In this document: in pieces, positions 1-64,000 of the stretch
Position numbering within the stretch: position 1 is the stretch's first letter
Layout of the letters: each line of letters begins with the position of its first letter
From: Synechococcaceae cyanobacterium
GTDB taxonomy: Bacteria; Cyanobacteriota; Cyanobacteriia; PCC-6307; Cyanobiaceae
Reading direction: 5' to 3'
DNA: 64,000 bases
NCBI GenBank assembly: GCA_947378425.1
Contig: CANCJV010000012.1
Location: 1 to 64,000 of the forward strand
The notes under the pieces: generated by a model
What the model saw: only the letters and a program-made list of their open reading frames with translations
Databases searched by the model: none
What the model was told of the DNA's origin: nothing
Program-made: the position numbers and the translations under genes

Positions 1-145
1 GGGGGGGGGGGGGGGGGCGTGTTGCCGAGGCCCGCCGCCCGGGCCTCTTCGGGATTCCCATGATGTACCGGTCGCGGCCGCTACCGCTGGCGCTCTTTTC
101 AACCCGTCCTCCGCGGCTAGCGTGGCCCGAGCCGCGCGCGACCGG
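1..145. other. Left edge, poly-G run and gene-free lead
   Basis: The first 17 bases are all G, followed by GC-rich sequence with no recognisable gene. A G run of this length at the exact end of the sequence is more likely an assembly or base-calling edge than biology. No promoter could be recognised in front of the first gene. Confidence 0.6.
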
Positions 146-505
146 ATGACCCAGCTTCACGATCTGCGGCTGCGGCTGCTGGTGCAACAGGAAAGTGAGC
201 GCATCGCCGACAGCCAGCCCGATGAGCTGGATCTCTCGGTGGTGCAGGCCCGCTGCCTCTGCTGGCTGGCCCTGCTGGCCGAAGCCCATGAGGAGCAGGC
301 CAGCGACGCCGAAAGGCGGGGCGATGTGGAGCAGGCCATGGGCTGGTTCGCTGATTCGATGCGGCTGCGTGATGTGCTGTTCGTCGTGAGTTCGATCGAG
401 ATCCCCCTGCCGGCTGCCATCGACACGGACGATGCCGGCAGAGACGATCCCGCCGGCGACGAGCTGGCCGACGACGATTCCTGCCAGGGCCCATGGGCCG
501 CCTGA
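146..505 (+). CDS. Hypothetical protein, helical, acidic C-terminus
   Basis: This encodes about 119 residues of unknown function. The ATG at 146 is chosen; an in-frame GTG at 122 would add eight residues. The first ~85 residues are rich in Leu, Ala, Glu, Gln and Arg and read as continuous helix (an LRLRLLVQQE stretch, then a Trp/Cys-containing segment with paired Glu residues). The last ~30 residues are very acidic and probably disordered. There is no signal peptide or membrane segment. Codon use looks like the neighbours. I do not recognise the family; it may be a small soluble protein of picocyanobacteria. Confidence 0.55.
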   Translation: MTQLHDLRLRLLVQQESERIADSQPDELDLSVVQARCLCWLALLAEAHEEQASDAERRGDVEQAMGWFADSMRLRDVLFVVSSIEIPLPAAIDTDDAGRDDPAGDELADDDSCQGPWAA

Positions 506-616
506 TCCCCAGGGCGGCCTCCCCTCAGGTGGGGCCGGGTGTGGTCCTGGCCGTCACTTCCACTATCAGCTGCCTCGCAGTGCCATGATGGAGTTTGACG
601 AGCAACTAGGGATTCG

Positions 617-1111
617 GTGCCTGAAGAGCCCTGCCAATGCCCTGACTGCCAGCGGTTCTATCGGGAACACGACCGACTGATCCGTGAAAATCCGAGCCTG
701 CGCCAGCAGCAGGAGCTCAATTGGGCTTCGCTGCAGTCGTTTCGGACTCTTGCTGGCCGGGTGCTCGAGGAGCTGCAGAAGCAGCACGGCGATGGCGATG
801 ACGGACCGCTGGCGGGCCCTGGGGTCCCCCCGGCTGCGGCGGAATCCTCGAGGAAGGGTGCGGTGGCCGACAATGAGGCTGAAGGTGATGCGATCCAGCA
901 GGCGATGGCAGATCTGGAGAACATCAACGCCCATCTGTTCTCGATCGAGGCCCTGATGGAGCGCATCTTCGATGTGCGGGTGCCCGACGAGGTGGAGCAG
1001 ACCTTCCGCGAGGTGGCCGGCGAACTGGCCCCCGATCCCCTCAACGCCGATCGCCTGCGCCTCAACCGCCTGCTGCACCAGACCCCCGACCTGCCCGACC
1101 ACCGCGGCTGA
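617..1111 (+). CDS. Hypothetical protein with N-terminal CxCxxC cluster
   Basis: This is a 164-residue soluble protein of unknown function that starts at GTG. Residues 6-11 read CQCPDC, a compact cysteine cluster that could bind zinc or be redox active. After a helical segment (about 20-60) and a variable linker (65-90), a second helical block (about 95-145) contains ENINAHLFSIEALMERIFDVRVP, which suggests a coiled-coil or helical-hairpin interaction domain. A strong palindromic terminator follows 27 bases after the stop. Transcription is convergent with glycogen phosphorylase. I infer a small regulatory or scaffold protein, with low certainty. Confidence 0.6.
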   Translation: MPEEPCQCPDCQRFYREHDRLIRENPSLRQQQELNWASLQSFRTLAGRVLEELQKQHGDGDDGPLAGPGVPPAAAESSRKGAVADNEAEGDAIQQAMADLENINAHLFSIEALMERIFDVRVPDEVEQTFREVAGELAPDPLNADRLRLNRLLHQTPDLPDHRG

Positions 1112-1138
1112 GCGAGGCCTTTCAGGTCTCGATACTCC

Positions 1139-1168
1139 AAAGCCCGCCTGGATATCCAGGCGGGCTTT
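1139..1168. terminator. Perfect 30-base palindrome, likely bidirectional terminator
   Basis: The two 15-base arms are exact reverse complements (AAAGCCCGCCTGGAT and its mirror), so the RNA forms a very stable GC-rich hairpin bounded by A3/T3 on either strand. It sits between the stop of the hypothetical gene ending at 1111 and the stop of the oppositely oriented glgP at 1299, the right place to end transcription from both sides. Confidence 0.8.
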
Positions 1169-1298
1169 GAGTTGGGCCGCTGCGACTCCATCGTGGTCTA
1201 GCGGTGGCCAGTTCTCCAGCCCTGTGAACAAGCCCCGGCTCCAGGTCCCTTTCGGGGCTCAGGAGCTGGGGCTCAGTCGCTGCCAGCCAGCCAGCCCC

Positions 1299-3818
1299 TC
1301 AGTCGAGCTCGCAGGTGATCGTCACCGGGAAGGCTTCGGCCTGCCAGATGCGCGTGGCGTACTCCCGGATCGAGCGATCGGAGGAGAACATGCCACTGCG
1401 GGCGGTGTTGAGCAGGGACATGCGATTCCAGTGCTCGCGGTCGGACCAGGCGCGATCCACCGCATCCTGGGCAGCCAGGTAGGCCTGGAAATCGGCCAGG
1501 GCGAAGTAGGGATCGCGGCCGGTGAGGTTTTCCAGCAGGGGGCGGAACAGGTCGCCATCGCCGTTGCTGAAGTGACCCTGCTCGATCAATCGCAGCACCT
1601 CCGGCAATTCCGGCACGGTGGCGATCAGCTCCCAGGGGCGATAGGTCTGCCGCAGAGCATTGATCTCTTCGGTGGTTTTGCCGAACAGGAAGAAGTTCTC
1701 GGCCCCGACCTGCTCGCGGATCTCGACGTTGGCGCCATCGAGGGTGCCGATGGTGAGGGCGCCATTCATGGCGAACTTCATGTTGCCGGTGCCGGAGGCT
1801 TCCAGGCCGGCAGTGGAGATCTGCTCGGAAAGATCGGCGGCTGGGTACACGCGCTCCCCTAATTTGACGTTGTAGTCCGGCAGGAACACCACCCGCAGAC
1901 GCCCCTCCATGTCGGGATCGGCGTTGATCGTGTCGGCGATGCCGTTGAGGAAGCGGATGATCAGTTTGGCCATGTAATAGCCCGGTGCCGCCTTGCCGCC
2001 GAAGATCACCGTGCGCGGTGCCATGCCATCAGTGAGGCCGTTCTTGATGCGCAGATAGCGGGCCACAACCTGCAGGGCATTGAGATGCTGGCGCTTGTAT
2101 TCGTGGATGCGCTTCACCTGGACATCGAAGATTGAAGCCGGATCCACCAGCACGCCCGTGTGGCGATGGATGTACTGGGTGAGGTGACGTTTCACCGACA
2201 GCTTGGTGGCACCCCAGCGCTCCAGGAAGCCCTGATCACCGGCGTGTTGTTCCAGCTGGCGCAGCTGATCGAGATCACTCACCCAGCCTTCGCCGATGGT
2301 TTCGTTCAGCAGGCTCGAGAGCTGGGGATTGGCCAGGGCCAACCAGCGCCTGGGCGTGACGCCATTGGTGACATTGGTGAACTTTTCGGGCCAGAGCGCG
2401 GCGAATTCCGGGAACAGGTCTTCTTTCACCAGCCGGCTGTGCAGGGCGGCCACACCGTTGACGTGGTGGGCCGCCACCGTGGCCAGATGCGCCATGCGCA
2501 CCGCCTTGGATCCCTCGTCATCGATGATCGACAGCTTGCGCAGGACCTGGTCGTTGCCGGGGTACTTGAGACGCACCTGCTGCAGGAAGCGGCGGTTGAT
2601 TTCGTAGATCAGCTCCAGGTGCCGCGGCAGCAGCGAGCCGAACAGATTCAGCCCCCACTTCTCCAGGGCCTCCGGCAGCAGGGTGTGGTTGGTGTAGGAG
2701 AGCGAGCGGCTGGTGATATCCCAGGCTTCGGCCCATTCGAGATGTTTGTCGTCGAGCAGCAGCCGCATCAGCTCGGCCACGGCGATCGCCGGATGGGTGT
2801 CATTGAGCTGCACGGCCCAGTGATCCGGGAATTCGCGGATCGGGATACCGCGCCGGTCGAGGCTGCGGATCATGTCCTGGAGCGAGCAGCTGACAAAGAA
2901 GTGCTGTTGCTTCAGACGCAGCTTGCGACCCTCATCGGTGCCGTCATTGGGATAGAGCACCTTGGAGAGGGTTTCAGAACCCACCTTCTCTTCGACGGCG
3001 CCGTAGTAATCGCCGCTGTTGAACGCATAGAAATCGAAGCTTTCCGTGGCATCGGCCCGCCACAACCGCAGGCGATCGCAGGTGTTGACGCGGTAGCCCA
3101 GCACCGGGACGTCGTGGGGCACACCGATGGCGTGTTCGGCCGGGATCCAGCGCACCCGGTAGGCGCCGCGTTCATCGCGGTAGCTCTCGGTGCGGCCACC
3201 GAAGCCGACGAAACAGGCCTGGTCGGGGTGCGGGATCTCCCAGGGCCAGCCCGCCTTGAGCCACTTGTCGGTGATCTCCACCTGCCAGCCGTCGCGGATC
3301 AGCTGGTCGAAGATGCCGAATTCATAGCGGATGCCGTAGCCGGTGGCCGGGATCTGCAGCGAGGCCAGCGATTCCAGGAAGCAGGCCGCCAGGCGCCCGA
3401 GGCCGCCATTGCCCAGGCCGGGCTCCTCCTCGACATCGAGAATTTCCTCGATGTCATTGATGCCGAAGCGGCGCAAGGCCTCGGCCACCTCGTCGCGGAT
3501 GCCGAGCATCAGCAGGTTGTTGCCGAGCTGGGGTCCGATCAGGAATTCGGCCGACAGGTAGGCCACGGCCCGGGTGGGGGAGGAGCCGATCGCCTCGACC
3601 CCCGCCAGATAGCGGGTCATCAGCCGATCCCTGACGGCGTAGCTCAGCGCCATGTAGAGGTCGTGGCGGCTGGCCGTGGGGGCGAGCTTGCCGAGCGTGT
3701 AGAAGAGATGCTCCGTCATCCCATCGAAGACGTCCTCGGCCTTCAGGCCGCTGCGGTCGGGGTCGGCGTAGCAGCCTGGGGTGGGCAGGCGCAGATCGAT
3801 GGGAAGCTGCTCGGGCAT
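1299..3818 (-). CDS. glgP: Glycogen/starch phosphorylase
   Basis: This enzyme (about 839 residues) removes glucose from glycogen with phosphate to give glucose-1-phosphate, the main route of glycogen use in the dark. The sequence contains the family landmarks: the N-terminal LPTPGCYADPDRSG-like segment, DHWAVQLNDTHPAIAVAELMR, the NVTNGVTPRRWL segment, the KRIHEYKRQHLN block, and the pyridoxal-phosphate site GTGNMKF, whose Lys lies near residue 680. Length matches the family. The ATG at 3818 places Met just ahead of the conserved LRLPTPG segment; an ATG at 3866 would add 16 residues. It is divergent from the antiporter gene, with about 150 bases between starts. The reading frame stays open upstream only because of the high GC content. 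Confidence 0.97.
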   Translation of the reverse strand: MPEQLPIDLRLPTPGCYADPDRSGLKAEDVFDGMTEHLFYTLGKLAPTASRHDLYMALSYAVRDRLMTRYLAGVEAIGSSPTRAVAYLSAEFLIGPQLGNNLLMLGIRDEVAEALRRFGINDIEEILDVEEEPGLGNGGLGRLAACFLESLASLQIPATGYGIRYEFGIFDQLIRDGWQVEITDKWLKAGWPWEIPHPDQACFVGFGGRTESYRDERGAYRVRWIPAEHAIGVPHDVPVLGYRVNTCDRLRLWRADATESFDFYAFNSGDYYGAVEEKVGSETLSKVLYPNDGTDEGRKLRLKQQHFFVSCSLQDMIRSLDRRGIPIREFPDHWAVQLNDTHPAIAVAELMRLLLDDKHLEWAEAWDITSRSLSYTNHTLLPEALEKWGLNLFGSLLPRHLELIYEINRRFLQQVRLKYPGNDQVLRKLSIIDDEGSKAVRMAHLATVAAHHVNGVAALHSRLVKEDLFPEFAALWPEKFTNVTNGVTPRRWLALANPQLSSLLNETIGEGWVSDLDQLRQLEQHAGDQGFLERWGATKLSVKRHLTQYIHRHTGVLVDPASIFDVQVKRIHEYKRQHLNALQVVARYLRIKNGLTDGMAPRTVIFGGKAAPGYYMAKLIIRFLNGIADTINADPDMEGRLRVVFLPDYNVKLGERVYPAADLSEQISTAGLEASGTGNMKFAMNGALTIGTLDGANVEIREQVGAENFFLFGKTTEEINALRQTYRPWELIATVPELPEVLRLIEQGHFSNGDGDLFRPLLENLTGRDPYFALADFQAYLAAQDAVDRAWSDREHWNRMSLLNTARSGMFSSDRSIREYATRIWQAEAFPVTITCELD

Positions 3819-3968
3819 TTCGTGGGTGGGCTCCAGACACGAAGCACTGACACAGACCGTAGCCATGGATGCGGTTCGGGAACTCCGCAGCGATGGCGGG
3901 ATGTGCAACCGAACACCCTTGGCCTGCCGCCTAGGGTCGCTTCGCCTCGGCCGACAAGGCCCGTATCC

Positions 3969-5306
3969 ATGACGATGCCCACCCTGCTGCTGGCGATCGG
4001 CAACCATCAGATGGAGGTGGCTGAAACCCTCATCCAGGTCGGGCGGTTTCTGGTTCTGTTCATCGCCGCCCGGATGATGGCCGAGCTGATGGTGCGCCTT
4101 TCTCTGCCCACGATCCTGGGCGAATTGCTGGCTGGCGTGTTGATCGGTGTCTCCGGCCTCCATTTCCTGCTGCCCCCTGAAAGCGGTGCCCAGATCAACC
4201 ACTGGCTGCTGGATCTGGTGGCCTCCCTTGCTGATGTCACCCCGGCCACGGTGCAGCAGCTCTACAACGAGAGCTTTCCGGGTCTTCAGCAGATTTCGGT
4301 GCTGGGCCTGTATGCCCTGCTGTTTCTCACCGGCCTCGAGAGTGAGCTCGATGAGTTGATGGCCGTGGGCCTGCAGGCCACCACCGTGGCGGTGACCGGG
4401 GTGCTGCTGCCCTTTGCCCTGGGCACGGCCGGGCTGGTGCTGCTGTTTCACGTGCCCCTGATCCTGGCGATCTTTGCGGGGGCGGCCATGACCGCCACCA
4501 GCATCGGCATCACCGCCAGTGTCTTCGGCGAACTCGGCTGGTTGCGTCGCCGCGAGGGCCAGATCGTGATCGGCGCCGCCGTGCTCGACGACATCCTCGG
4601 CATCGTCATCCTGGCGGTGGTGGTCGCCCTCGCCGGTGGCGAGGGCCTGACCGTGGGCCCGATCGTCAAGCTGGTGCTGGCCGCCATCCTGTTCGTGGCC
4701 GCGGCTCTGATCCTCAGCCGCACCGCCGCCCCCGTCTTCGACTGGGTGCTGGATCACCTCAAGGCCCCCGGCGAAGTGGTGGTGGCCGGTTTTGTGGTGC
4801 TCACCCTCTGTTGCTTCCTGGCCCAGGCGATCGGCCTGGAGGCGGCCCTGGGGGCCTTCGCCGCCGGCCTGATCCTCAGCCGCTCCAGGCACACCGAGGC
4901 GATTCAGGAAACGGTCAAGCCCCTGGTGGCCCTGTTCGCCACCGTGTTCTTCGTGCTGATCGGCACCGGCATGGACCTGTCGGTGCTCAACCCGCTCGAT
5001 CCCGCCAACCAGGAAGGACTGGTGGTGGCCCTGTTCCTGCTGGCGGTGGCGATCGCCGGCAAGGTGGCCGCCGGCTGGACCTACACCAGCAGCGAACCCA
5101 CCAATCGCCTCGTGGTGGGGCTGGGGATGATGCCCCGCGGCGAGGTGGGGTTGATTTTCCTCGGTCTGGGCACCCAGGCCAAATTGCTGACGCCAGCCCT
5201 GGAGGCTGCGATTCTGCTCATGGTGATCGGCACCACCTTCCTGGCCCCGGTTCTGCTCAGACTGGTGATCTCAGGCCAGGAGAGCGTTGTCGAGCAGAGC
5301 ATCTGA
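3969..5306 (+). CDS. Monovalent cation:proton antiporter, CPA2 type
   Basis: This is a 445-residue inner-membrane (or thylakoid) protein with about 12 hydrophobic segments. It belongs to the CPA2 Na+(K+)/H+ exchanger group: the first helices carry LPTILGELLAGVLIG, the middle has GAAVLDDILGIVILAVVVAL with the paired Asp expected at the ion site, and the C-terminal half has LGAFAAGLILS and MPRGEVGLIFLGLG. There is no cytoplasmic TrkA-N/RCK regulatory domain, so it is the short NapA-like form. An in-frame ATG two codons later is an equally good start. It overlaps the next gene by 20 bases. Role is inferred as pH and salt homeostasis; ion choice cannot be read from sequence. Confidence 0.92.
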   Translation: MTMPTLLLAIGNHQMEVAETLIQVGRFLVLFIAARMMAELMVRLSLPTILGELLAGVLIGVSGLHFLLPPESGAQINHWLLDLVASLADVTPATVQQLYNESFPGLQQISVLGLYALLFLTGLESELDELMAVGLQATTVAVTGVLLPFALGTAGLVLLFHVPLILAIFAGAAMTATSIGITASVFGELGWLRRREGQIVIGAAVLDDILGIVILAVVVALAGGEGLTVGPIVKLVLAAILFVAAALILSRTAAPVFDWVLDHLKAPGEVVVAGFVVLTLCCFLAQAIGLEAALGAFAAGLILSRSRHTEAIQETVKPLVALFATVFFVLIGTGMDLSVLNPLDPANQEGLVVALFLLAVAIAGKVAAGWTYTSSEPTNRLVVGLGMMPRGEVGLIFLGLGTQAKLLTPALEAAILLMVIGTTFLAPVLLRLVISGQESVVEQSI

Positions 5307-5853
5307 AGAGGCTTCCACCAGCACCGGCCTGGTCGCTCAGCTGAGCCGCTGGGGTTTCAGCCTCGCCGGCTGGCGCGACAATCGCCACGGCGAGTGGTGG
5401 CTGGCGGCCCAGGTGCTGCTGTTGCTTGCCCTGCTGCTGCCCGCCTGGCCGCGGTTGCAGGCCCTGGGGCTGATCTGGCCGTCGTTGCTGCGCTTCGGCG
5501 GTGCGGCCCTGGTGCTGCTGGCTCTGGCTCTGGGCCTTCAGGCACTGCTGCGGCTGGGCCCCAGCCTCACGCCCCTGCCCGAGCCGATGCCGGGGGCGGC
5601 TCTGGTGACGGATGGGGCCTATGGCCGCTGCCGCCACCCCCTCTACCAGGCGATCCTGATCGGCGCCCTGGGCCTGACTCTGGTGCTCGGCAGCCTGCTG
5701 CATCTGGGCCTGCTGCTGGCCCTGGCGGCTCTGCTCGGCGGCAAGGCCCGCCGCGAGGAGCGATCCCTCTGCCGCGAGCACCCGGGTTATCCGGCCTATC
5801 GCGCCACCACACCGGCGATCGTGCCTGGGATCCCCTGGCTCGACTGGCGCTGA
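5287..5853 (+). CDS. Isoprenylcysteine methyltransferase-like membrane protein
   Basis: This encodes about 188 residues with four or more hydrophobic segments. The C-terminal half has the ICMT/PEMT (phospholipid methyltransferase) signature: GAYGRCRHPLYQAILIGALG around residues 110-130 and EERSLCREHPGYPAYR near 155-172, the region that holds S-adenosylmethionine in this superfamily. The start is uncertain: the TTG at 5287 overlaps the antiporter gene by 20 bases, and there is no ATG or GTG before the first membrane helix. Bacterial members methylate small molecules or lipids rather than prenylated proteins, so the substrate is unknown. Confidence 0.75.
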   Translation: MSSRASEEASTSTGLVAQLSRWGFSLAGWRDNRHGEWWLAAQVLLLLALLLPAWPRLQALGLIWPSLLRFGGAALVLLALALGLQALLRLGPSLTPLPEPMPGAALVTDGAYGRCRHPLYQAILIGALGLTLVLGSLLHLGLLLALAALLGGKARREERSLCREHPGYPAYRATTPAIVPGIPWLDWR

Positions 5854-5901
5854 GAGCCGCTGGACCCGTTGGCCTGCCTGCACGGCTCGCGCCCTGTCGC
5901 T

Positions 5902-6216
5902 TCAGTCCTTGCCCTGGCGGCTGGCCACGCTCCAGAACAGGCCTGAGAGCACGGCCATCAGGCCCAGGCTCGAGGACCAACCGGGCCCCAGGGCCCAGCA
6001 CATCACCAGTTCGACCACCACGCCCACTGCCAGTGCCAGGGCCAGGCTGGCGAGCACCAGCAGCACCTGCTGGCTGCTGGCTGACAGGGGTCCCTCGGCC
6101 AGGCTCTCCTCGAAGCGGCTGATCGGCCCGCTCAGGGGCAGGTAGAGGGCCAGGGCCCAGAGGGCGATCCCTGGCAGCAGCGAACTCCAGAGGGGATAGG
6201 TCGGGTCCGTTGGCAT
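5902..6216 (-). CDS. Small membrane protein, unknown function
   Basis: This is a 104-residue protein with three likely membrane helices (about residues 10-30, 50-75 and 80-98) and a short hydrophilic loop containing SRFEESLAEG. Conserved-hypothetical proteins like this are common in picocyanobacteria; I do not recognise a named family. It is convergent with the methyltransferase-like gene (48 bases between stops) and divergent from the hydrolase gene (about 40-80 bases between starts). Confidence 0.65.
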   Translation of the reverse strand: MPTDPTYPLWSSLLPGIALWALALYLPLSGPISRFEESLAEGPLSASSQQVLLVLASLALALAVGVVVELVMCWALGPGWSSSLGLMAVLSGLFWSVASRQGKD

Positions 6217-6239
6217 CGCAGCAGGGGTCGGTGACCGCG

Positions 6240-6247
6240 GCGATCGC
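6240..6247. repeat. HIP1 palindrome GCGATCGC (one of many)
   Basis: This octamer occurs often in the window; by eye I found it starting at 2782, 3072, 5050, 6240, 12321, 34835, 36367, 42645, 43364, 45778, 46441, 47299, 50841, 51669, 54188 and 57239, and there are probably more. It is the HIP1 element typical of many cyanobacterial genomes, linked to Dam-like methylation. Only the copy at 6240 lies outside a coding sequence. Confidence 0.75.
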
Positions 6248-6258
6248 TCGCCATCGCG

Positions 6259-7242
6259 GTGGGCTTCCTAGCATCCTTGACCTTGTGCCTTCGCCGCGTG
6301 TCGCTGTCTGTCGCCCCTGCTGAGCCGGAGGCTCCCTGGAGTTTTCAGGGCCATGCGGTGCACAGCCTCTGCCGCCGGCCCCAGGTGCCGCGGGGGCCGG
6401 CGATTCTGCTCGTCCATGGCTTCGGTGCCTCCACCGATCACTGGCGCCACAACATTCCAGTGCTGGCCCAGGAGCACGAGGTGCATGCGCTCGATCTGCT
6501 CGGCTTCGGCCGCAGCGCCAAGCCGGCGGGCCTGGCCTACGGCGGTGCCCTCTGGCGGGACCAGTTGATGGCCTACGTGAGGGAGCGCATCGGCCGACCG
6601 ACAGTGCTGGTGGGCAACTCCCTCGGGGGCTATGCCGCTCTGGCGGCGGGGGCTGCCCTGGACGAGCAGGCGGCCGGGGTGGTGCTGCTCAATGCGGCGG
6701 GGCCCTTTGCCACTGAACAGGCTCCACCCGGCGGCTGGGGAGCCATCGCCCGTCGCACGATCGGTGCCGCCCTGCTCAAGAGCCCGGTGCTGCAGCGGTT
6801 GCTGTTCGAGAACCTGCGACGCCCCGCCACGATCCGCAAAACCCTCAATCAGGTGTACCTCGACCGCACCAATGTCGATGAGGCCCTGGTGGAGGCCATC
6901 CGCCGCCCCTCCCTCGATCCCGGTGCCTTCGGCGTGTTCCGCACGGTGTTCGACATCCCCACGGGCCAGCCCCTCGATCCGCTCTTCGCTGAGCTGGGCT
7001 CTCCCCTGCTGCTGCTCTGGGGCATCCGCGATCCCTGGATCAACGCGTCCGGCCGGCGGGCGGCCTTCCAGCGCCATGCCCCCGCAGCCACCACCGAGGT
7101 GGTGCTGGAGGCGGGCCACTGCCCCCACGATGAGGTGCCGGAGCAGGTGAACCGGGCGCTGCTTGACTGGTTGGCCCAGTTGCCCCAGGACGAGGGGCAG
7201 GAGCTGGCAGCAGATCGGCCCCAGCCCCTGGCTACGGTCTGA
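6259..7242 (+). CDS. Alpha/beta hydrolase fold protein
   Basis: This is a soluble alpha/beta hydrolase of up to 327 residues. The oxyanion segment LLVHGFGASTDHW lies near residues 50-62, the nucleophile elbow GNSLGG near 119-124, and the C-terminal catalytic His is in EAGHCPHDEVPE near 285; an Asp in the WGIRDPWI segment completes the triad. Family members in cyanobacteria and plastids include esterases and pheophytinase-like enzymes, but the substrate here cannot be set. The GTG at 6259 gives a hydrophobic, unlikely N-terminus; the GTG at 6298 is a reasonable alternative. Confidence 0.85.
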   Translation: MGFLASLTLCLRRVSLSVAPAEPEAPWSFQGHAVHSLCRRPQVPRGPAILLVHGFGASTDHWRHNIPVLAQEHEVHALDLLGFGRSAKPAGLAYGGALWRDQLMAYVRERIGRPTVLVGNSLGGYAALAAGAALDEQAAGVVLLNAAGPFATEQAPPGGWGAIARRTIGAALLKSPVLQRLLFENLRRPATIRKTLNQVYLDRTNVDEALVEAIRRPSLDPGAFGVFRTVFDIPTGQPLDPLFAELGSPLLLLWGIRDPWINASGRRAAFQRHAPAATTEVVLEAGHCPHDEVPEQVNRALLDWLAQLPQDEGQELAADRPQPLATV

Positions 7243-7323
7243 GCGCCCAGCAGCGCTGAGCCAAGGCCCGCCAGAGGGGCGCCGCCCCTGGCGAGGTTCC
7301 TGCTTCCGTCCCCGCCCTCTCCC

Positions 7324-8202
7324 ATGCCGCTGCAGCGCTGCCTTGAGCCCTACCCCCACTGGCGGTTCGATGACCCCCTGAGTGGCGACAGCCTGCGGAT
7401 CGTGCCCGAGCGCGGTGGGCTGGTCACGGGCTGGTGCTGCGGTGGCCGCGAGATGCTCTATCTCGATGCCGAGCGCTTCGCCGATCCGGCCCTCTCGGTG
7501 CGGGGCGGCATACCGGTGCTGTTCCCGATCTGCGGCAACCTCCCCGGCGACCGGCTGACCCTGCCGGCGGGCTCTTTCCATCTCCCCCAGCACGGCTTTG
7601 CCCGGGATCTGCCCTGGCAGCTGCAGGAGCTTGCGGCCGGCGACGGCATCGTCCTGGTGCTGGAGGACAGCCCCGAGAGCCGCGCCCAGTTCCCCTTCGC
7701 CTTCCGACTGGAGCTGGAGCTGCGGCTCGAGGTGAGCGCCCTGGCGATCAGGGTACGTCTCAGCCATCGCGCCGTCGCAGAGGGCCAGGAGCCCCCGGGG
7801 CCCCTGCCTTTCAGCATCGGGCTGCACCCCTATCTGGCCGTGGTGGATCCGGCCGCGGTGCAGCTTCAAGGCCTGCCCGATCACTGCCTGGATCACCACA
7901 CCATGGCGGCGGCCCCCACGGCTGAGCAGCTGATGCGCCTCGGTCAGGGGGTCGACCTGCTCGCCGCTCCGGCCGGTCCCGTTCGGCTGCTGGATCCCCT
8001 GGCCGGCATCGCCGTCACCCTGGAGAGCCGGGCGCCCTGGGATCTGACGGTGATCTGGACGGATCCGCCCAGGCCGATGGTCTGTCTCGAGCCCTGGACC
8101 GGCCCCCGCGGTGCCCTGGTGACGGGGGATCGGCGCCTGGAGCTGGCTGTCGGCCAGAGCCAGGAGCTGAGCTGCCGCTATCGCGTGACCACGCTGACCT
8201 GA
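7324..8202 (+). CDS. Aldose 1-epimerase (galactose mutarotase-like) protein
   Basis: The product (292 residues) has the beta-sandwich mutarotase pattern: VRGGIPVLFPICGNLPGDR near residue 60, LPQHGFARDLPW near 90 with the first catalytic-region His, FSIGLHPYLAV near 165 with the second His, and a CLEPWTG segment near 260 placing the catalytic Glu. This combination matches the YeaD/glucose-6-phosphate 1-epimerase side of the family more than classical GalM. It probably interconverts anomers of a hexose or hexose phosphate in the cytosol. It follows the hydrolase by 81 bases and may share its transcript. Confidence 0.88.
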   Translation: MPLQRCLEPYPHWRFDDPLSGDSLRIVPERGGLVTGWCCGGREMLYLDAERFADPALSVRGGIPVLFPICGNLPGDRLTLPAGSFHLPQHGFARDLPWQLQELAAGDGIVLVLEDSPESRAQFPFAFRLELELRLEVSALAIRVRLSHRAVAEGQEPPGPLPFSIGLHPYLAVVDPAAVQLQGLPDHCLDHHTMAAAPTAEQLMRLGQGVDLLAAPAGPVRLLDPLAGIAVTLESRAPWDLTVIWTDPPRPMVCLEPWTGPRGALVTGDRRLELAVGQSQELSCRYRVTTLT

Positions 8203-8275
8203 GGCTGCCTGATCGCCCGAGGGGGCTCCGGCTTGACCTGTCAGCACCTGACTGCTCGATCGCCCCGGATCTGCT

Positions 8276-9478
8276 TCAGGCCCCCGCCACGCCCGGCAGG
8301 CGGCCCGGCGCCAGTTGCAGCTTCGGATCGAACTGGCGCTTCACCCGTTCGATCATCAGCCGCGCGGGGGCATCCTCCCAGGCGGGCACGGCGCTGCCCG
8401 GCGGCTGACGCAGCACCGTCAGCCAGCCGCCGAGCTGCTGGCACCGTTGGCGCAGCAGGATCAGCTGTTCGGGCTGAAGACCTTCCGGCTCGCTGGTCGC
8501 CGCCAGGCTCCAGGCCAGGCCCAGGCCGCTGCCGGCCGCCAGCTCGATCGCCAGCCCCTGCAGCTCGGGGCTGGCCAGCACCTCGGGCACCCGTTCGGGA
8601 CTGACTCCCAGGCGCAGCAGCCAGGCGGGTTCGGCCCTGGCTGCGCCATCGCCGGTGGGGCTGACCTCGCCGCGGGCCTGGGCCAGCCGTTGGTCGAGGG
8701 CCTCCGCCGCCAGCGGCTGCAGCGGCAGGGGGGTCCGGGCCGCAATCGCGCTCTGCTGCTGGTCCAGGCTTGCGGCGGAGATGCTGGCCAGGCCGATCAG
8801 CAGCCCGGGAGCCGCAGCCAGCCCGGCTGTTGCGGCCAGGGCGGCACTCCACCAGTCAACGCGCTCGGGGCTGAGGCTCGAGCCCAGCAGCCACTGGCTC
8901 AGGGAGCCCAGCTCGGCCAGGGATCCCTGCACCAGCAGGCCGCGGCGGATCGGTGGTCGGGGCAGGGTGCGCAGGTTGAGCTCGGTGATCAGGCCGAGGG
9001 AGCCCCAGCTGCCGCAGAACAGGCGCATCAGGTCGTAGCCGGCCACGTTCTTAACCACGCGGCCGCCGGCCTTGGCGGCGGTGCCGTCGGCGCGCAGCAG
9101 CGAAAGGCCGATCAGCTGGTCGCGGATGCCCAGGTAGCGCTGGCGATAGCCGCCCGCCAAACCCCGGGCCACCAGGCCGCCCACGCTGCCGGCGCCGCGT
9201 CGTTGGCTGCCCCAGGGTTGATCCACGGCCAGCCATTGGCGATGGGGTGCCAGGGCTTCCTGCACCTCCAGCAGCGGCGTCCCGGCCCGCACGCTGATCG
9301 TGAAATCCCCCGGGTTGTGCTCGACGACGCCCCGCAGGCGGGCGCAGCTCACCGGGGTGCAGTCCCGCAGGGGGGCGCCCCAGTCGAGCCGGCTGCCGAG
9401 ACCACAGGGCACCCAGGCCGTTCCCTGCCGGTGCAGTTCCCGCACCAGCTCCTGCAGCTCGTTGGCATCGGGACTCAT
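8276..9478 (-). CDS. glcE: Glycolate oxidase/dehydrogenase FAD-binding subunit GlcE
   Basis: GlcE (400 residues) is the second flavin-binding subunit of the GlcDEF glycolate dehydrogenase, which oxidises photorespiratory glycolate to glyoxylate. The N-terminal PP-loop FAD domain shows TAWVPCGLGSRLDWG near residue 20, GDFTISVRAGTPLLEVQEAL near 58-77 and RGAGSVGGLVARGL near 95-108, followed by GGRVVKNVAGYDLMRLFCGSWGSLGLITEL near 143-172, all typical of GlcE. ATG at 9478 is preferred to the GTG immediately before it. It is divergent from the kinase gene with 17 bases between starts. GlcF lies 1.6 kb away on the same strand; GlcD is not in the window. Confidence 0.93.
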   Translation of the reverse strand: MSPDANELQELVRELHRQGTAWVPCGLGSRLDWGAPLRDCTPVSCARLRGVVEHNPGDFTISVRAGTPLLEVQEALAPHRQWLAVDQPWGSQRRGAGSVGGLVARGLAGGYRQRYLGIRDQLIGLSLLRADGTAAKAGGRVVKNVAGYDLMRLFCGSWGSLGLITELNLRTLPRPPIRRGLLVQGSLAELGSLSQWLLGSSLSPERVDWWSAALAATAGLAAAPGLLIGLASISAASLDQQQSAIAARTPLPLQPLAAEALDQRLAQARGEVSPTGDGAARAEPAWLLRLGVSPERVPEVLASPELQGLAIELAAGSGLGLAWSLAATSEPEGLQPEQLILLRQRCQQLGGWLTVLRQPPGSAVPAWEDAPARLMIERVKRQFDPKLQLAPGRLPGVAGA

Positions 9479-9495
9479 CACGGCACGATGGTGCC

Positions 9496-11013
9496 ATGCA
9501 ACAGGTGGAGCGTGCGGGCCCGGCCGCCCCTGAACCGGCCCTGAAGATCGTCGTCATCGACGACGACCCCACCGGCTCCCAGACCGTGCACGGCTGCCCG
9601 CTGCTGCTGCGCTGGGATCCAGCCAGCCTGGCGCGGGCGTTGCGGCAGCCCTCGCCGCTGTTGTTCCTGCTGGCCAACACCCGCGCCCTGGCGCCGGATC
9701 AGGCCCGCCAGAGGGTGCGGGAGATCTGCCGGGTCCTGAAGGCTGCCCTGGCGGCGGCGCAGGCTGAGGGGCTGATCGATCGCTGGCTGGTGGTGAGCCG
9801 GGGCGATTCCACCCTGCGGGGCCATTTCCCCCTGGAGGTGGAGGAGACCAGCGCCGCCCTGGGTCCGTTTGATGCCACCTTGCTGGTGCCGGCCTTTCTC
9901 GAAGGGGGACGCACCACCCTGGCGGGGGTGCATCGCCTGCAGGGTCAGCCGGTGCACGAGACCGCATTCGCCCGCGACGGTCTGTTCGGCTACGCCAGCA
10001 GCCATCTGCCGGACTGGGTGGAGGAGAAGAGTGGCGGCCGGATCGCGGCCACGGCGGTGCAGCGGCTGTCCCTGGCGGAACTGGAGGGTCCCGCGGCCGC
10101 TCTGCGGCAGCGCCTGGCGGGCCTGGCCGGCAACGTGGTCGTGGCGGTGGATGCCACCGAACCGTGCCATCTCCGTGCGCTGGCCGCGGCCGTGCGCGCC
10201 TTGCAGCTTGGCCAGGTCCCAGCGCAAACAGCGGAGGCCGCCGGGCTTGCCCCCGAAGCCGCTGCCCCCACGGCCTCCCGCCTCACGGCCTCCATCGCCG
10301 CCGCCGACCCGGTCACCCCATCCGGCCCAACGCGCCGCTTCCTGTTCCAGAGTGCCGCCGGCCTGATCGCCGCCCTGGCCGATCTGCCTCCCCAGCCCCG
10401 CGATGGGGCCGCCCTGGCGGCACTGCGGCGCCGGGGCGTGGACGCTCCCCTGCCGGGACTGGTGCTGGTGGGCTCCCACGTGCCGCTGGCGGATCGCCAG
10501 CTGGAGCGCTTGCTGGCCGAGAAGCGCTGCGGCGGTGTCGAAGTGGCGGTGGCCAAGGTGCAGCGGCTGCTGGAGGGCCCCTTGCCCGAGCCCCTGCTGG
10601 CTTCCCTGGAGAGCGCCTGGCTGCAGCAGCTGCGCCAGCAGCTGGCGGCGGGGCGCACGCCCGTGCTCTACACCAGCCGCGGTGAGCTCCGTTGCCGGGA
10701 TGGGGCCGAGCGCCGGCGGCTGGGGCTGGTGCTGGCGGGCAGCATGGCCCGCCTGGGGGCGGCCCTGGCACCGCAGCTGGGCTATGTGATCAGCAAGGGG
10801 GGCATCACCACCCACACCCTGCTGGCCGATGGCTTCGATCTGGCGGCGGTGCAGCTCCAGGGCCAGCTGCTGCCGGGCTTGTCGCTGGTGCTGGCGGATC
10901 TGGCTGCAGAGCGGCCGGGCGAGGCCCAGGCACCCTTGCCCGTGCTCACCTTCCCCGGCAATCTCGGCGACGACGACACCCTGCGCTCGGCCTGGCGCCG
11001 GATGGAGGGCTGA
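9496..11013 (+). CDS. Four-carbon acid sugar kinase family protein (DUF1537-like)
   Basis: This 505-residue cytosolic protein matches the two-domain four-carbon acid sugar kinase family, whose characterised members phosphorylate D-threonate, D-erythronate and related acids. The N-terminal domain begins with IVVIDDDPTGSQTVHG (about 18-33), followed by LFLLANTRAL and RGDSTLRGHFPLE (about 95-107). The C-terminal nucleotide-binding domain has LVLVGSHVPLADRQ near 325 and YVISKGGITTHTLL near 430, then FPGNLGDDDTLR. A variable, Ala/Pro-rich linker (about 235-275) separates the domains. It sits between glcE and glcF on the opposite strand, which suggests a link to two- and four-carbon acid metabolism; the true substrate is unknown. 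Confidence 0.85.
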   Translation: MQQVERAGPAAPEPALKIVVIDDDPTGSQTVHGCPLLLRWDPASLARALRQPSPLLFLLANTRALAPDQARQRVREICRVLKAALAAAQAEGLIDRWLVVSRGDSTLRGHFPLEVEETSAALGPFDATLLVPAFLEGGRTTLAGVHRLQGQPVHETAFARDGLFGYASSHLPDWVEEKSGGRIAATAVQRLSLAELEGPAAALRQRLAGLAGNVVVAVDATEPCHLRALAAAVRALQLGQVPAQTAEAAGLAPEAAAPTASRLTASIAAADPVTPSGPTRRFLFQSAAGLIAALADLPPQPRDGAALAALRRRGVDAPLPGLVLVGSHVPLADRQLERLLAEKRCGGVEVAVAKVQRLLEGPLPEPLLASLESAWLQQLRQQLAAGRTPVLYTSRGELRCRDGAERRRLGLVLAGSMARLGAALAPQLGYVISKGGITTHTLLADGFDLAAVQLQGQLLPGLSLVLADLAAERPGEAQAPLPVLTFPGNLGDDDTLRSAWRRMEG

Positions 11014-11095
11014 ACAGCGCTGGCCCGGCGGCTTGCCCCACCGCACGGTCCCTGCCGGGGAATTGCCTGAATCCTCAAGGGCTCAGGCGGCGGGC

Positions 11096-12502
11096 TCAGC
11101 CTCTGGAGAGGCTGCGGGCCAGCAGTTGCACCGGGTGGAGCACCGGGATCGGTCGGGGTGTGTCCGCCATGAACTGGCGAATCTGCAGGCTGCAGCCGAT
11201 GTTGGCGCTGACGGCGATGTCGGCGCCGGTTTCGCTCAGATCCGTCGCCTTGAGGCGGCCCAGTTCGGCAGCCTCCTGGGGCTGCACCAGGTTGTAAATG
11301 CCGGCGCTGCCGCAGCACACCCCCGCCTCGATCGCCTCGAGGAGGCGCACGTGGGGGATGCGGCGCAGCAGCTGGCGGGGCTGCTCGCGGATGCCCTGGC
11401 CGTGGAGCATGTGGCAGGCATCGTGATACGCCAGCCGCAGGGGCCGCTCGGCGCTGGCCGGCTCGCCATCGTCATGGCGCAGGGGCTGGAGGGCCTGGAG
11501 GAAGGCGTCGCTCGGCCCGATCCGCTCCAGGAATTCCTGGATGTCCGCCACCCGGGCGGCAAAGCCCGCCGGGTTGGAGGCGCTCTCCTCGGGCTTGTGG
11601 GTTTCGGGGCTGGCGAGGATCTCGCCGTAGGCCTTGAGGGTGTGGCCGCAGCCGGAGGCCGCCACCAGGATGGCGTCGAGGGGCTCGGGTCCGGCCGGCT
11701 TGCCTGGACCGATCACCGCCGCGAAGCGCGCGATCAGGTCCCGGGCCAGCTCCCGGGTCTGCTCCAGTTCGCCCTGGTGATGGGTGACGGCACCGCAACA
11801 CTGCTGGGCCGGCGGGATCACCACCTCGATGCCGTTGGCGCTGAGCACCTCGACGGCGGCGGCATTGACGGCCGGATCGAACAGGCGCTGCACGCAACCC
11901 AGCACCAGGCCCACCCGGTAGCGCCGTTCCCCCTGGGCCGGCACCATCACAGGAAAGGCGTCGCGGAAGGCTTCCGGCGCCAGGGGCGGCAGCAGCTGCT
12001 CCATCGCCTCGATCTGGGGCCCGAATAGGCGGGTGAGCCCACTGCGGCGGGCCAGGCCCTGCAGGGGGCTGCCGGCGTAGGACCGCAGCGGCGCCAGCAC
12101 AGTCCGCAGCCGCTCGGGATAGGGGAGCAGGGCGAACAGGGCACGGCGGAAGGCCCGCTGGGCGGGGCTGCGCAGCTCCGGCGCGTTGAGCAGCGGCCGG
12201 GTCGCTTCGATCAGCTCGTCGTAGCGGACGCCGGAGGGGCAGGCGGTGACACAGGCAAAACAGCCCAGACAACTGTCGAAGTGACGGGCCACCGTGGCGT
12301 CCAGCTCCAGCTCGCCGGCGGCGATCGCCTTGAGGGCATGAATGCGGCCGCGGGGGGAGTCCATCTCCGTGGCCAGCACCCGGTAGCTGGCGCAGGTGGG
12401 CAGGCAGAAACCGCAGTGCACACAGGGATCGAGGGCACCCAGGGGGGGCTCTGCCGTGGCGAGCTCGGAATCGCCTGCGGGGCTCTGGGTCGCCGGACTC
12501 AT
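11096..12502 (-). CDS. glcF: Glycolate oxidase iron-sulfur subunit GlcF
   Basis: GlcF (468 residues) carries electrons from the flavin subunits of glycolate dehydrogenase. Two ferredoxin-type 4Fe-4S motifs are seen near the N-terminus, CVHCGFCLPTC (about 28-38) and CLGCFACVTACP (about 78-89). The C-terminal half has the two cysteine-rich CCG domains typical of this family: QQCCGAVTHHQGE near 230 and AGVCCGSAGIYN near 405, plus LAYHDACHMLHGQG. ATG at 12502 overlaps the stop of the upstream acyltransferase gene as ATGA, so the two are probably translated together. glcE is not adjacent, being separated by the oppositely oriented kinase gene. Confidence 0.94.
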   Translation of the reverse strand: MSPATQSPAGDSELATAEPPLGALDPCVHCGFCLPTCASYRVLATEMDSPRGRIHALKAIAAGELELDATVARHFDSCLGCFACVTACPSGVRYDELIEATRPLLNAPELRSPAQRAFRRALFALLPYPERLRTVLAPLRSYAGSPLQGLARRSGLTRLFGPQIEAMEQLLPPLAPEAFRDAFPVMVPAQGERRYRVGLVLGCVQRLFDPAVNAAAVEVLSANGIEVVIPPAQQCCGAVTHHQGELEQTRELARDLIARFAAVIGPGKPAGPEPLDAILVAASGCGHTLKAYGEILASPETHKPEESASNPAGFAARVADIQEFLERIGPSDAFLQALQPLRHDDGEPASAERPLRLAYHDACHMLHGQGIREQPRQLLRRIPHVRLLEAIEAGVCCGSAGIYNLVQPQEAAELGRLKATDLSETGADIAVSANIGCSLQIRQFMADTPRPIPVLHPVQLLARSLSRG

Positions 12503-14568
12503 GGGCTGCTGCGTTCCGGGCCAGTCTGCCGTGGTGGGTTGCCGGTCGGGTTCGCCGGGCCGCCGAGGATTCTCAGGATCTCCGGCTTCAGCAGGCTCAC
12601 CGAGGCGGCCGAGGGGTGATCCGTGTCGAACAGCACCAGGCGCATGGCCCCCAGCCGGCAGCCCGTCGGGCAGAACAGGGGCAGGGGATCGATCAGGGTG
12701 ATCGTTGAAGGCAATTGGCTGGAGAACTGCTGATTGAGCTGGCGGGCGTAGCCGACCTGTTGCTGGAGGGCGTCGTCGCAGCGGTTGTTCCAGCGCTCCG
12801 GTCGGAACCATTCCGGCAGGCAGCTGTCCCGATTCAGCAGCCGGGGGCCGGCGCCCAACAACAGCACCCCCATCCCCCTGTCCTGGGCCTGAGCTGCGAA
12901 GGAGCGAAGCGCATCGCTATATAGCGCCAGCTTGCCTGCGGCCGTGGTGATCGGCCGACCATCCGCCCCCAGCAGGTGGTTGCGGGTGTCGCCGATGTCG
13001 GTGCCCAGGTGGGAGAGGTGATAGCCCGCGATCAGAACGGCATCGCCGCGTCGGCCGTTGGCCAGGATCCAGTCGGCCCAGGTGCGCTGAAAGGCAGTGC
13101 AGCCCGGCTTGCTGTTGCCGTAGGCCGTGGCGGGGAAGGGGCAGCCACCCCGGCTGAGGTGGGCGATGCCGTAGCCCAGGGCGTGCACGTCGGATTCCAG
13201 GGGCATCAGCGCCGAGGCGTGGCTGTCCCCCGCCACGAACAGGGTTGGCAGACCCTGCCTGGCTGGGGCACTGCAGGCGCGGGCGAGTCGATCGAGCGCG
13301 GCGCTGCCGCGACGGTCGTCCGGATCCAGGTGGCAGAACGGATTGTTGATCCGGGTGCCGGCTACGGATTGGTGGGTCAGCTGCTCGCGCACGGTGGCGG
13401 TGCGTTCGCCGGCGTAGAGATGGCGCCCGCCCGCCCCCAGGGCCAGCCAGGCCAGCAGGCCACTCAGGGCCCCCATCACCGCCACGCCGCGAAGCACGGT
13501 CTGGCCGTCGCTGCGGGCCCAGGACCGGCGCCTCAGGGGCTGTTCCACGAACCGGTAGGAGGCTTCGGCCAACGCCAGCATCGCCAGCAGCTGCAGCGGC
13601 ATCGTCCAGGCATGGAGGCCGATGGTCCAGCGGCTGAGGCAGATCACGCTCCAGTGCCAGAGGTAGAGCGAATAGGAGATCAGGCCGAGATGGCGGATCC
13701 AGGGGGTGCGCAGCAGTCGCTGCACCACACCAGGGGTGGCGGCAGCCGGGATCAGGAGGGCGGTGGCCGCCACCGTCAGGGGCGTGCTGAAGGCGATGGT
13801 CTGCCTGGGGGCCAGGGGCAGCAGCAGCAGGGCCGCCAGGGGCAGCCAGGCCGGCATGCTGAAGCTCGGAGAACGCAGCGGCGGCGGGGGGTTGCCTGGG
13901 TTCACCACCCTCCGGCTCAGGGGCATCAGCAGGGCTCCCGCCGCCAGCTCCCACAGCCGCCCGGGGGTGAGCAGGTAGGCGGTGCCTGGATTGCGGCTGC
14001 CAAGCCACAGGAACCAGCCCAGGGACAGCCCGACCACCAGCAGCAGCACGAGGCGGAACAGCCGGGGTCGTCCCTGGCCGCCCCCCCGGGCCAGCCCCAG
14101 CCCCCAGGCCAGCAGCGGGTAGCCCAGGTAGAACTGCTCCTCCACCCCCAGGGACCAGGTCTGGGTGAAGGTGTTGAGAGCGCTATCGGTGCCGAAATAG
14201 TCGCTGGCCTGGCGATGCAGCTCCAGGTTGGACAGGCCGAACAGGGCCGCGGCGCCGGTTTGCAGTGAGGGGCCCGGATCGGGGATCACCAGGCAGCTGA
14301 GCAGACCGGTCACGGCCACACACAGCACCAGAGCAGGGGCCAGCCGCTGCACCCGCCGCCGATAGAACCCCAGCAGGAAGGGCCGCAGCGGCTGGGCTCC
14401 GTGGCGCAGGATCGAGGCGGTGATCACGTAGCCCGAGATCACGAAAAAGATGTCGACCCCGAGGAAGCCGCTGGGCAGAAAGCCCCGTTCAGCGCCCAGG
14501 TGATGGCCGATGACGAGCAGCACTGCCAGGGCCCGCAAGCCATCGATTTCGGGCCGATAGCTGATCAC
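12499..14568 (-). CDS. OafA-type acyltransferase with SGNH domain
   Basis: This is an inner-membrane O-acyltransferase of about 689 residues that likely acetylates a surface polysaccharide. The N-terminal acyltransferase-3 domain (about 1-370, some ten membrane helices) begins with YRPEIDGLRALAVLLVIGHH, carries GFLGVDIFFVISGY and RRVQRLAPALV, and has TWSLGVEEQFYLGYPL near 155. The periplasmic C-terminal SGNH domain has the block I GDSHA motif near 475 and the terminal DTDHP motif (Asp and His of the catalytic set) near 660. The GTG start at 14568 sits three residues before the conserved YRPEIDG; the longer open frame upstream has no membrane or domain signal. It overlaps glcF by four bases. 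Confidence 0.9.
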   Translation of the reverse strand: MISYRPEIDGLRALAVLLVIGHHLGAERGFLPSGFLGVDIFFVISGYVITASILRHGAQPLRPFLLGFYRRRVQRLAPALVLCVAVTGLLSCLVIPDPGPSLQTGAAALFGLSNLELHRQASDYFGTDSALNTFTQTWSLGVEEQFYLGYPLLAWGLGLARGGGQGRPRLFRLVLLLVVGLSLGWFLWLGSRNPGTAYLLTPGRLWELAAGALLMPLSRRVVNPGNPPPPLRSPSFSMPAWLPLAALLLLPLAPRQTIAFSTPLTVAATALLIPAAATPGVVQRLLRTPWIRHLGLISYSLYLWHWSVICLSRWTIGLHAWTMPLQLLAMLALAEASYRFVEQPLRRRSWARSDGQTVLRGVAVMGALSGLLAWLALGAGGRHLYAGERTATVREQLTHQSVAGTRINNPFCHLDPDDRRGSAALDRLARACSAPARQGLPTLFVAGDSHASALMPLESDVHALGYGIAHLSRGGCPFPATAYGNSKPGCTAFQRTWADWILANGRRGDAVLIAGYHLSHLGTDIGDTRNHLLGADGRPITTAAGKLALYSDALRSFAAQAQDRGMGVLLLGAGPRLLNRDSCLPEWFRPERWNNRCDDALQQQVGYARQLNQQFSSQLPSTITLIDPLPLFCPTGCRLGAMRLVLFDTDHPSAASVSLLKPEILRILGGPANPTGNPPRQTGPERSSP

Positions 14569-14911
14569 GACGGTGGGACCGTCGCTCCGCGGGCATCGGC
14601 TGCTCCTGGAGCACCGGTCTTGCCCGGCTGGGTCATGGGGTGGAGGGATGGCCGGCTCGGACAGAGACCCTACCGATCCCTCTTCAAAGCTTCCGGAGGC
14701 CGCTGGGGGACGAACCGAGCGGGGCCACTGCGGGCTGGGCAGTGCCCGATCGGATTTCAGCAGGCCGGGCCAATCAGGCCTCGTTTCACTGAACGGGGTT
14801 GCTGGCGAACCAGGTGCACCAGGGCCTGGGGCCATGCCCAGGACAGGAAGCTTCCTGGCCTGAAGCCGCCGCCGCCATCAAGCCAGGTTCCCGTTGGCTC
14901 ATTCCTGGCCC
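14569..14911. other. 343-base gene-free stretch upstream of acyltransferase
   Basis: This gap between the acyltransferase start and the icd stop contains no ORF that I can support and no tRNA-like fold. It must hold the promoter of the acyltransferase-glcF unit and the end of the icd transcript. No convincing -35/-10 pair was seen. A possible hairpin near 14838-14858 is listed separately. Confidence 0.5.
14838..14858 (-). terminator. Possible hairpin downstream of icd
   Basis: The segment contains the 14-base palindrome CAGGAAGCTTCCTG inside wider CCAGG/CCTGG arms, about 55 bases past the icd stop. It has no T-tract, so termination is a guess from position only. Confidence 0.3.
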
Positions 14912-16342
<1,431 letters not shown>

Positions 16343-16553
16343 GCGGGGCAAGGAACGCTGGTGGGCGAGCCTATGCCTGGAGGCGGCGGCGGAAGGTTTG
16401 TGGTGATCGGCGCCGCGGCGGGTCGCTGTGCTGGGGGGGCTGAGCCTTCGGTCGCTGAAGAGTTCCGGTCAGATCGGGCGGTGGCGAGCACCCCTTGTTC
16501 GCAACTGCCGATCGGGGCGGCGAACCCGCCCGACTGCCCCCAGGATGGGGCGC

Positions 16554-17045
16554 ATGAATGCCGCAGAGCAGGTTCGATCCCTGGAACTGGCCCAGGCCAT
16601 TGCCTCGGCGGCCAGTCTGTTCCGCGAGCATTTCCCCGATGCCCGGGCCAATCTCAATCCCTGGCGCGACGACCCCCTGACCCGGGCGTTCGGCGAGCAG
16701 GAGACCCTGGATCTGTCATTCCATTTCCCGGGCTGGAGTCCCCGCACCCAGTGCCGCTCCGTGCTGGTTCAGTTGCGCCTGGCGCTGCCTCCCGGCCGCG
16801 GTGCCTTCGCCGTGTCCCGCCGACCACCGCTGCTGGGGGTGACCTTGAGGGGACTCACCTATGAACGTGAGCGCTGGTCGTTGGCGACGGTCGGGGATTG
16901 GAGGGCCAGTGGCTCCCACCTGCCCACGCCGGCGGTGGAGCAGGTGATGCGCCAGTTCTGCCGCCAGCTGTTCGAACTGTTTGAGGCCCCGGCCGAGGAT
17001 CTTGATGGCGGCACGCCCCCGGGACCGTCCGCCCAGGCCGCCTGA
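16554..17045 (+). CDS. Conserved hypothetical protein
   Basis: This is a 163-residue soluble protein. An N-terminal helix (EQVRSLELAQAIASAASLFREHFPDA, residues 4-30) leads to a mixed alpha/beta region with TLDLSFHFPGWSPRTQCRSVLVQLRL near 52-78 and GVTLRGLTYERERWSLATVGDW near 95-118, and a final helix with VEQVMRQFCRQLFELFEAP. No catalytic motif stands out. ATGs at 16545 and 16554 are both possible. It precedes the lipoprotein gene by 26 bases and probably shares its transcript. The family is not recognised. Confidence 0.65.
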   Translation: MNAAEQVRSLELAQAIASAASLFREHFPDARANLNPWRDDPLTRAFGEQETLDLSFHFPGWSPRTQCRSVLVQLRLALPPGRGAFAVSRRPPLLGVTLRGLTYERERWSLATVGDWRASGSHLPTPAVEQVMRQFCRQLFELFEAPAEDLDGGTPPGPSAQAA

Positions 17046-17071
17046 AGTCCCCTTTCTGAGCCGATCAGCCG

Positions 17072-17770
17072 ATGTCCATCACCCGTCACCACCTTGGCCG
17101 GTGCCTCCTGGCGACCGCGTTGCTGCTGGTTGCGGCCGGATGTCATCCGAACCGGACTCCCGGATCCAGCGCCGGCGGATCTCAACAGTCGCTGGAGTTC
17201 GTGGTGGTGGCTGACCAACCGGAGGGCCTGTTGTTCACCCTGCCGAGGGGTTTCCAGATCCAGCCTGGTGAGCAGCGGCTCCAGGGGGCCTTCGTCAAGA
17301 GCTACCGATCGGCGGCAGAGAGCGGCGACCCTCCGCGCCAGGCCCTCGCGGCTATCGTCAGGCCGCTGACGGCGATGCCCGCCCAGGTGGCCAAGTTGCC
17401 GCCGGATCGGCTGGTGCTGGCGATGGCGATGAGCCTGCGCCAGCGGGTCTGTCCCTCCAGCTTCGCGGCCAGCCCGATCGGCCCGCTGGCCGGGGTGGTT
17501 CAGCCGAGTTTCGCGGCGGTCGTGGCCTGTGGTCAGACCCCGCGGGGAGGGGCCGAAACCACCTTGATGGTGGCCGTGCACGGTCGCAGCGATCTGTTCC
17601 AGTTGACCTGGCTGGAGCGGGGGCCGGCCCGGCAGGGGGTGCCCAACATTGATCTCGCCCGTTGGCAGGGGCGCCTGCAGGGGCTGGGGCCCCTGCGCCT
17701 CTGTGCGCCTGCCCCTAATGGCGGACCCGATCCGGCCTGCAGCGTCGATGTTGCCGGCAGCCGCTCCTGA
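17072..17770 (+). CDS. Putative lipoprotein, unknown function
   Basis: The product (232 residues) has a lipoprotein signal peptide: a basic start (RHHLGR), a hydrophobic core (LLATALLLV) and the lipobox VAAGC, with the acylated Cys near residue 24. The mature part is small and soluble, with LEFVVVADQPEGLLFTLPRGFQI near 42-64 and a Cys pair (CPSS and CGQT segments, then CAPAP and CSVD near the end) that may form disulfides in the periplasm. No known domain is recognised. It lies between a small unknown and heme oxygenase on the same strand. Confidence 0.7.
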   Translation: MSITRHHLGRCLLATALLLVAAGCHPNRTPGSSAGGSQQSLEFVVVADQPEGLLFTLPRGFQIQPGEQRLQGAFVKSYRSAAESGDPPRQALAAIVRPLTAMPAQVAKLPPDRLVLAMAMSLRQRVCPSSFAASPIGPLAGVVQPSFAAVVACGQTPRGGAETTLMVAVHGRSDLFQLTWLERGPARQGVPNIDLARWQGRLQGLGPLRLCAPAPNGGPDPACSVDVAGSRS

Positions 17771-17891
17771 GCCCGGGGCCGCCAGGGCACCCGGGGAGGC
17801 CGACGGTCACGTAACCCTTCGCAATCTTGTCGTCATGGCTGCGAATCTCGCCTCTACGGTGGATCGTCTGCCCGTGCCATTTCGAGGACCG

Positions 17892-18605
17892 ATGCCTGTC
17901 GCCCTGGCTTCCCAACTGCGTGAGGGAACGAAGAAAGCCCACACCATGGCCGAAAACACCGGTTTTGTGAGCTGCTTTCTCAAGGGGGTGGTGGACAAGG
18001 TCAGTTATCGCACCCTGGTGGCCGATCTCTGGTTCGTCTACAGCGCCATGGAGGACGAGATCGGCCGCCTCGCTGACAACCCCGTGGTGGGGCCGATCCA
18101 TTCGCCCGCCCTCAACCGGCGCGAAGCGCTGGAGCAGGATCTGGCCTTCTATTTCGGTGGTGACTGGCGCAACCTGATCCGGGCCACCCCAGGCGCCCAG
18201 GCGTATGTGGCCCGGATCCATCGGCTGGCCAAGGAGTCGCCGGAGCTGCTGGTGGGCCATCACTACACCCGCTACATCGGCGATCTCTCCGGTGGCCAGA
18301 TCCTCAAGAACATCGCCCAGAAGGCGATGAATCTCGGTGAGCATGATGGCCTGCGCTTCTATGAGTTCGACGCCATCGCCGATGAGAAGGCCTTCAAGGC
18401 CAACTATCGCCTCACCCTGGATTCCCTGCCGATCGATCAGGCGATGGCCGATCGCATCGTCGAGGAGGCCAACCAGGCCTTCCACTGCAACATGGTGATG
18501 TTCCAGGAGCTGGAGGGCAATCTGATCGCGGCGATCGGCAAGGTGCTCTTCGGCTTTCTCACCCGCCGCCAGCGCTCTGGCAGCACCGAGGCCGTCGCCG
18601 CCTGA
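17892..18605 (+). CDS. ho1: Heme oxygenase (biliverdin-producing)
   Basis: The enzyme (237 residues) opens heme with ferredoxin electrons to biliverdin IX-alpha, the first step toward phycobilins for light-harvesting phycobilisomes. The start MPVALASQLREGTKKAH aligns with cyanobacterial HO-1 and places the heme-ligating His at residue 17. Further family features are FLKGVVDKVSYRTLVADLWFVYSAME, HSPALNRREALEQDLAFY, the distal-helix segment HHYTRYIGDLSGGQILKNIAQKAM, and the ending ELEGNLIAAIGKVLFGFLTRR. An in-frame ATG at 17835 would add 19 residues absent from the family. The next gene starts 2 bases after the stop. Confidence 0.96.
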   Translation: MPVALASQLREGTKKAHTMAENTGFVSCFLKGVVDKVSYRTLVADLWFVYSAMEDEIGRLADNPVVGPIHSPALNRREALEQDLAFYFGGDWRNLIRATPGAQAYVARIHRLAKESPELLVGHHYTRYIGDLSGGQILKNIAQKAMNLGEHDGLRFYEFDAIADEKAFKANYRLTLDSLPIDQAMADRIVEEANQAFHCNMVMFQELEGNLIAAIGKVLFGFLTRRQRSGSTEAVAA

Positions 18606-18607
18606 GC

Positions 18608-19669
18608 TTGCTGCGCCCTCTTCGTTTCCTCGTTCCCGGCACCAGCGGTCGCTACCGCTGCGGTGGCTTGCTGGTGGAACTGCAAAGTGCCCGTCTGGTG
18701 GCTTCTCTGCGCCCTGCCGAGGTGGTCACCTACCGCCAGCGGGAGCCGGGCCATCCCTTTCTCGATGATCTGCTCAAGGCCGAGTCGACGCCGGGACCGG
18801 CCCTCTGGATCGTCAGCTGGGGGTTTGATGTGCCCTGGCTGCTGCGGCGCCTGCAGGGTCGTCCGGCGGCGTATCACGCCCACAGCAGTGGCTACGGCTT
18901 TGACCTGCCCCCCGGGGTGCCGGTGCTGGCGGTGAGCCGCAACACCCTCGGCTACTGGGGGGATCGGGCGCCGCGCAATCCCCTGTTCCTCGTGCCCAAT
19001 GCCCTTGAGGCGATGTGGTTCAACCGGGGCAGCCGGGGGGACGAGGGGGAGCGTCTGCACCGTCCGATCGACGTGCTGGTGCAGCAGCGCAAGAGCAGCG
19101 CCTATGTGCTGGAGCAGCTGGTGCCGGCCCTGCGGCGGCGGGGGCTGACGGTGGACGTGCAGAAGGGCTGGGTGGAGGATCTGGTCGGCCTGTTCAACAG
19201 CGCCACCGTGGTGCTCTACGACTCGGCGGATTACTGGCGGGCCCGGGGCGTGAGCGAGGGCTTCGGCCTGCCGCCGATCGAGGCCCTTGCCTGTGGCTGT
19301 GTGGTGTTCAGCAGCCTCAACCATGCCCTTGCCGACAGCCTCGATCCCGGCCTGGTGGGTCATCAGATCGGTTGCGGCAGCCTCGAGAGTGATCTCGATC
19401 GCATCGCCGCCGCCGTGGCCCAGCCCCGGGCCTGGCAGCCGCCCGCCAGCCGGTTGACGCCCCTGCTGGAAGCCTGCTCGGAGCCGGTGCTGCTGGAGCG
19501 CTGGCGCGCTGCCCTGGAGGCGATGGACGGCCACTGGGATCGGTGGTTCGGCCTGGGGGTGGTGCCCCTGCAGCGAAGACCCACCTGGCGGATCCGGCTG
19601 GATCAGGGGCTGGGCCGGCTGCGCCATCGGCTGGGAGGGCGGCTGCCGCGCTGGCCCGCTGGGGGCTGA
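18608..19669 (+). CDS. Glycosyltransferase-like protein
   Basis: This is a 353-residue GT-B-like protein. The N-terminus has LVPGTSGRYRCGGLLVELQSARLVASL, like the glycine-rich acceptor loop of GT4 enzymes. The C-terminal half has the nucleotide-sugar-binding pattern GVSEGFGLPPIEALACGCVVF near residues 218-238, close to the EGFGLPxxEAMACG motif of GT4. It starts with TTG two bases after the heme oxygenase stop. It is at the edge of the polysaccharide region, so a role in surface sugar transfer is likely. Donor and acceptor are unknown. Confidence 0.75.
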   Translation: MLRPLRFLVPGTSGRYRCGGLLVELQSARLVASLRPAEVVTYRQREPGHPFLDDLLKAESTPGPALWIVSWGFDVPWLLRRLQGRPAAYHAHSSGYGFDLPPGVPVLAVSRNTLGYWGDRAPRNPLFLVPNALEAMWFNRGSRGDEGERLHRPIDVLVQQRKSSAYVLEQLVPALRRRGLTVDVQKGWVEDLVGLFNSATVVLYDSADYWRARGVSEGFGLPPIEALACGCVVFSSLNHALADSLDPGLVGHQIGCGSLESDLDRIAAAVAQPRAWQPPASRLTPLLEACSEPVLLERWRAALEAMDGHWDRWFGLGVVPLQRRPTWRIRLDQGLGRLRHRLGGRLPRWPAGG

Positions 19670-19723
19670 TTTCGGGGGCCGGCCGCCATAACCTCGACCT
19701 GGACTGATGGGCCAACTGGGCGT

Positions 19724-21556
19724 TTGAACCTGCTCTCCAGGAGCCGAACCTATCGACAGCTGAGTGCTCTGATGGCCTTTCTGCCATCGGAGCGACTGAG
19801 CCAGCTCCAGTGGGTGGTCGCAGCGTCCATCATCCCCGGTGTGGTCGATCTGGCCTCCGTGGCGGTGATTGCCCGCCTGATGGGGGCCCTGGTCGGGGGG
19901 CACATGGAGGATCAGCTGCCGGGGGTGAAGGTGTTCGGTGGCGACTCCGTGGATCAGAGCCTCTGGCTGATCGCCATCTTCGCCCTGTTGTCCTGGATTG
20001 CTTCGTTCAGCAAGTTTGGACTTCAGTTTCTGCAGCAGCGTCTGACGGCGCGGGTGTGGATTGATCTCTCCAATCAAATCCATGCGAATGTGCTGGCACA
20101 GGGGTACGAATATCACCTGACCAAGAGCACGGCAAAGCTGTCAACAATGGTGTTGAGTCACGTCAAGAAGACTTCCAACTCGATTGTGAATCCACTGCTG
20201 AAGATGGTGGGCAGTGTTTTCTCGATCCTGCTGCTTTCGATGGGGATCCTCGTCATCGGTCGTTGGTCGGCAGTGGTTCTGATCAGCAGTCTTGTGATGG
20301 CCTATCTTGTCATATCTCAGTTGATTACTCCGTACTTGCGCCATGCTTCTCGGCAGAAGTTGCGCCTGGAATCGAGGGCAACCCATATCCTGTTGGAGTC
20401 GTTGAGTTCAATCCGGGATATCAAGCTCACCGCTTCAGAAGATCACTTTCGTCATGCCTTTGTCCGCACCGGTGAAAAAGCCAAGAGCTACTCCTGGACC
20501 ACCGAATTGCTGCCCACCATTCCCCGGGCCCTGATTGAGCCCCTGGGCATCACCCTGATCTTTGCCTTCGGCGCCGTTCCTGCTCTGCTCAGCGGTGATC
20601 GCTCCGATATCCGCGCCATCCTTCCCTTCCTTGCCTCCCTGGCCGTGGCGGCCCTGCGGCTGACACCGCCACTGCAGGATTTCTTCTCTTCGATGAATCA
20701 GTTGCGCGGCGGTCTGCCGGTCATCGACACCACTCTGGAATACCTGAGGCTCCCTCCTCGCCGGCCGGCCCTGGGCGATCCCGGGGTGCCCAGTCCCCTC
20801 GGGGTGTTCCCCAGTCGCTCGATCGGGCTGAGCGATGTCTGGTATTCCTATCCCGGCTCCGATGAGCCGGTGCTTCGCGGCATTGATCTCTCGATTCCAG
20901 TGGGATCCAGGGTGGCGTTTGTCGGCTCCACCGGCAGCGGCAAGACCACCACGGCTCAGATTCTGCTGGCTTTGCTGGATCCCAGTCGCGGTGCCCTCAC
21001 CCTCGATGGCATCCCGGTCTCCGAGCAGGATGTGCCGGCCTGGCAGGCCTGCTGCTCCCAGGTGCCCCAGTTCATCAACCTGCTGGATGCCAGCGTGCTC
21101 GAGAACGTGGCCTTCGGCAAGAACGAGGAGGAGGTGCTGCAGGACGAAGTCTGGATGGCCCTGGAGGCGGCCCAGCTCGACGAGTTCGTCAGTGAGCTTC
21201 CCTATGGACTCCACACCCCGATCGGTGAGAACGGTCTGCAACTTTCCGGTGGCCAGAGGCAGCGACTGGCCCTGGCCCGTTCTTTTTACCGCCGCTCCCA
21301 ATTCCTGTTGCTGGATGAGGCCACCAGTGCCTTGGACAATCGCACGGAAAGTGAGATCATTCAGGCCCTTGAAGTGATTGGTCGACGCTGTACAACGGTC
21401 GTGATCGCCCATCGCCTCTCCACGGTGATGCGCTGTGATCGCATCTATGAATTCGAGCGCGGCCGGATCAAGGCTTTCGGCACGTTTGAAGAGTTGCAAC
21501 GCCGCTCAGATACCTTCCATGATCTCGCTTCTCTGGAACGGCGACTGGTGAACTGA
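19724..21556 (+). CDS. ABC exporter, fused membrane and ATPase domains
   Basis: This 610-residue half-transporter probably moves a lipid-linked sugar or polysaccharide out of the cytoplasm. The N-terminal domain (about 1-330) has six membrane helices; the ATPase domain (about 365-610) has Walker A GSTGSGKTT near 400, a Q-loop at QVPQFINLLDASVLENVAFG, signature LSGGQRQRL near 505, Walker B FLLLDEATSALD near 527 and the switch His in VIAHRLSTV. It starts with TTG. Base composition in the membrane domain (20040-20460) is less GC-rich than its neighbours. It is immediately upstream of kdsA and kdsC, which points to an LPS or capsule substrate. Confidence 0.9.
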   Translation: MNLLSRSRTYRQLSALMAFLPSERLSQLQWVVAASIIPGVVDLASVAVIARLMGALVGGHMEDQLPGVKVFGGDSVDQSLWLIAIFALLSWIASFSKFGLQFLQQRLTARVWIDLSNQIHANVLAQGYEYHLTKSTAKLSTMVLSHVKKTSNSIVNPLLKMVGSVFSILLLSMGILVIGRWSAVVLISSLVMAYLVISQLITPYLRHASRQKLRLESRATHILLESLSSIRDIKLTASEDHFRHAFVRTGEKAKSYSWTTELLPTIPRALIEPLGITLIFAFGAVPALLSGDRSDIRAILPFLASLAVAALRLTPPLQDFFSSMNQLRGGLPVIDTTLEYLRLPPRRPALGDPGVPSPLGVFPSRSIGLSDVWYSYPGSDEPVLRGIDLSIPVGSRVAFVGSTGSGKTTTAQILLALLDPSRGALTLDGIPVSEQDVPAWQACCSQVPQFINLLDASVLENVAFGKNEEEVLQDEVWMALEAAQLDEFVSELPYGLHTPIGENGLQLSGGQRQRLALARSFYRRSQFLLLDEATSALDNRTESEIIQALEVIGRRCTTVVIAHRLSTVMRCDRIYEFERGRIKAFGTFEELQRRSDTFHDLASLERRLVN

Positions 21557-21621
21557 TGCTGATGCTCACCGGTTCGGCTGCGCCTGGGCTGCTGATATTC
21601 TCAACCTAGTTGCTGATCCTC

Positions 21622-22431
21622 ATGTCTCTAATTCTGGTGGCAGGTCCCTGCGTCATCGAGAGCAGAGACCTGATCTTTGAGGTCGCTGAAAGGGTCAAGC
21701 AGATCACCGATCGCCTCGGGATCGACTACATCTTCAAGGCCAGCTTCGACAAGGCCAATCGCAGTTCCGGCAGTACGTTTCGCGGCCCCGGTGTGCAGGA
21801 CGGCCTGGCTTTGCTGGCGGAAGTGAAGCAGCGCTATGGCCTGCGGCTGCTGACGGACATTCATGAGAGCCATCAGGCTGCACCGGTGGCGGAGGTGGTC
21901 GATGTCTTGCAGATTCCGGCCTTTCTCTGCCGCCAGAGTGATCTGTTGCTGGCCGCTGCTGAGGCCACTGCCGGTACCGACAAGGTGATCAACGTCAAGA
22001 AGGGCCAGTTTCTGGCTCCCTGGGATATGGCCCAGGTCGTCAAGAAGCTGCGCGATGCCGGCGCTCAGAACCTCTGGCTGACCGAGCGCGGTAGCTGCTT
22101 TGGCTACAACACCCTGGTGGTGGATTATCGCAGCCTCCCCCAGCTCCAGGCTCTGGGCTGCCCGGTGATCTTCGACGCCACCCATTCGGTGCAGCAGCCC
22201 GGCGGTCGCGGCAGTTCCAGTGGCGGTCAGCGCGAGTTCGTGGCGCCCCTGGCCCGGGCCGCCGTGGCGGTGGGCGTGGACGGCCTGTTCCTGGAGGTGC
22301 ATCCCGATCCGGATCACGCCCTCAGTGATGGACCGAACATGGTGCCGTTGCACCGCCTCGAGGCCCTGCTCGAACAGCTGCTGGCGATCCGGGCCCCCCT
22401 CGAGCAGGGCCTGGCCGTGAGCACCCTCTGA
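21622..22431 (+). CDS. kdsA: Kdo-8-phosphate synthase
   Basis: KdsA (269 residues) condenses phosphoenolpyruvate with arabinose-5-phosphate to make Kdo-8-phosphate. The motif [12 protein letters not shown] has Cys where metal-independent enzymes such as that of E. coli have Asn, so this is the metal-dependent class; the other metal ligands are visible as His in FDATHS, Glu in FLEVHPDP and Asp in [18 protein letters not shown] and the RGPG loop bind phosphate groups. ATG at 21622 is preferred over the TTG at 21610, which is preceded by less conserved sequence. It is followed 24 bases later by kdsC. Confidence 0.97.
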
Positions 22432-22455
22432 ACCCGGCCCCCGGCGCGATTCACC

Positions 22456-23034
22456 GTGATCCAGCAACTCCTCCGCTCCTGGCGCCATGGCCGGGGTTAT
22501 CGCCGCTGCCGCGCCCAGCTGGGCAGGCTCCAGCTGCTGGTGCTCGATGTCGATGGCGTGCTCACCGATGGTGGGCTCTGGACCACCGAGAGCGGCGAGG
22601 TGATCAAGCGCTTCGACGTCCGGGATGGCCTGGGTATCCGGCTGCTGCAGCAGGCCGGCGTCGAGGTGGCCTGGCTCAGCGGCGGCAAGAGTGGCGCCAC
22701 GGAGCAGCGGGCCCGCTATCTGGGCATTGGCCAGGTGCTCACGGGTGTGAAGGACAAGCCGGCGGCCCTGGCGGCGCTGCAGGCAGGCCTGGGTGTCGCC
22801 TCGGTCTGCAGTGCCTTCGTCGGTGACGATCTCAACGATCTGGCGGTGCGCCCTGCCGTGGGTCTGCTCATTGCCACGGCCGATGCGGTGCAGCCCTTGC
22901 GGCGGCGCGCCGACTGGGTGTTGGATCGCAACGGCGGTGACGGGGCGGTGCGGCGCCTGGCCGAGGAGATCCTGCGGGCGCGGGGCCAATGGCAGCAGTT
23001 GAGCGAGCAGGGCTGGCGGGATCGCAATGATTGA
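22456..23034 (+). CDS. kdsC: Kdo-8-phosphate phosphatase
   Basis: KdsC (192 residues) is a HAD phosphatase that removes phosphate from Kdo-8-phosphate. The catalytic motif LLVLDVDGVLTDGG lies near residues 27-40 with the nucleophile Asp and the second Asp; motif II is AWLSGGKSG near 75, the Lys is in GVKDKPAAL near 97, and motif III is FVGDDLNDL near 117. It is the short, cap-less KdsC form that works as a tetramer. It begins with GTG, 24 bases after kdsA, and its stop lies 42 bases before the next gene's ATG. Confidence 0.93.
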   Translation: MIQQLLRSWRHGRGYRRCRAQLGRLQLLVLDVDGVLTDGGLWTTESGEVIKRFDVRDGLGIRLLQQAGVEVAWLSGGKSGATEQRARYLGIGQVLTGVKDKPAALAALQAGLGVASVCSAFVGDDLNDLAVRPAVGLLIATADAVQPLRRRADWVLDRNGGDGAVRRLAEEILRARGQWQQLSEQGWRDRND

Positions 23035-23076
23035 GTGGATCGCCAAGTGCCTGATTCCCGGCCTGGAGGGGTTTCG

Positions 23077-24216
23077 ATGAGCAAGGGCAAGCTGGGCTTG
23101 AAGGGTCGCCTGCGCCAGCGATTCCGCCGGGCGATTCGCGCCGAGAGCCTGCCGGGGCTCTCCCGCCTGGCTGGCCTCGATCGCGATCAGTGGATGGCCC
23201 TGGCCGCCTATCGCGGTCTGGTGCAGCAGGCCTTCGAGAGCCGCCCCCTCGCTCCTCAGGTGAGCGCCATGCTCTGGGACAACGGTGCCTTCCATCCCTC
23301 CGCCGCTCGCAAGGCGTTCTTCAGCCCAGCGCAGCGGGAACTGGAAAATTCCTCCCATCACTACGGCCATGACATCCAGATCAAGCGCCATGCGGGGTTG
23401 CCGCTGATCGGCTCTCCCCTGCCCTGGTTGCTGGAGCACGGACTCAAGGTCAGTCGCGACGCCACCTTCGAGAGTCCGCGCGACTGGAGCCGCGGCTATC
23501 TCTGCATGGGCCCTCGCCGGGCCGGCTGGTTGCAGGAGCGTTTCGGGCAGCCCGCCGAGCCGATCGGCCCCTGGATCAGCTATGCCCAGCCGCTGCTGGC
23601 GGCGCCGGAGATCGCCCGTCTGCGACGGCAGCTCGGCTCCACCCTGCTGGTGGTGCTGGCCCACAGCTGGGACCAGGTGGAGCGACACATGAATCAGCGC
23701 GCCTGCATTGAGGCGGTGGCCGAGCAGGCCGCCAGCGGCGGCTATCGCTCGGTGATCTGGCTGCGGCACTGGAAGGATCCCGAACTGCAGGATCTGCCGC
23801 CCCAGTGGATCGTGGCCTGCAACGGCCATCGCTCCAATCCCTGGTTTCTCGATGCCATGCGCACCCTGCTGGAGCTCAGTGACGGGCTGGTCAGCAATGC
23901 CTTCGGCACCCATCTGGGTTACGGCGTGGCCCTGGGGAAACGCCTGCACTGGCTGCCGGTGGCGGCCGAGCAGGATCTGTCCGGCCTCAGTGGCGCCAAG
24001 GCCGAGGAGGAGGCCGCCGAGTGGAGTGAGCGCCAGCGACTCAGCGCCGAACTGTCGGCCCGCCTGGCGTTGTCCGATGCGGCGGAGGCGACCGAAGCCG
24101 TGCGGGAGCTGCTCGATCCCTACTGGGGCTTCGCCTGCCTGCGCCCGGCGGCAGAGCTCAAAGGTCTGCTGATGGCTGGCCCGGCGACGGCGCCCCGGGC
24201 GTCCCGGCGCGGCTGA
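23077..24216 (+). CDS. Putative GT-B glycosyltransferase, surface polysaccharide
   Basis: The product has about 379 residues and no membrane segment. It has no motif I can name with certainty, but the C-terminal segment ELSDGLVSNAFGTHLGYGVALGKRLHWL (about 278-305) has the shape of the donor-binding end of GT-B enzymes that handle capsule or Kdo sugars (a helix, a Ser/Gly-Thr turn, then a Gly-Lys pair). A Trp/His-rich middle region (LAHSWDQVERHMNQ and VIWLRHWKDPELQ, about 200-240) is also striking. ATG at 23077 is chosen; the open frame starts 42 bases earlier. It directly follows kdsC, so a Kdo-related transfer is a reasonable guess. Confidence 0.6.
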   Translation: MSKGKLGLKGRLRQRFRRAIRAESLPGLSRLAGLDRDQWMALAAYRGLVQQAFESRPLAPQVSAMLWDNGAFHPSAARKAFFSPAQRELENSSHHYGHDIQIKRHAGLPLIGSPLPWLLEHGLKVSRDATFESPRDWSRGYLCMGPRRAGWLQERFGQPAEPIGPWISYAQPLLAAPEIARLRRQLGSTLLVVLAHSWDQVERHMNQRACIEAVAEQAASGGYRSVIWLRHWKDPELQDLPPQWIVACNGHRSNPWFLDAMRTLLELSDGLVSNAFGTHLGYGVALGKRLHWLPVAAEQDLSGLSGAKAEEEAAEWSERQRLSAELSARLALSDAAEATEAVRELLDPYWGFACLRPAAELKGLLMAGPATAPRASRRG

Positions 24217-24254
24217 GGCCGTCGCCACGATCCAGTCGCTGAGATGCCGTCCCT

Positions 24255-25460
24255 GTGATCCCTCCGATCCTGCCCTTCCCCACCGTTGCCCCGTTCCGGA
24301 TCGATCAGGTCACGGCCGCCCCCCTGGCGATGGCGGCGCTCTTCGGCGTCCAGCTGCTGGCCGCGGCCCTGATGAGCTGGGCCGCCCGGCGGGAGCGTCT
24401 CCAACTCTGGAATGGCCTGGCCCTGCTTTCGCTGGCCCTGGTGGCGGTGTTCTTCACCCTGGCCAGCTGGGGCACCAGCGACACCACCAAGCTCAGTCAT
24501 TACCTGGCGTTCGATCTGTCCCGGGTGCGGGGCGAGCCCTTCTGGGCCCTGCTGGCGCCTGTGGTGGTGCATCTGCCCTATCGGATGGCGTTGGTGCATG
24601 GGCTGGTGGTGGCCGGCTATGGCGCCGCTCCCCTGCTGCTGGCTCGCCAGTGGCGGGCCTGGGCCTGGGGCGGTTGGTGGAGCCTGTTGGTCGTCTGCAG
24701 CCCGCTGCTGCGCAACTTTCTGCAGAACGGCGTCAGCCGTCAGGCCCTGATGACCCTGCTGCTGCTGCCCCTGCTGCTCTGGGCCGCTCGCCTGGCCAGG
24801 ATCGGGCGCTGGCCTCTGGCCCTGGCCACGGGCCTGGCGGCCACCGTGCACACCAGCTTTCCGCTCACCCTGGCCCTGGCCCTGGTGCCCCGGTTGCTGG
24901 CGGTCCGTTCGATGCTGCGCCTGCACGGGCGGTTGCTGCTGCCTGCCGTGGCCGCCCTGGGGCTGCTGGTGCTCCTGGCGGCACCCCAGGCACTGGAGAA
25001 GCTGCGGGTCTACAGCGCCCAGGAGAGTTATTTCCCCACCTATGCCCTGCGGCCCGAGGTGATCCGGCTCCAGCTGGCCATGGCCCTAGGGGTGCTGCTG
25101 GCCTGCTGGCGGCGGCGCCTGGGTTGGCGGCAGTTGCTGGCCTGTGATCGCAGTCGCTGCCTGGCGAGCTTCGCCCTGCTCTTCTGGTTGCTGCAGCAAT
25201 CCCTGCACTGGCACCTGATGGCACCGATCACCAGCCGATTGGTGGATCCGGTGGGCCTTTACCTGCTGATCCTCTGGCTGGGCTGGCTGCAGCGGCAGCG
25301 TTGCTTCTGGGCTGCGGTGCCGGCCCTGGTGGTGACGCTCCACTACTGGGGTGGGGTGCGGCTTCTGGGCTCGTTCAGCCTGGTTTGCGGCAGTAATGAT
25401 GAGTTCCTGTGCATCCCTGATCGCTGGCCCTGGCAGGTGCGCTATGGATCAGGGGTGTGA
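24255..25460 (+). CDS. EpsG/Wzy-like membrane protein, tandem copy 1
   Basis: This is a 401-residue polytopic membrane protein with about ten helices, starting with GTG. The segment FFTLASWGTSDTTKLSHYL (about 66-84) resembles the GTDxxxY region of EpsG-family polysaccharide polymerases. Its C-terminus ends with a hydrophilic motif NDEFLCIPDRWPWQV (about 380-395) that is almost identical in the next gene. Together the two are tandem paralogs with similarly placed helices. I infer a repeat-unit polymerase (Wzy-like) or a related sugar-handling membrane enzyme; the exact activity is not shown by sequence. Confidence 0.7.
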   Translation: MIPPILPFPTVAPFRIDQVTAAPLAMAALFGVQLLAAALMSWAARRERLQLWNGLALLSLALVAVFFTLASWGTSDTTKLSHYLAFDLSRVRGEPFWALLAPVVVHLPYRMALVHGLVVAGYGAAPLLLARQWRAWAWGGWWSLLVVCSPLLRNFLQNGVSRQALMTLLLLPLLLWAARLARIGRWPLALATGLAATVHTSFPLTLALALVPRLLAVRSMLRLHGRLLLPAVAALGLLVLLAAPQALEKLRVYSAQESYFPTYALRPEVIRLQLAMALGVLLACWRRRLGWRQLLACDRSRCLASFALLFWLLQQSLHWHLMAPITSRLVDPVGLYLLILWLGWLQRQRCFWAAVPALVVTLHYWGGVRLLGSFSLVCGSNDEFLCIPDRWPWQVRYGSGV

Positions 25461-25530
25461 TCGTCTCCATGGGTCGTCCCTGATGGTGGCGAGCCTGTCT
25501 GCCAAGCCCGGGCTCCTTGGAGGAATCTGG

Positions 25531-26757
25531 ATGATCGAACCGGTTTTCCCCATCGCCGCTCCGTTCCGGATCCATCAGGTGACGGTTGCTCCCCAGGCGA
25601 TGACGACGTTGTTCTTTGCCCAGGGAGGGCTGGCGATCGCCATCCACTGGGCCGGGGTGCAGCGCCGCTGGCGGCTCTGGCGTGGGGCCGTGGCGCTGTT
25701 GCTGCTGCTGATTCTGGTGTTCTTCACCCTGGCGAGCTGGGGAACCAGCGACACCACCCGCTTTTCCCACTACCTGGAGTGGGATCCGGATCGATCGCCA
25801 CCGGAGCTGCTCTGGCGCCTGCTGCGGCCCCTGCTGTTGTGGCTGCCGTATCGCATGGCTGCGGTCCATGGTCTGGTGGTCAGCGGCTATGCCGCTGCGG
25901 CGATCCTGCTGGCCCACGCCTGGCGTGCCCGACCCTGGGCTGGCTGGTGGGCCCTGGTGCTGATCTGCAGTCCGATGTTGCGGGGCTTCATGCAGAACGC
26001 CCACTCCCGTCAGGCCCTGGCGGTGCTGCTGCTGCTGCCGTGTCTGCTCCAGGGGGCCAGGTTGGTGCGGCTCAATCGGCGTTGGGTCGGGGCGGGAATG
26101 GTGTTGTCGGCCCTCACTCACAACACGTTTGTGTTGAATCTGCCGATCAGCTTGGTGCCCTGGCTGCAGAGGCTGCCGGAACTGAGCCGTGGTCTGCGCC
26201 ACCGTCTTCGGGATCTTCGTTGGCAGGATCTCCGCCGCGTCTGGCCTTTGCCGCTCACCCTGCTGGTGCTGCTGGCGCTGTTTGGGATGGTGTTGCCGAG
26301 TGCTCTGGATCGGCTGCAGGATTACTCCCAGGATGAGTACTTCAACCACTACCCCCTCAGCTGGCGTGTCGAGCGCCTTCAGTGGGCGCTGGCTTTCGGA
26401 TTGCTGCTGGGCTGCCTGCAGCGCCGGCTCGATCCGCGCCGTCTGTTGGTGTGCCCGCTGACTCAGTTGCTGGCGGTCTTTGGTCTGATCTACATCGGCA
26501 TCCAGCAGTCGATTGTCCATCACTGGCTGCCCCAGGTCACCTGCCGGGTTGCCGATGGCATGGCTTTTTCCCTGCTGATCATCTATCTGGCCTGGCTCGA
26601 TCGTTATCGGGCTCACTGGTGTCTGCAGCCCGTGATATATGTCACCTTCCAGTACTGGCTTGAGGGCCGGTTGTTGCTTTCAGGCAACCTTGAGTGTGGC
26701 GTCAACGATGAGTTCCTCTGTCTGCCCGATCGCTGGCCCTGGCAGGTGGATTACTGA
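25531..26757 (+). CDS. EpsG/Wzy-like membrane protein, tandem copy 2
   Basis: This 408-residue polytopic membrane protein is a diverged duplicate of the gene before it: shared segments include FRIxQVT near the start, FFTLASWGTSDTTxxSHYL near 65-83, PYRMAxVHGLVVxGY, and NDEFLCLPDRWPWQV at the end. The ATG at 25531 is backed by a good purine-rich ribosome site (TTGGAGGA) 7-8 bases upstream, which is rare here; upstream in-frame ATGs would overlap the previous gene. It overlaps by seven bases the stop of the oppositely oriented gene at 26751. Confidence 0.72.
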   Translation: MIEPVFPIAAPFRIHQVTVAPQAMTTLFFAQGGLAIAIHWAGVQRRWRLWRGAVALLLLLILVFFTLASWGTSDTTRFSHYLEWDPDRSPPELLWRLLRPLLLWLPYRMAAVHGLVVSGYAAAAILLAHAWRARPWAGWWALVLICSPMLRGFMQNAHSRQALAVLLLLPCLLQGARLVRLNRRWVGAGMVLSALTHNTFVLNLPISLVPWLQRLPELSRGLRHRLRDLRWQDLRRVWPLPLTLLVLLALFGMVLPSALDRLQDYSQDEYFNHYPLSWRVERLQWALAFGLLLGCLQRRLDPRRLLVCPLTQLLAVFGLIYIGIQQSIVHHWLPQVTCRVADGMAFSLLIIYLAWLDRYRAHWCLQPVIYVTFQYWLEGRLLLSGNLECGVNDEFLCLPDRWPWQVDY

Positions 26758-27911
26758 CCGCTGCAGCCCTGCGTTCGGCCGGATTCGGAGCCCGTGAGCA
26801 GGGCCATCCGGGCCACCCGCAGGCAGCGATGCAGAAACTCCAGGGGCTGGCGGCGATACAGGGGGTTGTGGCGCCAGAGGGGGGCCAGCCCCAGCCAACT
26901 CACTTCGACGCCGGTGAGCTGGCGCACGCCATAGAGCGCTGAGGTCAGCCCGGTCACGACGATGCGGCCTCCCGGACGTTGTTCCTGAAGCAGCCGCACC
27001 ATCACCTCCAGGCTCACGGCCGAGCGCACCGGACCGGCCAGCCAGGGGAGTTCAATGCGGCCGAAGCTGCCGTCGGACGGTGCCTTGGGATGGTCGATCA
27101 GCAGCAGCCGGTCCCGGGTGGGATCGAAGCCGCTGCGGCGTTGCAGTTGGCGCTGCCAGCTCACCAGCACCGCAAAGGGGATGTGGCGATCGCTGAATTG
27201 GTGGGCCAGGTTGGGAACCGAGCAGATCCACAGGGGCCGCTGGGCGTCGATGGCGGTCAGGCAGAACTCCACGATCTGCCGTGCCGCTGCTCTCTGGCTC
27301 TGGACCAGCAGATCAAACAGCTGGGCCCGGCACTCCAGGGGGGGCTGGAGAGGGGCCTGGGGCGGGCGGTGCCAGAGCGGCTGCCGGCCGCTCAGCACGT
27401 AGCGCACCTGGCGTCCGGGTTCGGCGATCAGCCGGTTCAGCAGGCTGGGCAGAATTGCCCGCAATTCCCTGGCGCAGCGGTAATAGATCCCCAGGCCATC
27501 GCCGCACACCACCAGCTGCTGGATCGAGCCCAGCTGCAGGAGCTGGCGCTGCCCCCGCTGCCACTGGTTGTTGAGGCAGAGCAGATCCCAGTGTTCCGCG
27601 GCTGCCTCGGGCTCCTGGGCCAGGAGGCGGATGCCACCGAAGCCGTGGGGTCGCTGGCTGCGCAGCAGCACCAGCCAGCGTTCGATCGCCTGTTCCAGGG
27701 CCGCCAGGGCGCGGGGGTCGTTGCGGATCACTCCGGTGAGCCAGATGCCGATGCTGGGCGGAGACCCAGGCCCGTTCTGCCGGCGTCCGGCCTGCACTTC
27801 TGGCAGGGACGCCACCACGGCCAGCTGGTGCACCAGGTGGATCAGGCCACCGCTGGCCACCAGGATCCGCAGGGGCTCAGGGGCTGGCCCGCTGGCTGAG
27901 GCGGTGTTCAT
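26751..27911 (-). CDS. Sialyltransferase-like glycosyltransferase (GT52/polyST pattern)
   Basis: The product (386 residues) has the motif order of bacterial CMP-sugar-using sialyltransferases: LVVCGDGLGIYY near residue 133 (the D/E-D/E-G region), LLIDHPKAPS near 270 (the HP region that contacts the CMP phosphate) and TGLTSALYGV near 323 (the S/T pair). The N-terminus LRILVASGGLIHLVHQLAVVA fits a GT-B first strand and glycine loop. It starts with ATG overlapping the pcrA stop as ATGA. No nonulosonate synthesis genes are seen, but kdsB for CMP-Kdo is 18 kb away. Function is inferred from motif order only. Confidence 0.6.
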   Translation of the reverse strand: MNTASASGPAPEPLRILVASGGLIHLVHQLAVVASLPEVQAGRRQNGPGSPPSIGIWLTGVIRNDPRALAALEQAIERWLVLLRSQRPHGFGGIRLLAQEPEAAAEHWDLLCLNNQWQRGQRQLLQLGSIQQLVVCGDGLGIYYRCARELRAILPSLLNRLIAEPGRQVRYVLSGRQPLWHRPPQAPLQPPLECRAQLFDLLVQSQRAAARQIVEFCLTAIDAQRPLWICSVPNLAHQFSDRHIPFAVLVSWQRQLQRRSGFDPTRDRLLLIDHPKAPSDGSFGRIELPWLAGPVRSAVSLEVMVRLLQEQRPGGRIVVTGLTSALYGVRQLTGVEVSWLGLAPLWRHNPLYRRQPLEFLHRCLRVARMALLTGSESGRTQGCSGQ

Positions 27912-30307
27912 CGCTGCAGCGGTTCGATCGGTGCCAGCCGCGGATCGAGGATCTTCGGCCCCATGCCCTCGAACTTGACGGCGATCGAGATCTTCTCGCC
28001 GCTGCCGAACAGGTGGGTGATCTGCCCCTCGCCGAAGCTGGCATGGCGCAGCCGATCCCCGATCGCCCAGCTGGGGGTGGGGCCACGGCGGCGCACGGCG
28101 TTGCTGGGGGCTCCGGCCTCGCCGCCGCTCTCCACGCGCCGGCTCTCGGGGCGGTCGACCCGGGTCAGGCGATCGAGGCGCTGTTCCCGGCGGATGGCGG
28201 CGCCGCCGCTGTGGGGGATGTCCCCCTGGAGCAGCTCGCTGGGCAGCTCGGAAAGAAACACCGACGGCACCGCCGGCTCGCGCATGCCACCCCAGAGGCG
28301 CCGCTCGCAGGCATGGGAGAGAAACAGCCGCTCCTTGGCTCGGGTGAGCCCCACGTAGCAGAGCCGCCGTTCCTCCTCCAGTGAGGCCGGGTCATCGAGG
28401 GAGCGGTAGCTGGGGAAGAGCCCCTGCTCCAGCCCCACCAGGAACACGACCGGGAACTCCAGGCCCTTGCTGGCGTGCAGGGTCATCAGCGTCACCCGGT
28501 CCTGCTCGGTGTCCTTGCTGTCGGCATCGCTGGCCAGGGCCGCCGAGGCCAGGAAATCCTCCAGGGATCCCTCCTCGTTCTCCTCCTGGTACTGGAGGGC
28601 GGCGTTGACCAGTTCGCCCAGGTTGCGACGCCGGTCCTCGGCTTCATCGGAGCCTTCGGCCAGCAACTCGGCTACATAGCCGCTCTGCTCCATCACCCGC
28701 TGCACCAGCTCGGAAGGGGGGGCCTCCTGGGCGCGGCGCTGCAGATCGCAGACCAGTTCATGGAATTGCAGCAGCCCCTTGGCCGAGCGGCCGCCGAGGG
28801 AGCGCACCGCCTCGGCATCGCTGACCACATCCCACAGGGGGATGCCCAGCTGGTTGGAGGCGTCGGTGAGCCGCTCGATCGTGGTCTTGCCGATGCCCCG
28901 TTTGGGGGTGTTGAGCACCCGCAGGAGGCTGACGGTGTCGGCCGGGTTGACCAGCAGCTTGAGGTAGGCGAGCACATCCTTGATCTCGCGGCGGTCGTAG
29001 AAGCGCAGGCCGCCCACCACCAGGTAGGGGATGCCCCAGCGCACCAGGGATTCCTCCATCGCCCGCGACTGGGCGTTGGTGCGGTACAGCACGGCCATGT
29101 CGCCCCAGCGCAGCTCGGGGTGGGCGGCATCAAGCATGCGCATGCGATGCACCACCGCTTCGGCCTCGGCGATCTCGTCGTCGCAGCGGGTCAGGCTGAT
29201 CGGCTCGCCCTCGCCGCGGGTGGGCCTCAGCACCTTGTCGATCCGCTCGCTGTTGTGGGCGATCAGGGCGTTGGCGGCCTCCAGGATCGTGGCGGTGGAG
29301 CGGTAGTTCTCCTCCAGCTTCACCATCGTGCGGGTGGCGTCATCGGGGGCCCGGTCGCCGAAGTCGTCCTGGAAGCCCATCAGGATCGTGAAGTCGGCGG
29401 CGCGGAAGCTGTAGATGCTCTGGTCGGCATCTCCCACCACGAACACCGAGCGTCCGGCCCAGTCGTCATAGGTCTCGGGGTCCTTGCCGTCGGTGACCAG
29501 CAGCTTGATCAGGTCGTACTGGGTGCGGTTGGTGTCCTGGTATTCGTCCACCAGCACATGGCGAAAGCGGCGATGCCAGTAGGAACGCACCTGCTCGTTC
29601 TGGCGCAGCAACTGCACCGGCAGCAGCAGCAGGTCGTCGAAGTCGAGGGCGTTGTTGGCGGCCAGGGCGCGCCGGTAGAGGCGGTAGGCCTCGGCCATCT
29701 TGCGATCGCGCAGGCCTTCGGCCTTGGCCTCCATTTCCTCCGGCAGCCAGCCCTGGTTCTTGGCGTTGCTGATCGCCCAGCGCACCTTCTTGGGCTCGAA
29801 GCGCTTGGGATCGAGTCCTAATTCCTGGGTGACGATCTCCTTGACCAGGCTCTGGGCGTCGTTCTCGTCGTAGATCGAGAACTGGCGGGTCCAGCTGAGG
29901 CCCTCGGGATCCTTGAACTTGTCGATGTCGAAGCGCAGCAGCCGGGCGAACAGGGCATGGAAGGTGCCGATCCACAGCTCCTTGATCACTTCCCGGTAGA
30001 TGCGGCTGCGCAGTTTCTTCTGCTCGATCTGGCCCAGGGTGCTCCAGGGCTGGCCGTACTGGCTCTGGGCCAGCTTCTGGGCCAGCAGCAGCTCCAGCCG
30101 CTCCTTCATCTCGCGGGCGGCCTTGTTGGTGAAGGTGACCGCCAGCAGCTCGCCCGGATCGACGCCGTGGTGGCCGATCAGGTGGGCGATGCGATGGGTG
30201 AGGGCCCGGGTTTTGCCGCTGCCCGCCCCGGCCACCACCAGCAGAGGACCGGTGTGGTGATCCACGGCCCGGCGCTGGGCGTCGTTGAGACCGGCAAGGA
30301 AGCTCAT
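27908..30307 (-). CDS. pcrA: ATP-dependent DNA helicase, UvrD/PcrA/Rep family
   Basis: This is a 799-residue superfamily 1A 3'-5' helicase used in DNA repair and in clearing proteins from DNA. It starts MSFLAGLNDAQRRAVDH, the Q motif. Walker A is GAGSGKTRALTHR near residue 27, motif Ia VTFTNKAAREMKER, motif II LVDEYQDTNRTQ near 250, motif III GDADQSIYSFRAADF near 290, motif IV EENYRSTATIL, motif V LMTLHASKGLEFP near 565 and motif VI LCYVGLTRAKERL near 610. The C-terminal ~60 residues have a small domain with GDRLRHASFGEGQITHL, as in PcrA. It overlaps the next gene on its strand by four bases. Confidence 0.96.
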   Translation of the reverse strand: MSFLAGLNDAQRRAVDHHTGPLLVVAGAGSGKTRALTHRIAHLIGHHGVDPGELLAVTFTNKAAREMKERLELLLAQKLAQSQYGQPWSTLGQIEQKKLRSRIYREVIKELWIGTFHALFARLLRFDIDKFKDPEGLSWTRQFSIYDENDAQSLVKEIVTQELGLDPKRFEPKKVRWAISNAKNQGWLPEEMEAKAEGLRDRKMAEAYRLYRRALAANNALDFDDLLLLPVQLLRQNEQVRSYWHRRFRHVLVDEYQDTNRTQYDLIKLLVTDGKDPETYDDWAGRSVFVVGDADQSIYSFRAADFTILMGFQDDFGDRAPDDATRTMVKLEENYRSTATILEAANALIAHNSERIDKVLRPTRGEGEPISLTRCDDEIAEAEAVVHRMRMLDAAHPELRWGDMAVLYRTNAQSRAMEESLVRWGIPYLVVGGLRFYDRREIKDVLAYLKLLVNPADTVSLLRVLNTPKRGIGKTTIERLTDASNQLGIPLWDVVSDAEAVRSLGGRSAKGLLQFHELVCDLQRRAQEAPPSELVQRVMEQSGYVAELLAEGSDEAEDRRRNLGELVNAALQYQEENEEGSLEDFLASAALASDADSKDTEQDRVTLMTLHASKGLEFPVVFLVGLEQGLFPSYRSLDDPASLEEERRLCYVGLTRAKERLFLSHACERRLWGGMREPAVPSVFLSELPSELLQGDIPHSGGAAIRREQRLDRLTRVDRPESRRVESGGEAGAPSNAVRRRGPTPSWAIGDRLRHASFGEGQITHLFGSGEKISIAVKFEGMGPKILDPRLAPIEPLQR

Positions 30308-30362
30308 GGCCGGATGGTATCGAGGCGAGGGCGAGGAGGCCGGGGCGACATCCCCGGGGGCC

Positions 30363-30391
30363 TTGCCATCAGTACCTTGCCGCGACACGAT
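30363..30391 (+). promoter_or_regulatory. Possible promoter for the interrupted gene at 30406
   Basis: A TTGCCA at 30363 (5 of 6 to the -35 consensus) is spaced 17 bases from CACGAT at 30386 (3 of 6 to the -10 consensus), ending 14 bases before the ATG. It lies in the 98-base divergent gap between pcrA and the membrane glycosyltransferase gene. The -10 is weak, so this is tentative. Confidence 0.25.
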
Positions 30392-30405
30392 CGCCCCTGG
30401 CAGCC

Positions 30406-31752
30406 ATGGTCTGGAGGTTTCTGCAGGGTCTGGCGCCTGCCACGGTGATTCCCGGGCCATGGCGGGAGGCTGCCGCCTCGGACTCGCTGCGATCCGAGTC
30501 GCTGCGACGGCGGTTCACCCTGGCCTTGATCCTGGCGGCAATCACCGGGCTGACCTTTTCGCGGCTGTTCGCCGAAGGGCTCGCTGATCATCTGGACATG
30601 TTCGGCCACGAAACCCTGAGGGCTGTCCAGGCCTGGGAAAATTTCGGCTTCTGGGCCTGGGGTGGCTTCTTTCCCCTGGGCAATCATTACTTGCCCGCCG
30701 ATCATGTGATTCATTCCACTGAGATTTATCAGTCGTACCCGCCCCTGTATCTGTTGATTTATTGACCATCTTACCATTGGTTCGGTGAGGCCGGTTTTCA
30801 CGCCTTCAAGCTCGTCTGGTCGCTGGCCTATGCGGTGGTCATGGGGCTGTTGCTCGGCAACCTGGCTGATTGTTGTTTCACCAGAAAAAAGACGGGTTAT
30901 CGCCAGCTTGTGTTTGCGGTAGCCTATGTAATCACCATCACCAATCAGGCGGTTTTGCGCTATGTCCTGATTGACGAGCCTGACTATCTGGGACTGCTGC
31001 TGCTGTTGTTCGGTGTGGTGTTGCTGCGGCGCTGGTGGCGGCAGTCGGCGACCGCTGCTCGCAGGCCCTGGGGATTGTGGCTGGTCTTGTTGCTGGTCGC
31101 CTGGATCTATCCAATTCTCGGCGCTTTTTGCCTGCTGAGTGTCTTCGCGCTCCAGCGTCTGCGCCTGGAGGCACCGATCAGAGGCTCCCTGCGCAGTCTG
31201 CTGTTTCCCCTGGGCCTGGGTCTCCTGCTGTATTGGATGCAGCGAATCACCGCCAATCTGATCTTTCCGGATGGCCTCACAGGCAGCAACCTGTTTGATC
31301 GCATGGGGCTGACGGCTGCCACGACTCCCCATCACCATGGCGTGCTCGAGGGCTTGCGGCTGTTCATCTGGCAGAAGTCGGGTTCGGATGTGATCAGCTC
31401 GCACATGGCGCTGTCGCAGGTGTTGGAGCATGCAGCGATCTGGATTGTTGGGGTGATTCTGTTCGCGCTGGTGATGGCTCGGCTCAAGGGCGGCCGCCGC
31501 CAGCTGCTCCTGATTCTGGCCGCAGCCCAGATGTGGCTGTTTCTGCCGCTGTTGCACCAGTCTGTGGCTTCTCACGATTGGATTTATGCCATCCATTTCG
31601 TGCCCACGGTGGTGCTTGGCTGGGTGGGGGCCCTGGCCTGGCTGATGCCGCAGCGCCAAGGTGAAGTGTTCGCTGCCTGGATGCTGGGATTTGTCGGAAT
31701 GTTGATCTGGTCAATTCAGATCAGATTTTTTATGGTCGCCTATCTGCAGTGA
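30406..31752 (+). pseudogene. Membrane glycosyltransferase-like gene with in-frame TGA
   Basis: One reading frame runs from ATG 30406 to TGA 31752 (about 448 residues) apart from a single TGA at 30763-30765. The frame is unchanged on both sides, so this is a nonsense change, not a frameshift; a TGG (Trp) would restore it. The N-terminal part has a basic region and then ADHVIHSTEIYQSYPPLYLLIY, typical of GT-C/PMT-like membrane sugar transferases, and the part after the stop begins PSYHWFGEAGFHAFKLVW and has about eight more helices. Downstream codons look normal. It is a recent pseudogene, or a sequencing error in an intact gene. Function is inferred as polysaccharide sugar transfer. Confidence 0.7.
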
Positions 31753-31859
31753 GCCATGCCGATCGATCCAGTCGCCCTGATCCGGCGCTCCGGATCGTCC
31801 CGCTTTCCAGGCAGGCCTGAAGATTGTTGATGGCAACAACTCAGCCTGCGGCTGGGGTC

Positions 31860-31889
31860 TTGGTGCAACTTCGGTATGTGCTCTAGATT
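31860..31889 (+). promoter_or_regulatory. Candidate promoter for the GT8-like gene
   Basis: TTGGTG at 31860-31865 and TAGATT at 31884-31889 are spaced by 18 bases in a locally AT-richer stretch, ending 20 bases before the ATG at 31910. The gap of 157 bases behind the broken gene makes a separate promoter for the following run of overlapping glycosyltransferase genes likely. Confidence 0.35.
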
Positions 31890-31909
31890 GCCCTTGATTT
31901 CCGCCCCTG

Positions 31910-32626
31910 ATGGTCTTGGTCGCCTCTGAGCAAGCTCCCATTGCCATCTTCATCGGCTACGACCCGCGGGAACGCGCTGCCACGGCTGTGCTGATCGACA
32001 GCCTGTTCCAGCACAGTTCCCTGCCGCTGTCGATCACGCCGATCGTCACGCCCCAGTTGGAGGCCCTGGGGGTGTTCCGGCGGCCGCGCGATCCCAAGCA
32101 GGCCACGGCCTTCTCCTTCACCCGCTTCCTGGTGCCCCACCTGATGGGCTATCGGGGCTGGGCCATCTTCATGGACTGCGACATGCTCTGCCGTGGCGAC
32201 ATCGCCGAGCTCTGGGCCGAACGGGATGATCGCTATGCCGTGCAGTGCGTGCAGCACGAGCACAATCCCAGCGAGGCGGTGAAGTTCCTGGGCGAGCCCC
32301 AGAGCCCCTATCCCAAGAAGAACTGGAGCTCCCTGATGCTCCTGAACTGCGAGCGCTGCACAGCCCTCACACCCGACTACGTCAACACCGCCAGCGGCCT
32401 GGAGCTGCATCGTTTCCACTGGCTGGCCGGCGATCAGGAGATCGGTGCCCTCGAGGAGCGCTGGAACCACCTAGTGGATGTGCAGGATCCCGCCCGTGCC
32501 CAAGGGGCGAGCCTGTTGCACTGGACCCTCGGCGGCCCCTGGTTCCGGGAGCAGGCCTTCATGGGTGGGGCCCTGGCCGCGGAGTGGTATCGGGCCCGCG
32601 ATGACGCGATGCGCCTGTGGGATTGA
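31910..32626 (+). CDS. Glycosyltransferase, GT-A fold, GT8-like
   Basis: This 238-residue soluble protein begins with the strand-loop AIFIGYDPRERAATAVLIDSL of GT8-like enzymes and has the metal-binding DxD motif within IFMDCDMLCRGDIAELW near residue 85-100. NWSSLMLLNCERC near 140 and ASLLHWTLGGPWF near 205 complete the usual order of acceptor and donor residues. It heads a series of closely packed glycosyltransferase genes and its stop overlaps the next start. Sugar and acceptor are not predictable. Confidence 0.82.
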   Translation: MVLVASEQAPIAIFIGYDPRERAATAVLIDSLFQHSSLPLSITPIVTPQLEALGVFRRPRDPKQATAFSFTRFLVPHLMGYRGWAIFMDCDMLCRGDIAELWAERDDRYAVQCVQHEHNPSEAVKFLGEPQSPYPKKNWSSLMLLNCERCTALTPDYVNTASGLELHRFHWLAGDQEIGALEERWNHLVDVQDPARAQGASLLHWTLGGPWFREQAFMGGALAAEWYRARDDAMRLWD

Positions 32627-33702
32627 GCGAGTCAACCGCCGGCCAGGAAGCTGTCCTGAGCATCGTCACGGTGTGCATGAATCGCTTGGAGCACCTGATC
32701 AGCACGGCACAGCGGGTGGCCGCCTGGCCCGGTCATCAGGAGCATCTGATCGTTGACTGGAGCAGCGCGGTGCCGGTTCGGCGGGAGCAGCTGCCGGCGG
32801 ACTCCCGCATCCGGCTGTTACGGGTCGCTGGCGAGCCCAGTTGGAACCTGTGCCGGGCCTACAATTTTGCCGTGGCCCGGGCCCTGGGGGACTGGATTCT
32901 CAAGCTCGATGCCGATACCTGGCCCACGCCCAGCTGGCCCACCGATGCCCCGCCCGCTGGGGCCCTGGGTCTGATGGCGTCCGGGCCGGGGCCGGCGGAG
33001 GGGCCTGCCCCGGCCTTCGGCAGCGGTCCTGAGGGACGCAAAGGTCAGTTCCTGATGCCGCGCCAGCTGTTTGCCGCCGTGGGTGGCTTCAACGAGCACC
33101 TGATCGGCTACGGCTTTGATGACAAGGATCTGCAGGCGAGGCTGGCGGTGCACACGGGCCAGGGCGCAGTGGCGATTCCCGAAGCCTGGATCGGCGTGAT
33201 CGCCCACTCCGATGCGGAGCGGGCGGGCCAGGGCCGTTCCGGCCGGCCGGATTGGCTGGAGGCGTCACGGGGGCTGGCGGCGATGCGGGCCTCGCAGCTG
33301 AGCAACCGCTTGCTGGCGGCGCACTGCCCCTGGAGCGGCCGGGCGGCCGGGTCGCGTTACAGGGAGATTGCTCCAGAGGTCTGGGAGGTGGAAGCGGCCT
33401 CAATCCCCCAGGTTTCGGCCGAGGTGGCCGAGGAGATCGACCATGCCCGGCGCATGACCTTCTGGGGCTTCTTCCTGGCAATTCCGGAGCCCTGCCTGGA
33501 GATCCTGCCGTTTTCCCTCTTCCCGCCTGCCCAGGCCGGTCGCTGGCGGGTGCGGTTCTGGCACCGCCTCTGGTGGGTTTTCGGTCGCCCCCTGGTGGAG
33601 CTGCCGGTGTGGGCCCTGGTGCTGGGGCGCCAGGGGCTCCTGGCCCTGCGGGGAGGGCCGGGGCGGCGTCAGTCCCGGTGCAGCACGCCGCTGGGTTCAT
33701 GA
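32617..33702 (+). CDS. Family 2-like glycosyltransferase, tandem copy 1
   Basis: This is a 361-residue GT-A enzyme. LSIVTVCMNRLEHLIS near the N-terminus starts the fold, IVDWSSAVPV, then DADTWPTP carries the DxD, and FGSGPEGRKGQFLMPRQLFAAVGGFNEHLIGYGFDDKDLQAR near 130-175 gives the C-terminal GWGxED-like part of galactosyltransferase-type GT2 enzymes (YGFDDKDL). It starts at GTG 32617, or at the TTG 32623 overlapping the previous stop. It is about as long as the next gene, to which it is clearly related. A surface-polysaccharide role is inferred. Confidence 0.82.
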   Translation: MGLSESTAGQEAVLSIVTVCMNRLEHLISTAQRVAAWPGHQEHLIVDWSSAVPVRREQLPADSRIRLLRVAGEPSWNLCRAYNFAVARALGDWILKLDADTWPTPSWPTDAPPAGALGLMASGPGPAEGPAPAFGSGPEGRKGQFLMPRQLFAAVGGFNEHLIGYGFDDKDLQARLAVHTGQGAVAIPEAWIGVIAHSDAERAGQGRSGRPDWLEASRGLAAMRASQLSNRLLAAHCPWSGRAAGSRYREIAPEVWEVEAASIPQVSAEVAEEIDHARRMTFWGFFLAIPEPCLEILPFSLFPPAQAGRWRVRFWHRLWWVFGRPLVELPVWALVLGRQGLLALRGGPGRRQSRCSTPLGS

Positions 33703-34715
33703 GCCTGTCGATCGTGACGGTGTGCATGAACCGGCGGGAGCACCTGCTGGCCACGGCCGCTCAGGTGGCGGCCTGGCCCCACCACGACGAACACCTGATC
33801 GTCGATTGGAGCAGCCGCGAGCCCCTGCGGCGTCAGGAGCTGCCGGAAGACCCCCGGCTGCGGTTGCTGCGGGTGGAAGGGGAAGATCGCTGGAACCTCT
33901 GCCGCGCCTACAACTTCGCGATGGCCAGGGCGCAAGGCGCCGTCTTTCTCAAGCTCGATGCGGATGCCTGGCCTGAAGCCTGCTTTGATCCTCGGGCAGC
34001 GGAGCTTCATGTCGAGGTCGTTTCCCTGGGCCAGCAGGACCGGCTGGCCTGTGCCTTCGGCAGCGGCGGCGGTGGACGCCGGGGCCAGATGCTGATCGCC
34101 CGCCAGCTGTTTGAGGCGGTGGGGGGGTTCCACGAATTGCTGGAGGGCTACGGCTTCGACGACAAGGATCTCTGGGGTCGGCTGGCCCAGGTCATGGGCA
34201 GTGAACCGGCCCGGATCCCCTCCCACTGGTTCGATGTCCTGCCCCACAGCGATGCCAGTCGGGGTGGGGGAAAGGGGGCTGGTGGTGCCCTGGCGGCTTC
34301 CTGTGGTCTGGCGGGCCTGCGCGCCTCCCGCTTGGCCAACCGCCTCCAGGTTGCCCATACCCCCTGGAATGCCAGCCGGGCACGCTCCGCCTATCGGCTT
34401 CTGAGCCCCGACCGCTGGTGCGTTGATCCGGCCACGGTGCCCGTCGCCGAGGTGGAGATCAGCGATGAGATCGACCATGCCCGGCGGATGGAGTTCTGGA
34501 GCTGTTTCCTGGCCATCCCGGACATTTTTCTCGAGGAGCTGCCGGTCAAGCTGGTGCCGCCGCCTTGCGGCGGCCAGTGGCCGGTACGTTGGTGGCATCG
34601 CTGCTGGTGGCAGAGCGGTCGCCGCCTGCTGCACCTGCCCGTGGGCCTGCTCTCCCTCAGTCGGGGCCAGTTGACATCGCTGCGTGCCGCGATCCGCTCC
34701 CGTGGGCCGCGATGA
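33699..34715 (+). CDS. Family 2-like glycosyltransferase, tandem copy 2
   Basis: A 338-residue paralog of the preceding gene. Shared blocks in the same order are SIVTVCMNRxEHL, HLIVDWSS, WNLCRAYNFAxARA, the DAD motif (here KLDADAWPEACF), EGYGFDDKDLWGRL, HTPWNASRARSAYR, and EISDEIDHARRMEFW followed by FLAIP. The ATG overlaps the previous stop as ATGA. The pair differs mainly in the loop after the DxD, which in other GT2 enzymes helps choose the donor, so the two may add different sugars. A C-terminal basic tail follows. Confidence 0.82.
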   Translation: MSLSIVTVCMNRREHLLATAAQVAAWPHHDEHLIVDWSSREPLRRQELPEDPRLRLLRVEGEDRWNLCRAYNFAMARAQGAVFLKLDADAWPEACFDPRAAELHVEVVSLGQQDRLACAFGSGGGGRRGQMLIARQLFEAVGGFHELLEGYGFDDKDLWGRLAQVMGSEPARIPSHWFDVLPHSDASRGGGKGAGGALAASCGLAGLRASRLANRLQVAHTPWNASRARSAYRLLSPDRWCVDPATVPVAEVEISDEIDHARRMEFWSCFLAIPDIFLEELPVKLVPPPCGGQWPVRWWHRCWWQSGRRLLHLPVGLLSLSRGQLTSLRAAIRSRGPR

Positions 34716-35740
34716 GCAGGGTGGGAGAGCTGTGGGGCCGTCGACGCCCGCGACTGGCAGTGTATTTCTGCTTCAACGCGGTGAACCTGGCGGCGGCCAC
34801 GGTCCAGAGGTTGCAGGAGCAGCCCCGGGATCGCGCGATCGCGCTGTATGAGCCGACGCGGCTGGAGGCTGGCTCCCGGCCCGCCTGGGTGTGGGGCGGT
34901 GGGCTCGGCTGGCTTCCCGCCGGCCCGCTCACCCTGCTGCTGCTGTTGCTGCTGTGCCGGCTGGGTCTGGTGCGCCGCATCTACATCCCCCACCGCAGGG
35001 AGGGGGGAAGGCTGCTGGCGGCGATTCTGGCGAGGGTTCCCCAGATCCTGCTGCTCGACGACGGCCTGGATCAGTACCGCGGTGAGCCCAGGGCGCTGCG
35101 GCCCGACCAGTTCCCCTCTGGCACCCCGCTCTATCTCTTCTCTGATGCGGTGGCTTTTCGGGCCCCTTGGTGCCGTCATTTCGCCTGTCGTGAGCTGGGT
35201 CTGTTTCCCGTTGCCGCAGCTCAGCTCCCGCCAGGCCTGACGGCGGCCAGCCTGCTGATCGATGCGCCGGGGGTCGAGCTGCTGTGGCGCCAGGCCGGGG
35301 CCATTCCCCGGCCCCTGCTGCTGCTCGCCCATCCGTACCCCGGCAAGCGACGTTGGCAGGGAACGGGGGATCTGGAGCGCTTGCCGGGGTGCTCAGCCGA
35401 GGAGCTGATTCAGGGTTTCCCGGATCCGGTGGCCGTCGGCGAAAGCTTCACCCTGATCATCGGCCTGACCCGCCGCGATGCGGCCTGGCCGCTGTGGGTA
35501 GGCTTGCCGGCCACAGTTGATGCCCATTTCCGCTCCATGGTGCGAGCTCTCTGCGCCTGCCGCTCGGCCACGGTTCTTGAGGAGGCACCGGAGTCTCAGG
35601 AGATGAGGCGGATGGGGCAGCTCGCCGCGACGGATCTGCCGGCTGAGACCGATCAGCAGATTGATCTTGAACAGCGAAGGGATTCTGAAGCGGCAACCGG
35701 TGTTGCGCTCAGATCTTGGTCCACCAGAATCGAATCGTGA
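34712..35740 (+). CDS. Sialyltransferase-like glycosyltransferase (GT52/polyST pattern)
   Basis: The product (342 residues) shows the three-part pattern of CMP-sugar sialyltransferases: ILLLDDGLDQY near residue 113 (DDG), LLLAHPYPGKR near 205 (HP) and GESFTLIIGLTR near 243 (Ser/Thr segment). The first strand LAVYFCFNAVNLAAATVQRL fits a GT-B fold. It starts with ATGA overlap with the preceding gene. The frame extends upstream in the neighbouring gene, but a start there would overlap 150 bases. It may belong to the same family as the gene at 26751-27911, although the two are strongly diverged. Function is inferred. Confidence 0.6.
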   Translation: MSRVGELWGRRRPRLAVYFCFNAVNLAAATVQRLQEQPRDRAIALYEPTRLEAGSRPAWVWGGGLGWLPAGPLTLLLLLLLCRLGLVRRIYIPHRREGGRLLAAILARVPQILLLDDGLDQYRGEPRALRPDQFPSGTPLYLFSDAVAFRAPWCRHFACRELGLFPVAAAQLPPGLTAASLLIDAPGVELLWRQAGAIPRPLLLLAHPYPGKRRWQGTGDLERLPGCSAEELIQGFPDPVAVGESFTLIIGLTRRDAAWPLWVGLPATVDAHFRSMVRALCACRSATVLEEAPESQEMRRMGQLAATDLPAETDQQIDLEQRRDSEAATGVALRSWSTRIES

Positions 35741-36606
35741 CGGAGTTGATTCCGGTCACTGTGGTGATTCACACCCTCAATGAGGAGCGCAATCTGCCCC
35801 AGGCCCTGCGTTCGGTTCGCTCCTGGGCCGATGACATTCTGGTGTGTGATATGCATAGCGACGATGACACCGTTGCTGTCGCCAGGCGCTTTGGTGCCCG
35901 GGTGTGTCTGCACGAACGCCTCGGCTTCGCCGATCCGGCCAGGGCCTTTGCCATCGCCCAGGCTCGGCATGACTGGATCCTGGTGCTGGATGCCGATGAA
36001 CTGATCCCGCTTCCACTGGCCAGGATCCTGGCGCAGGTCGTGGCCGAGGACCGAAGCGATATCTGCTGGATCCCAAGACTCAACTATCTCCTGGGAGAGC
36101 CGATCAATGGCATGGGTTGGGGTGCGGATGCAGACGCCCAGATGCGCTTGTTCAGGCGTGATGCTGTTGTTGTGACGGCCGACATTCATCGATTCTTTCA
36201 TGCGGCTTCCGGGGCAAGAGAGCGGCGATTGAATTTTCGCGAGCATGGCGCCATCGTGCACTTTAACTATATCGATATTACTCAATTCGTCGACAAGCTC
36301 AATCGCTATACCAGCATTGAGGCTTCCCAGGCTGATCGACTCGGCAAGCCCGCCTGGTTGCCGCTTGCGATCGCCATCGCGCTTCGTGAGGCGATGCGCC
36401 GCTATGTCTTTGGCGGTGGCTATAAATTTGGTTGGCGCGGGGTTTATCTCACCATCCTGATGGTCGGTTATCGCCTGGCTGTGCAGGCCAAATTGCGGGA
36501 GCTCAGGGCAGGCAATACGCGGGCTTCCGTGAATGCCCACTACAGAATCGAGGCGGAAGCCTATCTGAAGGCCTGGGATTCCGCCGAACAGAACCGATTG
36601 TCCTGA
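35737..36606 (+). CDS. Family 2 glycosyltransferase, WaaE/KdtX-like
   Basis: This 289-residue GT-A enzyme has the N-terminal VTVVIHTLNEERNLPQALRSVRSWADDILVCDMHSDDDTVAVARRFGARV motif of LPS-core beta-glucosyltransferases of the WaaE group, the DxD in LVLDADELIP near 88, and a C-terminal hydrophobic half (GVYLTILMVGYRLAVQAKL). GTG at 35737 overlaps the previous stop as GTGA; the TTG at 35716 would overlap by 25 bases. The base composition is less GC-rich near 36150-36290. It likely adds an inner sugar to the lipid A-proximal part of a glycolipid, by family resemblance only. Confidence 0.82.
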   Translation: MTELIPVTVVIHTLNEERNLPQALRSVRSWADDILVCDMHSDDDTVAVARRFGARVCLHERLGFADPARAFAIAQARHDWILVLDADELIPLPLARILAQVVAEDRSDICWIPRLNYLLGEPINGMGWGADADAQMRLFRRDAVVVTADIHRFFHAASGARERRLNFREHGAIVHFNYIDITQFVDKLNRYTSIEASQADRLGKPAWLPLAIAIALREAMRRYVFGGGYKFGWRGVYLTILMVGYRLAVQAKLRELRAGNTRASVNAHYRIEAEAYLKAWDSAEQNRLS

Positions 36607-36897
36607 GTGGCCATCGGCTCCGGTGCCATCCAGGCTTCCGGGTCGCCTGAATCCACTCGGCAGGCGGTGTGCGCTCCAGAGCTTCGGGGCCGGCATCCCG
36701 TCAGCCATGGCCGTCCCGGGCCGGGGCCTCCGAGTTGCGTGGCATTCGCCTGGCCCGAGGCAGCGCCATGAGGGTGCTGGCTCAGGTGGTGGGCGAGCAG
36801 GGGGGGGCTGGATACGCTCCTCTCCATCCCTTTGTGGCCGGGGATGCAGGCGCTGCACTGGCTTGAGCCATACACTCAACAGCCTGCAGTTGTCTCG
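36607..36897. other. Gene-free gap before GtrII-like gene
   Basis: About 290 bases with no supported gene or RNA. The real start of the next gene may be later than 36898, which would lengthen this gap. No terminator with a T-tract or clear promoter was found. Confidence 0.4.
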
Positions 36898-38523
36898 ATG
36901 CCGCCTCTCACGGAGTCCCGGTCTCTGCGTCCAACGGCGATGGACCCAGCTGCATGGATGGCGGGCTGGACGATCCGCGATGCTCGCCATGGGTTTCTGG
37001 TGTTCCTGGGGCTGTTTCTGGCGATTCACTGGCAGGAAGTCAGCTCTCCCACCTGGAATGTGGATGACTGGGCCCTGATCGGTGAACCGATTGGCCAGGC
37101 CAGTCAGAGCAGGCCGGCCTGGGATCTGATCTATTCCCTGCTGTTTCAGAACAGTTTTTCGCCGTTCTTCGGCTGGTTGCTGGCTGCGGGCTCGCTCTAT
37201 GCCATGGCGGCGGCCACGGCGGTGTTCTGTCCGCTGATCACGCCGGCCTGGGCCTGTTTGCTGGCCCTGGTGGTGAGCCTGCACAGCTACACCCTCGACC
37301 TGTTCAATTTCAGCTTTGCCATCGGGCTGTATCTGCTGCCGGCGGCTCTTTCGATCTGGGGTGGTGTGCTGATGGGCTATGGCCCGCCGTTGCCGCTGCT
37401 CGGACGCCGTTGGCTGGACTGGCTGCTGGGGGTGCTGATGCTGATGGTGGCGATGGGCATCTATCAGCCCACCGGTTACCTCGGCATCGCTCTGCTCGGT
37501 TGGCAGGCTCTGGCCCGGGCCCTCAATCAACACCATTTCGCCCGCGCGGCGGCCCTGCGCCTGCTGGCCGGTGTCAGTGTCGGCGGGATTCTTTATTACA
37601 TCTGGGCGCTGATCATGCTGCAGGGCCAGGAGGCGAACTCCCGCACCGGCTTCTCGGGTCTGCCTCGTTTTCTGGAGAAGTTGACCGCTCTCGGCGTTTA
37701 CAAGGAGATCTACAACACCAAGGTTTCATTGGCTTCGACCGCGCCCCAGTTCATCCTGTCGATCACCTTTCTGCTGTTGCTGCTGGTGCTCAGCGGCTGG
37801 CTGCTGCGTCAGCAGCAGAGCCGGCGGCAGCGGCGCCAGCGCCTGGCCTGGCTCTGGTTCGCGGCCCTGTTCCTGACCCTGTTGCCGTTGTTGCTGTTCT
37901 ACCTGCTGAGCTCAGGTTTCCCGTCCAGGGCCTTCTGTCTCGGCAATCTCGGCATCGGCAGTTTCAGCGTGATCGCCCTGGCGACGCTGCAATCCTCGAG
38001 TCGGGGGAGGGCCTGGTCGCGGTTACTCGTGGCGCTGTTGATCGTCTTCTACCTGATTCCCCAGGCTGCCTTTGCCTCCAGGGTCTGGGAATTGACCCAA
38101 TTGCTCGAGCGCCGCGACCTGGCCCTGGCCCAGGCGATTGCGGCGGATGTCCGCGCTGAGGCCAGGCGCACCGGTCTGGCGGCGGATGCGTTCGAGGTGT
38201 TCGGCACCACGGAGCGCAATGAGTCCTTCCCTCACTGGAGCAGTGTCGGCGAATCGGCCTTCCGTCAGAGCTGGAGCATCGAGGCGATCTTCCGGCAGCT
38301 GCTGCGGGTTCCCGTGCGCCACATCGCCTATCGCCACGAGGGCAATGAACAGCAGGTGCGGGCCTCCTTGCCCCCCTGTCGGGCCTTCCCCGAGCTCGGT
38401 TCGATCGTGCGTCACGGGGACCGCTGGCTGGTCTGCCTGGAGGCCAACGGTCCGTCGGCCGAGACCAGAGCCGATCTGATCCAGCCCGCTGCAGTGCCAC
38501 CCCAACCCGCTGGGCCTCGGTGA
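36898..38523 (+). CDS. GtrII-like membrane glucosyltransferase
   Basis: The product (about 541 residues) has roughly ten membrane helices and a periplasmic-type C-terminal part. The first loop after the first helix contains EVSSPTWNVDDWALIG, like the DDW region that starts GtrII-type O-antigen glucosyltransferases, and the pattern YQPTGYLGIALLGW near 195 fits the same family. The final ~120 residues are soluble. The start is uncertain: ATGs at 36898 and 36940 both precede the first helix. It is convergent with the gtrA-gtrB genes on the other strand, 31 bases from gtrA. I infer the enzyme that moves the sugar from undecaprenyl carrier to polysaccharide. Confidence 0.65.
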   Translation: MPPLTESRSLRPTAMDPAAWMAGWTIRDARHGFLVFLGLFLAIHWQEVSSPTWNVDDWALIGEPIGQASQSRPAWDLIYSLLFQNSFSPFFGWLLAAGSLYAMAAATAVFCPLITPAWACLLALVVSLHSYTLDLFNFSFAIGLYLLPAALSIWGGVLMGYGPPLPLLGRRWLDWLLGVLMLMVAMGIYQPTGYLGIALLGWQALARALNQHHFARAAALRLLAGVSVGGILYYIWALIMLQGQEANSRTGFSGLPRFLEKLTALGVYKEIYNTKVSLASTAPQFILSITFLLLLLVLSGWLLRQQQSRRQRRQRLAWLWFAALFLTLLPLLLFYLLSSGFPSRAFCLGNLGIGSFSVIALATLQSSSRGRAWSRLLVALLIVFYLIPQAAFASRVWELTQLLERRDLALAQAIAADVRAEARRTGLAADAFEVFGTTERNESFPHWSSVGESAFRQSWSIEAIFRQLLRVPVRHIAYRHEGNEQQVRASLPPCRAFPELGSIVRHGDRWLVCLEANGPSAETRADLIQPAAVPPQPAGPR

Positions 38524-38554
38524 CCCTGCTGGCCGCGGCTTGCGGCAGCACGGC

Positions 38555-38953
38555 TCAGGCTGTTGATCGGTAGCTCAGGCGCGTCAGCAGGAAGGAGGTC
38601 GCGGCCCATTGCACCAGAGTGATCAGGGCAATGGCGAAGCGATCGATCGCCAGATGCTGCAAGCCCCCGGCCGCGGCGAGGCTGAGCCCGAGGCAGATCA
38701 GCTGGATGGCCGCATAGCGCCCCAGCAGGGCCAGCCGGAAGGGTACGCGGAAGCTGTAGCGGGCATGCAGCACCGCATTCAGCACCAGGCAGATCGCGCC
38801 AGCCACGGCCACGGCGGCGGTGGCGCTGCCCCCGGCCTGGCTCACCAGGGCGAACAGGGCCAGGTACAGCAGTTCACCACAACCGCCCACCAGCAGAAAA
38901 CGCACCAGCTGATGCTGCAGGGGGCGCCGCAGCCGCCGCAGGGCCCTCTTCAC
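38555..38953 (-). CDS. GtrA-like flippase
   Basis: A 132-residue membrane protein with four hydrophobic helices. It begins KRALRRLRRPLQHQLVRFLLVGGCGELLYLALFALV, the usual GtrA entrance, and has NAVLHARYSFR near 60-70, the NYxxxRxxxF element of this family, before helices 3 and 4. GtrA moves undecaprenyl-linked glucose across the membrane. The GTG at 38953 overlaps the gtrB-like stop as GTGA. The frame is open further upstream but there it lies inside gtrB on another frame. Its partner genes are present on both sides. Confidence 0.85.
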   Translation of the reverse strand: MKRALRRLRRPLQHQLVRFLLVGGCGELLYLALFALVSQAGGSATAAVAVAGAICLVLNAVLHARYSFRVPFRLALLGRYAAIQLICLGLSLAAAGGLQHLAIDRFAIALITLVQWAATSFLLTRLSYRSTA

Positions 38954-39930
38954 AGCGGCTCGCGGCCGCCGAGGGGCTCCAGGCTGCGCACGAAGGATTG
39001 GGGCCTGCCGCTGACGGTCAGGAAGATCCGGCCCAAGTATTCCCCCAGCATGCCGATCAGGAGGCATTGCAGACCACCGAACAGCAGGATCGCGCAAATG
39101 ATTGACAGCCAGCCCTGCACCTGACTGCCCTGCAGCAGGCTCTGCAGCACCAGCACCACCAGGGTCACGCCGCCGGCCAGGGCCAGCACCACCCCCAGCA
39201 GGGAGGCCAGCCGCAGGGGCATGATCGAGAAGCTGGTGAAGATGTTCAGCCACAGCCGGATCAGGCGCCGCAGGTTGTAGCCGCTGTCCCCCGCTTCGCG
39301 CCGGTCGTGCTGCACCTTGAGGCTGCCGATGGCGGTGGTGTAGAGCGACAGCAGGCCGTCGATGTAGGGATAGGGGCCGCGATAGTCGGCCGCCTGGTGG
39401 GCCACCACACCGGCCACGCAGCGGAAACTGGAGAGATAGAAGCGATCCGGCAGATCCAGCAGCCAGTTGGCGGTGCGATTGGCGAAGCGACTGCCCAGGT
39501 TGCGCCAACCGGCGTGTTGTTTCTGGCGGTAATCGCCGTAGACCACATCCAATTCTTCGTCCACGGCTTTGCGCCAGAGGCGCAGGCCCTCCTCCGGTGG
39601 ATTCTGGAGATCGTCATCGAGGTTGATCACATGGCGGCCCCGGGCATGGCGGTAGCCGGTGAGCACGGCCTGGTGTTCGCCGAAGTTGCGGCCATGGCGG
39701 ATCAGCACCCCCTGCAGCGGGCTGTTCTTCAGCCGCCGGCGCAGCCGGGCCACCGTGTCGTCGGGACTGCCGTCATCGACCAGCACCAGCTCCCAGGGGC
39801 CCGGCACGCCCAGCTTTTCCAGGCGACTGATCAGGGCCTCGACGCTGCCACTGCTGCGGTACAGGGGGATCACCAGGCTGAGGATCGGCGTGGGATCGCC
39901 GCTGTTCGGCGGGGATGGCTGCTCCGGCAT
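38950..39930 (-). CDS. GtrB-like undecaprenyl-phosphate glycosyltransferase
   Basis: This is a 326-residue GT2 enzyme that likely loads a sugar on undecaprenyl phosphate. ILSLVIPLYRSSGSVEALI starts the GT-A domain, LVLVDDGSPDDTVARLRR follows near 48-65, and VINLDDDLQNPPE near 105 holds the metal-binding DDDLQ of the DPM1/GtrB/ArnC group. Two C-terminal membrane helices (about 230-255 and 267-290) and FLTVSGRPQSFVR after them match this group. It starts seven bases after the methyltransferase stop and overlaps gtrA by four bases, in one operon. Confidence 0.92.
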   Translation of the reverse strand: MPEQPSPPNSGDPTPILSLVIPLYRSSGSVEALISRLEKLGVPGPWELVLVDDGSPDDTVARLRRRLKNSPLQGVLIRHGRNFGEHQAVLTGYRHARGRHVINLDDDLQNPPEEGLRLWRKAVDEELDVVYGDYRQKQHAGWRNLGSRFANRTANWLLDLPDRFYLSSFRCVAGVVAHQAADYRGPYPYIDGLLSLYTTAIGSLKVQHDRREAGDSGYNLRRLIRLWLNIFTSFSIMPLRLASLLGVVLALAGGVTLVVLVLQSLLQGSQVQGWLSIICAILLFGGLQCLLIGMLGEYLGRIFLTVSGRPQSFVRSLEPLGGREPL

Positions 39931-39937
39931 GGACGGC

Positions 39938-40717
39938 TCAGGTGGGGATGGGGGCCCTGGGGCCGGCGGGCCGGCGCGCCTGCAGCAGCAGGCTGCTGCC
40001 CCAGGGAAGGGGCAGCAGCCTGGACAGCTGCTCCTCCAGTTCCAGCAGGGCGACCAGGAGGCGATTGAGCCAGGCGGGCGGAGGCAGCACGGCGGAGCCG
40101 GAAGGCTCGCCGGTGGCGCCCTGTTCCCCCTGCTCCAGCCTCGCCTGCAGCCAGAGCAGCGGCATCAGCCAGCTGTTCCAGTAGCGCAGGTCTTCCACCG
40201 CAAGGCCGGCGGCCTCGGCCAGCTGGCGCAGCTCGCTGGGGCGAAAGCGGCGGGCGCCAAGCACGCGCCGGTCGTGGCGGCGGGCCAGTCCAGGCATGGC
40301 GGCGACATTGAGCAGCAGCAGGCCCCCCGGCTGCAGCAGGGCCGCCATCGCCGCCATCGCCCGGGGGGGATCCACGTTCCGGTGGTACAGCACGTCCATC
40401 GAGAGCACCAGATCGAAGCGCTCCGGCCAGGTCGCCAGATCGTGCACCGAAGCGCGTCGCACCGGCAGGCCGCGTTGCCTGCAGTACTGCAGCGCCACGG
40501 GGCTGGCATCGCAGCCGCTGCACTGGGCTACGGCCGCTTCCCGGGCCAGGGTCTGCAGCAGGCCGCCGGTGCCGCAGCCGGCATCGAACACCGTCAGGGG
40601 GTGGCCCCGGCGGCGGGCTTCCCGGTGCAGCCTGGTCAGCACCCGGCGCTGCAGGCTGCGATACCACCAGTGCCCGCCTTCCTGCTCTGCCAGCACGTGA
40701 TACTCCGCCTCCTGCAT
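39938..40717 (-). CDS. SAM-dependent methyltransferase
   Basis: The product (259 residues) is a class I methyltransferase. Motif I is VFDAGCGTGGLLQTL near residues 43-57, motif II the acidic CSGCDASPVAL near 66-76, and motif IV/post I FDLVLSMDVLYHRN near 100; the front segment EYHVLAEQEGGHWWYRSLQRRVL is common in sugar or lipid methylases. It starts with ATG, overlapping the aminotransferase stop by one base (TGATG), and is followed by gtrB. An O- or N-methylation of the sugar built by this operon is inferred. Confidence 0.88.
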   Translation of the reverse strand: MQEAEYHVLAEQEGGHWWYRSLQRRVLTRLHREARRRGHPLTVFDAGCGTGGLLQTLAREAAVAQCSGCDASPVALQYCRQRGLPVRRASVHDLATWPERFDLVLSMDVLYHRNVDPPRAMAAMAALLQPGGLLLLNVAAMPGLARRHDRRVLGARRFRPSELRQLAEAAGLAVEDLRYWNSWLMPLLWLQARLEQGEQGATGEPSGSAVLPPPAWLNRLLVALLELEEQLSRLLPLPWGSSLLLQARRPAGPRAPIPT

Positions 40718-41865
40718 CAGAGGCTGCCCGGCAGGTAGGGGTCGAGCCGTTGGCAGATCGCCTCGATCTGCGGCTCCTCCAGGAAGGGATGCAGGGGCAG
40801 GCTGAGGATTTCCTGCAGGCGAGCCTCGGTGCGGGGCAGGGGCCGGCCGGCGCCGAAGCGCTGCTGCACATAGGTGTGCTGGTGACAGGCCAGGGGGTAG
40901 TGCACCGCCAGCGGCAGCTCCGGGCCGGCGGCCTCCTGCAGCAGCCGCTGGCGTGGCTCGGCCGGCAGGCCGATCACATAGAGGTGATGGCTGTGGCGCC
41001 AGTCGCAGCCATCACCGGGCAGCCAGGCTCGGCCGGCCAGCCGCTGCTCGTACCAACGGGCCACCTGGCGCCGCTGGGCGATGCGCTGATCGAGATGGGC
41101 CAACTTGCCCAGCAGCACCCAGGCCTGCAGTTCGTCGAGCCGGCTGTTGACGCCGAATTGCACGGCCTGGCGCTCGCCGTCCCAGCCGTAGAAGCGCCGG
41201 CGGCGGCTGGTTTCGACATCGCCCTTGCGATTCACCACCAGGGCGCCGCCATCGCCGAAGGCGGCCAGATTCTTGGTGGGGTAGAAGCTGAAGGCCGCGA
41301 AGCGACCCCAGAGCCCGACCGGCTGGCCGGCCCAGGTGCTGCCGCAGGCCTGGGCGCAGTCCTCGATCAGGCTGACGCCATGGCGCTCACAGAGGGCGGC
41401 GATGGCCGGCAGGTCGCAGACTTCGCCGTACAGGTGCACGGCGATCACCGCCTTCACGCCCGCCACCCGGGTCAGCTGCTTGCCCAGATCCCCCACCGAC
41501 AGCACGGAGCGATCCCGTGCCAGATCTAGGAACATCGGCACTGCCTCCAGCCGCAGCACGGCCGCCACCGTGGCGTAGGCGGTGTGGGAGGGCAGCAGCA
41601 CCTTGTCGCCAGGGGCCACGCCACAACCCCGCAGGGCCAGCTCCAGGGCATCGGTGCCGCTGGCCACGCCCACGACCTGGTCGGCGGCCAGCTCGGGCGA
41701 GAGCCAGGCGGCGAAGCCGGCCTCGAAGGCGGCGACCCCCGGGCCGAGAATCAGCTGCCCGGATTCCCTCATCCGCTCCAGTGCCCCGGCCAGCAGATGG
41801 CCATCGCGCAGCAGTTCCTGCTGGGGGAAGTTGAACGGGTTCGCCATCGGGGATTGAACCGGCAT
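40717..41865 (-). CDS. DegT/DnrJ/EryC1/StrS-family sugar aminotransferase
   Basis: The product (382 residues) is a PLP-dependent aminotransferase that puts an amino group on a nucleotide-linked keto sugar. It shows GVASGTDALELALRGCGVAPGDKVLLPSHTAYATVAAV near 60-98, the cofactor region with LIEDCAQACGS near 155 and the PLP-binding Lys in FSFYPTKNLAAFGDGGALV near 183. The ending REILSLPLHP is also typical. ATG at 41865 overlaps the upstream epimerase stop (TGATG); an ATG at 41847 gives the conserved MANPFN start, so either is possible. Its neighbours are an epimerase, a methyltransferase and gtrB. Confidence 0.93.
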   Translation of the reverse strand: MPVQSPMANPFNFPQQELLRDGHLLAGALERMRESGQLILGPGVAAFEAGFAAWLSPELAADQVVGVASGTDALELALRGCGVAPGDKVLLPSHTAYATVAAVLRLEAVPMFLDLARDRSVLSVGDLGKQLTRVAGVKAVIAVHLYGEVCDLPAIAALCERHGVSLIEDCAQACGSTWAGQPVGLWGRFAAFSFYPTKNLAAFGDGGALVVNRKGDVETSRRRRFYGWDGERQAVQFGVNSRLDELQAWVLLGKLAHLDQRIAQRRQVARWYEQRLAGRAWLPGDGCDWRHSHHLYVIGLPAEPRQRLLQEAAGPELPLAVHYPLACHQHTYVQQRFGAGRPLPRTEARLQEILSLPLHPFLEEPQIEAICQRLDPYLPGSL

Positions 41866-42896
41866 CAGAGGTAGTGGGATTGGTGCTCGCGGTAGTAGGC
41901 GAGGGTGCGCTTCAGGGTGGCTTCGAGGTTGCGGGATGGCTGCCAGTCGGCAGCGCGATGAAAACGGTCGTAGCAGGAGTAGTAATCACCGATGTCGATT
42001 TTCTTGCGCTCGGCCGGGAAGTCCATCAGCTGGATTTCACCGGAGCCGTGCAGGCGGATCATCAATTCGGCCAGTTCTCTGAGGCTCAGCCGTTCATGGG
42101 AGCCGAGGTTGTAGGGCGTTGAGGCCAGTCCCTCCAGGGATCCAGCCAGCAGCAGGGCATCCACCACATCCTCGACGTCGTTGAAATCGCGCAATTGCTC
42201 ACCGCCCCAGACCTCAATCGGTTCGCCGGCCAGCAACTGGCGCAGCCAGATCCCGACGAAGGTCTGGCGGGCATCACGAATGCGCATGCGCGGCCCGATC
42301 GTGTTGGTGAGCCTGAGGATGCGGGTGCTGAGCCCGTAGACATCGGCGTAGAGACGATGATAGAGCTCGGCCGAAAGCTTATTGATGCCATTGACGTCGA
42401 CGGGTTCGACGGGATGGGATTCGTCCACCGGTAAATAGTGAGGCTTCCCATAGATCTGGCGTGTGCTCGCATAGACGATGCGGGCTTGGCGATTCACCCG
42501 CCGGCAGAGCTCCAGCAGGCTCAGCTGAGCCGTGCCGTTGATGGCGAGATCCGTTTCCGGATCATGCATCGAATCGAGATGGCTGGTCTGGCCGGCGAGA
42601 TTGAAAATGACATCTTTGTCTTTGAGCAAGGCCTCCAGGGAGTAGCGATCGCGGATGTCGGAGAGATTGATGCGAACCGCGTCTTCGTGGCCGTTCAGAT
42701 TGAAAAGATTCCCCCCGTACTGGGGGATCAGGCTGTCGACGATGGTCACCCGTGCGCCGAGCTGGCTCAGGCGGATGGCGAGGTTGGAGCCGATGAAGCC
42801 AAGGCCGCCGGTGATCAGGATTCTCAGGCCAGCCCAGTTGCCGAAGGGGCTGCTGCCGTCAGCCTTCGACGCCGGTCCCTGGCTGTCCACACGCAA
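41865..42896 (-). CDS. NAD-dependent sugar-nucleotide epimerase/dehydratase
   Basis: This 343-residue SDR enzyme has the nucleotide-binding loop ILITGGLGFIGSNLAIRL near 25-43 and a NAG-like NLAGQTSH segment near 100. The expected Tyr-x-x-x-Lys catalytic pair is not present: the aligned segment is VDVNGINKLSAELYHRLY near 170-187, where Asn stands at the place of Tyr. The Ser-containing strand IVYASTRQIYGKPHY precedes it. The start is TTG 42896 or GTG 42890. It is first in a five-gene operon (epimerase, aminotransferase, methyltransferase, gtrB, gtrA). The family is clear, but activity may differ from ordinary epimerases. Confidence 0.85.
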   Translation of the reverse strand: MRVDSQGPASKADGSSPFGNWAGLRILITGGLGFIGSNLAIRLSQLGARVTIVDSLIPQYGGNLFNLNGHEDAVRINLSDIRDRYSLEALLKDKDVIFNLAGQTSHLDSMHDPETDLAINGTAQLSLLELCRRVNRQARIVYASTRQIYGKPHYLPVDESHPVEPVDVNGINKLSAELYHRLYADVYGLSTRILRLTNTIGPRMRIRDARQTFVGIWLRQLLAGEPIEVWGGEQLRDFNDVEDVVDALLLAGSLEGLASTPYNLGSHERLSLRELAELMIRLHGSGEIQLMDFPAERKKIDIGDYYSCYDRFHRAADWQPSRNLEATLKRTLAYYREHQSHYL

Positions 42897-43009
42897 CGAT
42901 TAACAAGATTCAATTATGGCTTGTGGACCTCGGGCCCACGTGCCCTGAACTACCGCAGCCTGTGCCCTGGCCCGTTGTCGGTCGCTGTCCCTGGATCGGT
43001 TGCTGCGAT

Positions 43010-44080
43010 TCAGCTGCAGTCCTGCAGTACCCGCAGCACCTGCCGGGCGCTGGCGGCCCAGTTGAAGTGCGCCGCCCGGGCGGGCCCCGCCGTGCTCAGC
43101 CAGTGCGCCAGGGCGGGTTCGCGCTCCATCCGGCTGATCGCATCGGCGATCTCCGCAGGCGCCCGCGGATCCACCAGCAGGGCCGCATCGCCCACCACCT
43201 CCGGCAGGGCGCCGGCGCGGGCGGCGATCACCGGCGCGCCGCAGGCCATCGCCTCCAGGGCCGGCAGCCCGAAGCCCTCCCAGAGGCTCACCAGCAGCAG
43301 GGCCCGGCAGCGGTTCAGCAGCTCCAGCCGCTCCTGATCACTCACCCAGGCGATCCAGTCGCAGCGATCGCCGATGCCGAGCTCCGCGGCCAGGCGCTGC
43401 AGTGGCGGCGTGTAGCGAGCGTCGGGGGGGCCCACCAGCTTCAGCCGCAGCTCCCGAGCCGGATCGCTGACGGCGGCGAAGGCCCGCAGCACCCGGGCCA
43501 GATTCTTGTGGGGATCGTGGCGGCCCAGGACCAGGACAAACGGCTCGCGCTCCAGCCCCAGGGGCCGCAGTCGCCCCGGGTCGAAGCCCAGCCGGATCGG
43601 CAGCAGCCGCCGGGCCGGCACCCCCAGCCGGCCATGCACCTCCCGGGCGGTGGCCTCGGAGTTGCACAGCACCTTCACGGCCCGATGCAGCACCAGGGGC
43701 ACGTAGGCCAGGTGGTAGGCCAGCAGGGGGGTGAGCTGGGGGTAGCGCAGGGGCAGCAGGTCGTGGGCCAGCACCACCGAGCGCACCCCCCGCAGCAGCG
43801 GCGCCTCCGGCAGGGGCGAGAGCAGCAGCGGCGCCCCACTGGCGCGCAGCAGGCGCGGCAGCTGGTTCTGGGTCCAGCGCAGCCGGTCCAGGTGGCCGCG
43901 GCGGCCGTGCTGCGGCGAAAGGTTGGCGGGGATCGGCACGCTGCCGGGACGGTCGCCAGCCAGGGGATCGAGCAGGGGCACCAGATCCGGATCCAGGGCG
44001 GCCACCAGATCGCGGGCCACCACACCGATCCCCGTCGGCCTGGGGCTCAGGTAGCTGCCGTTGAAGAGGGCGAGGGGCAT
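43010..44080 (-). CDS. Family 4 glycosyltransferase
   Basis: The product (356 residues) is a retaining GT-B enzyme. The N-terminus shows SYLSPRPTGIGVVARDLVAAL, the glycine loop; the linker is VLCNSEATAREVHGRLGV near 140; the donor domain begins VLVLGRHDPHKNLARVLRAF near 190; and the sugar-binding motif LLVSLWEGFGLPALEAMACGAPVIAA lies near 265-290. The GT4 match is strong. It begins four bases after the stop of the upstream glycosyltransferase gene, forming a two-gene unit. Confidence 0.93.
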   Translation of the reverse strand: MPLALFNGSYLSPRPTGIGVVARDLVAALDPDLVPLLDPLAGDRPGSVPIPANLSPQHGRRGHLDRLRWTQNQLPRLLRASGAPLLLSPLPEAPLLRGVRSVVLAHDLLPLRYPQLTPLLAYHLAYVPLVLHRAVKVLCNSEATAREVHGRLGVPARRLLPIRLGFDPGRLRPLGLEREPFVLVLGRHDPHKNLARVLRAFAAVSDPARELRLKLVGPPDARYTPPLQRLAAELGIGDRCDWIAWVSDQERLELLNRCRALLLVSLWEGFGLPALEAMACGAPVIAARAGALPEVVGDAALLVDPRAPAEIADAISRMEREPALAHWLSTAGPARAAHFNWAASARQVLRVLQDCS

Positions 44081-44084
44081 GGTC

Positions 44085-45053
44085 TCAGGCGGGCTCCTGC
44101 AACACCATGACCATGGCTTGCAATACCGCCAGGCTGCGCCGGGGTCGCAGCGGCAGTCGCAGCAGGCTGAGCAGCAGCAGCCGCAGGCTGCGCAGCGCCA
44201 CCACCCAGCCGGGGCTGTAGCGGCGCAGGAAACGCAGATAGCTCAGGGTGGACAGCCGCAGGCGCCGCGGCCCGGAGGCCACGCTGCCGGTGCCCTTGCG
44301 ATGCACGATCAGCGGCTGCCGCAGCCACAGCACCGGTGCCCCCTGGCGGGCGAGGCGCCGGCAGAGGTCCATGTCCTCGTAATAGAGCGGAAAGCGTTCG
44401 TCGAAACGGACGGCGCCGGGCTGGGCCGCTGGCCGCAGGGCCAGGCTGCAGCCGCTCAGCCAGTCGAGGGCGATCGGCCCGGCCGGCTCGCTGAGCAGGG
44501 CGGCGCCCGGTTCCAGGCGCCGACCGCGAAAGGCGAGGCCGCCGCTGAACCAGCCGCCACTGGATTCGTAGCCCCCGGCGCCATCGGCGACGGCGGTGCC
44601 CACCACCGCCCGCGGCGGCAGCTGGCACAGCTGGGTCCGCAGGCAGGCCAGTTCCTCCCCGCCGGGCAGGCCGGTGTCGGGATTGAGCAGCCACACCCAG
44701 CCGTCCCAGTGCTCTGCGGCCAGCAGATCCAGGGCCCGATTGCAGCCCGCCGCGAAACCCTCTCCTTCGCCGCCCTGGATCGTCCGGATCCGCAGCCCGG
44801 GGGCGGCGTGGGTCAGCAGATCGCCATGCAGGGGTGCCGATTCAGGGCTGTTGTCCACCACCAGCCAGGCCTCGGGTGGATGGGACTGGGCCGCCAGATC
44901 CCTGGCCAGCGCTGGCAGCACCGCCGCGCTGCCGTAGGCCACCGTGACCACGGCGATCCGCTCCCTGTCGGCGTCAGGGTCGGTGGCGATGGTGGCGGCG
45001 TGAGGGAAAGTAGCGATGGGCGCGGCGTTCCTCTGGCCCGAGTTTCGCAGCAT
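44085..45053 (-). CDS. Family 2 glycosyltransferase, rhamnosyltransferase-like
   Basis: This GT-A protein of up to 322 residues shows RIAVVTVAYGSAAVLPALARDL, LVVDNSPESAP, and GEGFAAGCNRALDLL, then VWLLNPDTGLPG with the metal-binding Asp, DWLSGCSLALRPAA, and YYEDMDLCRRLARQGAPVLW, the classic ED-containing block of WbbL/rhamnosyltransferase-like GT2. The ATG at 45053 is back-to-back with the HIT gene's ATG (CATG), so the true start may be a later GTG near the VVTVAYG strand. It ends four bases from the GT4 gene start. Confidence 0.88.
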   Translation of the reverse strand: MLRNSGQRNAAPIATFPHAATIATDPDADRERIAVVTVAYGSAAVLPALARDLAAQSHPPEAWLVVDNSPESAPLHGDLLTHAAPGLRIRTIQGGEGEGFAAGCNRALDLLAAEHWDGWVWLLNPDTGLPGGEELACLRTQLCQLPPRAVVGTAVADGAGGYESSGGWFSGGLAFRGRRLEPGAALLSEPAGPIALDWLSGCSLALRPAAQPGAVRFDERFPLYYEDMDLCRRLARQGAPVLWLRQPLIVHRKGTGSVASGPRRLRLSTLSYLRFLRRYSPGWVVALRSLRLLLLSLLRLPLRPRRSLAVLQAMVMVLQEPA

Positions 45054-45555
45054 GTACGACCCCTCCAACTGTGGTGTCTGCCTGATTCATGGAGACCTGG
45101 CCGGCTCCGGCTTCACCCAGCCTTCGCTTGCCAGCGCGGCTGGACCCGGCGATCTGGCGATCGGTCGCTTCGGCCCCTGGCTGCTTCGCCACCATCCGCT
45201 GCCGGCGCCGCTGGTGGGCTGGCTGATCCTCGACAGCCTGCGTCATGTCGGCGGCCCGGCCGACTTCAATGCGCTCGAATCCGCCGGCCTGGGGCCGATG
45301 TTGCAGCGCAGTTCCGCCCTGGTGCGGGAGTTGAGCGGCTGTCAGCGGGTCTATGCGGTGGCCTTCGGCGAGGGGGCGCGGCATTTTCATCTGCATCTGA
45401 TCCCCCGCCATGGCTCCGATCCGGCCACCGAGAGCTGGCGCGTGGCCGATCTCTACCGGGCGGTGAGCGCCGGTGAGCGCCCGGAGGCGGATGCGGATTC
45501 GGTGTTGCAGCTGGTGCGGCGGGCTCGTCAGGCCAGCGCGGACTGGCAGCTCTAG
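45052..45555 (+). CDS. HIT-family hydrolase
   Basis: The product (167 residues) is a histidine-triad nucleotide hydrolase or transferase. The HxHxH motif is GARHFHLHLIPRHG near 110-123, and a CGVC pair at residues 8-11 is the usual zinc half-site of the long HIT form, which cleaves dinucleoside polyphosphates or similar nucleotides. It starts at ATG 45052. Its role near the sugar genes is not clear; it is 27 bases upstream of kdsB and could be cotranscribed with it. Confidence 0.85.
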   Translation: MYDPSNCGVCLIHGDLAGSGFTQPSLASAAGPGDLAIGRFGPWLLRHHPLPAPLVGWLILDSLRHVGGPADFNALESAGLGPMLQRSSALVRELSGCQRVYAVAFGEGARHFHLHLIPRHGSDPATESWRVADLYRAVSAGERPEADADSVLQLVRRARQASADWQL

Positions 45556-45582
45556 GCTCCAGCGCTGAGCAGGGATGACCCG

Positions 45583-46356
45583 ATGCGCTACGTGGTCGCA
45601 GTGCCCGCGCGGCTGGAGTCCTCCCGCTTGCCCGGCAAGGTGATGGCCGACATCGGCGGCAAGCCGATGCTGCAGCGGGTGCTGGAGCGCTGCCGCCAGG
45701 CCCACTCTCCCGAGGCGGTGGTGCTCTGCACCGACAGCGAGGAGTTGATCACCGCGGCGGGCCGCTGGGGCTTCCCGGCGATCGCCACCAGTGCCGCCTG
45801 CGGTTCCGGCAGTGAACGGATTGCCTCGGTGGTGGGCTTGATGGTGGAGCTGGCCGGGGCGACGGCTGAGCAGACGGTCATCCTCAACGTGCAGGGCGAT
45901 CAGCCGTTCATCGACGCCGCCGTGATCGACGCCATGGCCGGCGAATTCGAGCGGCGGGGGCCGGCGGCCGAGGTGCTGACGCCGGTCTACCGCATGGGAG
46001 CCGACAAGGTGCACAACCCCAACGTCGTCAAGACGCTGGTGGCCGCCGACGGCCGTGCCCTCTACTTCTCCCGCTCGGCGATCCCCCATGTGCGGGGTGT
46101 CGATCCGGCCGACTGGCACGCCCATGTGCCCTTCTGGGGGCATGTCGGCATCTATGGCTATCGGGCCGACGTGCTGGCCCGCTGGAACGAGCTGCCCCCC
46201 TCGCCGCTGGAGGAGATCGAGAAACTGGAGCAGCTGCGGCTGCTGGAGGCGGGCATCGGCATCGGCACCTTCGCGGTGGAGGGCGAGTCGCTGTCGGTGG
46301 ACACCGCCGCACAGCTGGAGCAGGCCCGGGCGATGGCGGCAGCCCAGCCGGATTAG
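45583..46356 (+). CDS. kdsB: CMP-Kdo synthetase
   Basis: KdsB (257 residues) activates Kdo with CTP to CMP-Kdo, the donor for Kdo transferases. The N-terminal VVAVPARLESSRLPGKVMADIGGKPMLQRV motif and VLCTDSEEL follow the family, with TILNVQGDQPFID near 100-112 holding the metal-binding Asp, and YFSRSAIPHVR near 158. The sequence GIYGYRADVLARWNELPPSPLEEIEKLEQLRLLEAG near 185-220 is also typical. It starts at ATG 45583 and its stop shares bases with the kdsD stop on the other strand. kdsA and kdsC lie 23 kb upstream. Confidence 0.95.
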   Translation: MRYVVAVPARLESSRLPGKVMADIGGKPMLQRVLERCRQAHSPEAVVLCTDSEELITAAGRWGFPAIATSAACGSGSERIASVVGLMVELAGATAEQTVILNVQGDQPFIDAAVIDAMAGEFERRGPAAEVLTPVYRMGADKVHNPNVVKTLVAADGRALYFSRSAIPHVRGVDPADWHAHVPFWGHVGIYGYRADVLARWNELPPSPLEEIEKLEQLRLLEAGIGIGTFAVEGESLSVDTAAQLEQARAMAAAQPD

Positions 46357-47372
46357 GCGCTGGTGAGGCCGGCCTGCACCAGATCATGCAGGCGCAGCAG
46401 TCCCAGCATCCGCTGGTCGGCGGAGGTCACCGGCAGCACGGCGATCGCCTTGCGGCGGTTGCGCTCCATCTGTTCGATCGCGGTGATCGCCAGGGTGTCA
46501 CCGTCGACGGTGATCGGATCGACGGTCATCAGATCGGCGGCGGTCAGCCGACTCCACTCCTGGGCGCCGTGTTGCTGCAGGGCGCGGCGCAGATCGCCGT
46601 CGGTGATCAGCCCCCAGATGCGATCACTGGCCTGGGGCTGGGCCACCCAGCAGGCGCCGACGCCATCGGCGGTGAGATGGGCGATCACTTCGGGCAGGGG
46701 GGTCTCGGCCAGCAGTGGCGTCAGGCGGGCCACCGGCACCATCAGGTCGGCGGCGGTGAGGGTCAGCTGTTTGCCGAGGGAACCGGCCGGATGGTTGATG
46801 GCGAAGTCCTGGGGGGAGATGCCGCGGCGCTCCATCCACACCGCCGCCAGGGCGTCGCCGATCGCCATCGCCACGGCGGTGCTGGCGGTGGGGGCCAGGT
46901 TCAGGGGACAGATCTCCCGGTCCACCGAGCCGTCGAGCACCACGTCGCAGCCCCGGGCCAGCGTCGATTCGACCCGACCCACCAGGGCGATGCGGGCGGT
47001 GCCGCGCCGCTTCAGGTGGGGCAGGATCTCCAGCAGTTCCTGGGTTTCACCGCTGTTGGAGAGCAGCAGGGCCACATCTTCCGGGGCCACGACCCCCAGG
47101 TCGCCGTGCAGGGCATCAAGCGGATTGAGATAGAGGGCCATCAGGCCGATGGAGGAGAAGGTGGCGGCGATCTTGCGCGCCACGATGCCGCTCTTGCCGA
47201 CGCCGGTGATCACCAGCTTGGCCCGGGCATCCGCGCAGGCCTCCAGTCGATCGAGGGCCGCCTCCACCTGGGCCGTGTCCAGTCGCTGGGCGCTGGCCGC
47301 GATCGCGGCCGCCTCCTCGATCAGACAGCGGGTGAGGGCAGACAAGGAGGAGCTCCGGGATGATGCGGCCAT
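46353..47372 (-). CDS. kdsD: Arabinose-5-phosphate isomerase
   Basis: The product (339 residues) interconverts ribulose-5-phosphate and arabinose-5-phosphate, the substrate of KdsA. The SIS domain is seen as VITGVGKSGIVARKIAATFSSIG near 55-75, GDLGVVAPEDVALLLSNSGETQELLEIL near 92-118, and ALVGRVESTLARGCDV; PTASTAVAMAIGDALA follows near 168. Two CBS domains make up the rest (LMVPVARLTPLLAETPL and LMTVDPITVDGD). ATG 47372 is 18 bases from the divergent cca start. Length and domain order match the KdsD/KpsF group. Confidence 0.94.
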   Translation of the reverse strand: MAASSRSSSLSALTRCLIEEAAAIAASAQRLDTAQVEAALDRLEACADARAKLVITGVGKSGIVARKIAATFSSIGLMALYLNPLDALHGDLGVVAPEDVALLLSNSGETQELLEILPHLKRRGTARIALVGRVESTLARGCDVVLDGSVDREICPLNLAPTASTAVAMAIGDALAAVWMERRGISPQDFAINHPAGSLGKQLTLTAADLMVPVARLTPLLAETPLPEVIAHLTADGVGACWVAQPQASDRIWGLITDGDLRRALQQHGAQEWSRLTAADLMTVDPITVDGDTLAITAIEQMERNRRKAIAVLPVTSADQRMLGLLRLHDLVQAGLTSA

Positions 47373-47390
47373 TCTCTCCGGCCCGGCCCC

Positions 47391-48767
47391 GTGATCCCCC
47401 CATCGGCGTTCGAGTTGCCAGGTCTGCCGCCGGCGTTCCGCGCCCAGCTGGTGCAGGCTGCCGCCGCCGATCGCCTGGCGCTGGTGGGGGGAGCGGTGCG
47501 GGATCTGCTGCTGCATCGGGTCCATCAGGATCCCTGGCTGGGGGTGCCGGATCTCGATCTGGTGGTGGAACCCGCCGCCTGGGAGGAGGGCACGGCCCTG
47601 CCAACGGCCACCGCTGCCGCAGCGATCGCTCCGGCCCATCGCCTCGCCCGCCGCCTGCGGGAGCTGGTGGGGCCGGAGCACCTGCTCACCTATCAGGAGC
47701 ACGGGGCCTACGGCACGGTGGAACTGGAGCTGGAGTTGCCGGACGGGCCGCTGCTGCTCGATGTGGCCAGCGCCCGGCTGGAGACCTATGCCGAGGCGGG
47801 CGAGAACCCGCTGGTGCGTTTCGGCGGCCTCGGCGATGACCTGGCCCGGCGCGACTTCAGCATCAATGCCATGGCCCTGCTGCTGAGCCGGCCGGCCGGA
47901 ACGCCTGCGTCTCCCGACCAGGACGGGGCGTTCCCGCAGTTGCTCGATCCCCATGGCGGGCAGGCCGATCTGGCGCGCCGGCAGCTGCGGCTGCTGCATG
48001 GCGCCAGCCTGCGCGACGATCCCACTCGCATCGTCCGCGGTGCCCGCTATGCGGCGCGGCTGGGATTCGAGCTGGCGCCCGAGAGCCTGGAGCAGCTGCA
48101 CCGCACCCTGGCGCTCTGGCCCTGGGCCTGGCGGCCGGGCGATCCGCCCCAGCGGGCCCCATCAGCCCTCGGCACCCGGCTGCGCATGGAGCTGGAGCTG
48201 CTGCTGGAGCGGGAGGCCTGGCCCCGGGCCCTGGCGGCCCTGCAGCGCTGGGGCGCCTTGCCGTTGATCGATACGGCGCTGCAGAGCGACCGGGGCTGGC
48301 GATGGCGCCTGCGCTGGGCCGGGCGGCTGGGGCTGCCCCTGCTGCCGGCCCTGCTGGTGGTGGCGGCACAGCCGCTGGCCGTGGCCGAGCGCCTGCAGCT
48401 GCCCCATCGCCAGCATCGTCTGCTGGCTCAGTGGCAGGAGCTGGAGCGGCGACTGGCGGCGGCGACCTCCGAGCACGGTGTCGCCGTGATGGTCCGCTGG
48501 CCGCCGTCGCGCTGGTGCGCCCTGCTGGAGGCACCGGGACTGTCCGCCGAAGCGGTGGCCCTGGCCCTGGCGGCCGGCCTGGCAGGGGGCCAGGGCCTGG
48601 GGCGAGCCCTCAGGCGACCGCTGTGGCGCTGGTGGGGGCGCTGGCGTCATCTGCGCGCCGAGCTCAGCGCGGGCGATCTGCTGGCGGCGGGGATGGTGGC
48701 CGGGCCGGCGCTGGGCGAGCGGCTGCGGCAGCTGCGGGCCGAGCGGCTCGATCGCGAACGGCCCTGA
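47391..48767 (+). CDS. cca: tRNA nucleotidyltransferase/poly(A) polymerase family
   Basis: The product (458 residues) is a class II nucleotidyltransferase that adds CCA, or part of it, to tRNA 3' ends. The N-terminal motifs are LALVGGAVRDLLLHR near 28-42, DLDLVVEP near 54, then a RRDFSINAMALLL block near 155-168 and LHGASLRDDPTRIVRGARYAARLGFEL near 203-230. The C-terminal half is rich in Leu, Ala and Arg and poorly conserved, as usual. It starts at GTG. Cyanobacteria may use separate A- and CC-adding forms; which this is cannot be told from the motifs alone. Confidence 0.9.
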   Translation: MIPPSAFELPGLPPAFRAQLVQAAAADRLALVGGAVRDLLLHRVHQDPWLGVPDLDLVVEPAAWEEGTALPTATAAAAIAPAHRLARRLRELVGPEHLLTYQEHGAYGTVELELELPDGPLLLDVASARLETYAEAGENPLVRFGGLGDDLARRDFSINAMALLLSRPAGTPASPDQDGAFPQLLDPHGGQADLARRQLRLLHGASLRDDPTRIVRGARYAARLGFELAPESLEQLHRTLALWPWAWRPGDPPQRAPSALGTRLRMELELLLEREAWPRALAALQRWGALPLIDTALQSDRGWRWRLRWAGRLGLPLLPALLVVAAQPLAVAERLQLPHRQHRLLAQWQELERRLAAATSEHGVAVMVRWPPSRWCALLEAPGLSAEAVALALAAGLAGGQGLGRALRRPLWRWWGRWRHLRAELSAGDLLAAGMVAGPALGERLRQLRAERLDRERP

Positions 48768-48834
48768 AGGGTGCTGGCTCCCCTGACGGCGACCGCGCCC
48801 CTCTCTACGATCCCGCCCAGTGCCCGCCGCCGTC

Positions 48835-49146
48835 ATGGTCAGCCTCACCGTCTTGAAGTTCAGCTCTGAGGACTGCGGCACCTGCCACCGCATGAGCAAC
48901 TACGACGCCAAGGTGGCCGAGGAGCTGGGCCTGGATTTCGTCAGCGTGATGCTGCAGGACACCGAGACCTACCGCCGCTACCGGCGCGTGCTGCTGGCCC
49001 AGTACCCCGACAAGCAGGGGATGGGTTGGCCCACCTATCTGGTGGTCAGCAAGCTGGAGGAGGAGTTTGAGATCCATGGCGAAGTGAAGGGCGGCATGGC
49101 CAAGGGCGATTTCCGCGAGCGCCTGCGGGTGATTCAGGCGCCGTAA
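48835..49146 (+). CDS. Thioredoxin-fold protein
   Basis: The product (103 residues) has the redox motif SSEDCGTCHRMS near residues 10-21, a CxxC thioredoxin-type active site, and GMGWPTYLVVSKLEEEFEIHGEV near 62-84, where WPT gives the cis-Pro region. This is a thioredoxin fold without a signal peptide. ATG at 48835 is chosen; a GTG at 48820 would add five residues. It is convergent with galE, overlapping its stop by 13 bases. It likely reduces a disulfide in the cytosol; partner unknown. Confidence 0.85.
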   Translation: MVSLTVLKFSSEDCGTCHRMSNYDAKVAEELGLDFVSVMLQDTETYRRYRRVLLAQYPDKQGMGWPTYLVVSKLEEEFEIHGEVKGGMAKGDFRERLRVIQAP

Positions 49147-50201
49147 CCCTGGGGATTGGCCTGTTGCCAGGCCCAGCCGTCCCGGCAGATCTCGGCCAGG
49201 CCGCGGCGGGTGCGCCAGCCCATGCGCCGCTCGGCTGCGGTGGCATCGGCGATGCTGATGGGCGAATCCCCGGCCCGCCTGGCGCTGAACTGGATCGGGA
49301 TCGGCTGGCCGCTGGCGGCGGCGAAGCTGTTCACCAGCTCCAGCACCGAATGGCCCCGGCCGCTGCCGAGGTTGAGGGTCAGCAGCTGGGGCGCTTCCGC
49401 CAGCAGCAGCGTCAGGGCCGCGCCGTGGCCTTCGGCCAGGTCCATCACATGGATGAAATCCCGCACGCCGGTGCCATCGACGGTCGGCCAGTCACGGCCG
49501 AACACCTCGAGCCGGGGGCGGTGACCCAGCGCCACCTGGCTGATCAGCGGAAAGACGTTGGTGGGGGTGCCATGGGGATCTTCGCCGATGCGGCCGCTGG
49601 GATGGGCTCCCACCGGGTTGAAGTAGCGCAGGCGGCCGATGCGCCAGTCCGGGTGGCTGCCGGCCACATCGGCCAGCAGCTGTTCGACGGCCGCCTTGGT
49701 CTGGCCGTAGGGATTGATCGGCTGGATCGGCGCCGATTCGGCGATCGGCAAGCGCTCGGGATGGCCGTAGAGGGTGGCACTGCTGCTGAACACCAGGGTT
49801 CGGCAGCCACTGGCCTCCATGGCCTGGAGCAGGCAGACACTGCCGGCCACGTTCACGTCCCAGTACTGCAGGGGTTGGCTGATCGATTCGGCCACGGCCT
49901 TGAGGCCGGCGAAATGCAGCACGCCATCGATGGGCTCAGCGGCGAACACAGCATCGAGATCCCGCCGCGAACGCACGTCGCCCCGGCGCAGGCTCAGCCT
50001 CTGATCAGCCGTGGCCCAGGTGCCAGGGCCCGTGGCCGTCAGGGGCTCCAGCGCGGCCAGCTCGGCCGCCCGGCGCAGGGATTCGGGCCCGCTGTTGGCG
50101 AAGTTGTCGAGCACCACCAGGCGATGGCCTGCCAGGAGAAGGTCCAGGCAGGTGTGGCTGCCGACGAAGCCAGCCCCTCCGGTGATCAGCAGGTTGGCCA
50201 A
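49134..50201 (-). CDS. galE: UDP-glucose 4-epimerase
   Basis: GalE (355 residues) interconverts UDP-glucose and UDP-galactose. LLITGGAGFVGSHTCLDLL near 4-22 is the NAD loop, LVVLDNFANSGPESLRR, HFAGLKAVAESISQPLQYWDVN near 95-118 and FSSSATLYGHPE near 138-149 follow, and the catalytic Tyr/Lys is in INPYGQTKAAVEQL near 162-174. The final part has RDFIHVMDLAEGH. The start is TTG at 50201: no earlier in-frame start exists that keeps the NAD loop. It is divergent from ugd with about 108 bases between them. Confidence 0.96.
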   Translation of the reverse strand: MANLLITGGAGFVGSHTCLDLLLAGHRLVVLDNFANSGPESLRRAAELAALEPLTATGPGTWATADQRLSLRRGDVRSRRDLDAVFAAEPIDGVLHFAGLKAVAESISQPLQYWDVNVAGSVCLLQAMEASGCRTLVFSSSATLYGHPERLPIAESAPIQPINPYGQTKAAVEQLLADVAGSHPDWRIGRLRYFNPVGAHPSGRIGEDPHGTPTNVFPLISQVALGHRPRLEVFGRDWPTVDGTGVRDFIHVMDLAEGHGAALTLLLAEAPQLLTLNLGSGRGHSVLELVNSFAAASGQPIPIQFSARRAGDSPISIADATAAERRMGWRTRRGLAEICRDGWAWQQANPQGYGA

Positions 50202-50282
50202 GGATCAACCGGCATCAGGCTGCCGAATGAGGTTAAGGTTCGCTCCGCAGGTTGGCGGGCCAGTCCAGATTTGGGATGGCGT

Positions 50283-50288
50283 TATACT
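50283..50288 (+). promoter_or_regulatory. Possible -10 element for ugd
   Basis: TATACT, a good match to the bacterial -10 hexamer, lies 21 bases upstream of the ugd ATG in a locally AT-richer part of the galE-ugd divergent gap. No clear -35 partner was found at 16-18 bases upstream. Confidence 0.3.
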
Positions 50289-50309
50289 CGCCCGGACTCT
50301 GATTCTCCG

Positions 50310-51734
50310 ATGAGCACGGCCAGGCCTGCGATACGAGCGGTCTGCTGCATCGGAGCCGGCTATGTGGGGGGTCCCACCATGGCGGTGATCGCCGATCGCT
50401 GCCCCCAGATCCAGGTGACGGTGGTCGATCTCAATGCCGAGCGCATTGCCGCCTGGAACGATGACGACCTGAGCCGTCTGCCGGTCTACGAGCCGGGTCT
50501 CGATGCGGTGGTGGGCCGGGCCCGCGGCCGCAATCTGCACTTCAGCACCGAGGTGGATGCCGCCATCGCGGCTGCCGACATGGTGTTCCTGTCGGTGAAC
50601 ACCCCCACCAAGACCCGGGGGGTCGGCGCCGGTCAGGCCAGTGATCTGCGCTGGATCGAGGTTTCGGCCCGCCAGGTGGCGGCCGCCGCCCAGGGCCACA
50701 CCATCGTGGTCGAGAAGAGCACCCTGCCGGTGCGCACGGCGGAGGCGGTGAAGGCGATCCTGGCCGCCGCCCAGGGCGATGCCCATGGTGGCAAGACCTT
50801 CTCGGTGCTTTCCAATCCCGAGTTCCTGGCTGAGGGCACGGCGATCGCGGATCTGGAGGCGCCCGACCGGGTGCTGATCGGCGGCGAAGATGCCGCGGCG
50901 ATCGAGGCCCTGGTGGGCATCTACGGCCAGTGGGTGCCTGAGGAGCGCATCCTGCGGACCAATCTCTGGAGCAGTGAGCTCTCCAAGCTCACCGCCAATG
51001 CCTTTCTGGCCCAGCGCATTTCTTCGATCAACAGCATTGCCGCCCTCTGCGAGGCCACCGGCGCCGATGTGCGGGAGGTGGCGCGGGCGATCGGCAGCGA
51101 TTCACGCCTTGGTGCCAGGTTCCTGCAGGCGGGGCCGGGCTTTGGCGGCAGCTGCTTCCAGAAGGACATCCTCAATCTGGTCTACCTCTGCCGCCACTAC
51201 GGCCTCGAGGCCGTGGCCACGTACTGGGAGCAGGTGGTCAGTCTCAACAACTGGCAGCAGCACCGCATTGCCCGCAAGGTGGTCCAGAGCCTGTTCGGCA
51301 CCCTCACCGGCAAGCGCCTGGCGGTGCTCGGTTTCGCCTTCAAGGCCGACACCAACGACACCCGTGAATCGCCGGCGATCCGCATCTGCCGCGATCTGAT
51401 CGAGGAGGGGGCCCTGCTGGCGATTGTGGATGCCAAGGTGACTCCCGCCCAGATAGCCGGCGATCTGGAGCAGGCCCCCCTGGAGGTCGCTGAGACGGGC
51501 TCGCTCCGGGCCGGCGAAGGGGGCTGGTTGCCGGCCGACTCGGCCCTGGAGGCGGCTCGTGGTGCTGATGCGGTGTTGATCCTCACCGAATGGGCCGCCT
51601 ACCGCCAGCTCGACTGGGCTGCCTTGGCCCTGGTGATGCGCCGCCCGGCCTGGCTGTTCGACGCCCGGGCGATCGCCGATGCCGAGGCCGCCCGGGCCGC
51701 CGGCCTCAGCGTCTGGCGGGTGGGAGAGGGCTGA
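50310..51734 (+). CDS. ugd: UDP-glucose 6-dehydrogenase, eukaryote-like type
   Basis: The enzyme (474 residues) oxidises UDP-glucose to UDP-glucuronate with two NAD+. [22 protein letters not shown] near 11-32 is the NAD loop, [29 protein letters not shown] follows near 90-118, [20 protein letters not shown] near 220 has the catalytic Lys, and [19 protein letters not shown] near 268-286 has the catalytic Cys. The wording of the NAD and linker motifs is closer to plant and animal UGDHs than to E. coli Ugd. It starts the ugd-uxs-gae run, with uxs two bases after the stop. Confidence 0.94.
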
Positions 51735-51735
51735 C

Positions 51736-52673
<938 letters not shown>

Positions 52674-52677
<4 letters not shown>

Positions 52678-53702
52678 GCCGCCCTATCCTGGTCACCGGT
52701 GTCGCCGGTTTCATCGGCGCCGCCGTGGCCGAGCGGCTGCTGGCCAGGGGCGAGCGCCTGATCGGCCTCGACAACCTCAACAGCTACTACGATCCGGCCC
52801 TCAAGCGCTCCCGGCTGGAGCGGTTGCAGGTGCTGGCCCAGGCCCAGCAGGGTGCGTTCAGCTTCCACCAGCTGGATCTTGCCGACGGCGAGGCGATGGC
52901 GGCCCTGTTCGCCGCTGAGCAGCCCCGGGGCGTGGTGCATCTGGCCGCCCAGGCGGGGGTGCGCTACTCCATCGAGAATCCCGCCACCTACATCCAGAGC
53001 AATCTGGTGGGCTTCGGCCACATCCTTGAGGGCTGCCGCCGGCAGGGGGTGGAGCATCTGGTCTATGCCTCCAGCAGCTCGGTCTACGGCGGCAACCGGC
53101 AGATGCCGTTCAGTGAGCAGCAGGCGGTGAACCATCCGGTGAGCCTCTATGCGGCCACCAAGAAGGCCAATGAATTGATGGCGCACACCTACAGCCATCT
53201 CTACGGCCTGCCGGCCACGGGTCTGCGCTTCTTCACCGTCTACGGCCCCTGGGGCCGGCCCGACATGGCGCCGATGCTGTTCGCCCGGGCGATCCTGGCG
53301 GGGGAGCCGATCCAGGTGTTCAACCAGGGCCGGATGCAGCGGGATTTCACCTACATCGATGACATTGTCGAGGGGGTGGTGCGTTGCCTCGACAAGCCGG
53401 CCACGGCCGATCCCGGTTTCGATCCGCTGCACCCCGATCCGGCCACCGCCGCGGTGCCGCACCGGCTGTTCAACATCGGCAACAGCCAGCCGATTGAGCT
53501 GCTGCGCTTCATCGCGGTGCTGGAGCAGGCCCTCGGCCGGCCGGCAATCAAGGATCTGCAGCCGATGCAGCCCGGCGATGTGCCGGCCACCGCCGCCGAC
53601 ACCAGCGCCCTGGAGGCCTGGGTGGGTTTCCGGCCCACCACGTCGATCGAGGTGGGCGTCGGGCACTTCAGTGCCTGGTATCGCCGTCACTACGGCGCCT
53701 GA
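52674..53702 (+). CDS. UDP-glucuronate 4-epimerase, non-canonical CTG start
   Basis: The enzyme (about 342 residues) makes UDP-galacturonate from UDP-glucuronate. The NAD loop [20 protein letters not shown] is coded from 52683 on, so a start at the GTG 52725 would remove it; the only plausible start is CTG 52674, which overlaps the uxs stop as CTGA. Other features: [22 protein letters not shown] near 28-49, [15 protein letters not shown] near 88, [16 protein letters not shown] near 126, catalytic [22 protein letters not shown] near 156-177, and [15 protein letters not shown] near 184. The family is clear; the start codon is inferred. Confidence 0.88.
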
Positions 53703-53761
53703 GCCCGGAGCTGGCCCCTCCCCAGGGCAAACTGGCCCCTTGTACCGCCCTGCCTCCCCCC

Positions 53762-55024
53762 TTGGAACCGCTCCAGAGCCTGCGCGGCACGGTGGATCTG
53801 CTGCCCGCCCAGACCCCCTTCTGGCAGCGGGTCGAGGCCGTGGCCCGCGAACAGTTCCGCCGGGCCGGCATCGCCGAGATCCGCACGCCGCTGCTGGAGG
53901 TCACTGAGCTGTTCGCCCGCGGCATCGGTGAGGCCACCGATGTGGTCGGCAAGGAGATGTACACCTTCCTCGATCGCGGCGAGCGCAGCTGCACCCTGCG
54001 GCCGGAGGGCACGGCCTCGGTGGTGCGCGCCGCCATCCAGCATGGATTGCTCAGCCAGGGCCCCCAGCGCCTCTGGTATGGCGGGCCGATGTTCCGCTAC
54101 GAGCGGCCCCAGGCGGGCCGGCAGCGCCAGTTCCATCAGATCGGCCTGGAGTTCCTCGGCTTTGCCGATCCCCGCAGTGACGCCGAGGCGATCGCCATCG
54201 CCTGGGATCTGCTGGCGGAGCTGGGATTGGCCGGCCTGGCACTGGAGCTCAACTCCCTCGGCAGTCTCGAAGACCGGCAGCACTATCGCAGTGAGCTGGT
54301 GGAGTGGCTGGAAGGGCATCGCCAGCAGCTCGACGCTGACTCCCAGCAGCGCATCGCCACCAACCCGCTGCGCATCCTCGATTCCAAGAACCCCCAGACC
54401 CAGGCCCTGCTGGCCGGGGCTCCCACCCTGGCGGATGCCCTGGCGCCCGAGAGCCAGGAGCGCTTCGAGCGGGTGCAGCAGGCCCTGACGCACCTGGAGA
54501 TTCCGTATGTGATCAATCCCCGCCTGGTGCGGGGCCTGGATTATTACGGCCACACCGCCTTCGAGATCACCAGCAGCCAGCTCGGCGCCCAGGCCACGGT
54601 CTGCGGTGGTGGCCGCTACGACGGCCTGGTGGGCCAGCTGGGCGGCCCGGCCACGGCCGCCGTGGGCTGGGCTCTGGGCATGGAGCGGCTGGTGCTGCTG
54701 GCCCAGGCGGCCAGTGATCCGGCGGCCCTGCAGGCTGCGGCGCCCGATCTCTATGTCATCAGCCGCGGCGCCGAGGCCGAAGCCCTGGCCCTGCCGCTGG
54801 CCCGCCGCGCCCGCGCCCAGGGAATGGCGGTGGAGCTGGATCTGACGGCCGCCGCCTTCGGCAAGCAGTTCAAGCGGGCCGACCGCTGCGGCGCCCGCTG
54901 GGCGGCCGTGATCGGCGAAGCCGAGGCGAGCGAAGGGGTGGTGGTGCTCAAGGATCTGCGGGACCCCCAGGGCAGCGATCTGCGGCTGACGCCCGAGCAG
55001 CTGCTGGCGCGCTTGCTGGCCTGA
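53762..55024 (+). CDS. hisS: Histidyl-tRNA synthetase
   Basis: The enzyme (420 residues) charges tRNA-His. [18 protein letters not shown] near 8-26 opens the class II fold, [20 protein letters not shown] near 113-132 is motif 2, [15 protein letters not shown] near 255 is the HisRS-specific region, and [15 protein letters not shown] near 300 is motif 3. The C-terminal anticodon-binding domain is [16 protein letters not shown]-like and contains [23 protein letters not shown]. The start is TTG 53762. It ends about 220 bases before the psbJ stop and is oriented opposite to the psbEFLJ operon. Confidence 0.97.
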
Positions 55025-55173
55025 AGCCGCTCCCCTGGTTCAGCGAGCCCCCCTGCTGAATCCGGGGCGCTGCACTGGAGCTGCGGCTGGGGCTTGATCG
55101 TGCCGGCCAGCCCAGAGCCGACAGGCCGTGCCCTGACTGTTGGCCAACCACAAAGCCTCACCTTGGGGCCATG

Positions 55174-55199
55174 AAAAAGCGGACCCGCTGGGGCCCGCT
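55174..55199 (-). terminator. Intrinsic terminator of psbEFLJ
   Basis: On the minus strand the stem AGCGGGCC/GGTCCGCT (eight pairs, one G-U) with a short loop is followed immediately by T5. It lies about 45 bases after the psbJ stop, exactly where the operon should end. Confidence 0.75.
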
Positions 55200-55203
55200 C
55201 CGG

Positions 55204-55226
55204 GGTGTGAGGGTGTGAGGGTGTGA
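55204..55226. repeat. Short 8-base tandem repeat near psbJ terminator
   Basis: GGTGTGAG is repeated almost three times in a row between the terminator and the psbJ stop. Such short repeats can vary by slippage; no function is known to me. Confidence 0.6.
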
Positions 55227-55243
55227 CGTGGGGGTGCCCGATG

Positions 55244-55444
55244 TCAGGCCGAACCCACGGCCACGTAGGACCCGTAGAAGAACAGACCGACCACGAAGAT
55301 CACGGCCATGCCGCCGGCGGTGGCCACGAGCCACAGGGGCAGCACGCCTTCGGTCCAGCGGCTCTTCCAGGCCACGGCCGGGCGACCATCGGGAAGACGA
55401 TCCGGGATCCGGCCGTCGGGGAGAGAGGATTTCTTGCCGCTCAT
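55244..55444 (-). CDS. psbJ: Photosystem II protein PsbJ
   Basis: A 66-residue photosystem II subunit. The N-terminal part is hydrophilic and somewhat longer than in plants ([26 protein letters not shown]), followed by the single membrane helix [25 protein letters not shown], with the highly conserved GLFFYG. PsbJ binds near PsbE/PsbF and affects electron flow past QA. It is last in the psbE-psbF-psbL-psbJ operon. Confidence 0.97.
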
Positions 55445-55459
55445 TCGGGTGCCTCCGGA

Positions 55460-55579
55460 TCAGTTGAAGAAGTAGCTGGAAAACAGCACGCCCGTGACGA
55501 ACACGAACAGCAGGCCCAGATACAGGCTGGTGCGATTCAGTTCAACCGGGAGGTTGTTGGGGTTGTCGTTGCGTTGCAT
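55460..55579 (-). CDS. psbL: Photosystem II protein PsbL
   Basis: The 39-residue product reads [20 protein letters not shown] and continues with the helix [19 protein letters not shown], matching PsbL. It is needed for photosystem II dimer stability and plastoquinone binding. It is short and easily overlooked; the frame is fixed by the operon order psbE-psbF-psbL-psbJ and by the length and ending typical of PsbL. Confidence 0.97.
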
Positions 55580-55658
55580 GCCGATGATGGGGGGAATCGG
55601 GTGTCAGCTCAGGGTCATCACCGCAGCTGAGCACCGCGGTGACGGGATTGCAGCCCGA

Positions 55659-55796
55659 TCAGCGGCGGACGAACTGCATGGCAGCCAGGGCCCCCAGGAA
55701 GAAGACCGTGGGAATGCCGAGAGCGTGAACCGACAGCCAGCGCACCGTGAAGATCGGGTAGTTGCGCGGCGTGGTGGGGGCGGGAACTTGGGTCAT
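55659..55796 (-). CDS. psbF: Cytochrome b559 subunit beta (PsbF)
   Basis: The 45-residue product is the beta subunit of cytochrome b559. After [20 protein letters not shown] the heme-ligating His lies at residue 24 in [17 protein letters not shown], the membrane helix, and the C-terminus ends AAMQFVRR. It pairs with PsbE to hold one heme in photosystem II. The stop and start are separated by short spaces from psbE (4 bases) and psbL (79 bases). Confidence 0.98.
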
Positions 55797-55800
55797 GGCC

Positions 55801-56049
55801 TTATTTCATGCGCAGGTCAAGCTGGCTCTTGCCTTCGTAGCGCTGGCTGACGACGGGAGCCTTGGTCTCCTGAGCCTGGAAGTAGGCGTCAGGCCGGGGG
55901 GTGCCGAAGGCGTCATACGCCAGACCGGTGGAAACGAACATGAAGCCCGCCAGGAAGATGGCAGGCAGGGTCACCGCATGGATGACCCAGTAGCGGATGC
56001 TCGTGATGATTTCGAAGAACGGACGTTCCCCTGTAGAGCCGGCAGCCAT
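55801..56049 (-). CDS. psbE: Cytochrome b559 subunit alpha (PsbE)
   Basis: The 82-residue alpha subunit of cytochrome b559 has [50 protein letters not shown], with the heme-ligating His at residue 24 in RYWVIH. The lumenal C-terminal tail contains the conserved [13 protein letters not shown] segment. It is first in psbE-psbF-psbL-psbJ, and ycf48 lies upstream on the same strand, 122 bases away. Confidence 0.98.
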
Positions 56050-56171
56050 GGTCTCAAGCGTTCAGCCTTCAGATCTTAGGAGTCGCCCTGCTGCCCCCGG
56101 GAGCGGACCGGGGGGTTGGTTACAGAGGGATGCAGTCGACTGGCTGCAGGCGGGAGGACCGCCCGGATGGC

Positions 56172-57200
56172 TCAGCCCACCCAGCGCAGCAGGGAGCCCC
56201 GCTCGCCGAGCACGAAGCCCTTGCCGCCGTCCTCGAAGTGGATGCGGGTGAAGTTGGTGGGTTGCTCAGCGCCCACCGCATCCCGCTGCCAACTGCTGCC
56301 GCCATCGCGGCTCACCAGCAGGGTGCCGTTGCCACCGCCGGTCCAGATGGCGCCACTGGGATCCCAGGCCAGGTCCAGGTAGCCGAAGCCATTGGTGATC
56401 GGCACCACCGCCTTGCCCCAGGCCTCGACGTCATCGGCGTCGGTGTTGAAGCGCAGCTGGGCGCCGCGGGCCAGCATCCAGAGGTTGCCGTCCGGCTGGA
56501 AGCCCATCGACTGCAGCCGCTGGCTGCTCATCCGCTGATGCACCTGCCAGTTCTCCTGGCCGGGGTTCCAGCTAGCGAAGAAGTTGCCCAGGCCGCTGAC
56601 GCTGACGTAGCGGCCGTCGGCGGAGCGGCGCAGATCGCGCACGGCGCCGGCGGCGTCGCTGACCAGGGCCTGCCAGCTGCTGCCGGCATTGCCGGTCTGG
56701 TAGACGGCGCCCACGTTGGTGGCCAGTTCGGCCTGCCTGGGCCCGAGGGCGGTGATCAGGTACGGCTCGCCGGGCAGCTTGGTGTCCAGCAGCAGGCGGC
56801 TCCAGCTCTTGCCGGCATCGTCGCTGTGCAGCAGCAGGCCGGGCTGGCCGACGATCCAGCCCTCATTGCCCTGGAAGTCGATGCTGATCAGGCGGAAGTT
56901 CTCCTCCGGCGGCAGGTCGAGCGCCCGGGGTTCCCAGCTGGCACCGCCGTCGTCGGTTTCCATGATCAGGCGGTTGCTGCCCACCAGAAAGCCGTGGTCG
57001 GCGCTGGTGAAGGCCAGGTCCAGCGGGTTGGCGGTGGTGTCGAGCGGCACGGCCTGCCAGGGGCTGGCGCTGGCCGTCGGCAGGCCGGTGGTGACACAGC
57101 CGCTGAGGCCGAAGCCCAGGCTGAGCACCAGCAGCAGGCTCAGCAGGGGAGAAAGCAGTCGGCCCAGCAGCCAGGGGCGGGGCACGGAAATCCGGTTCAC
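56172..57200 (-). CDS. ycf48: Photosystem II assembly factor Ycf48
   Basis: The product (about 342 residues) is a thylakoid-lumen lipoprotein that helps assemble the D1-containing photosystem II complex. A signal sequence with FGLSGC ends at the likely acylated Cys near residue 35. The beta-propeller shows four Asp-box-like turns (DDGGASWE, DDAGKSWS, NAGSSWQ and DGGSSWQ) and the family segments FTSADHGFLVG, IDFQGNEGWIVG and WTGGGNGTLLVS. GTG at 57200 starts eight bases past the rubA stop. An earlier frame extends into rubA and is not used. The gene order rubA-ycf48-psbE is typical of cyanobacteria. Confidence 0.95.
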   Translation of the reverse strand: MNRISVPRPWLLGRLLSPLLSLLLVLSLGFGLSGCVTTGLPTASASPWQAVPLDTTANPLDLAFTSADHGFLVGSNRLIMETDDGGASWEPRALDLPPEENFRLISIDFQGNEGWIVGQPGLLLHSDDAGKSWSRLLLDTKLPGEPYLITALGPRQAELATNVGAVYQTGNAGSSWQALVSDAAGAVRDLRRSADGRYVSVSGLGNFFASWNPGQENWQVHQRMSSQRLQSMGFQPDGNLWMLARGAQLRFNTDADDVEAWGKAVVPITNGFGYLDLAWDPSGAIWTGGGNGTLLVSRDGGSSWQRDAVGAEQPTNFTRIHFEDGGKGFVLGERGSLLRWVG

Positions 57201-57207
57201 GGGTGAA

Positions 57208-57738
57208 TCAGCGCAGGGAATAGAGCGAAAGGAAGAAGGCGATCGCCAGGGCAAAGCCGCCGAAGATCAGCACGTTCTTCTGGCCCGGGGTGAGGCGGTT
57301 GACGCCGAGGCCGAAGTTGAGGTTCTCCTCGAAGCCACTGGGCTTGTTGCGGGGGCCGATGTCCTTGAAGGCCCCCACCCGGCTGCGGCAGACCGGGCAG
57401 CGGAAACCGATCGGGTCGAGGTCGCTGAAGGGAGTGCCCTGGGGGATCGCCAGCTTTTTGACCCCTTCGTCCGGGTCATAGACGAAGCCGCAGCTGCGGC
57501 ATTCAAAACGGTGGCTGGCCGGGTCGCTGGTTGCCGCCTCAGTGTCGGGATCGACCGATCCGGCTTCCTGCCCAGGGCTGCCGGCACGGTCGTCAGGGAC
57601 CAGCCCCGGAACACTGTCCTCGGCAGCTTCAGTGCTGGAGTCGGCGCCGTGCTCGACGGTGGACCGGGGCGGTGGGGCCTCCGTTGGATGGCCGGATGGC
57701 TGGTCCGATGGCTGGTCCGTGGGAGCGTCCATGCTCAT
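57208..57738 (-). CDS. rubA: Rubredoxin RubA, membrane anchored, long N-terminus
   Basis: The product (176 residues) has the iron site CRSCGFVYDPDEG (Cys 80 and 83) and FRCPVCRSRVGAF (Cys 114 and 117), followed by a C-terminal membrane anchor NVLIFGGFALAIAFFLSL. RubA is needed for photosystem assembly. The first 75 residues are unusual: acidic, rich in Pro, Ser, Thr and Asp, and clearly disordered (for example DQPSDQPSGHPTEAPPP). The ATG 57738 is used; a start at a later codon would shorten this tail. It is followed by ycf48. Confidence 0.93.
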   Translation of the reverse strand: MSMDAPTDQPSDQPSGHPTEAPPPRSTVEHGADSSTEAAEDSVPGLVPDDRAGSPGQEAGSVDPDTEAATSDPASHRFECRSCGFVYDPDEGVKKLAIPQGTPFSDLDPIGFRCPVCRSRVGAFKDIGPRNKPSGFEENLNFGLGVNRLTPGQKNVLIFGGFALAIAFFLSLYSLR

Positions 57739-57964
57739 CCGGTGGCCCTTGGTGTGGAGGGGAACTCTATCCAGGCCTGTTGCCGTGGCAGTGGCACTTT
57801 CGCAGGGTGGGGCGCCGCCGCCGCCGGTTGGTTCGGCTTGAGAGAGGCCTGGGGTTCCGCTCCGCTGCAGCACGCCGCCGGCACTGCGATCGGGCGTTCG
57901 TCAGCGGTGAACCGTCAGTGACGGGCCATGGATGCCAGACTGCGCCACAGGTTGAACCGGCTCG

Positions 57965-58327
57965 ATGTTCGTGCTCTCGGGCTACGACGCCTTTCTCGGG
58001 TTCCTGCTGCTCTCGGCAGCGGTCCCGGTGCTGGCGCTGGTGGCCAACAAGTTGCTGTCGCCGAAGAGCCGGCAGGGGGAGCGGGAGCTCACCTATGAAT
58101 CCGGTATGGAGCCGATCGGCGGCGCCTGGATTCAGTTCAATATCCGCTACTACATGTTCGCCCTAGTCTTCGTCATCTTCGATGTCGAGACCGTTTTCCT
58201 CTATCCCTGGGCGGTGGCGTTCCACCGGCTGGGGCTGCTGGCCTTCATCGAGGCCCTGATTTTCATTGCCATCCTCGTGGTGGCCCTCGCCTATGCCTGG
58301 CGCAAGGGCGCCCTCGAGTGGAGCTGA
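57965..58327 (+). CDS. ndhC: NDH-1 subunit 3 (NdhC)
   Basis: The 120-residue membrane subunit of NAD(P)H dehydrogenase complex 1 shows [43 protein letters not shown] near 43-85 with the conserved ESG and DVE carboxylates, and three membrane helices. NDH-1 drives cyclic electron flow and respiration in thylakoids. ndhK begins seven bases after its stop, as usual in cyanobacteria. Confidence 0.98.
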
Positions 58328-58334
58328 CCCCGCC

Positions 58335-59108
58335 ATGACGCTGACTCCTTCTGCTTCCTCCACCCCCTCGCTGACGGCGCTGCGGGATCTGCGGGCCGCC
58401 ACCTGCGGTCCGGTCGGGGCCCCGGCGGTCACCTCCGCTCTCTCGGAGAATGTGATCCTCACCAGCCTCGATGATCTGCACAACTGGGCCCGGCTCAGCA
58501 GCCTCTGGCCGCTGCTCTATGGCACGGCCTGCTGCTTCATCGAGTTCGCCGCCCTGATCGGCTCCCGCTTCGACTTTGACCGCTTCGGACTGGTGCCCCG
58601 CTCCAGCCCCCGCCAGGCTGATCTGCTGATCGTGGCCGGCACGGTGACGATGAAGATGGGGCCCGCCCTGGTGCGGCTCTATGAACAGATGCCCGAGCCC
58701 AAGTATGTGATCGCCATGGGGGCCTGCACGATCACCGGCGGCATGTTTTCCGCCGATTCGCCCACGGCCGTGCGCGGCGTCGACAAGTTGATTCCCGTGG
58801 ATCTCTACCTGCCGGGCTGCCCGCCAAGGCCCGAGGCGATCTTTGATGCGGTGATCAAGCTGCGCAAGAAGGTGGGCAATGAGGCCCTGGCGGAGCGGGG
58901 CAATCTGCAGCAGACGCACCGCTATTGCACGATCCCCCACCAGCTCAAGGCGGTGGTCCCGATCGTCGATGGCCGCTATCTGCGGGCCGAAACCCAGAAG
59001 GCGGCTCTGGCCGCGGCGGCCGCCTTGCCTCTAGCCAGCGTCCATACAGCTTCGGCCGAGCCGGTGGCGGCCGCTGGGGCCTCCTCGGCGGCCGCCAGCC
59101 AGGACTGA
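58335..59108 (+). CDS. ndhK: NDH-1 subunit K (NdhK)
   Basis: NdhK (257 residues) carries iron-sulfur cluster N2. The four Cys ligands are in [12 protein letters not shown] near 60-71, MGACTITGG near 131 and PGCPPRPEA near 161. The sequence also has [32 protein letters not shown]. The C-terminal ~40 residues are Ala-rich and probably disordered. ATG 58335 follows ndhC by seven bases. Confidence 0.97.
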
Positions 59109-59307
59109 AGCCGGCGCCCAATGGGGCTCTGGGCAGCACCTGGCCTGGGTCGGCTTCCCTGAGCCCAGCCTGGGCAGAGCCAGCCAGTTTCATTGCCGAA
59201 CCCCCAAGTCCCTTTGACGTCGCCCTGCCGCAGACTTCCTCCCCAGGCGGGATCTGCTCCTGCCTCTGCCTCGCACCCCTCCGCCAGTTCTCCCCCAGCC
59301 CCGAGCC

Positions 59308-59883
59308 ATGCCTGACGACACCGCCGCCGTTACCGCTCCCGCTCTGGCGCCCGGCCCGGTGAGCACCTGGCTGAGCCAGCAGGGTTTTGACCATGAGCTG
59401 CTGCCGGCCGATCATCTGGGCGTGGAGATTCTGGGCATCGAGCCCGATGTCCTGCCTCTGGTGGTCACGGCGCTCAAGGCCAGTGGCTTTGATTACCTGC
59501 AGTGCCAGGGTGGCTACGACGAGGGCCCCGGTGGTCGCCTGGTGAGCTTCTATCACCTCGTCAAGTTGGCCAGCGTGGCCCATCACATCGCCCCCGCCGC
59601 CGCTCCGGCCGGAACCACCCAGACCCTCCCCGCTGACCTCCGCCTTGAGGAGGTGCGGCTCAAGGTGTTTCTGCAGCGCGATGGAGCCCTCACCATCCCC
59701 AGCCTCTATGGCCTGTTCCGTGGCGCTGACTGGCAGGAGCGCGAAACCTTCGACATGTTCGGCATCCAGTTCGCGGGCCATCCCCATCCCAAGCGGCTGC
59801 TGATGCCGGAGGACTGGAAGGGCTACCCGCTGCGCAAGGACTATGTGCAGCCCGATTTCTACGAGATGCAGGACGCCTACTGA
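59308..59883 (+). CDS. ndhJ: NDH-1 subunit J (NdhJ)
   Basis: NdhJ (191 residues) is the 30 kDa-type subunit of NDH-1. The C-terminal region [48 protein letters not shown] (about 132-180) is strongly conserved in this family. The N-terminal half has the [20 protein letters not shown] segment. The 199-base gap after ndhK has no supported feature, which is longer than usual between these genes. Confidence 0.96.
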
Positions 59884-59899
59884 CCTGCTGATCCAGAAG

Positions 59900-59931
59900 C
59901 CCTGATCCCGAAGCTCGCTCCAAGATCAGGG
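59900..59931. terminator. Hairpin after ndhJ
   Basis: CCCTGATC and GATCAGGG, perfect reverse complements, are separated by 16 bases. It lies 17 bases after the ndhJ stop and could end the ndhCKJ transcript, although no T-tract follows. Confidence 0.45.
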
Positions 59932-59959
59932 GAAAGATTCTGCGTAGGCCTGCTGCTGA

Positions 59960-59988
59960 GTCTGCGCAGACTGCTCTTCTGCGCAGAC
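59960..59988. terminator. Perfect 11-base inverted repeat between convergent genes
   Basis: GTCTGCGCAGA and its mirror TCTGCGCAGAC flank a 7-base loop; each arm region also contains the palindrome TCTGCGCAGA. It lies 7 bases beyond the stop of the amidohydrolase gene and 77 bases beyond ndhJ. The GC-rich stem could stop transcription from both directions, or be a protein-binding site. Confidence 0.5.
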
Positions 59989-59994
59989 CGGCCT

Positions 59995-61956
59995 TCAGCG
60001 CAGGCTGGCCTGGGAGGCCCGCATCAGGCGCCCCAGCGTGGCTCGATCACTCGCAGGCAAGGGCTTGGCCTGGGCCAGCGGATCCCCATGGTTGTGGGCT
60101 CCCTCCGGGCGGATGGCCGATGCGGCCGGGATGCTGGCGAGTTCCTGGGCAGACATCCGGTAGACCGGCTGGCCTTCTTTGATCGTTTCCAGCACCCGGA
60201 TCGTGCCGATGCTGCCGGGATCCACCTTGAGTGGATTGCGCTCGATGATCACCAGATCGGCGAGTTTGCCGGGTTCCAGGCTGCCCTTGCTCTTCTCCTC
60301 CTTGATTTGATAGGCGGCCATCACGGTCACGGCGCGCAGAGCGTCGTAAGGGCTGATTCGTTCGGCTGGTCCGATCACTCGGCCGCTGGCGGTGCGGCGG
60401 TTCACGGCCGCATCCACTAGCCCCAGGATCGTCGGCTGGGGGGACACCGGGGCGTCGTGGGAGAGGGTGTAGGGCAGGCCCGCCGTTTGGAAGGTTTGGG
60501 CGCCGGCGGCCTTGGCGGCCCGCTCCGGGCCCCAGAACCGCTCCACCGCGTCACCGCCGGAGGAGATCGAGGCCACCAGGAAACTCGGCACGGCGCCGAC
60601 CGCCTTGATGCGCTGGATCTGATCAGGCCGCAGATAGCTGGCATGGATGAACACCGGACGGTGGTCGCTCCAGCCTTTTTTCTTGATCACCGCTTCGATC
60701 ACCCGCAGGGCTTGATCGGCGGCGGCATCGCCGTTCATGTGCATGTTGATCTGGATGCCGGTGTTCCAGAAGCGCTCGACGCCGGCCAGGAGCACCGCAT
60801 CCGGGATCTGCTCATAGCCCCGATACTCCCCAGTTTTACCCGGGGGATTGGTGGTGTAGGGCTGGGTGAACCAGGCGGTGTCAATGCTGCCATCGAGCCA
60901 GTATTTGATGCCCCCCAGCCGCACGCGGTTGATGTAGCGGCGATCGAGATCGGGTCTGGCCGCCAGCAGCAGCTCGGCGGTGCCGGTGGAGGAGGGGGTG
61001 TAGGACTGGGAGACGCCGTAGGCGGCGTCGATCACATCATTGGTGGCCGAATCCTTGGCACATATGTAGAGATCGATCGGCAGCAGTTTCTTGTCGATCG
61101 CATTGCGCACCACCGCGATGTCGTCGGCGCCAAGGCCGATGCCGCAATCCTGGGCGGTGGTCTGGCCAAAGCGCGCCCAGGCGGCCGCTCCGGCCAAGAT
61201 CGCGCCATCGGCCAGCTTGCCGGTGAAGGCGGGCCGTTGGCTGCGCACGGCGTTGAGGGCCGTTTCTTCCATCGGGCCCAAGGGTTCCCGGCTGCCGCTT
61301 TGGCGGGCAAAAGCCCCACCGGTGGGATCAGCCGTGGCTGCGGTGACTCCAGCCAGCTTGAGCAGGGCGCTGTTCGCCGATCCCAGGTGGCCCGAGGAAT
61401 CGACGATCATCACGGGCCGATCCGGCGACACCCCATCCAGCTCGAGCGCGGTGGGGGTGCGCCCTTCTTTCAACATTCGGGCCTGATAGCCAAAACCCAC
61501 GATCCAGGCTCCCGCCGGCACCGAGGCGGCATGGGCCTTGAGACGGGCCACCAGCTCCGGGATGTCCTTGACCCCCAACAGGTCGGCATCCATCTGGTTC
61601 TTGCCGTAATAGACCATGTGGCCGTGGGCATCGATGAACCCCGGCAACAGGGTGCGGCCGGCCAGATTGATCCGTCTGGCCCCAGCCCCGGCCGCCTTGA
61701 TCGCACCGGCCAGGGGGCCCACATAGAGAATTCTGCCGCCCTGCTCCACCAGGGCCTCGGCGTAGACCGGCTTCGGGCCCGCCATGGTGAGGATGTCGCC
61801 GCCGCTGTAGAGAGTGGCCTTGGCTGGGGTAACGGGAACCGCTGCCCAGGCGGCACCGGAGGCGCCGATCAGGCCGAAGGCCAAGCCCAGGCTGCTGGCT
61901 AAGCCAAGGCTGTTGGCCCGAAGACGAACGCAAACCGGGGAAGGGAAAGTGGCCAT
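59995..61956 (-). CDS. Secreted amidohydrolase, YtcJ-like
   Basis: The product (about 653 residues) begins with a signal-like sequence (a basic MATFPSPVCVRLRANS start and a hydrophobic ...LGLAFGLIGASGAAWA core with an Ala cleavage site), so it acts in the periplasm or outside. The amidohydrolase-3 domain shows GRTLLPGFIDAHGHMVYYGK near 95-115 (metal-binding HxH), MHMNGDAAADQAL near 410, FIHASYL near 435 and LSHDAPVSPQP near 490 (His/Asp metal ligands). Members cut amide or related bonds in small molecules. Its codon use and GC content are like the rest; it is divergent from the porin gene. Confidence 0.88.
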   Translation of the reverse strand: MATFPSPVCVRLRANSLGLASSLGLAFGLIGASGAAWAAVPVTPAKATLYSGGDILTMAGPKPVYAEALVEQGGRILYVGPLAGAIKAAGAGARRINLAGRTLLPGFIDAHGHMVYYGKNQMDADLLGVKDIPELVARLKAHAASVPAGAWIVGFGYQARMLKEGRTPTALELDGVSPDRPVMIVDSSGHLGSANSALLKLAGVTAATADPTGGAFARQSGSREPLGPMEETALNAVRSQRPAFTGKLADGAILAGAAAWARFGQTTAQDCGIGLGADDIAVVRNAIDKKLLPIDLYICAKDSATNDVIDAAYGVSQSYTPSSTGTAELLLAARPDLDRRYINRVRLGGIKYWLDGSIDTAWFTQPYTTNPPGKTGEYRGYEQIPDAVLLAGVERFWNTGIQINMHMNGDAAADQALRVIEAVIKKKGWSDHRPVFIHASYLRPDQIQRIKAVGAVPSFLVASISSGGDAVERFWGPERAAKAAGAQTFQTAGLPYTLSHDAPVSPQPTILGLVDAAVNRRTASGRVIGPAERISPYDALRAVTVMAAYQIKEEKSKGSLEPGKLADLVIIERNPLKVDPGSIGTIRVLETIKEGQPVYRMSAQELASIPAASAIRPEGAHNHGDPLAQAKPLPASDRATLGRLMRASQASLR

Positions 61957-62174
61957 CCAGGAAGCAGGCAGGATGCGATGGGAGACTGGCCAAAACCTAA
62001 GGGTGACCCGCGGCGGCTGCCACGGGTTGGTGTCTGGCGAAGCCAACACAGGTCCCCAACACGGGCACTTCGCCCGATCTCGGCGATCATCTTCGTGGTT
62101 TTAATTCTGTGCGTGTGAGATTTCAGGCCGCCACTTCAGATCGACCGCTGGACCCATCCAGCTCCAACGGCCGA

Positions 62175-63869
62175 ATGCGGCGCCAAACCCTAGCTGTAAG
62201 CCAGCATCTGCTTACCCTGCTGGTACTCGGGGGCACCGTCCAGGCGTTGCCCGCCGTTCGAGCGGAGGTGCTGCCCTCGTCTGGGGTTGAGGCGAGCCTG
62301 GCCCGGCCGGGCTGCAGGGCCGCCCTGGGGGTTTCCGCCAGCGAACCGGCGGCCCAGCTGTTGCGGGCCCAGCCATCTCTGGCGGCGAAAGTGGCCACCA
62401 TCCCCGCCTGCCGGGCCCCCCAGAGCGCCCTTGGCCAACTCGAACGGCTCGAGCAGGAATTGCAGGCGTCTCGCCAGCGCATGGCGGCCCAGCAGGCCCA
62501 GCTCGCCGCCGAAGCGGCGAGGCAGGAGGCCCTCGCCCGCGACCTGGCCCAGATCCGCTCCCAACTCACCGGCCAGCCGCTGACCAGCAACGCGGCCGCC
62601 ACCCTGGCCAGCCCAGGGACCGTGGCCAGCGTCCCGGGCGGCCCTGCCAGCGAAAACGCCACCAGTCCAGCTGCGGCACCCAAGGCGGAACAGCCCGCCC
62701 CCGCCGCCGTTCATTACACCCCAGGCAAAGGCTTCGCCCTCCAGGCCGGCGACAGCAGCTTCCGGCTCTGGGCTGAAGCGAAACTGCTCGGTTTTTCCAG
62801 CACGCGTTATACCTTCAATCCGGGCCAGCCCCTGATTGTCAGTCCCAAAGATCCAGATCCTTCCTATGACCTCTCAGCCCAGCAGAGCATGGTCTATGCA
62901 GCTTTCCAGGGGCCGAAATGGAAAGGCTGGACACCCGGGGCTTTCGCGATTTTCTCGTTGCAGGACAACATCCTGGCCGAGGGTTATCAGTTCACACCGG
63001 TGGTCTATTACGGCGAGATGAGCAAGGGGGGCTGGCGTATCGTGGCGGGACAGGCCTTTGATGTGTTCGCACCCCGCGACCCCGACACCCTGCCCAGCGG
63101 CAAGCTGGCCGCGACCGGCAATCCCGGCGCTTACCGCCCCCAGTTCCGAGTTGAGAACAACTTCACGGCCGGATCCGGCTTCGGGGGCATCCTGCAACTG
63201 GCGGCCTCCTCGCCGATCACCACCGCCCTGCCTGACAACGTCGATCTGACCAATCTTCAAAGACAGGACATTGTTGAGGACAACGGCTGGCCGAATCTGG
63301 AGGGTCGCCTCAGCTTGGGCTTCGGTGCGGCGGCCCAGCGGGCCGGCGGCCGCAGGCAGCGCCCAGTCGAACTCGGGGTGTCGGGGGTCATCGGCCAACT
63401 TCGGGTGCTCGATAACATCCGCCCCACCGATCCCATCACCCTGGTGTCGGATCGATCGGTTGTGAATGTCTGGGGGGCAGCCTTTGACGGCCATCTTGCC
63501 CTGGGCAGCCATGTGGGCCTGAGCGGTGAACTGTTCACTGGACAGGGCCTCGGTGAATACATGGCCGGCATCTTCCAGACCTACAACCGCAGCAGCAACC
63601 AGGCCGTACCTACATCCGGTGGCTGGGGCCAGCTCTATGTCTATCTGGCCGACAACCTGAGACTCAACGTCGGCTACGGCATCGACAACGCCGAGAAGAG
63701 CGGCCGCTTCGGCATCCTCTCCAACGCAGCCGCCTTCGCCAACGTGGTGTGGGATGCGAATCCCTGGCTCCAATTAGGACTGGAGGGGAACTACAAACTC
63801 ACCACCTACGACACCTTCGGCGATAAGAATGCCTGGGTGGTGATCTCCGAGGTGATGTTCAGGCTTTGA
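62175..63869 (+). CDS. Outer-membrane porin-like protein (DcaP-like)
   Basis: The product (about 564 residues) starts with a signal peptide: RRQ, a hydrophobic LLTLLVLGGTVQALP core and AVRA as cleavage site. Next is a coiled coil LERLEQELQASRQRMAAQQAQLAAEAARQEALARDLAQIRSQL (about 95-140), a Pro/Ala-rich linker, and a beta-barrel of about 360 residues with alternating hydrophobic residues ending EVMFRL. The coiled coil plus barrel matches trimeric DcaP-like porins. The ATG 62175 is chosen because it starts the signal peptide; a GTG at 62109 gives a hydrophilic extension. No cyanobacterial SLH domain is present, unusual for cyanobacterial porins. Confidence 0.8.
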   Translation: MRRQTLAVSQHLLTLLVLGGTVQALPAVRAEVLPSSGVEASLARPGCRAALGVSASEPAAQLLRAQPSLAAKVATIPACRAPQSALGQLERLEQELQASRQRMAAQQAQLAAEAARQEALARDLAQIRSQLTGQPLTSNAAATLASPGTVASVPGGPASENATSPAAAPKAEQPAPAAVHYTPGKGFALQAGDSSFRLWAEAKLLGFSSTRYTFNPGQPLIVSPKDPDPSYDLSAQQSMVYAAFQGPKWKGWTPGAFAIFSLQDNILAEGYQFTPVVYYGEMSKGGWRIVAGQAFDVFAPRDPDTLPSGKLAATGNPGAYRPQFRVENNFTAGSGFGGILQLAASSPITTALPDNVDLTNLQRQDIVEDNGWPNLEGRLSLGFGAAAQRAGGRRQRPVELGVSGVIGQLRVLDNIRPTDPITLVSDRSVVNVWGAAFDGHLALGSHVGLSGELFTGQGLGEYMAGIFQTYNRSSNQAVPTSGGWGQLYVYLADNLRLNVGYGIDNAEKSGRFGILSNAAAFANVVWDANPWLQLGLEGNYKLTTYDTFGDKNAWVVISEVMFRL

Positions 63870-64000
63870 TGGGTGAAGCGGGTTGGTGTTGGGGATTGGG
63901 TTTACGAGAGGCCAAGGGAAACCAGATCTCTTGAGAAGGCATACGGACAGCTCTACGCAGCAAAGAATCGGCTGATCCCACTCGAGACTGGGGCTGCTTC

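Follow-up and report, generated by a model that had tools for sequence, protein, structure and literature searches.

The window, i.e., the whole 64-kb stretch of DNA that was analyzed, carries a gene module that is probably a horizontally exchanged cassette of the Gtr/Arn type, combining the supply of a sugar donor with its transfer. It is predicted to follow the known three-protein decoration scheme, extended by its own sugar-making enzymes and by exchangeable final transferases. We infer the reactions, the substrate and the acceptor of this pathway as set out below.

Gene arrangement and neighborhood

Five genes on the minus strand follow one another in the order SDR, DegT aminotransferase, methyltransferase (MT), GtrB and GtrA, and all junctions overlap or span at most 7 bases (Table 1). 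SDR and DegT share one base, as do DegT and MT, MT and GtrB are 7 bases apart and GtrB and GtrA overlap by 4 bases. The GtrII-like gene is convergent with GtrA, with 31 bases between their ends at 38523 and 38555. This arrangement, a five-gene gtrAB operon faced by a GtrII-like gene 31 bases away, had been described in the original prediction and was confirmed to the base. The SDR, DegT, MT and GtrB frames are long and have positive codon scores; for GtrA, a GTG at 38953, overlapping the GtrB stop, gives a protein of 132 amino acids. As the same order and orientation were found in other genomes, the gene arrangement exceeds chance.

A GT4 gene on the same strand lies 113 bases from SDR and is separated by 4 bases from a GT2 gene, and both may share the transcript of the module. 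A sigma-70 promoter scan gave no promoters (0.5 expected by chance), and terminator-like matches numbered 7 compared with 2.8 expected. The module is flanked by KdsA, KdsC and KdsB. In the excerpt of PMC4515613 cyanobacterial LPS is described as lacking Kdo, with exceptions noted, and the Kdo genes flanking the window copy fit poorly with such a Kdo-less LPS.

Table 1. Features of the module and of the surrounding accessory segment in the window.
Feature	Position	Strand	Basis
Accessory segment missing at the same place in relative G062	30461..43009	.	DNA comparison
Other accessory-segment genes, partly glycosyltransferase-like	31910..36606	+	Pfam
GT8-like gene of accessory segment	31910	+	Pfam
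GT2/GT7C genes of accessory segment	32617 and 33252	+	Pfam
Accessory-segment frame without Pfam match	34565-35740	+	Pfam scan
GT2 gene of accessory segment	35716	+	Pfam
GtrII-like GT-C membrane glycosyltransferase, final transfer step (predicted)	36898..38523	+	Orthologue/paralogue PF14264, PHROG, structure model
GtrA-type flippase candidate, 132 aa, GTG start	38555..38953	-	PF04138
GtrB/ArnC-like polyprenyl-phosphate glycosyltransferase	38950..39930	-	PF00535, PHROG GtrB, ArnC among solved relatives
SAM-dependent methyltransferase, GtrB pair partner	39938..40717	-	Methyltransf_23/11/25
DegT-family PLP aminotransferase, possibly 3-aminotransferase	40717..41865	-	PF01041
Extended SDR (NDP-sugar oxidoreductase), Asn169 replacing catalytic Tyr	41865..42896	-	PF01370
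GT4 glycosyltransferase	43010-44080	-	Upstream of SDR
GT2 glycosyltransferase	44085-45068	-	Upstream of GT4

Recurrence and cassette behavior

A survey of 400 genomes of the family revealed 29 SDR places in 28 genomes. SDR, DegT and GtrB stand in this order on one strand in the window and at 17 of the other SDR places, a locus with a 1.3-kb gap (L045) being counted among the latter. These 17 core loci contain MT in 14 cases, a detected GtrA in 15 and a convergent GtrII-like gene in seven; the GtrA of L017 is weak and in two pieces. GtrII-like genes were found in 6 of 201 genomes, all six among the 28 with an SDR place. The original prediction had made its case depend on linkage of this gene to gtrAB in relatives, and such linkage exists: eight copies including that of the window (one in pieces only) are linked to gtrAB and two are orphans without GtrAB. 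With a strict threshold of 1e-75, a GtrB search across the phylum returned 4 of 339 genomes, i.e., the own genome and three of its genus. Three of the 17 core loci lack MT, and at 8 of the 29 SDR places no GtrB was found, five of these being adjacent SDR-DegT pairs and three having a nearby DegT on the opposite strand; at the SDR place L057 no GtrB lies within 2.6 kb. The module genes thus do not obligatorily belong to one pathway.

At a second site, the five donor genes are located between FabG and GroEL2 in four genomes, where donor genes, GtrB and GtrA are accompanied by other GT-C partners and the direct neighbors are non-LPS genes. FabG and GroEL2 are adjacent in all seven other relatives fetched, and the GC content of the module is 0.56-0.60 there compared with 0.71-0.72 in the flanks (three of the four genomes measured). 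The window copy lies in an accessory segment for which the relative G062 has PcrA adjoining GT4 and no module; the 8 kb of G062 that were compared contain nothing at that place that matches window DNA between 30308 and 43146. GT4 and GT2 also stand beside KdsB in G062, and window positions 31937-32620 match G062 DNA beyond KdsB. The GC content of the window segment (0.659 compared with 0.663 and 0.701) has no clear anomaly and thus gives no sign of recent arrival, and tRNA-linked integration was rejected, as no tRNA was found in the 64-kb window. Taken together, the module behaves as a cassette that is apparently movable, and we infer its transfer between genomes.

Relatives in Alphaproteobacteria have a related layout. 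Of 66 GtrB loci from this class, 64 have an MT relative directly upstream of GtrB, and 59 have directly downstream, where GtrA would be, a protein of approximately 110 amino acids related to EamA/SMR-like proteins, an assignment made by a Pfam scan of one of them (L100). The SDR-DegT pair is present in 13 of these loci, the other 53 having none within the stretch examined, which varies in length. Two Azospirillum plasmids carry SDR-DegT pairs without an annotated GtrB beside them. In a GtrB tree with 33 of the 66 alphaproteobacterial sequences, the cyanobacterial copies form a group separate from the alphaproteobacterial ones, the support being modest (94/80); with this sampling and a very long outgroup branch, the tree indicates no direction of transfer.

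Predicted functions of the encoded proteins

The SDR matches PF01370 at 152.5 bits, and an alignment with relatives has the nucleotide-binding glycine motif (GGLGFIGS and related forms). Among solved structures, GalE and UDP-glucuronate decarboxylases are closest to it. In all 56 matches with at least 40% identity the catalytic Tyr of YxxxK is replaced by Asn, and Asn169, Gly170 and Lys173 are invariant in 15 of 15 aligned sequences, whereas two control SDRs of the window (51679-52677 and 52725-53702) retain the Tyr. Judged by its sequence, the usual catalytic base is missing from the enzyme, which may perform another reaction. An active extended SDR is known in which this Tyr is likewise substituted, there by Met; the window enzyme, in contrast, has Asn and belongs to a family nearest to GalE and UDP-glucuronate decarboxylases.

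DegT matches PF01041 at 279.7 bits, and its PLP-binding Lys198 is kept in 58 of 58 matches. Its best solved relatives include 2oga, QdtB and WbpE, which act at C3 and all rank ahead of ArnB, so that the protein is possibly a 3-aminotransferase. Opposed to this reading, the 4-aminotransferase PseC ranks first among NCBIfam models, at 176.9 bits under a cut-off of 423.5; ArnB reaches 143.7 bits (cut-off 631). MT matches Methyltransf_23/11/25. Given a DegT enzyme with kept PLP lysine and a methyltransferase, it is a fair reading of the gene content that the sugar is amino and methylated. A scan of the six module proteins and of three neighbors found no formyltransferase or deformylase.

GtrB matches PF00535 at 76.2 bits and the PHROG GtrB family with an E-value of 2.4e-53. 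Its best solved relative is ArnC (E 7e-43), followed by Synechocystis sll0501 (E 1.6e-32), nearly over the full length; the latter GtrB is known as a glucose enzyme. Against the NCBIfam ArnC equivalog it scores 158.2 bits, far below the cut-off of 529. GtrA matches PF04138 at 31 bits (cut-off 26.1) and has no match in PHROG. A GT2 of the GtrB family is linked to a GtrA-family protein both in the window and in relatives.

The window GtrII-like protein itself has no Pfam match, and for ArnT/PMT none at E-values up to 10. An orthologue with 64% identity and a same-genome paralogue with 54% identity match PF14264 (Glucos_trans_II) at 49.3 and 30.6 bits, respectively (cut-off 30), and PHROG links the window copy to its 'GtrC-like O-antigen conversion translocase' (E 2.5e-5). 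Its sequence profile gave no match to solved structures. A structure model of modest confidence (pLDDT 69.2) was compared with solved structures, and the first 40 structural matches are GT-C proteins with Z-scores of 13.9-8.1, the next one falling to 4.6. In a Foldseek search with this model no match had an E-value below 0.001; GT-C enzymes or complexes containing one make up 8 of the first 10 rows, and the other 40 rows listed are mostly other membrane proteins. The protein is thereby predicted to be a GT-C enzyme. The neighbor of the donor genes at L045, unrelated to the GtrII-like protein, also has a GT-C fold in its model (all 50 rows listed, with Z-scores of 20.8-12.8 and ArnT at 19.6), i.e., unrelated GT-C proteins can adjoin the donor genes. 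Among the structural matches of both models are ArnT, protein O-mannosyltransferases and oligosaccharyltransferases.

Proposed pathway, alternatives and known systems

In the proposed pathway, the SDR would form a keto-nucleotide sugar, which the DegT enzyme would aminate, probably at C3, and MT would methylate the sugar at N or O before or after lipid loading. GtrB would load the sugar on polyprenyl phosphate and GtrA would flip the lipid-linked sugar. Its transfer to a surface glycan would then take place in the periplasm, catalyzed by a GT-C enzyme, which in the window is the GtrII-like protein and elsewhere an unrelated GT-C protein. The acceptor would most likely be Kdo-containing LPS or capsule, genes for which flank the window copy. 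A more specific version is tentative and to our judgment falls somewhat short of an even chance: a mobile, serotype-conversion-like cassette, in which a 3-amino nucleotide sugar is made by an Asn-SDR of a new catalytic type together with DegT and is methylated, loaded on lipid and flipped, with the terminal GT-C enzyme swapped between strains while the donor genes are kept, and with an SMR-type flippase instead of GtrA in Alphaproteobacteria.

It is unlikely that GtrA, GtrB and the GtrII-like protein perform ordinary Gtr glucosylation while SDR, DegT and MT merely adjoin them and serve an O-antigen or capsule sugar pathway. Known glucose systems contain members of the GtrII-like and GtrB families, and the eight SDR places with a DegT gene and no detected GtrB, like the Azospirillum plasmids, would suit such independence; however, the donor genes are accompanied by GtrB and GtrA at the FabG-GroEL2 site as well and there have other GT-C partners, MT and GtrB are adjacent in nearly all alphaproteobacterial loci, and GtrB is closer in sequence to ArnC than to sll0501. 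The Arn pathway, consisting of ArnA/B/C/D/E/F/T, puts Ara4N on lipid A, and a module transferring a 4-amino pentose or a similar sugar onto lipid A or core would change the surface charge and not the O-antigen type. To such a function, which we regard as improbable, point ArnC as best solved relative of GtrB, the UDP-glucuronate decarboxylases near the SDR, the 4-aminotransferase ranking first for DegT in NCBIfam, the alphaproteobacterial SMR-type protein, as in ArnE, and ArnT among the GT-C structural matches. Against it stand the lack of a formyltransferase or deformylase among the proteins scanned, of an ArnT/PMT match for the window GT-C protein and of the catalytic Tyr in the SDR, as well as a DegT closer to 2oga, QdtB and WbpE than to ArnB. 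Very improbable is a secreted protein or exopolysaccharide as target in place of LPS: the protein O-mannosyltransferases and oligosaccharyltransferases among the structural matches and the non-LPS neighbors at the FabG-GroEL2 site would agree with it, but the window copy lies amid glycosyltransferase and Kdo genes and relatives of the GtrII-like protein pass the GtrII model.

The Gtr/Arn-type cassette favored here combines traits of several known systems. With the Arn pathway it has in common an SDR, a DegT aminotransferase, a candidate loader resembling ArnC, a small membrane protein, which is of the EamA/SMR type in its alphaproteobacterial relatives, and a GT-C transferase; it differs by its methyltransferase, its missing formyltransferase and deformylase, an SDR without Tyr, a DegT that is not ArnB-like and, in cyanobacteria, GtrA. 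The three-component Gtr systems of Shigella and Salmonella phages and genomes have the same three roles, i.e., GtrB synthase, GtrA flippase and GT-C transferase, and, according to the excerpt of PMC3259042, likewise combine conserved donor genes with a final transferase that can be exchanged. Unlike these, the module adds SDR, DegT and methyltransferase donor genes, its GtrII-like gene is convergent and outside the operon, its predicted donor is not the polyprenyl-phosphate glucose of the classical members, and no phage context was found, which is typical of the Shigella and Salmonella members and not essential. The original prediction had stated that gtr clusters use only glucose, which is wrong: according to the excerpt of PMC11127046, galactose is added in Klebsiella and the sugars are pentofuranoses in Citrobacter, and Ara4N is named for ArnE/ArnT. 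Its proposal of a gtrAB-type system with own nucleotide-sugar enzymes is supported by the gene families and by recurrence. Citrobacter youngae O1/O2 resembles the module in a lipid-phosphate sugar, a small EmrE/ArnE-like flippase and a GT-C enzyme, with an SDR in the O2 locus; there, however, the pentofuranose comes from PRPP, the SDR retains YxxxK and the excerpt names no aminotransferase or methyltransferase (PMC11127046). In the same excerpt, the authors state that they know of no further epimerase in systems for side-chain glycosylation of O-antigen. The gsf cluster has GtrA, and the DegT genes named in the excerpt of PMC13390465 sit in other clusters. No description of this gene set was found among the titles and abstract openings listed from open-licence papers.

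The suspected link to phages was not borne out. No GtrII-like relative was found in 50,697 phage records or by an IMG/VR pattern scan, phage-record GtrB proteins have at most 34% identity among the best 30 of 124 matches, and SDR proteins at most 33% among the best 15 of 298 (34% in IMG/VR). Two IMG/VR contigs, which may be phage or bacterial, carry a GtrB with 47-48% identity, in one of them (L152) with MT upstream. A phage origin, searched for with GtrB, GtrII-like and SDR queries, was rejected, as was a defence system, PADLOC giving for the six module proteins solely a match of MT to mad2 that is partial over the model. An effect of the module on phage sensitivity is possible.

If the proposed pathway is correct, lipid-phosphate-dependent surface decoration extends from simple sugars to an amino, methylated sugar made by the cassette itself, and picocyanobacteria would gain a plug-in means of changing the coat that phages and grazers encounter. 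For enzymology, the family of SDRs in which Asn replaces the catalytic Tyr poses a testable question across two phyla.

Gene arrangement and recurrence of the module

The gene arrangement of the original prediction, a gtr-like serotype module with its own sugar-building operon, was found in the window as described (see table). Junctions among the five genes on the minus strand overlap or leave gaps of at most seven bases, and genes for GT4 and GT2 glycosyltransferases lie upstream of the SDR gene on the same strand. Kdo genes flank the region (NCBIfam, above cut-off), and two accessory genes without Pfam match lie between glycosyltransferase genes. Relatives of the second of these adjoin the GtrII-like gene at four related loci (L014, L016, L017, and L038).

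Features of the module and its surroundings in the window
Feature	Position	Strand	Remark
kdsA	21610		kdsA-kdsC, 21610-23031
kdsC	22456		kdsA-kdsC, 21610-23031
Accessory gene	30835-31752	+	no Pfam match
Accessory gene	34565-35740	+	no Pfam match
GtrII-like gene	36898-38523	+	convergent on GtrA, 31 bases between
GtrA	38555 to likely start GTG 38953	-
GtrB	38950-39930	-
Methyltransferase	39938-40717	-
DegT aminotransferase	40717-41865	-
SDR	41865-42896	-
kdsB	45583-46353

The module is real and conserved; its distribution is patchy, and it occupies more than one genomic location. The SDR (E 1e-60) was found in 28 of 400 family genomes at 29 places, the surroundings of all of which were inspected, and the GtrII-like protein is present in 6 of 201 family genomes. 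Besides the window, SDR, DegT and GtrB follow each other in this order on one strand at 17 loci in 16 genomes, with the methyltransferase present in 14 and GtrA detected in 15 of these (including a weak GtrA at L017). The convergent GtrII-like gene occurs at seven of the 17 loci, with only pieces of it at L020. At eight of the 29 places DegT is present with GtrB undetected, five being adjacent SDR-DegT pairs and three having DegT on the other strand. A contig end cuts two places (L037 and L048), and no GtrB was found within 2.6 kb of the SDR at L057. Genome G124 carries two modules on a single contig. In the first of these GtrA is split into two pieces; the second (L018, contig 54, 45-51 kb) is partly decayed, its SDR being interrupted by a stop and its DegT divided over two frames. 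L071 (CALPNT020000135.1), a contig assigned to Bifidobacterium breve, encodes a GtrB 93% identical to that of the window together with GtrA and a GtrII-like gene, and it is most likely from a mislabelled cyanobacterial bin.

Two genomic sites and an exchangeable last enzyme

The interval between FabG and GroEL2 holds the donor genes, in the order SDR-DegT-GtrB-GtrA-methyltransferase, in four genomes (G208, G113, G005, and G090). For three of these the GC content was measured, amounting to 0.559, 0.599, and 0.587 in the module and 0.706-0.721 in the flanks. FabG was located in 13 genomes, and the comparison covered seven of them besides these four; in all seven, FabG directly adjoins GroEL2 at a distance of 324-432 bases. 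One of the seven (G163) carries its module at the PcrA site instead. In the single-contig genome G062, where no SDR match was found at 1e-60, PcrA (a match with one in-frame stop) adjoins GT4-GT2-HIT-KdsB, and the only counterpart of the window's 30.3-43.1 kb across the 8 kb compared is one GT8-like gene, located beyond KdsB. This difference may reflect an insertion in the window or a loss in G062, both being compatible with the comparison.

At the FabG site, G208 encodes a membrane protein of 524 aa that is intact and weakly matches GT87 (19.5 bits, below the cut-off of 25); its gene is broken into two frames in G113 and reduced to a short remnant in G005. G090 has instead a 415-aa protein without Pfam match and without match to the G208 protein at E 1e-5. 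All 50 matches listed for its model (pLDDT 75.8, 8 sequences) are GT-C enzymes or complexes with one (Z 20.8-12.8; ArnT 19.6). As unrelated proteins occupy the GT-C place at this site, the donor genes are constant and the GT-C enzyme is variable. In the same way, Shigella phages keep gtrA and gtrB and vary gtr(type) (PMC3259042), so that both systems combine retained donor-side genes with a changing final transferase.

Predicted activities of the encoded enzymes

The GtrII label of the original prediction lacks a direct family match, since Pfam finds no glycosyltransferase family for the window copy even at E 10. Relatives support the label: the cut-off of PF14264 (30 bits) was exceeded by a 64% identical orthologue (L016, 49.3 bits) and by a 54% identical paralogue from the window's genome (L021, 30.6 bits), and the window protein itself matches a phage GtrC-like PHROG (E 2.5e-5). 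It was modelled with AlphaFold2 (9 sequences, pLDDT 69.2, pTM 0.68), and a structural comparison re-scoring Foldseek's own candidates, none of them below E 0.001 in Foldseek, gave as its first 40 matches GT-C glycosyltransferases or complexes with one (Z 13.9 to 8.1; class read from entry titles), after which Z drops to 4.6. The complexes comprise oligosaccharyltransferase and translocon complexes and GPI transamidase; in one of them the GT-C subunit is presumably chain 9n9j_I. Orphan paralogues, 54-55% identical, are L021 (contig 10, 36975-38501) and L022 (G163, contig 74), with no GtrA or GtrB detected beside them in the 20 kb examined; both may draw on the same lipid-linked donor and serve a different acceptor.

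Among solved proteins, GtrB is nearest to ArnC (7e-43), followed by Synechocystis sll0501 (1.6e-32). For DegT, the solved protein ranked first is 7b0d (title: glutamine-scyllo-inositol transaminase); 2oga, 4qgr, QdtB, and WbpE (4e-48) come next, and ArnB reaches 2e-36. Substrates of 2oga, QdtB, and WbpE are 3-keto sugars. NCBIfam ranked the 4-aminotransferase PseC first, far below its cut-off. On this sequence evidence, a 3-amino sugar is the likely product.

The nearest solved relatives of the SDR are GalE and UDP-glucuronate decarboxylase. Asn169 replaces the catalytic tyrosine of YxxxK in all 15 sequences of the SDR alignment and in all 56 matches with an identity of at least 40%, some genomes being counted twice as L072-L084 largely repeat those of L014-L058. 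A single weaker match (L038, 30%) is to an SDR of another kind, in which this position holds a different residue, and two other SDRs in the window retain the tyrosine. Since WbpM and PglF, which have methionine instead, are active (PMC8987622), the missing tyrosine need not mean missing function; a term search of that article returned no case of asparagine.

Distribution beyond cyanobacteria, proposed pathway and known systems

A GtrB alignment scan over one genome per species (84,980 species) gave 586 loci, the best 80 of which were analysed: L071-L084 are cyanobacterial (including the contig filed as Bifidobacterium) and L085-L150 (n = 66) are from Alphaproteobacteria, with GtrB identities of 46-53%. 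In the latter a methyltransferase relative lies directly upstream of GtrB (64/66), the gene directly after GtrB encodes a protein of about 110 aa that is a relative of six reference copies (59/66), and an SDR-DegT pair occurs inside the available stretch (13/66); neither GtrA near GtrB nor a GtrII-like protein was found at any of the 66 loci. The one copy of the small protein scanned with Pfam (L100) matches EamA (43.8 bits, cut-off 28.2). Several of these loci are flanked by large membrane proteins, and the four scanned with Pfam gave no glycosyltransferase match. These data suggest an ancient functional pairing of the methyltransferase with GtrB, and the type of flippase would differ between the two phyla. 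Two Azospirillum plasmids (TSH58_p06 and AZO_p6; L153, L154) carry an SDR-DegT pair, the SDR 60% identical to that of the window; IS5 or IS256 transposases are close by, as are genes for methyltransferases or glycosyltransferases, and no GtrB is annotated beside the pair.

The observed parts and their linkage most likely constitute a pathway in which the SDR would form a keto sugar that the DegT enzyme would aminate, the methyltransferase would add a methyl group, perhaps at this stage, GtrB would load the sugar onto polyprenyl phosphate, GtrA would flip it and the GT-C enzyme would pass it to a surface glycan, an acceptor guessed from the Kdo and glycosyltransferase genes around the module. 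A Kdo-containing glycan would itself need proof, since cyanobacterial LPS is, according to a review of 2015, free of Kdo apart from some exceptions (PMC4515613). The presence of KdsA, KdsC, and KdsB genes in this cyanobacterium contrasts with that description. An effect on phage sensitivity had also been suggested; the analysis gave no evidence linking the module with phages, apart from the role that surface sugars have in general. Two IMG/VR contigs filed as viral (L151, L152) encode GtrB proteins 47-48% identical, L152 with a methyltransferase upstream, and may represent phage cargo or bacterial contamination.

In its overall way of working the module resembles both Gtr and Arn. It is probably not an Arn pathway proper, as no formyltransferase or deformylase was found among the six module proteins and three neighbours scanned and the aminotransferase is not ArnB-like. 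Mostly narrow literature queries returned no account of the module's gene set. Judged by its components, the module belongs to the Gtr type and has additional donor genes. That gtr clusters use only glucose, as had been assumed, is contradicted by galactose in Klebsiella and pentofuranoses in Citrobacter (PMC11127046). The authors of that study state that they know of no other epimerase in a system for O-antigen side-chain glycosylation; here an aminotransferase and a methyltransferase as well as an SDR seem to form part of one such system.
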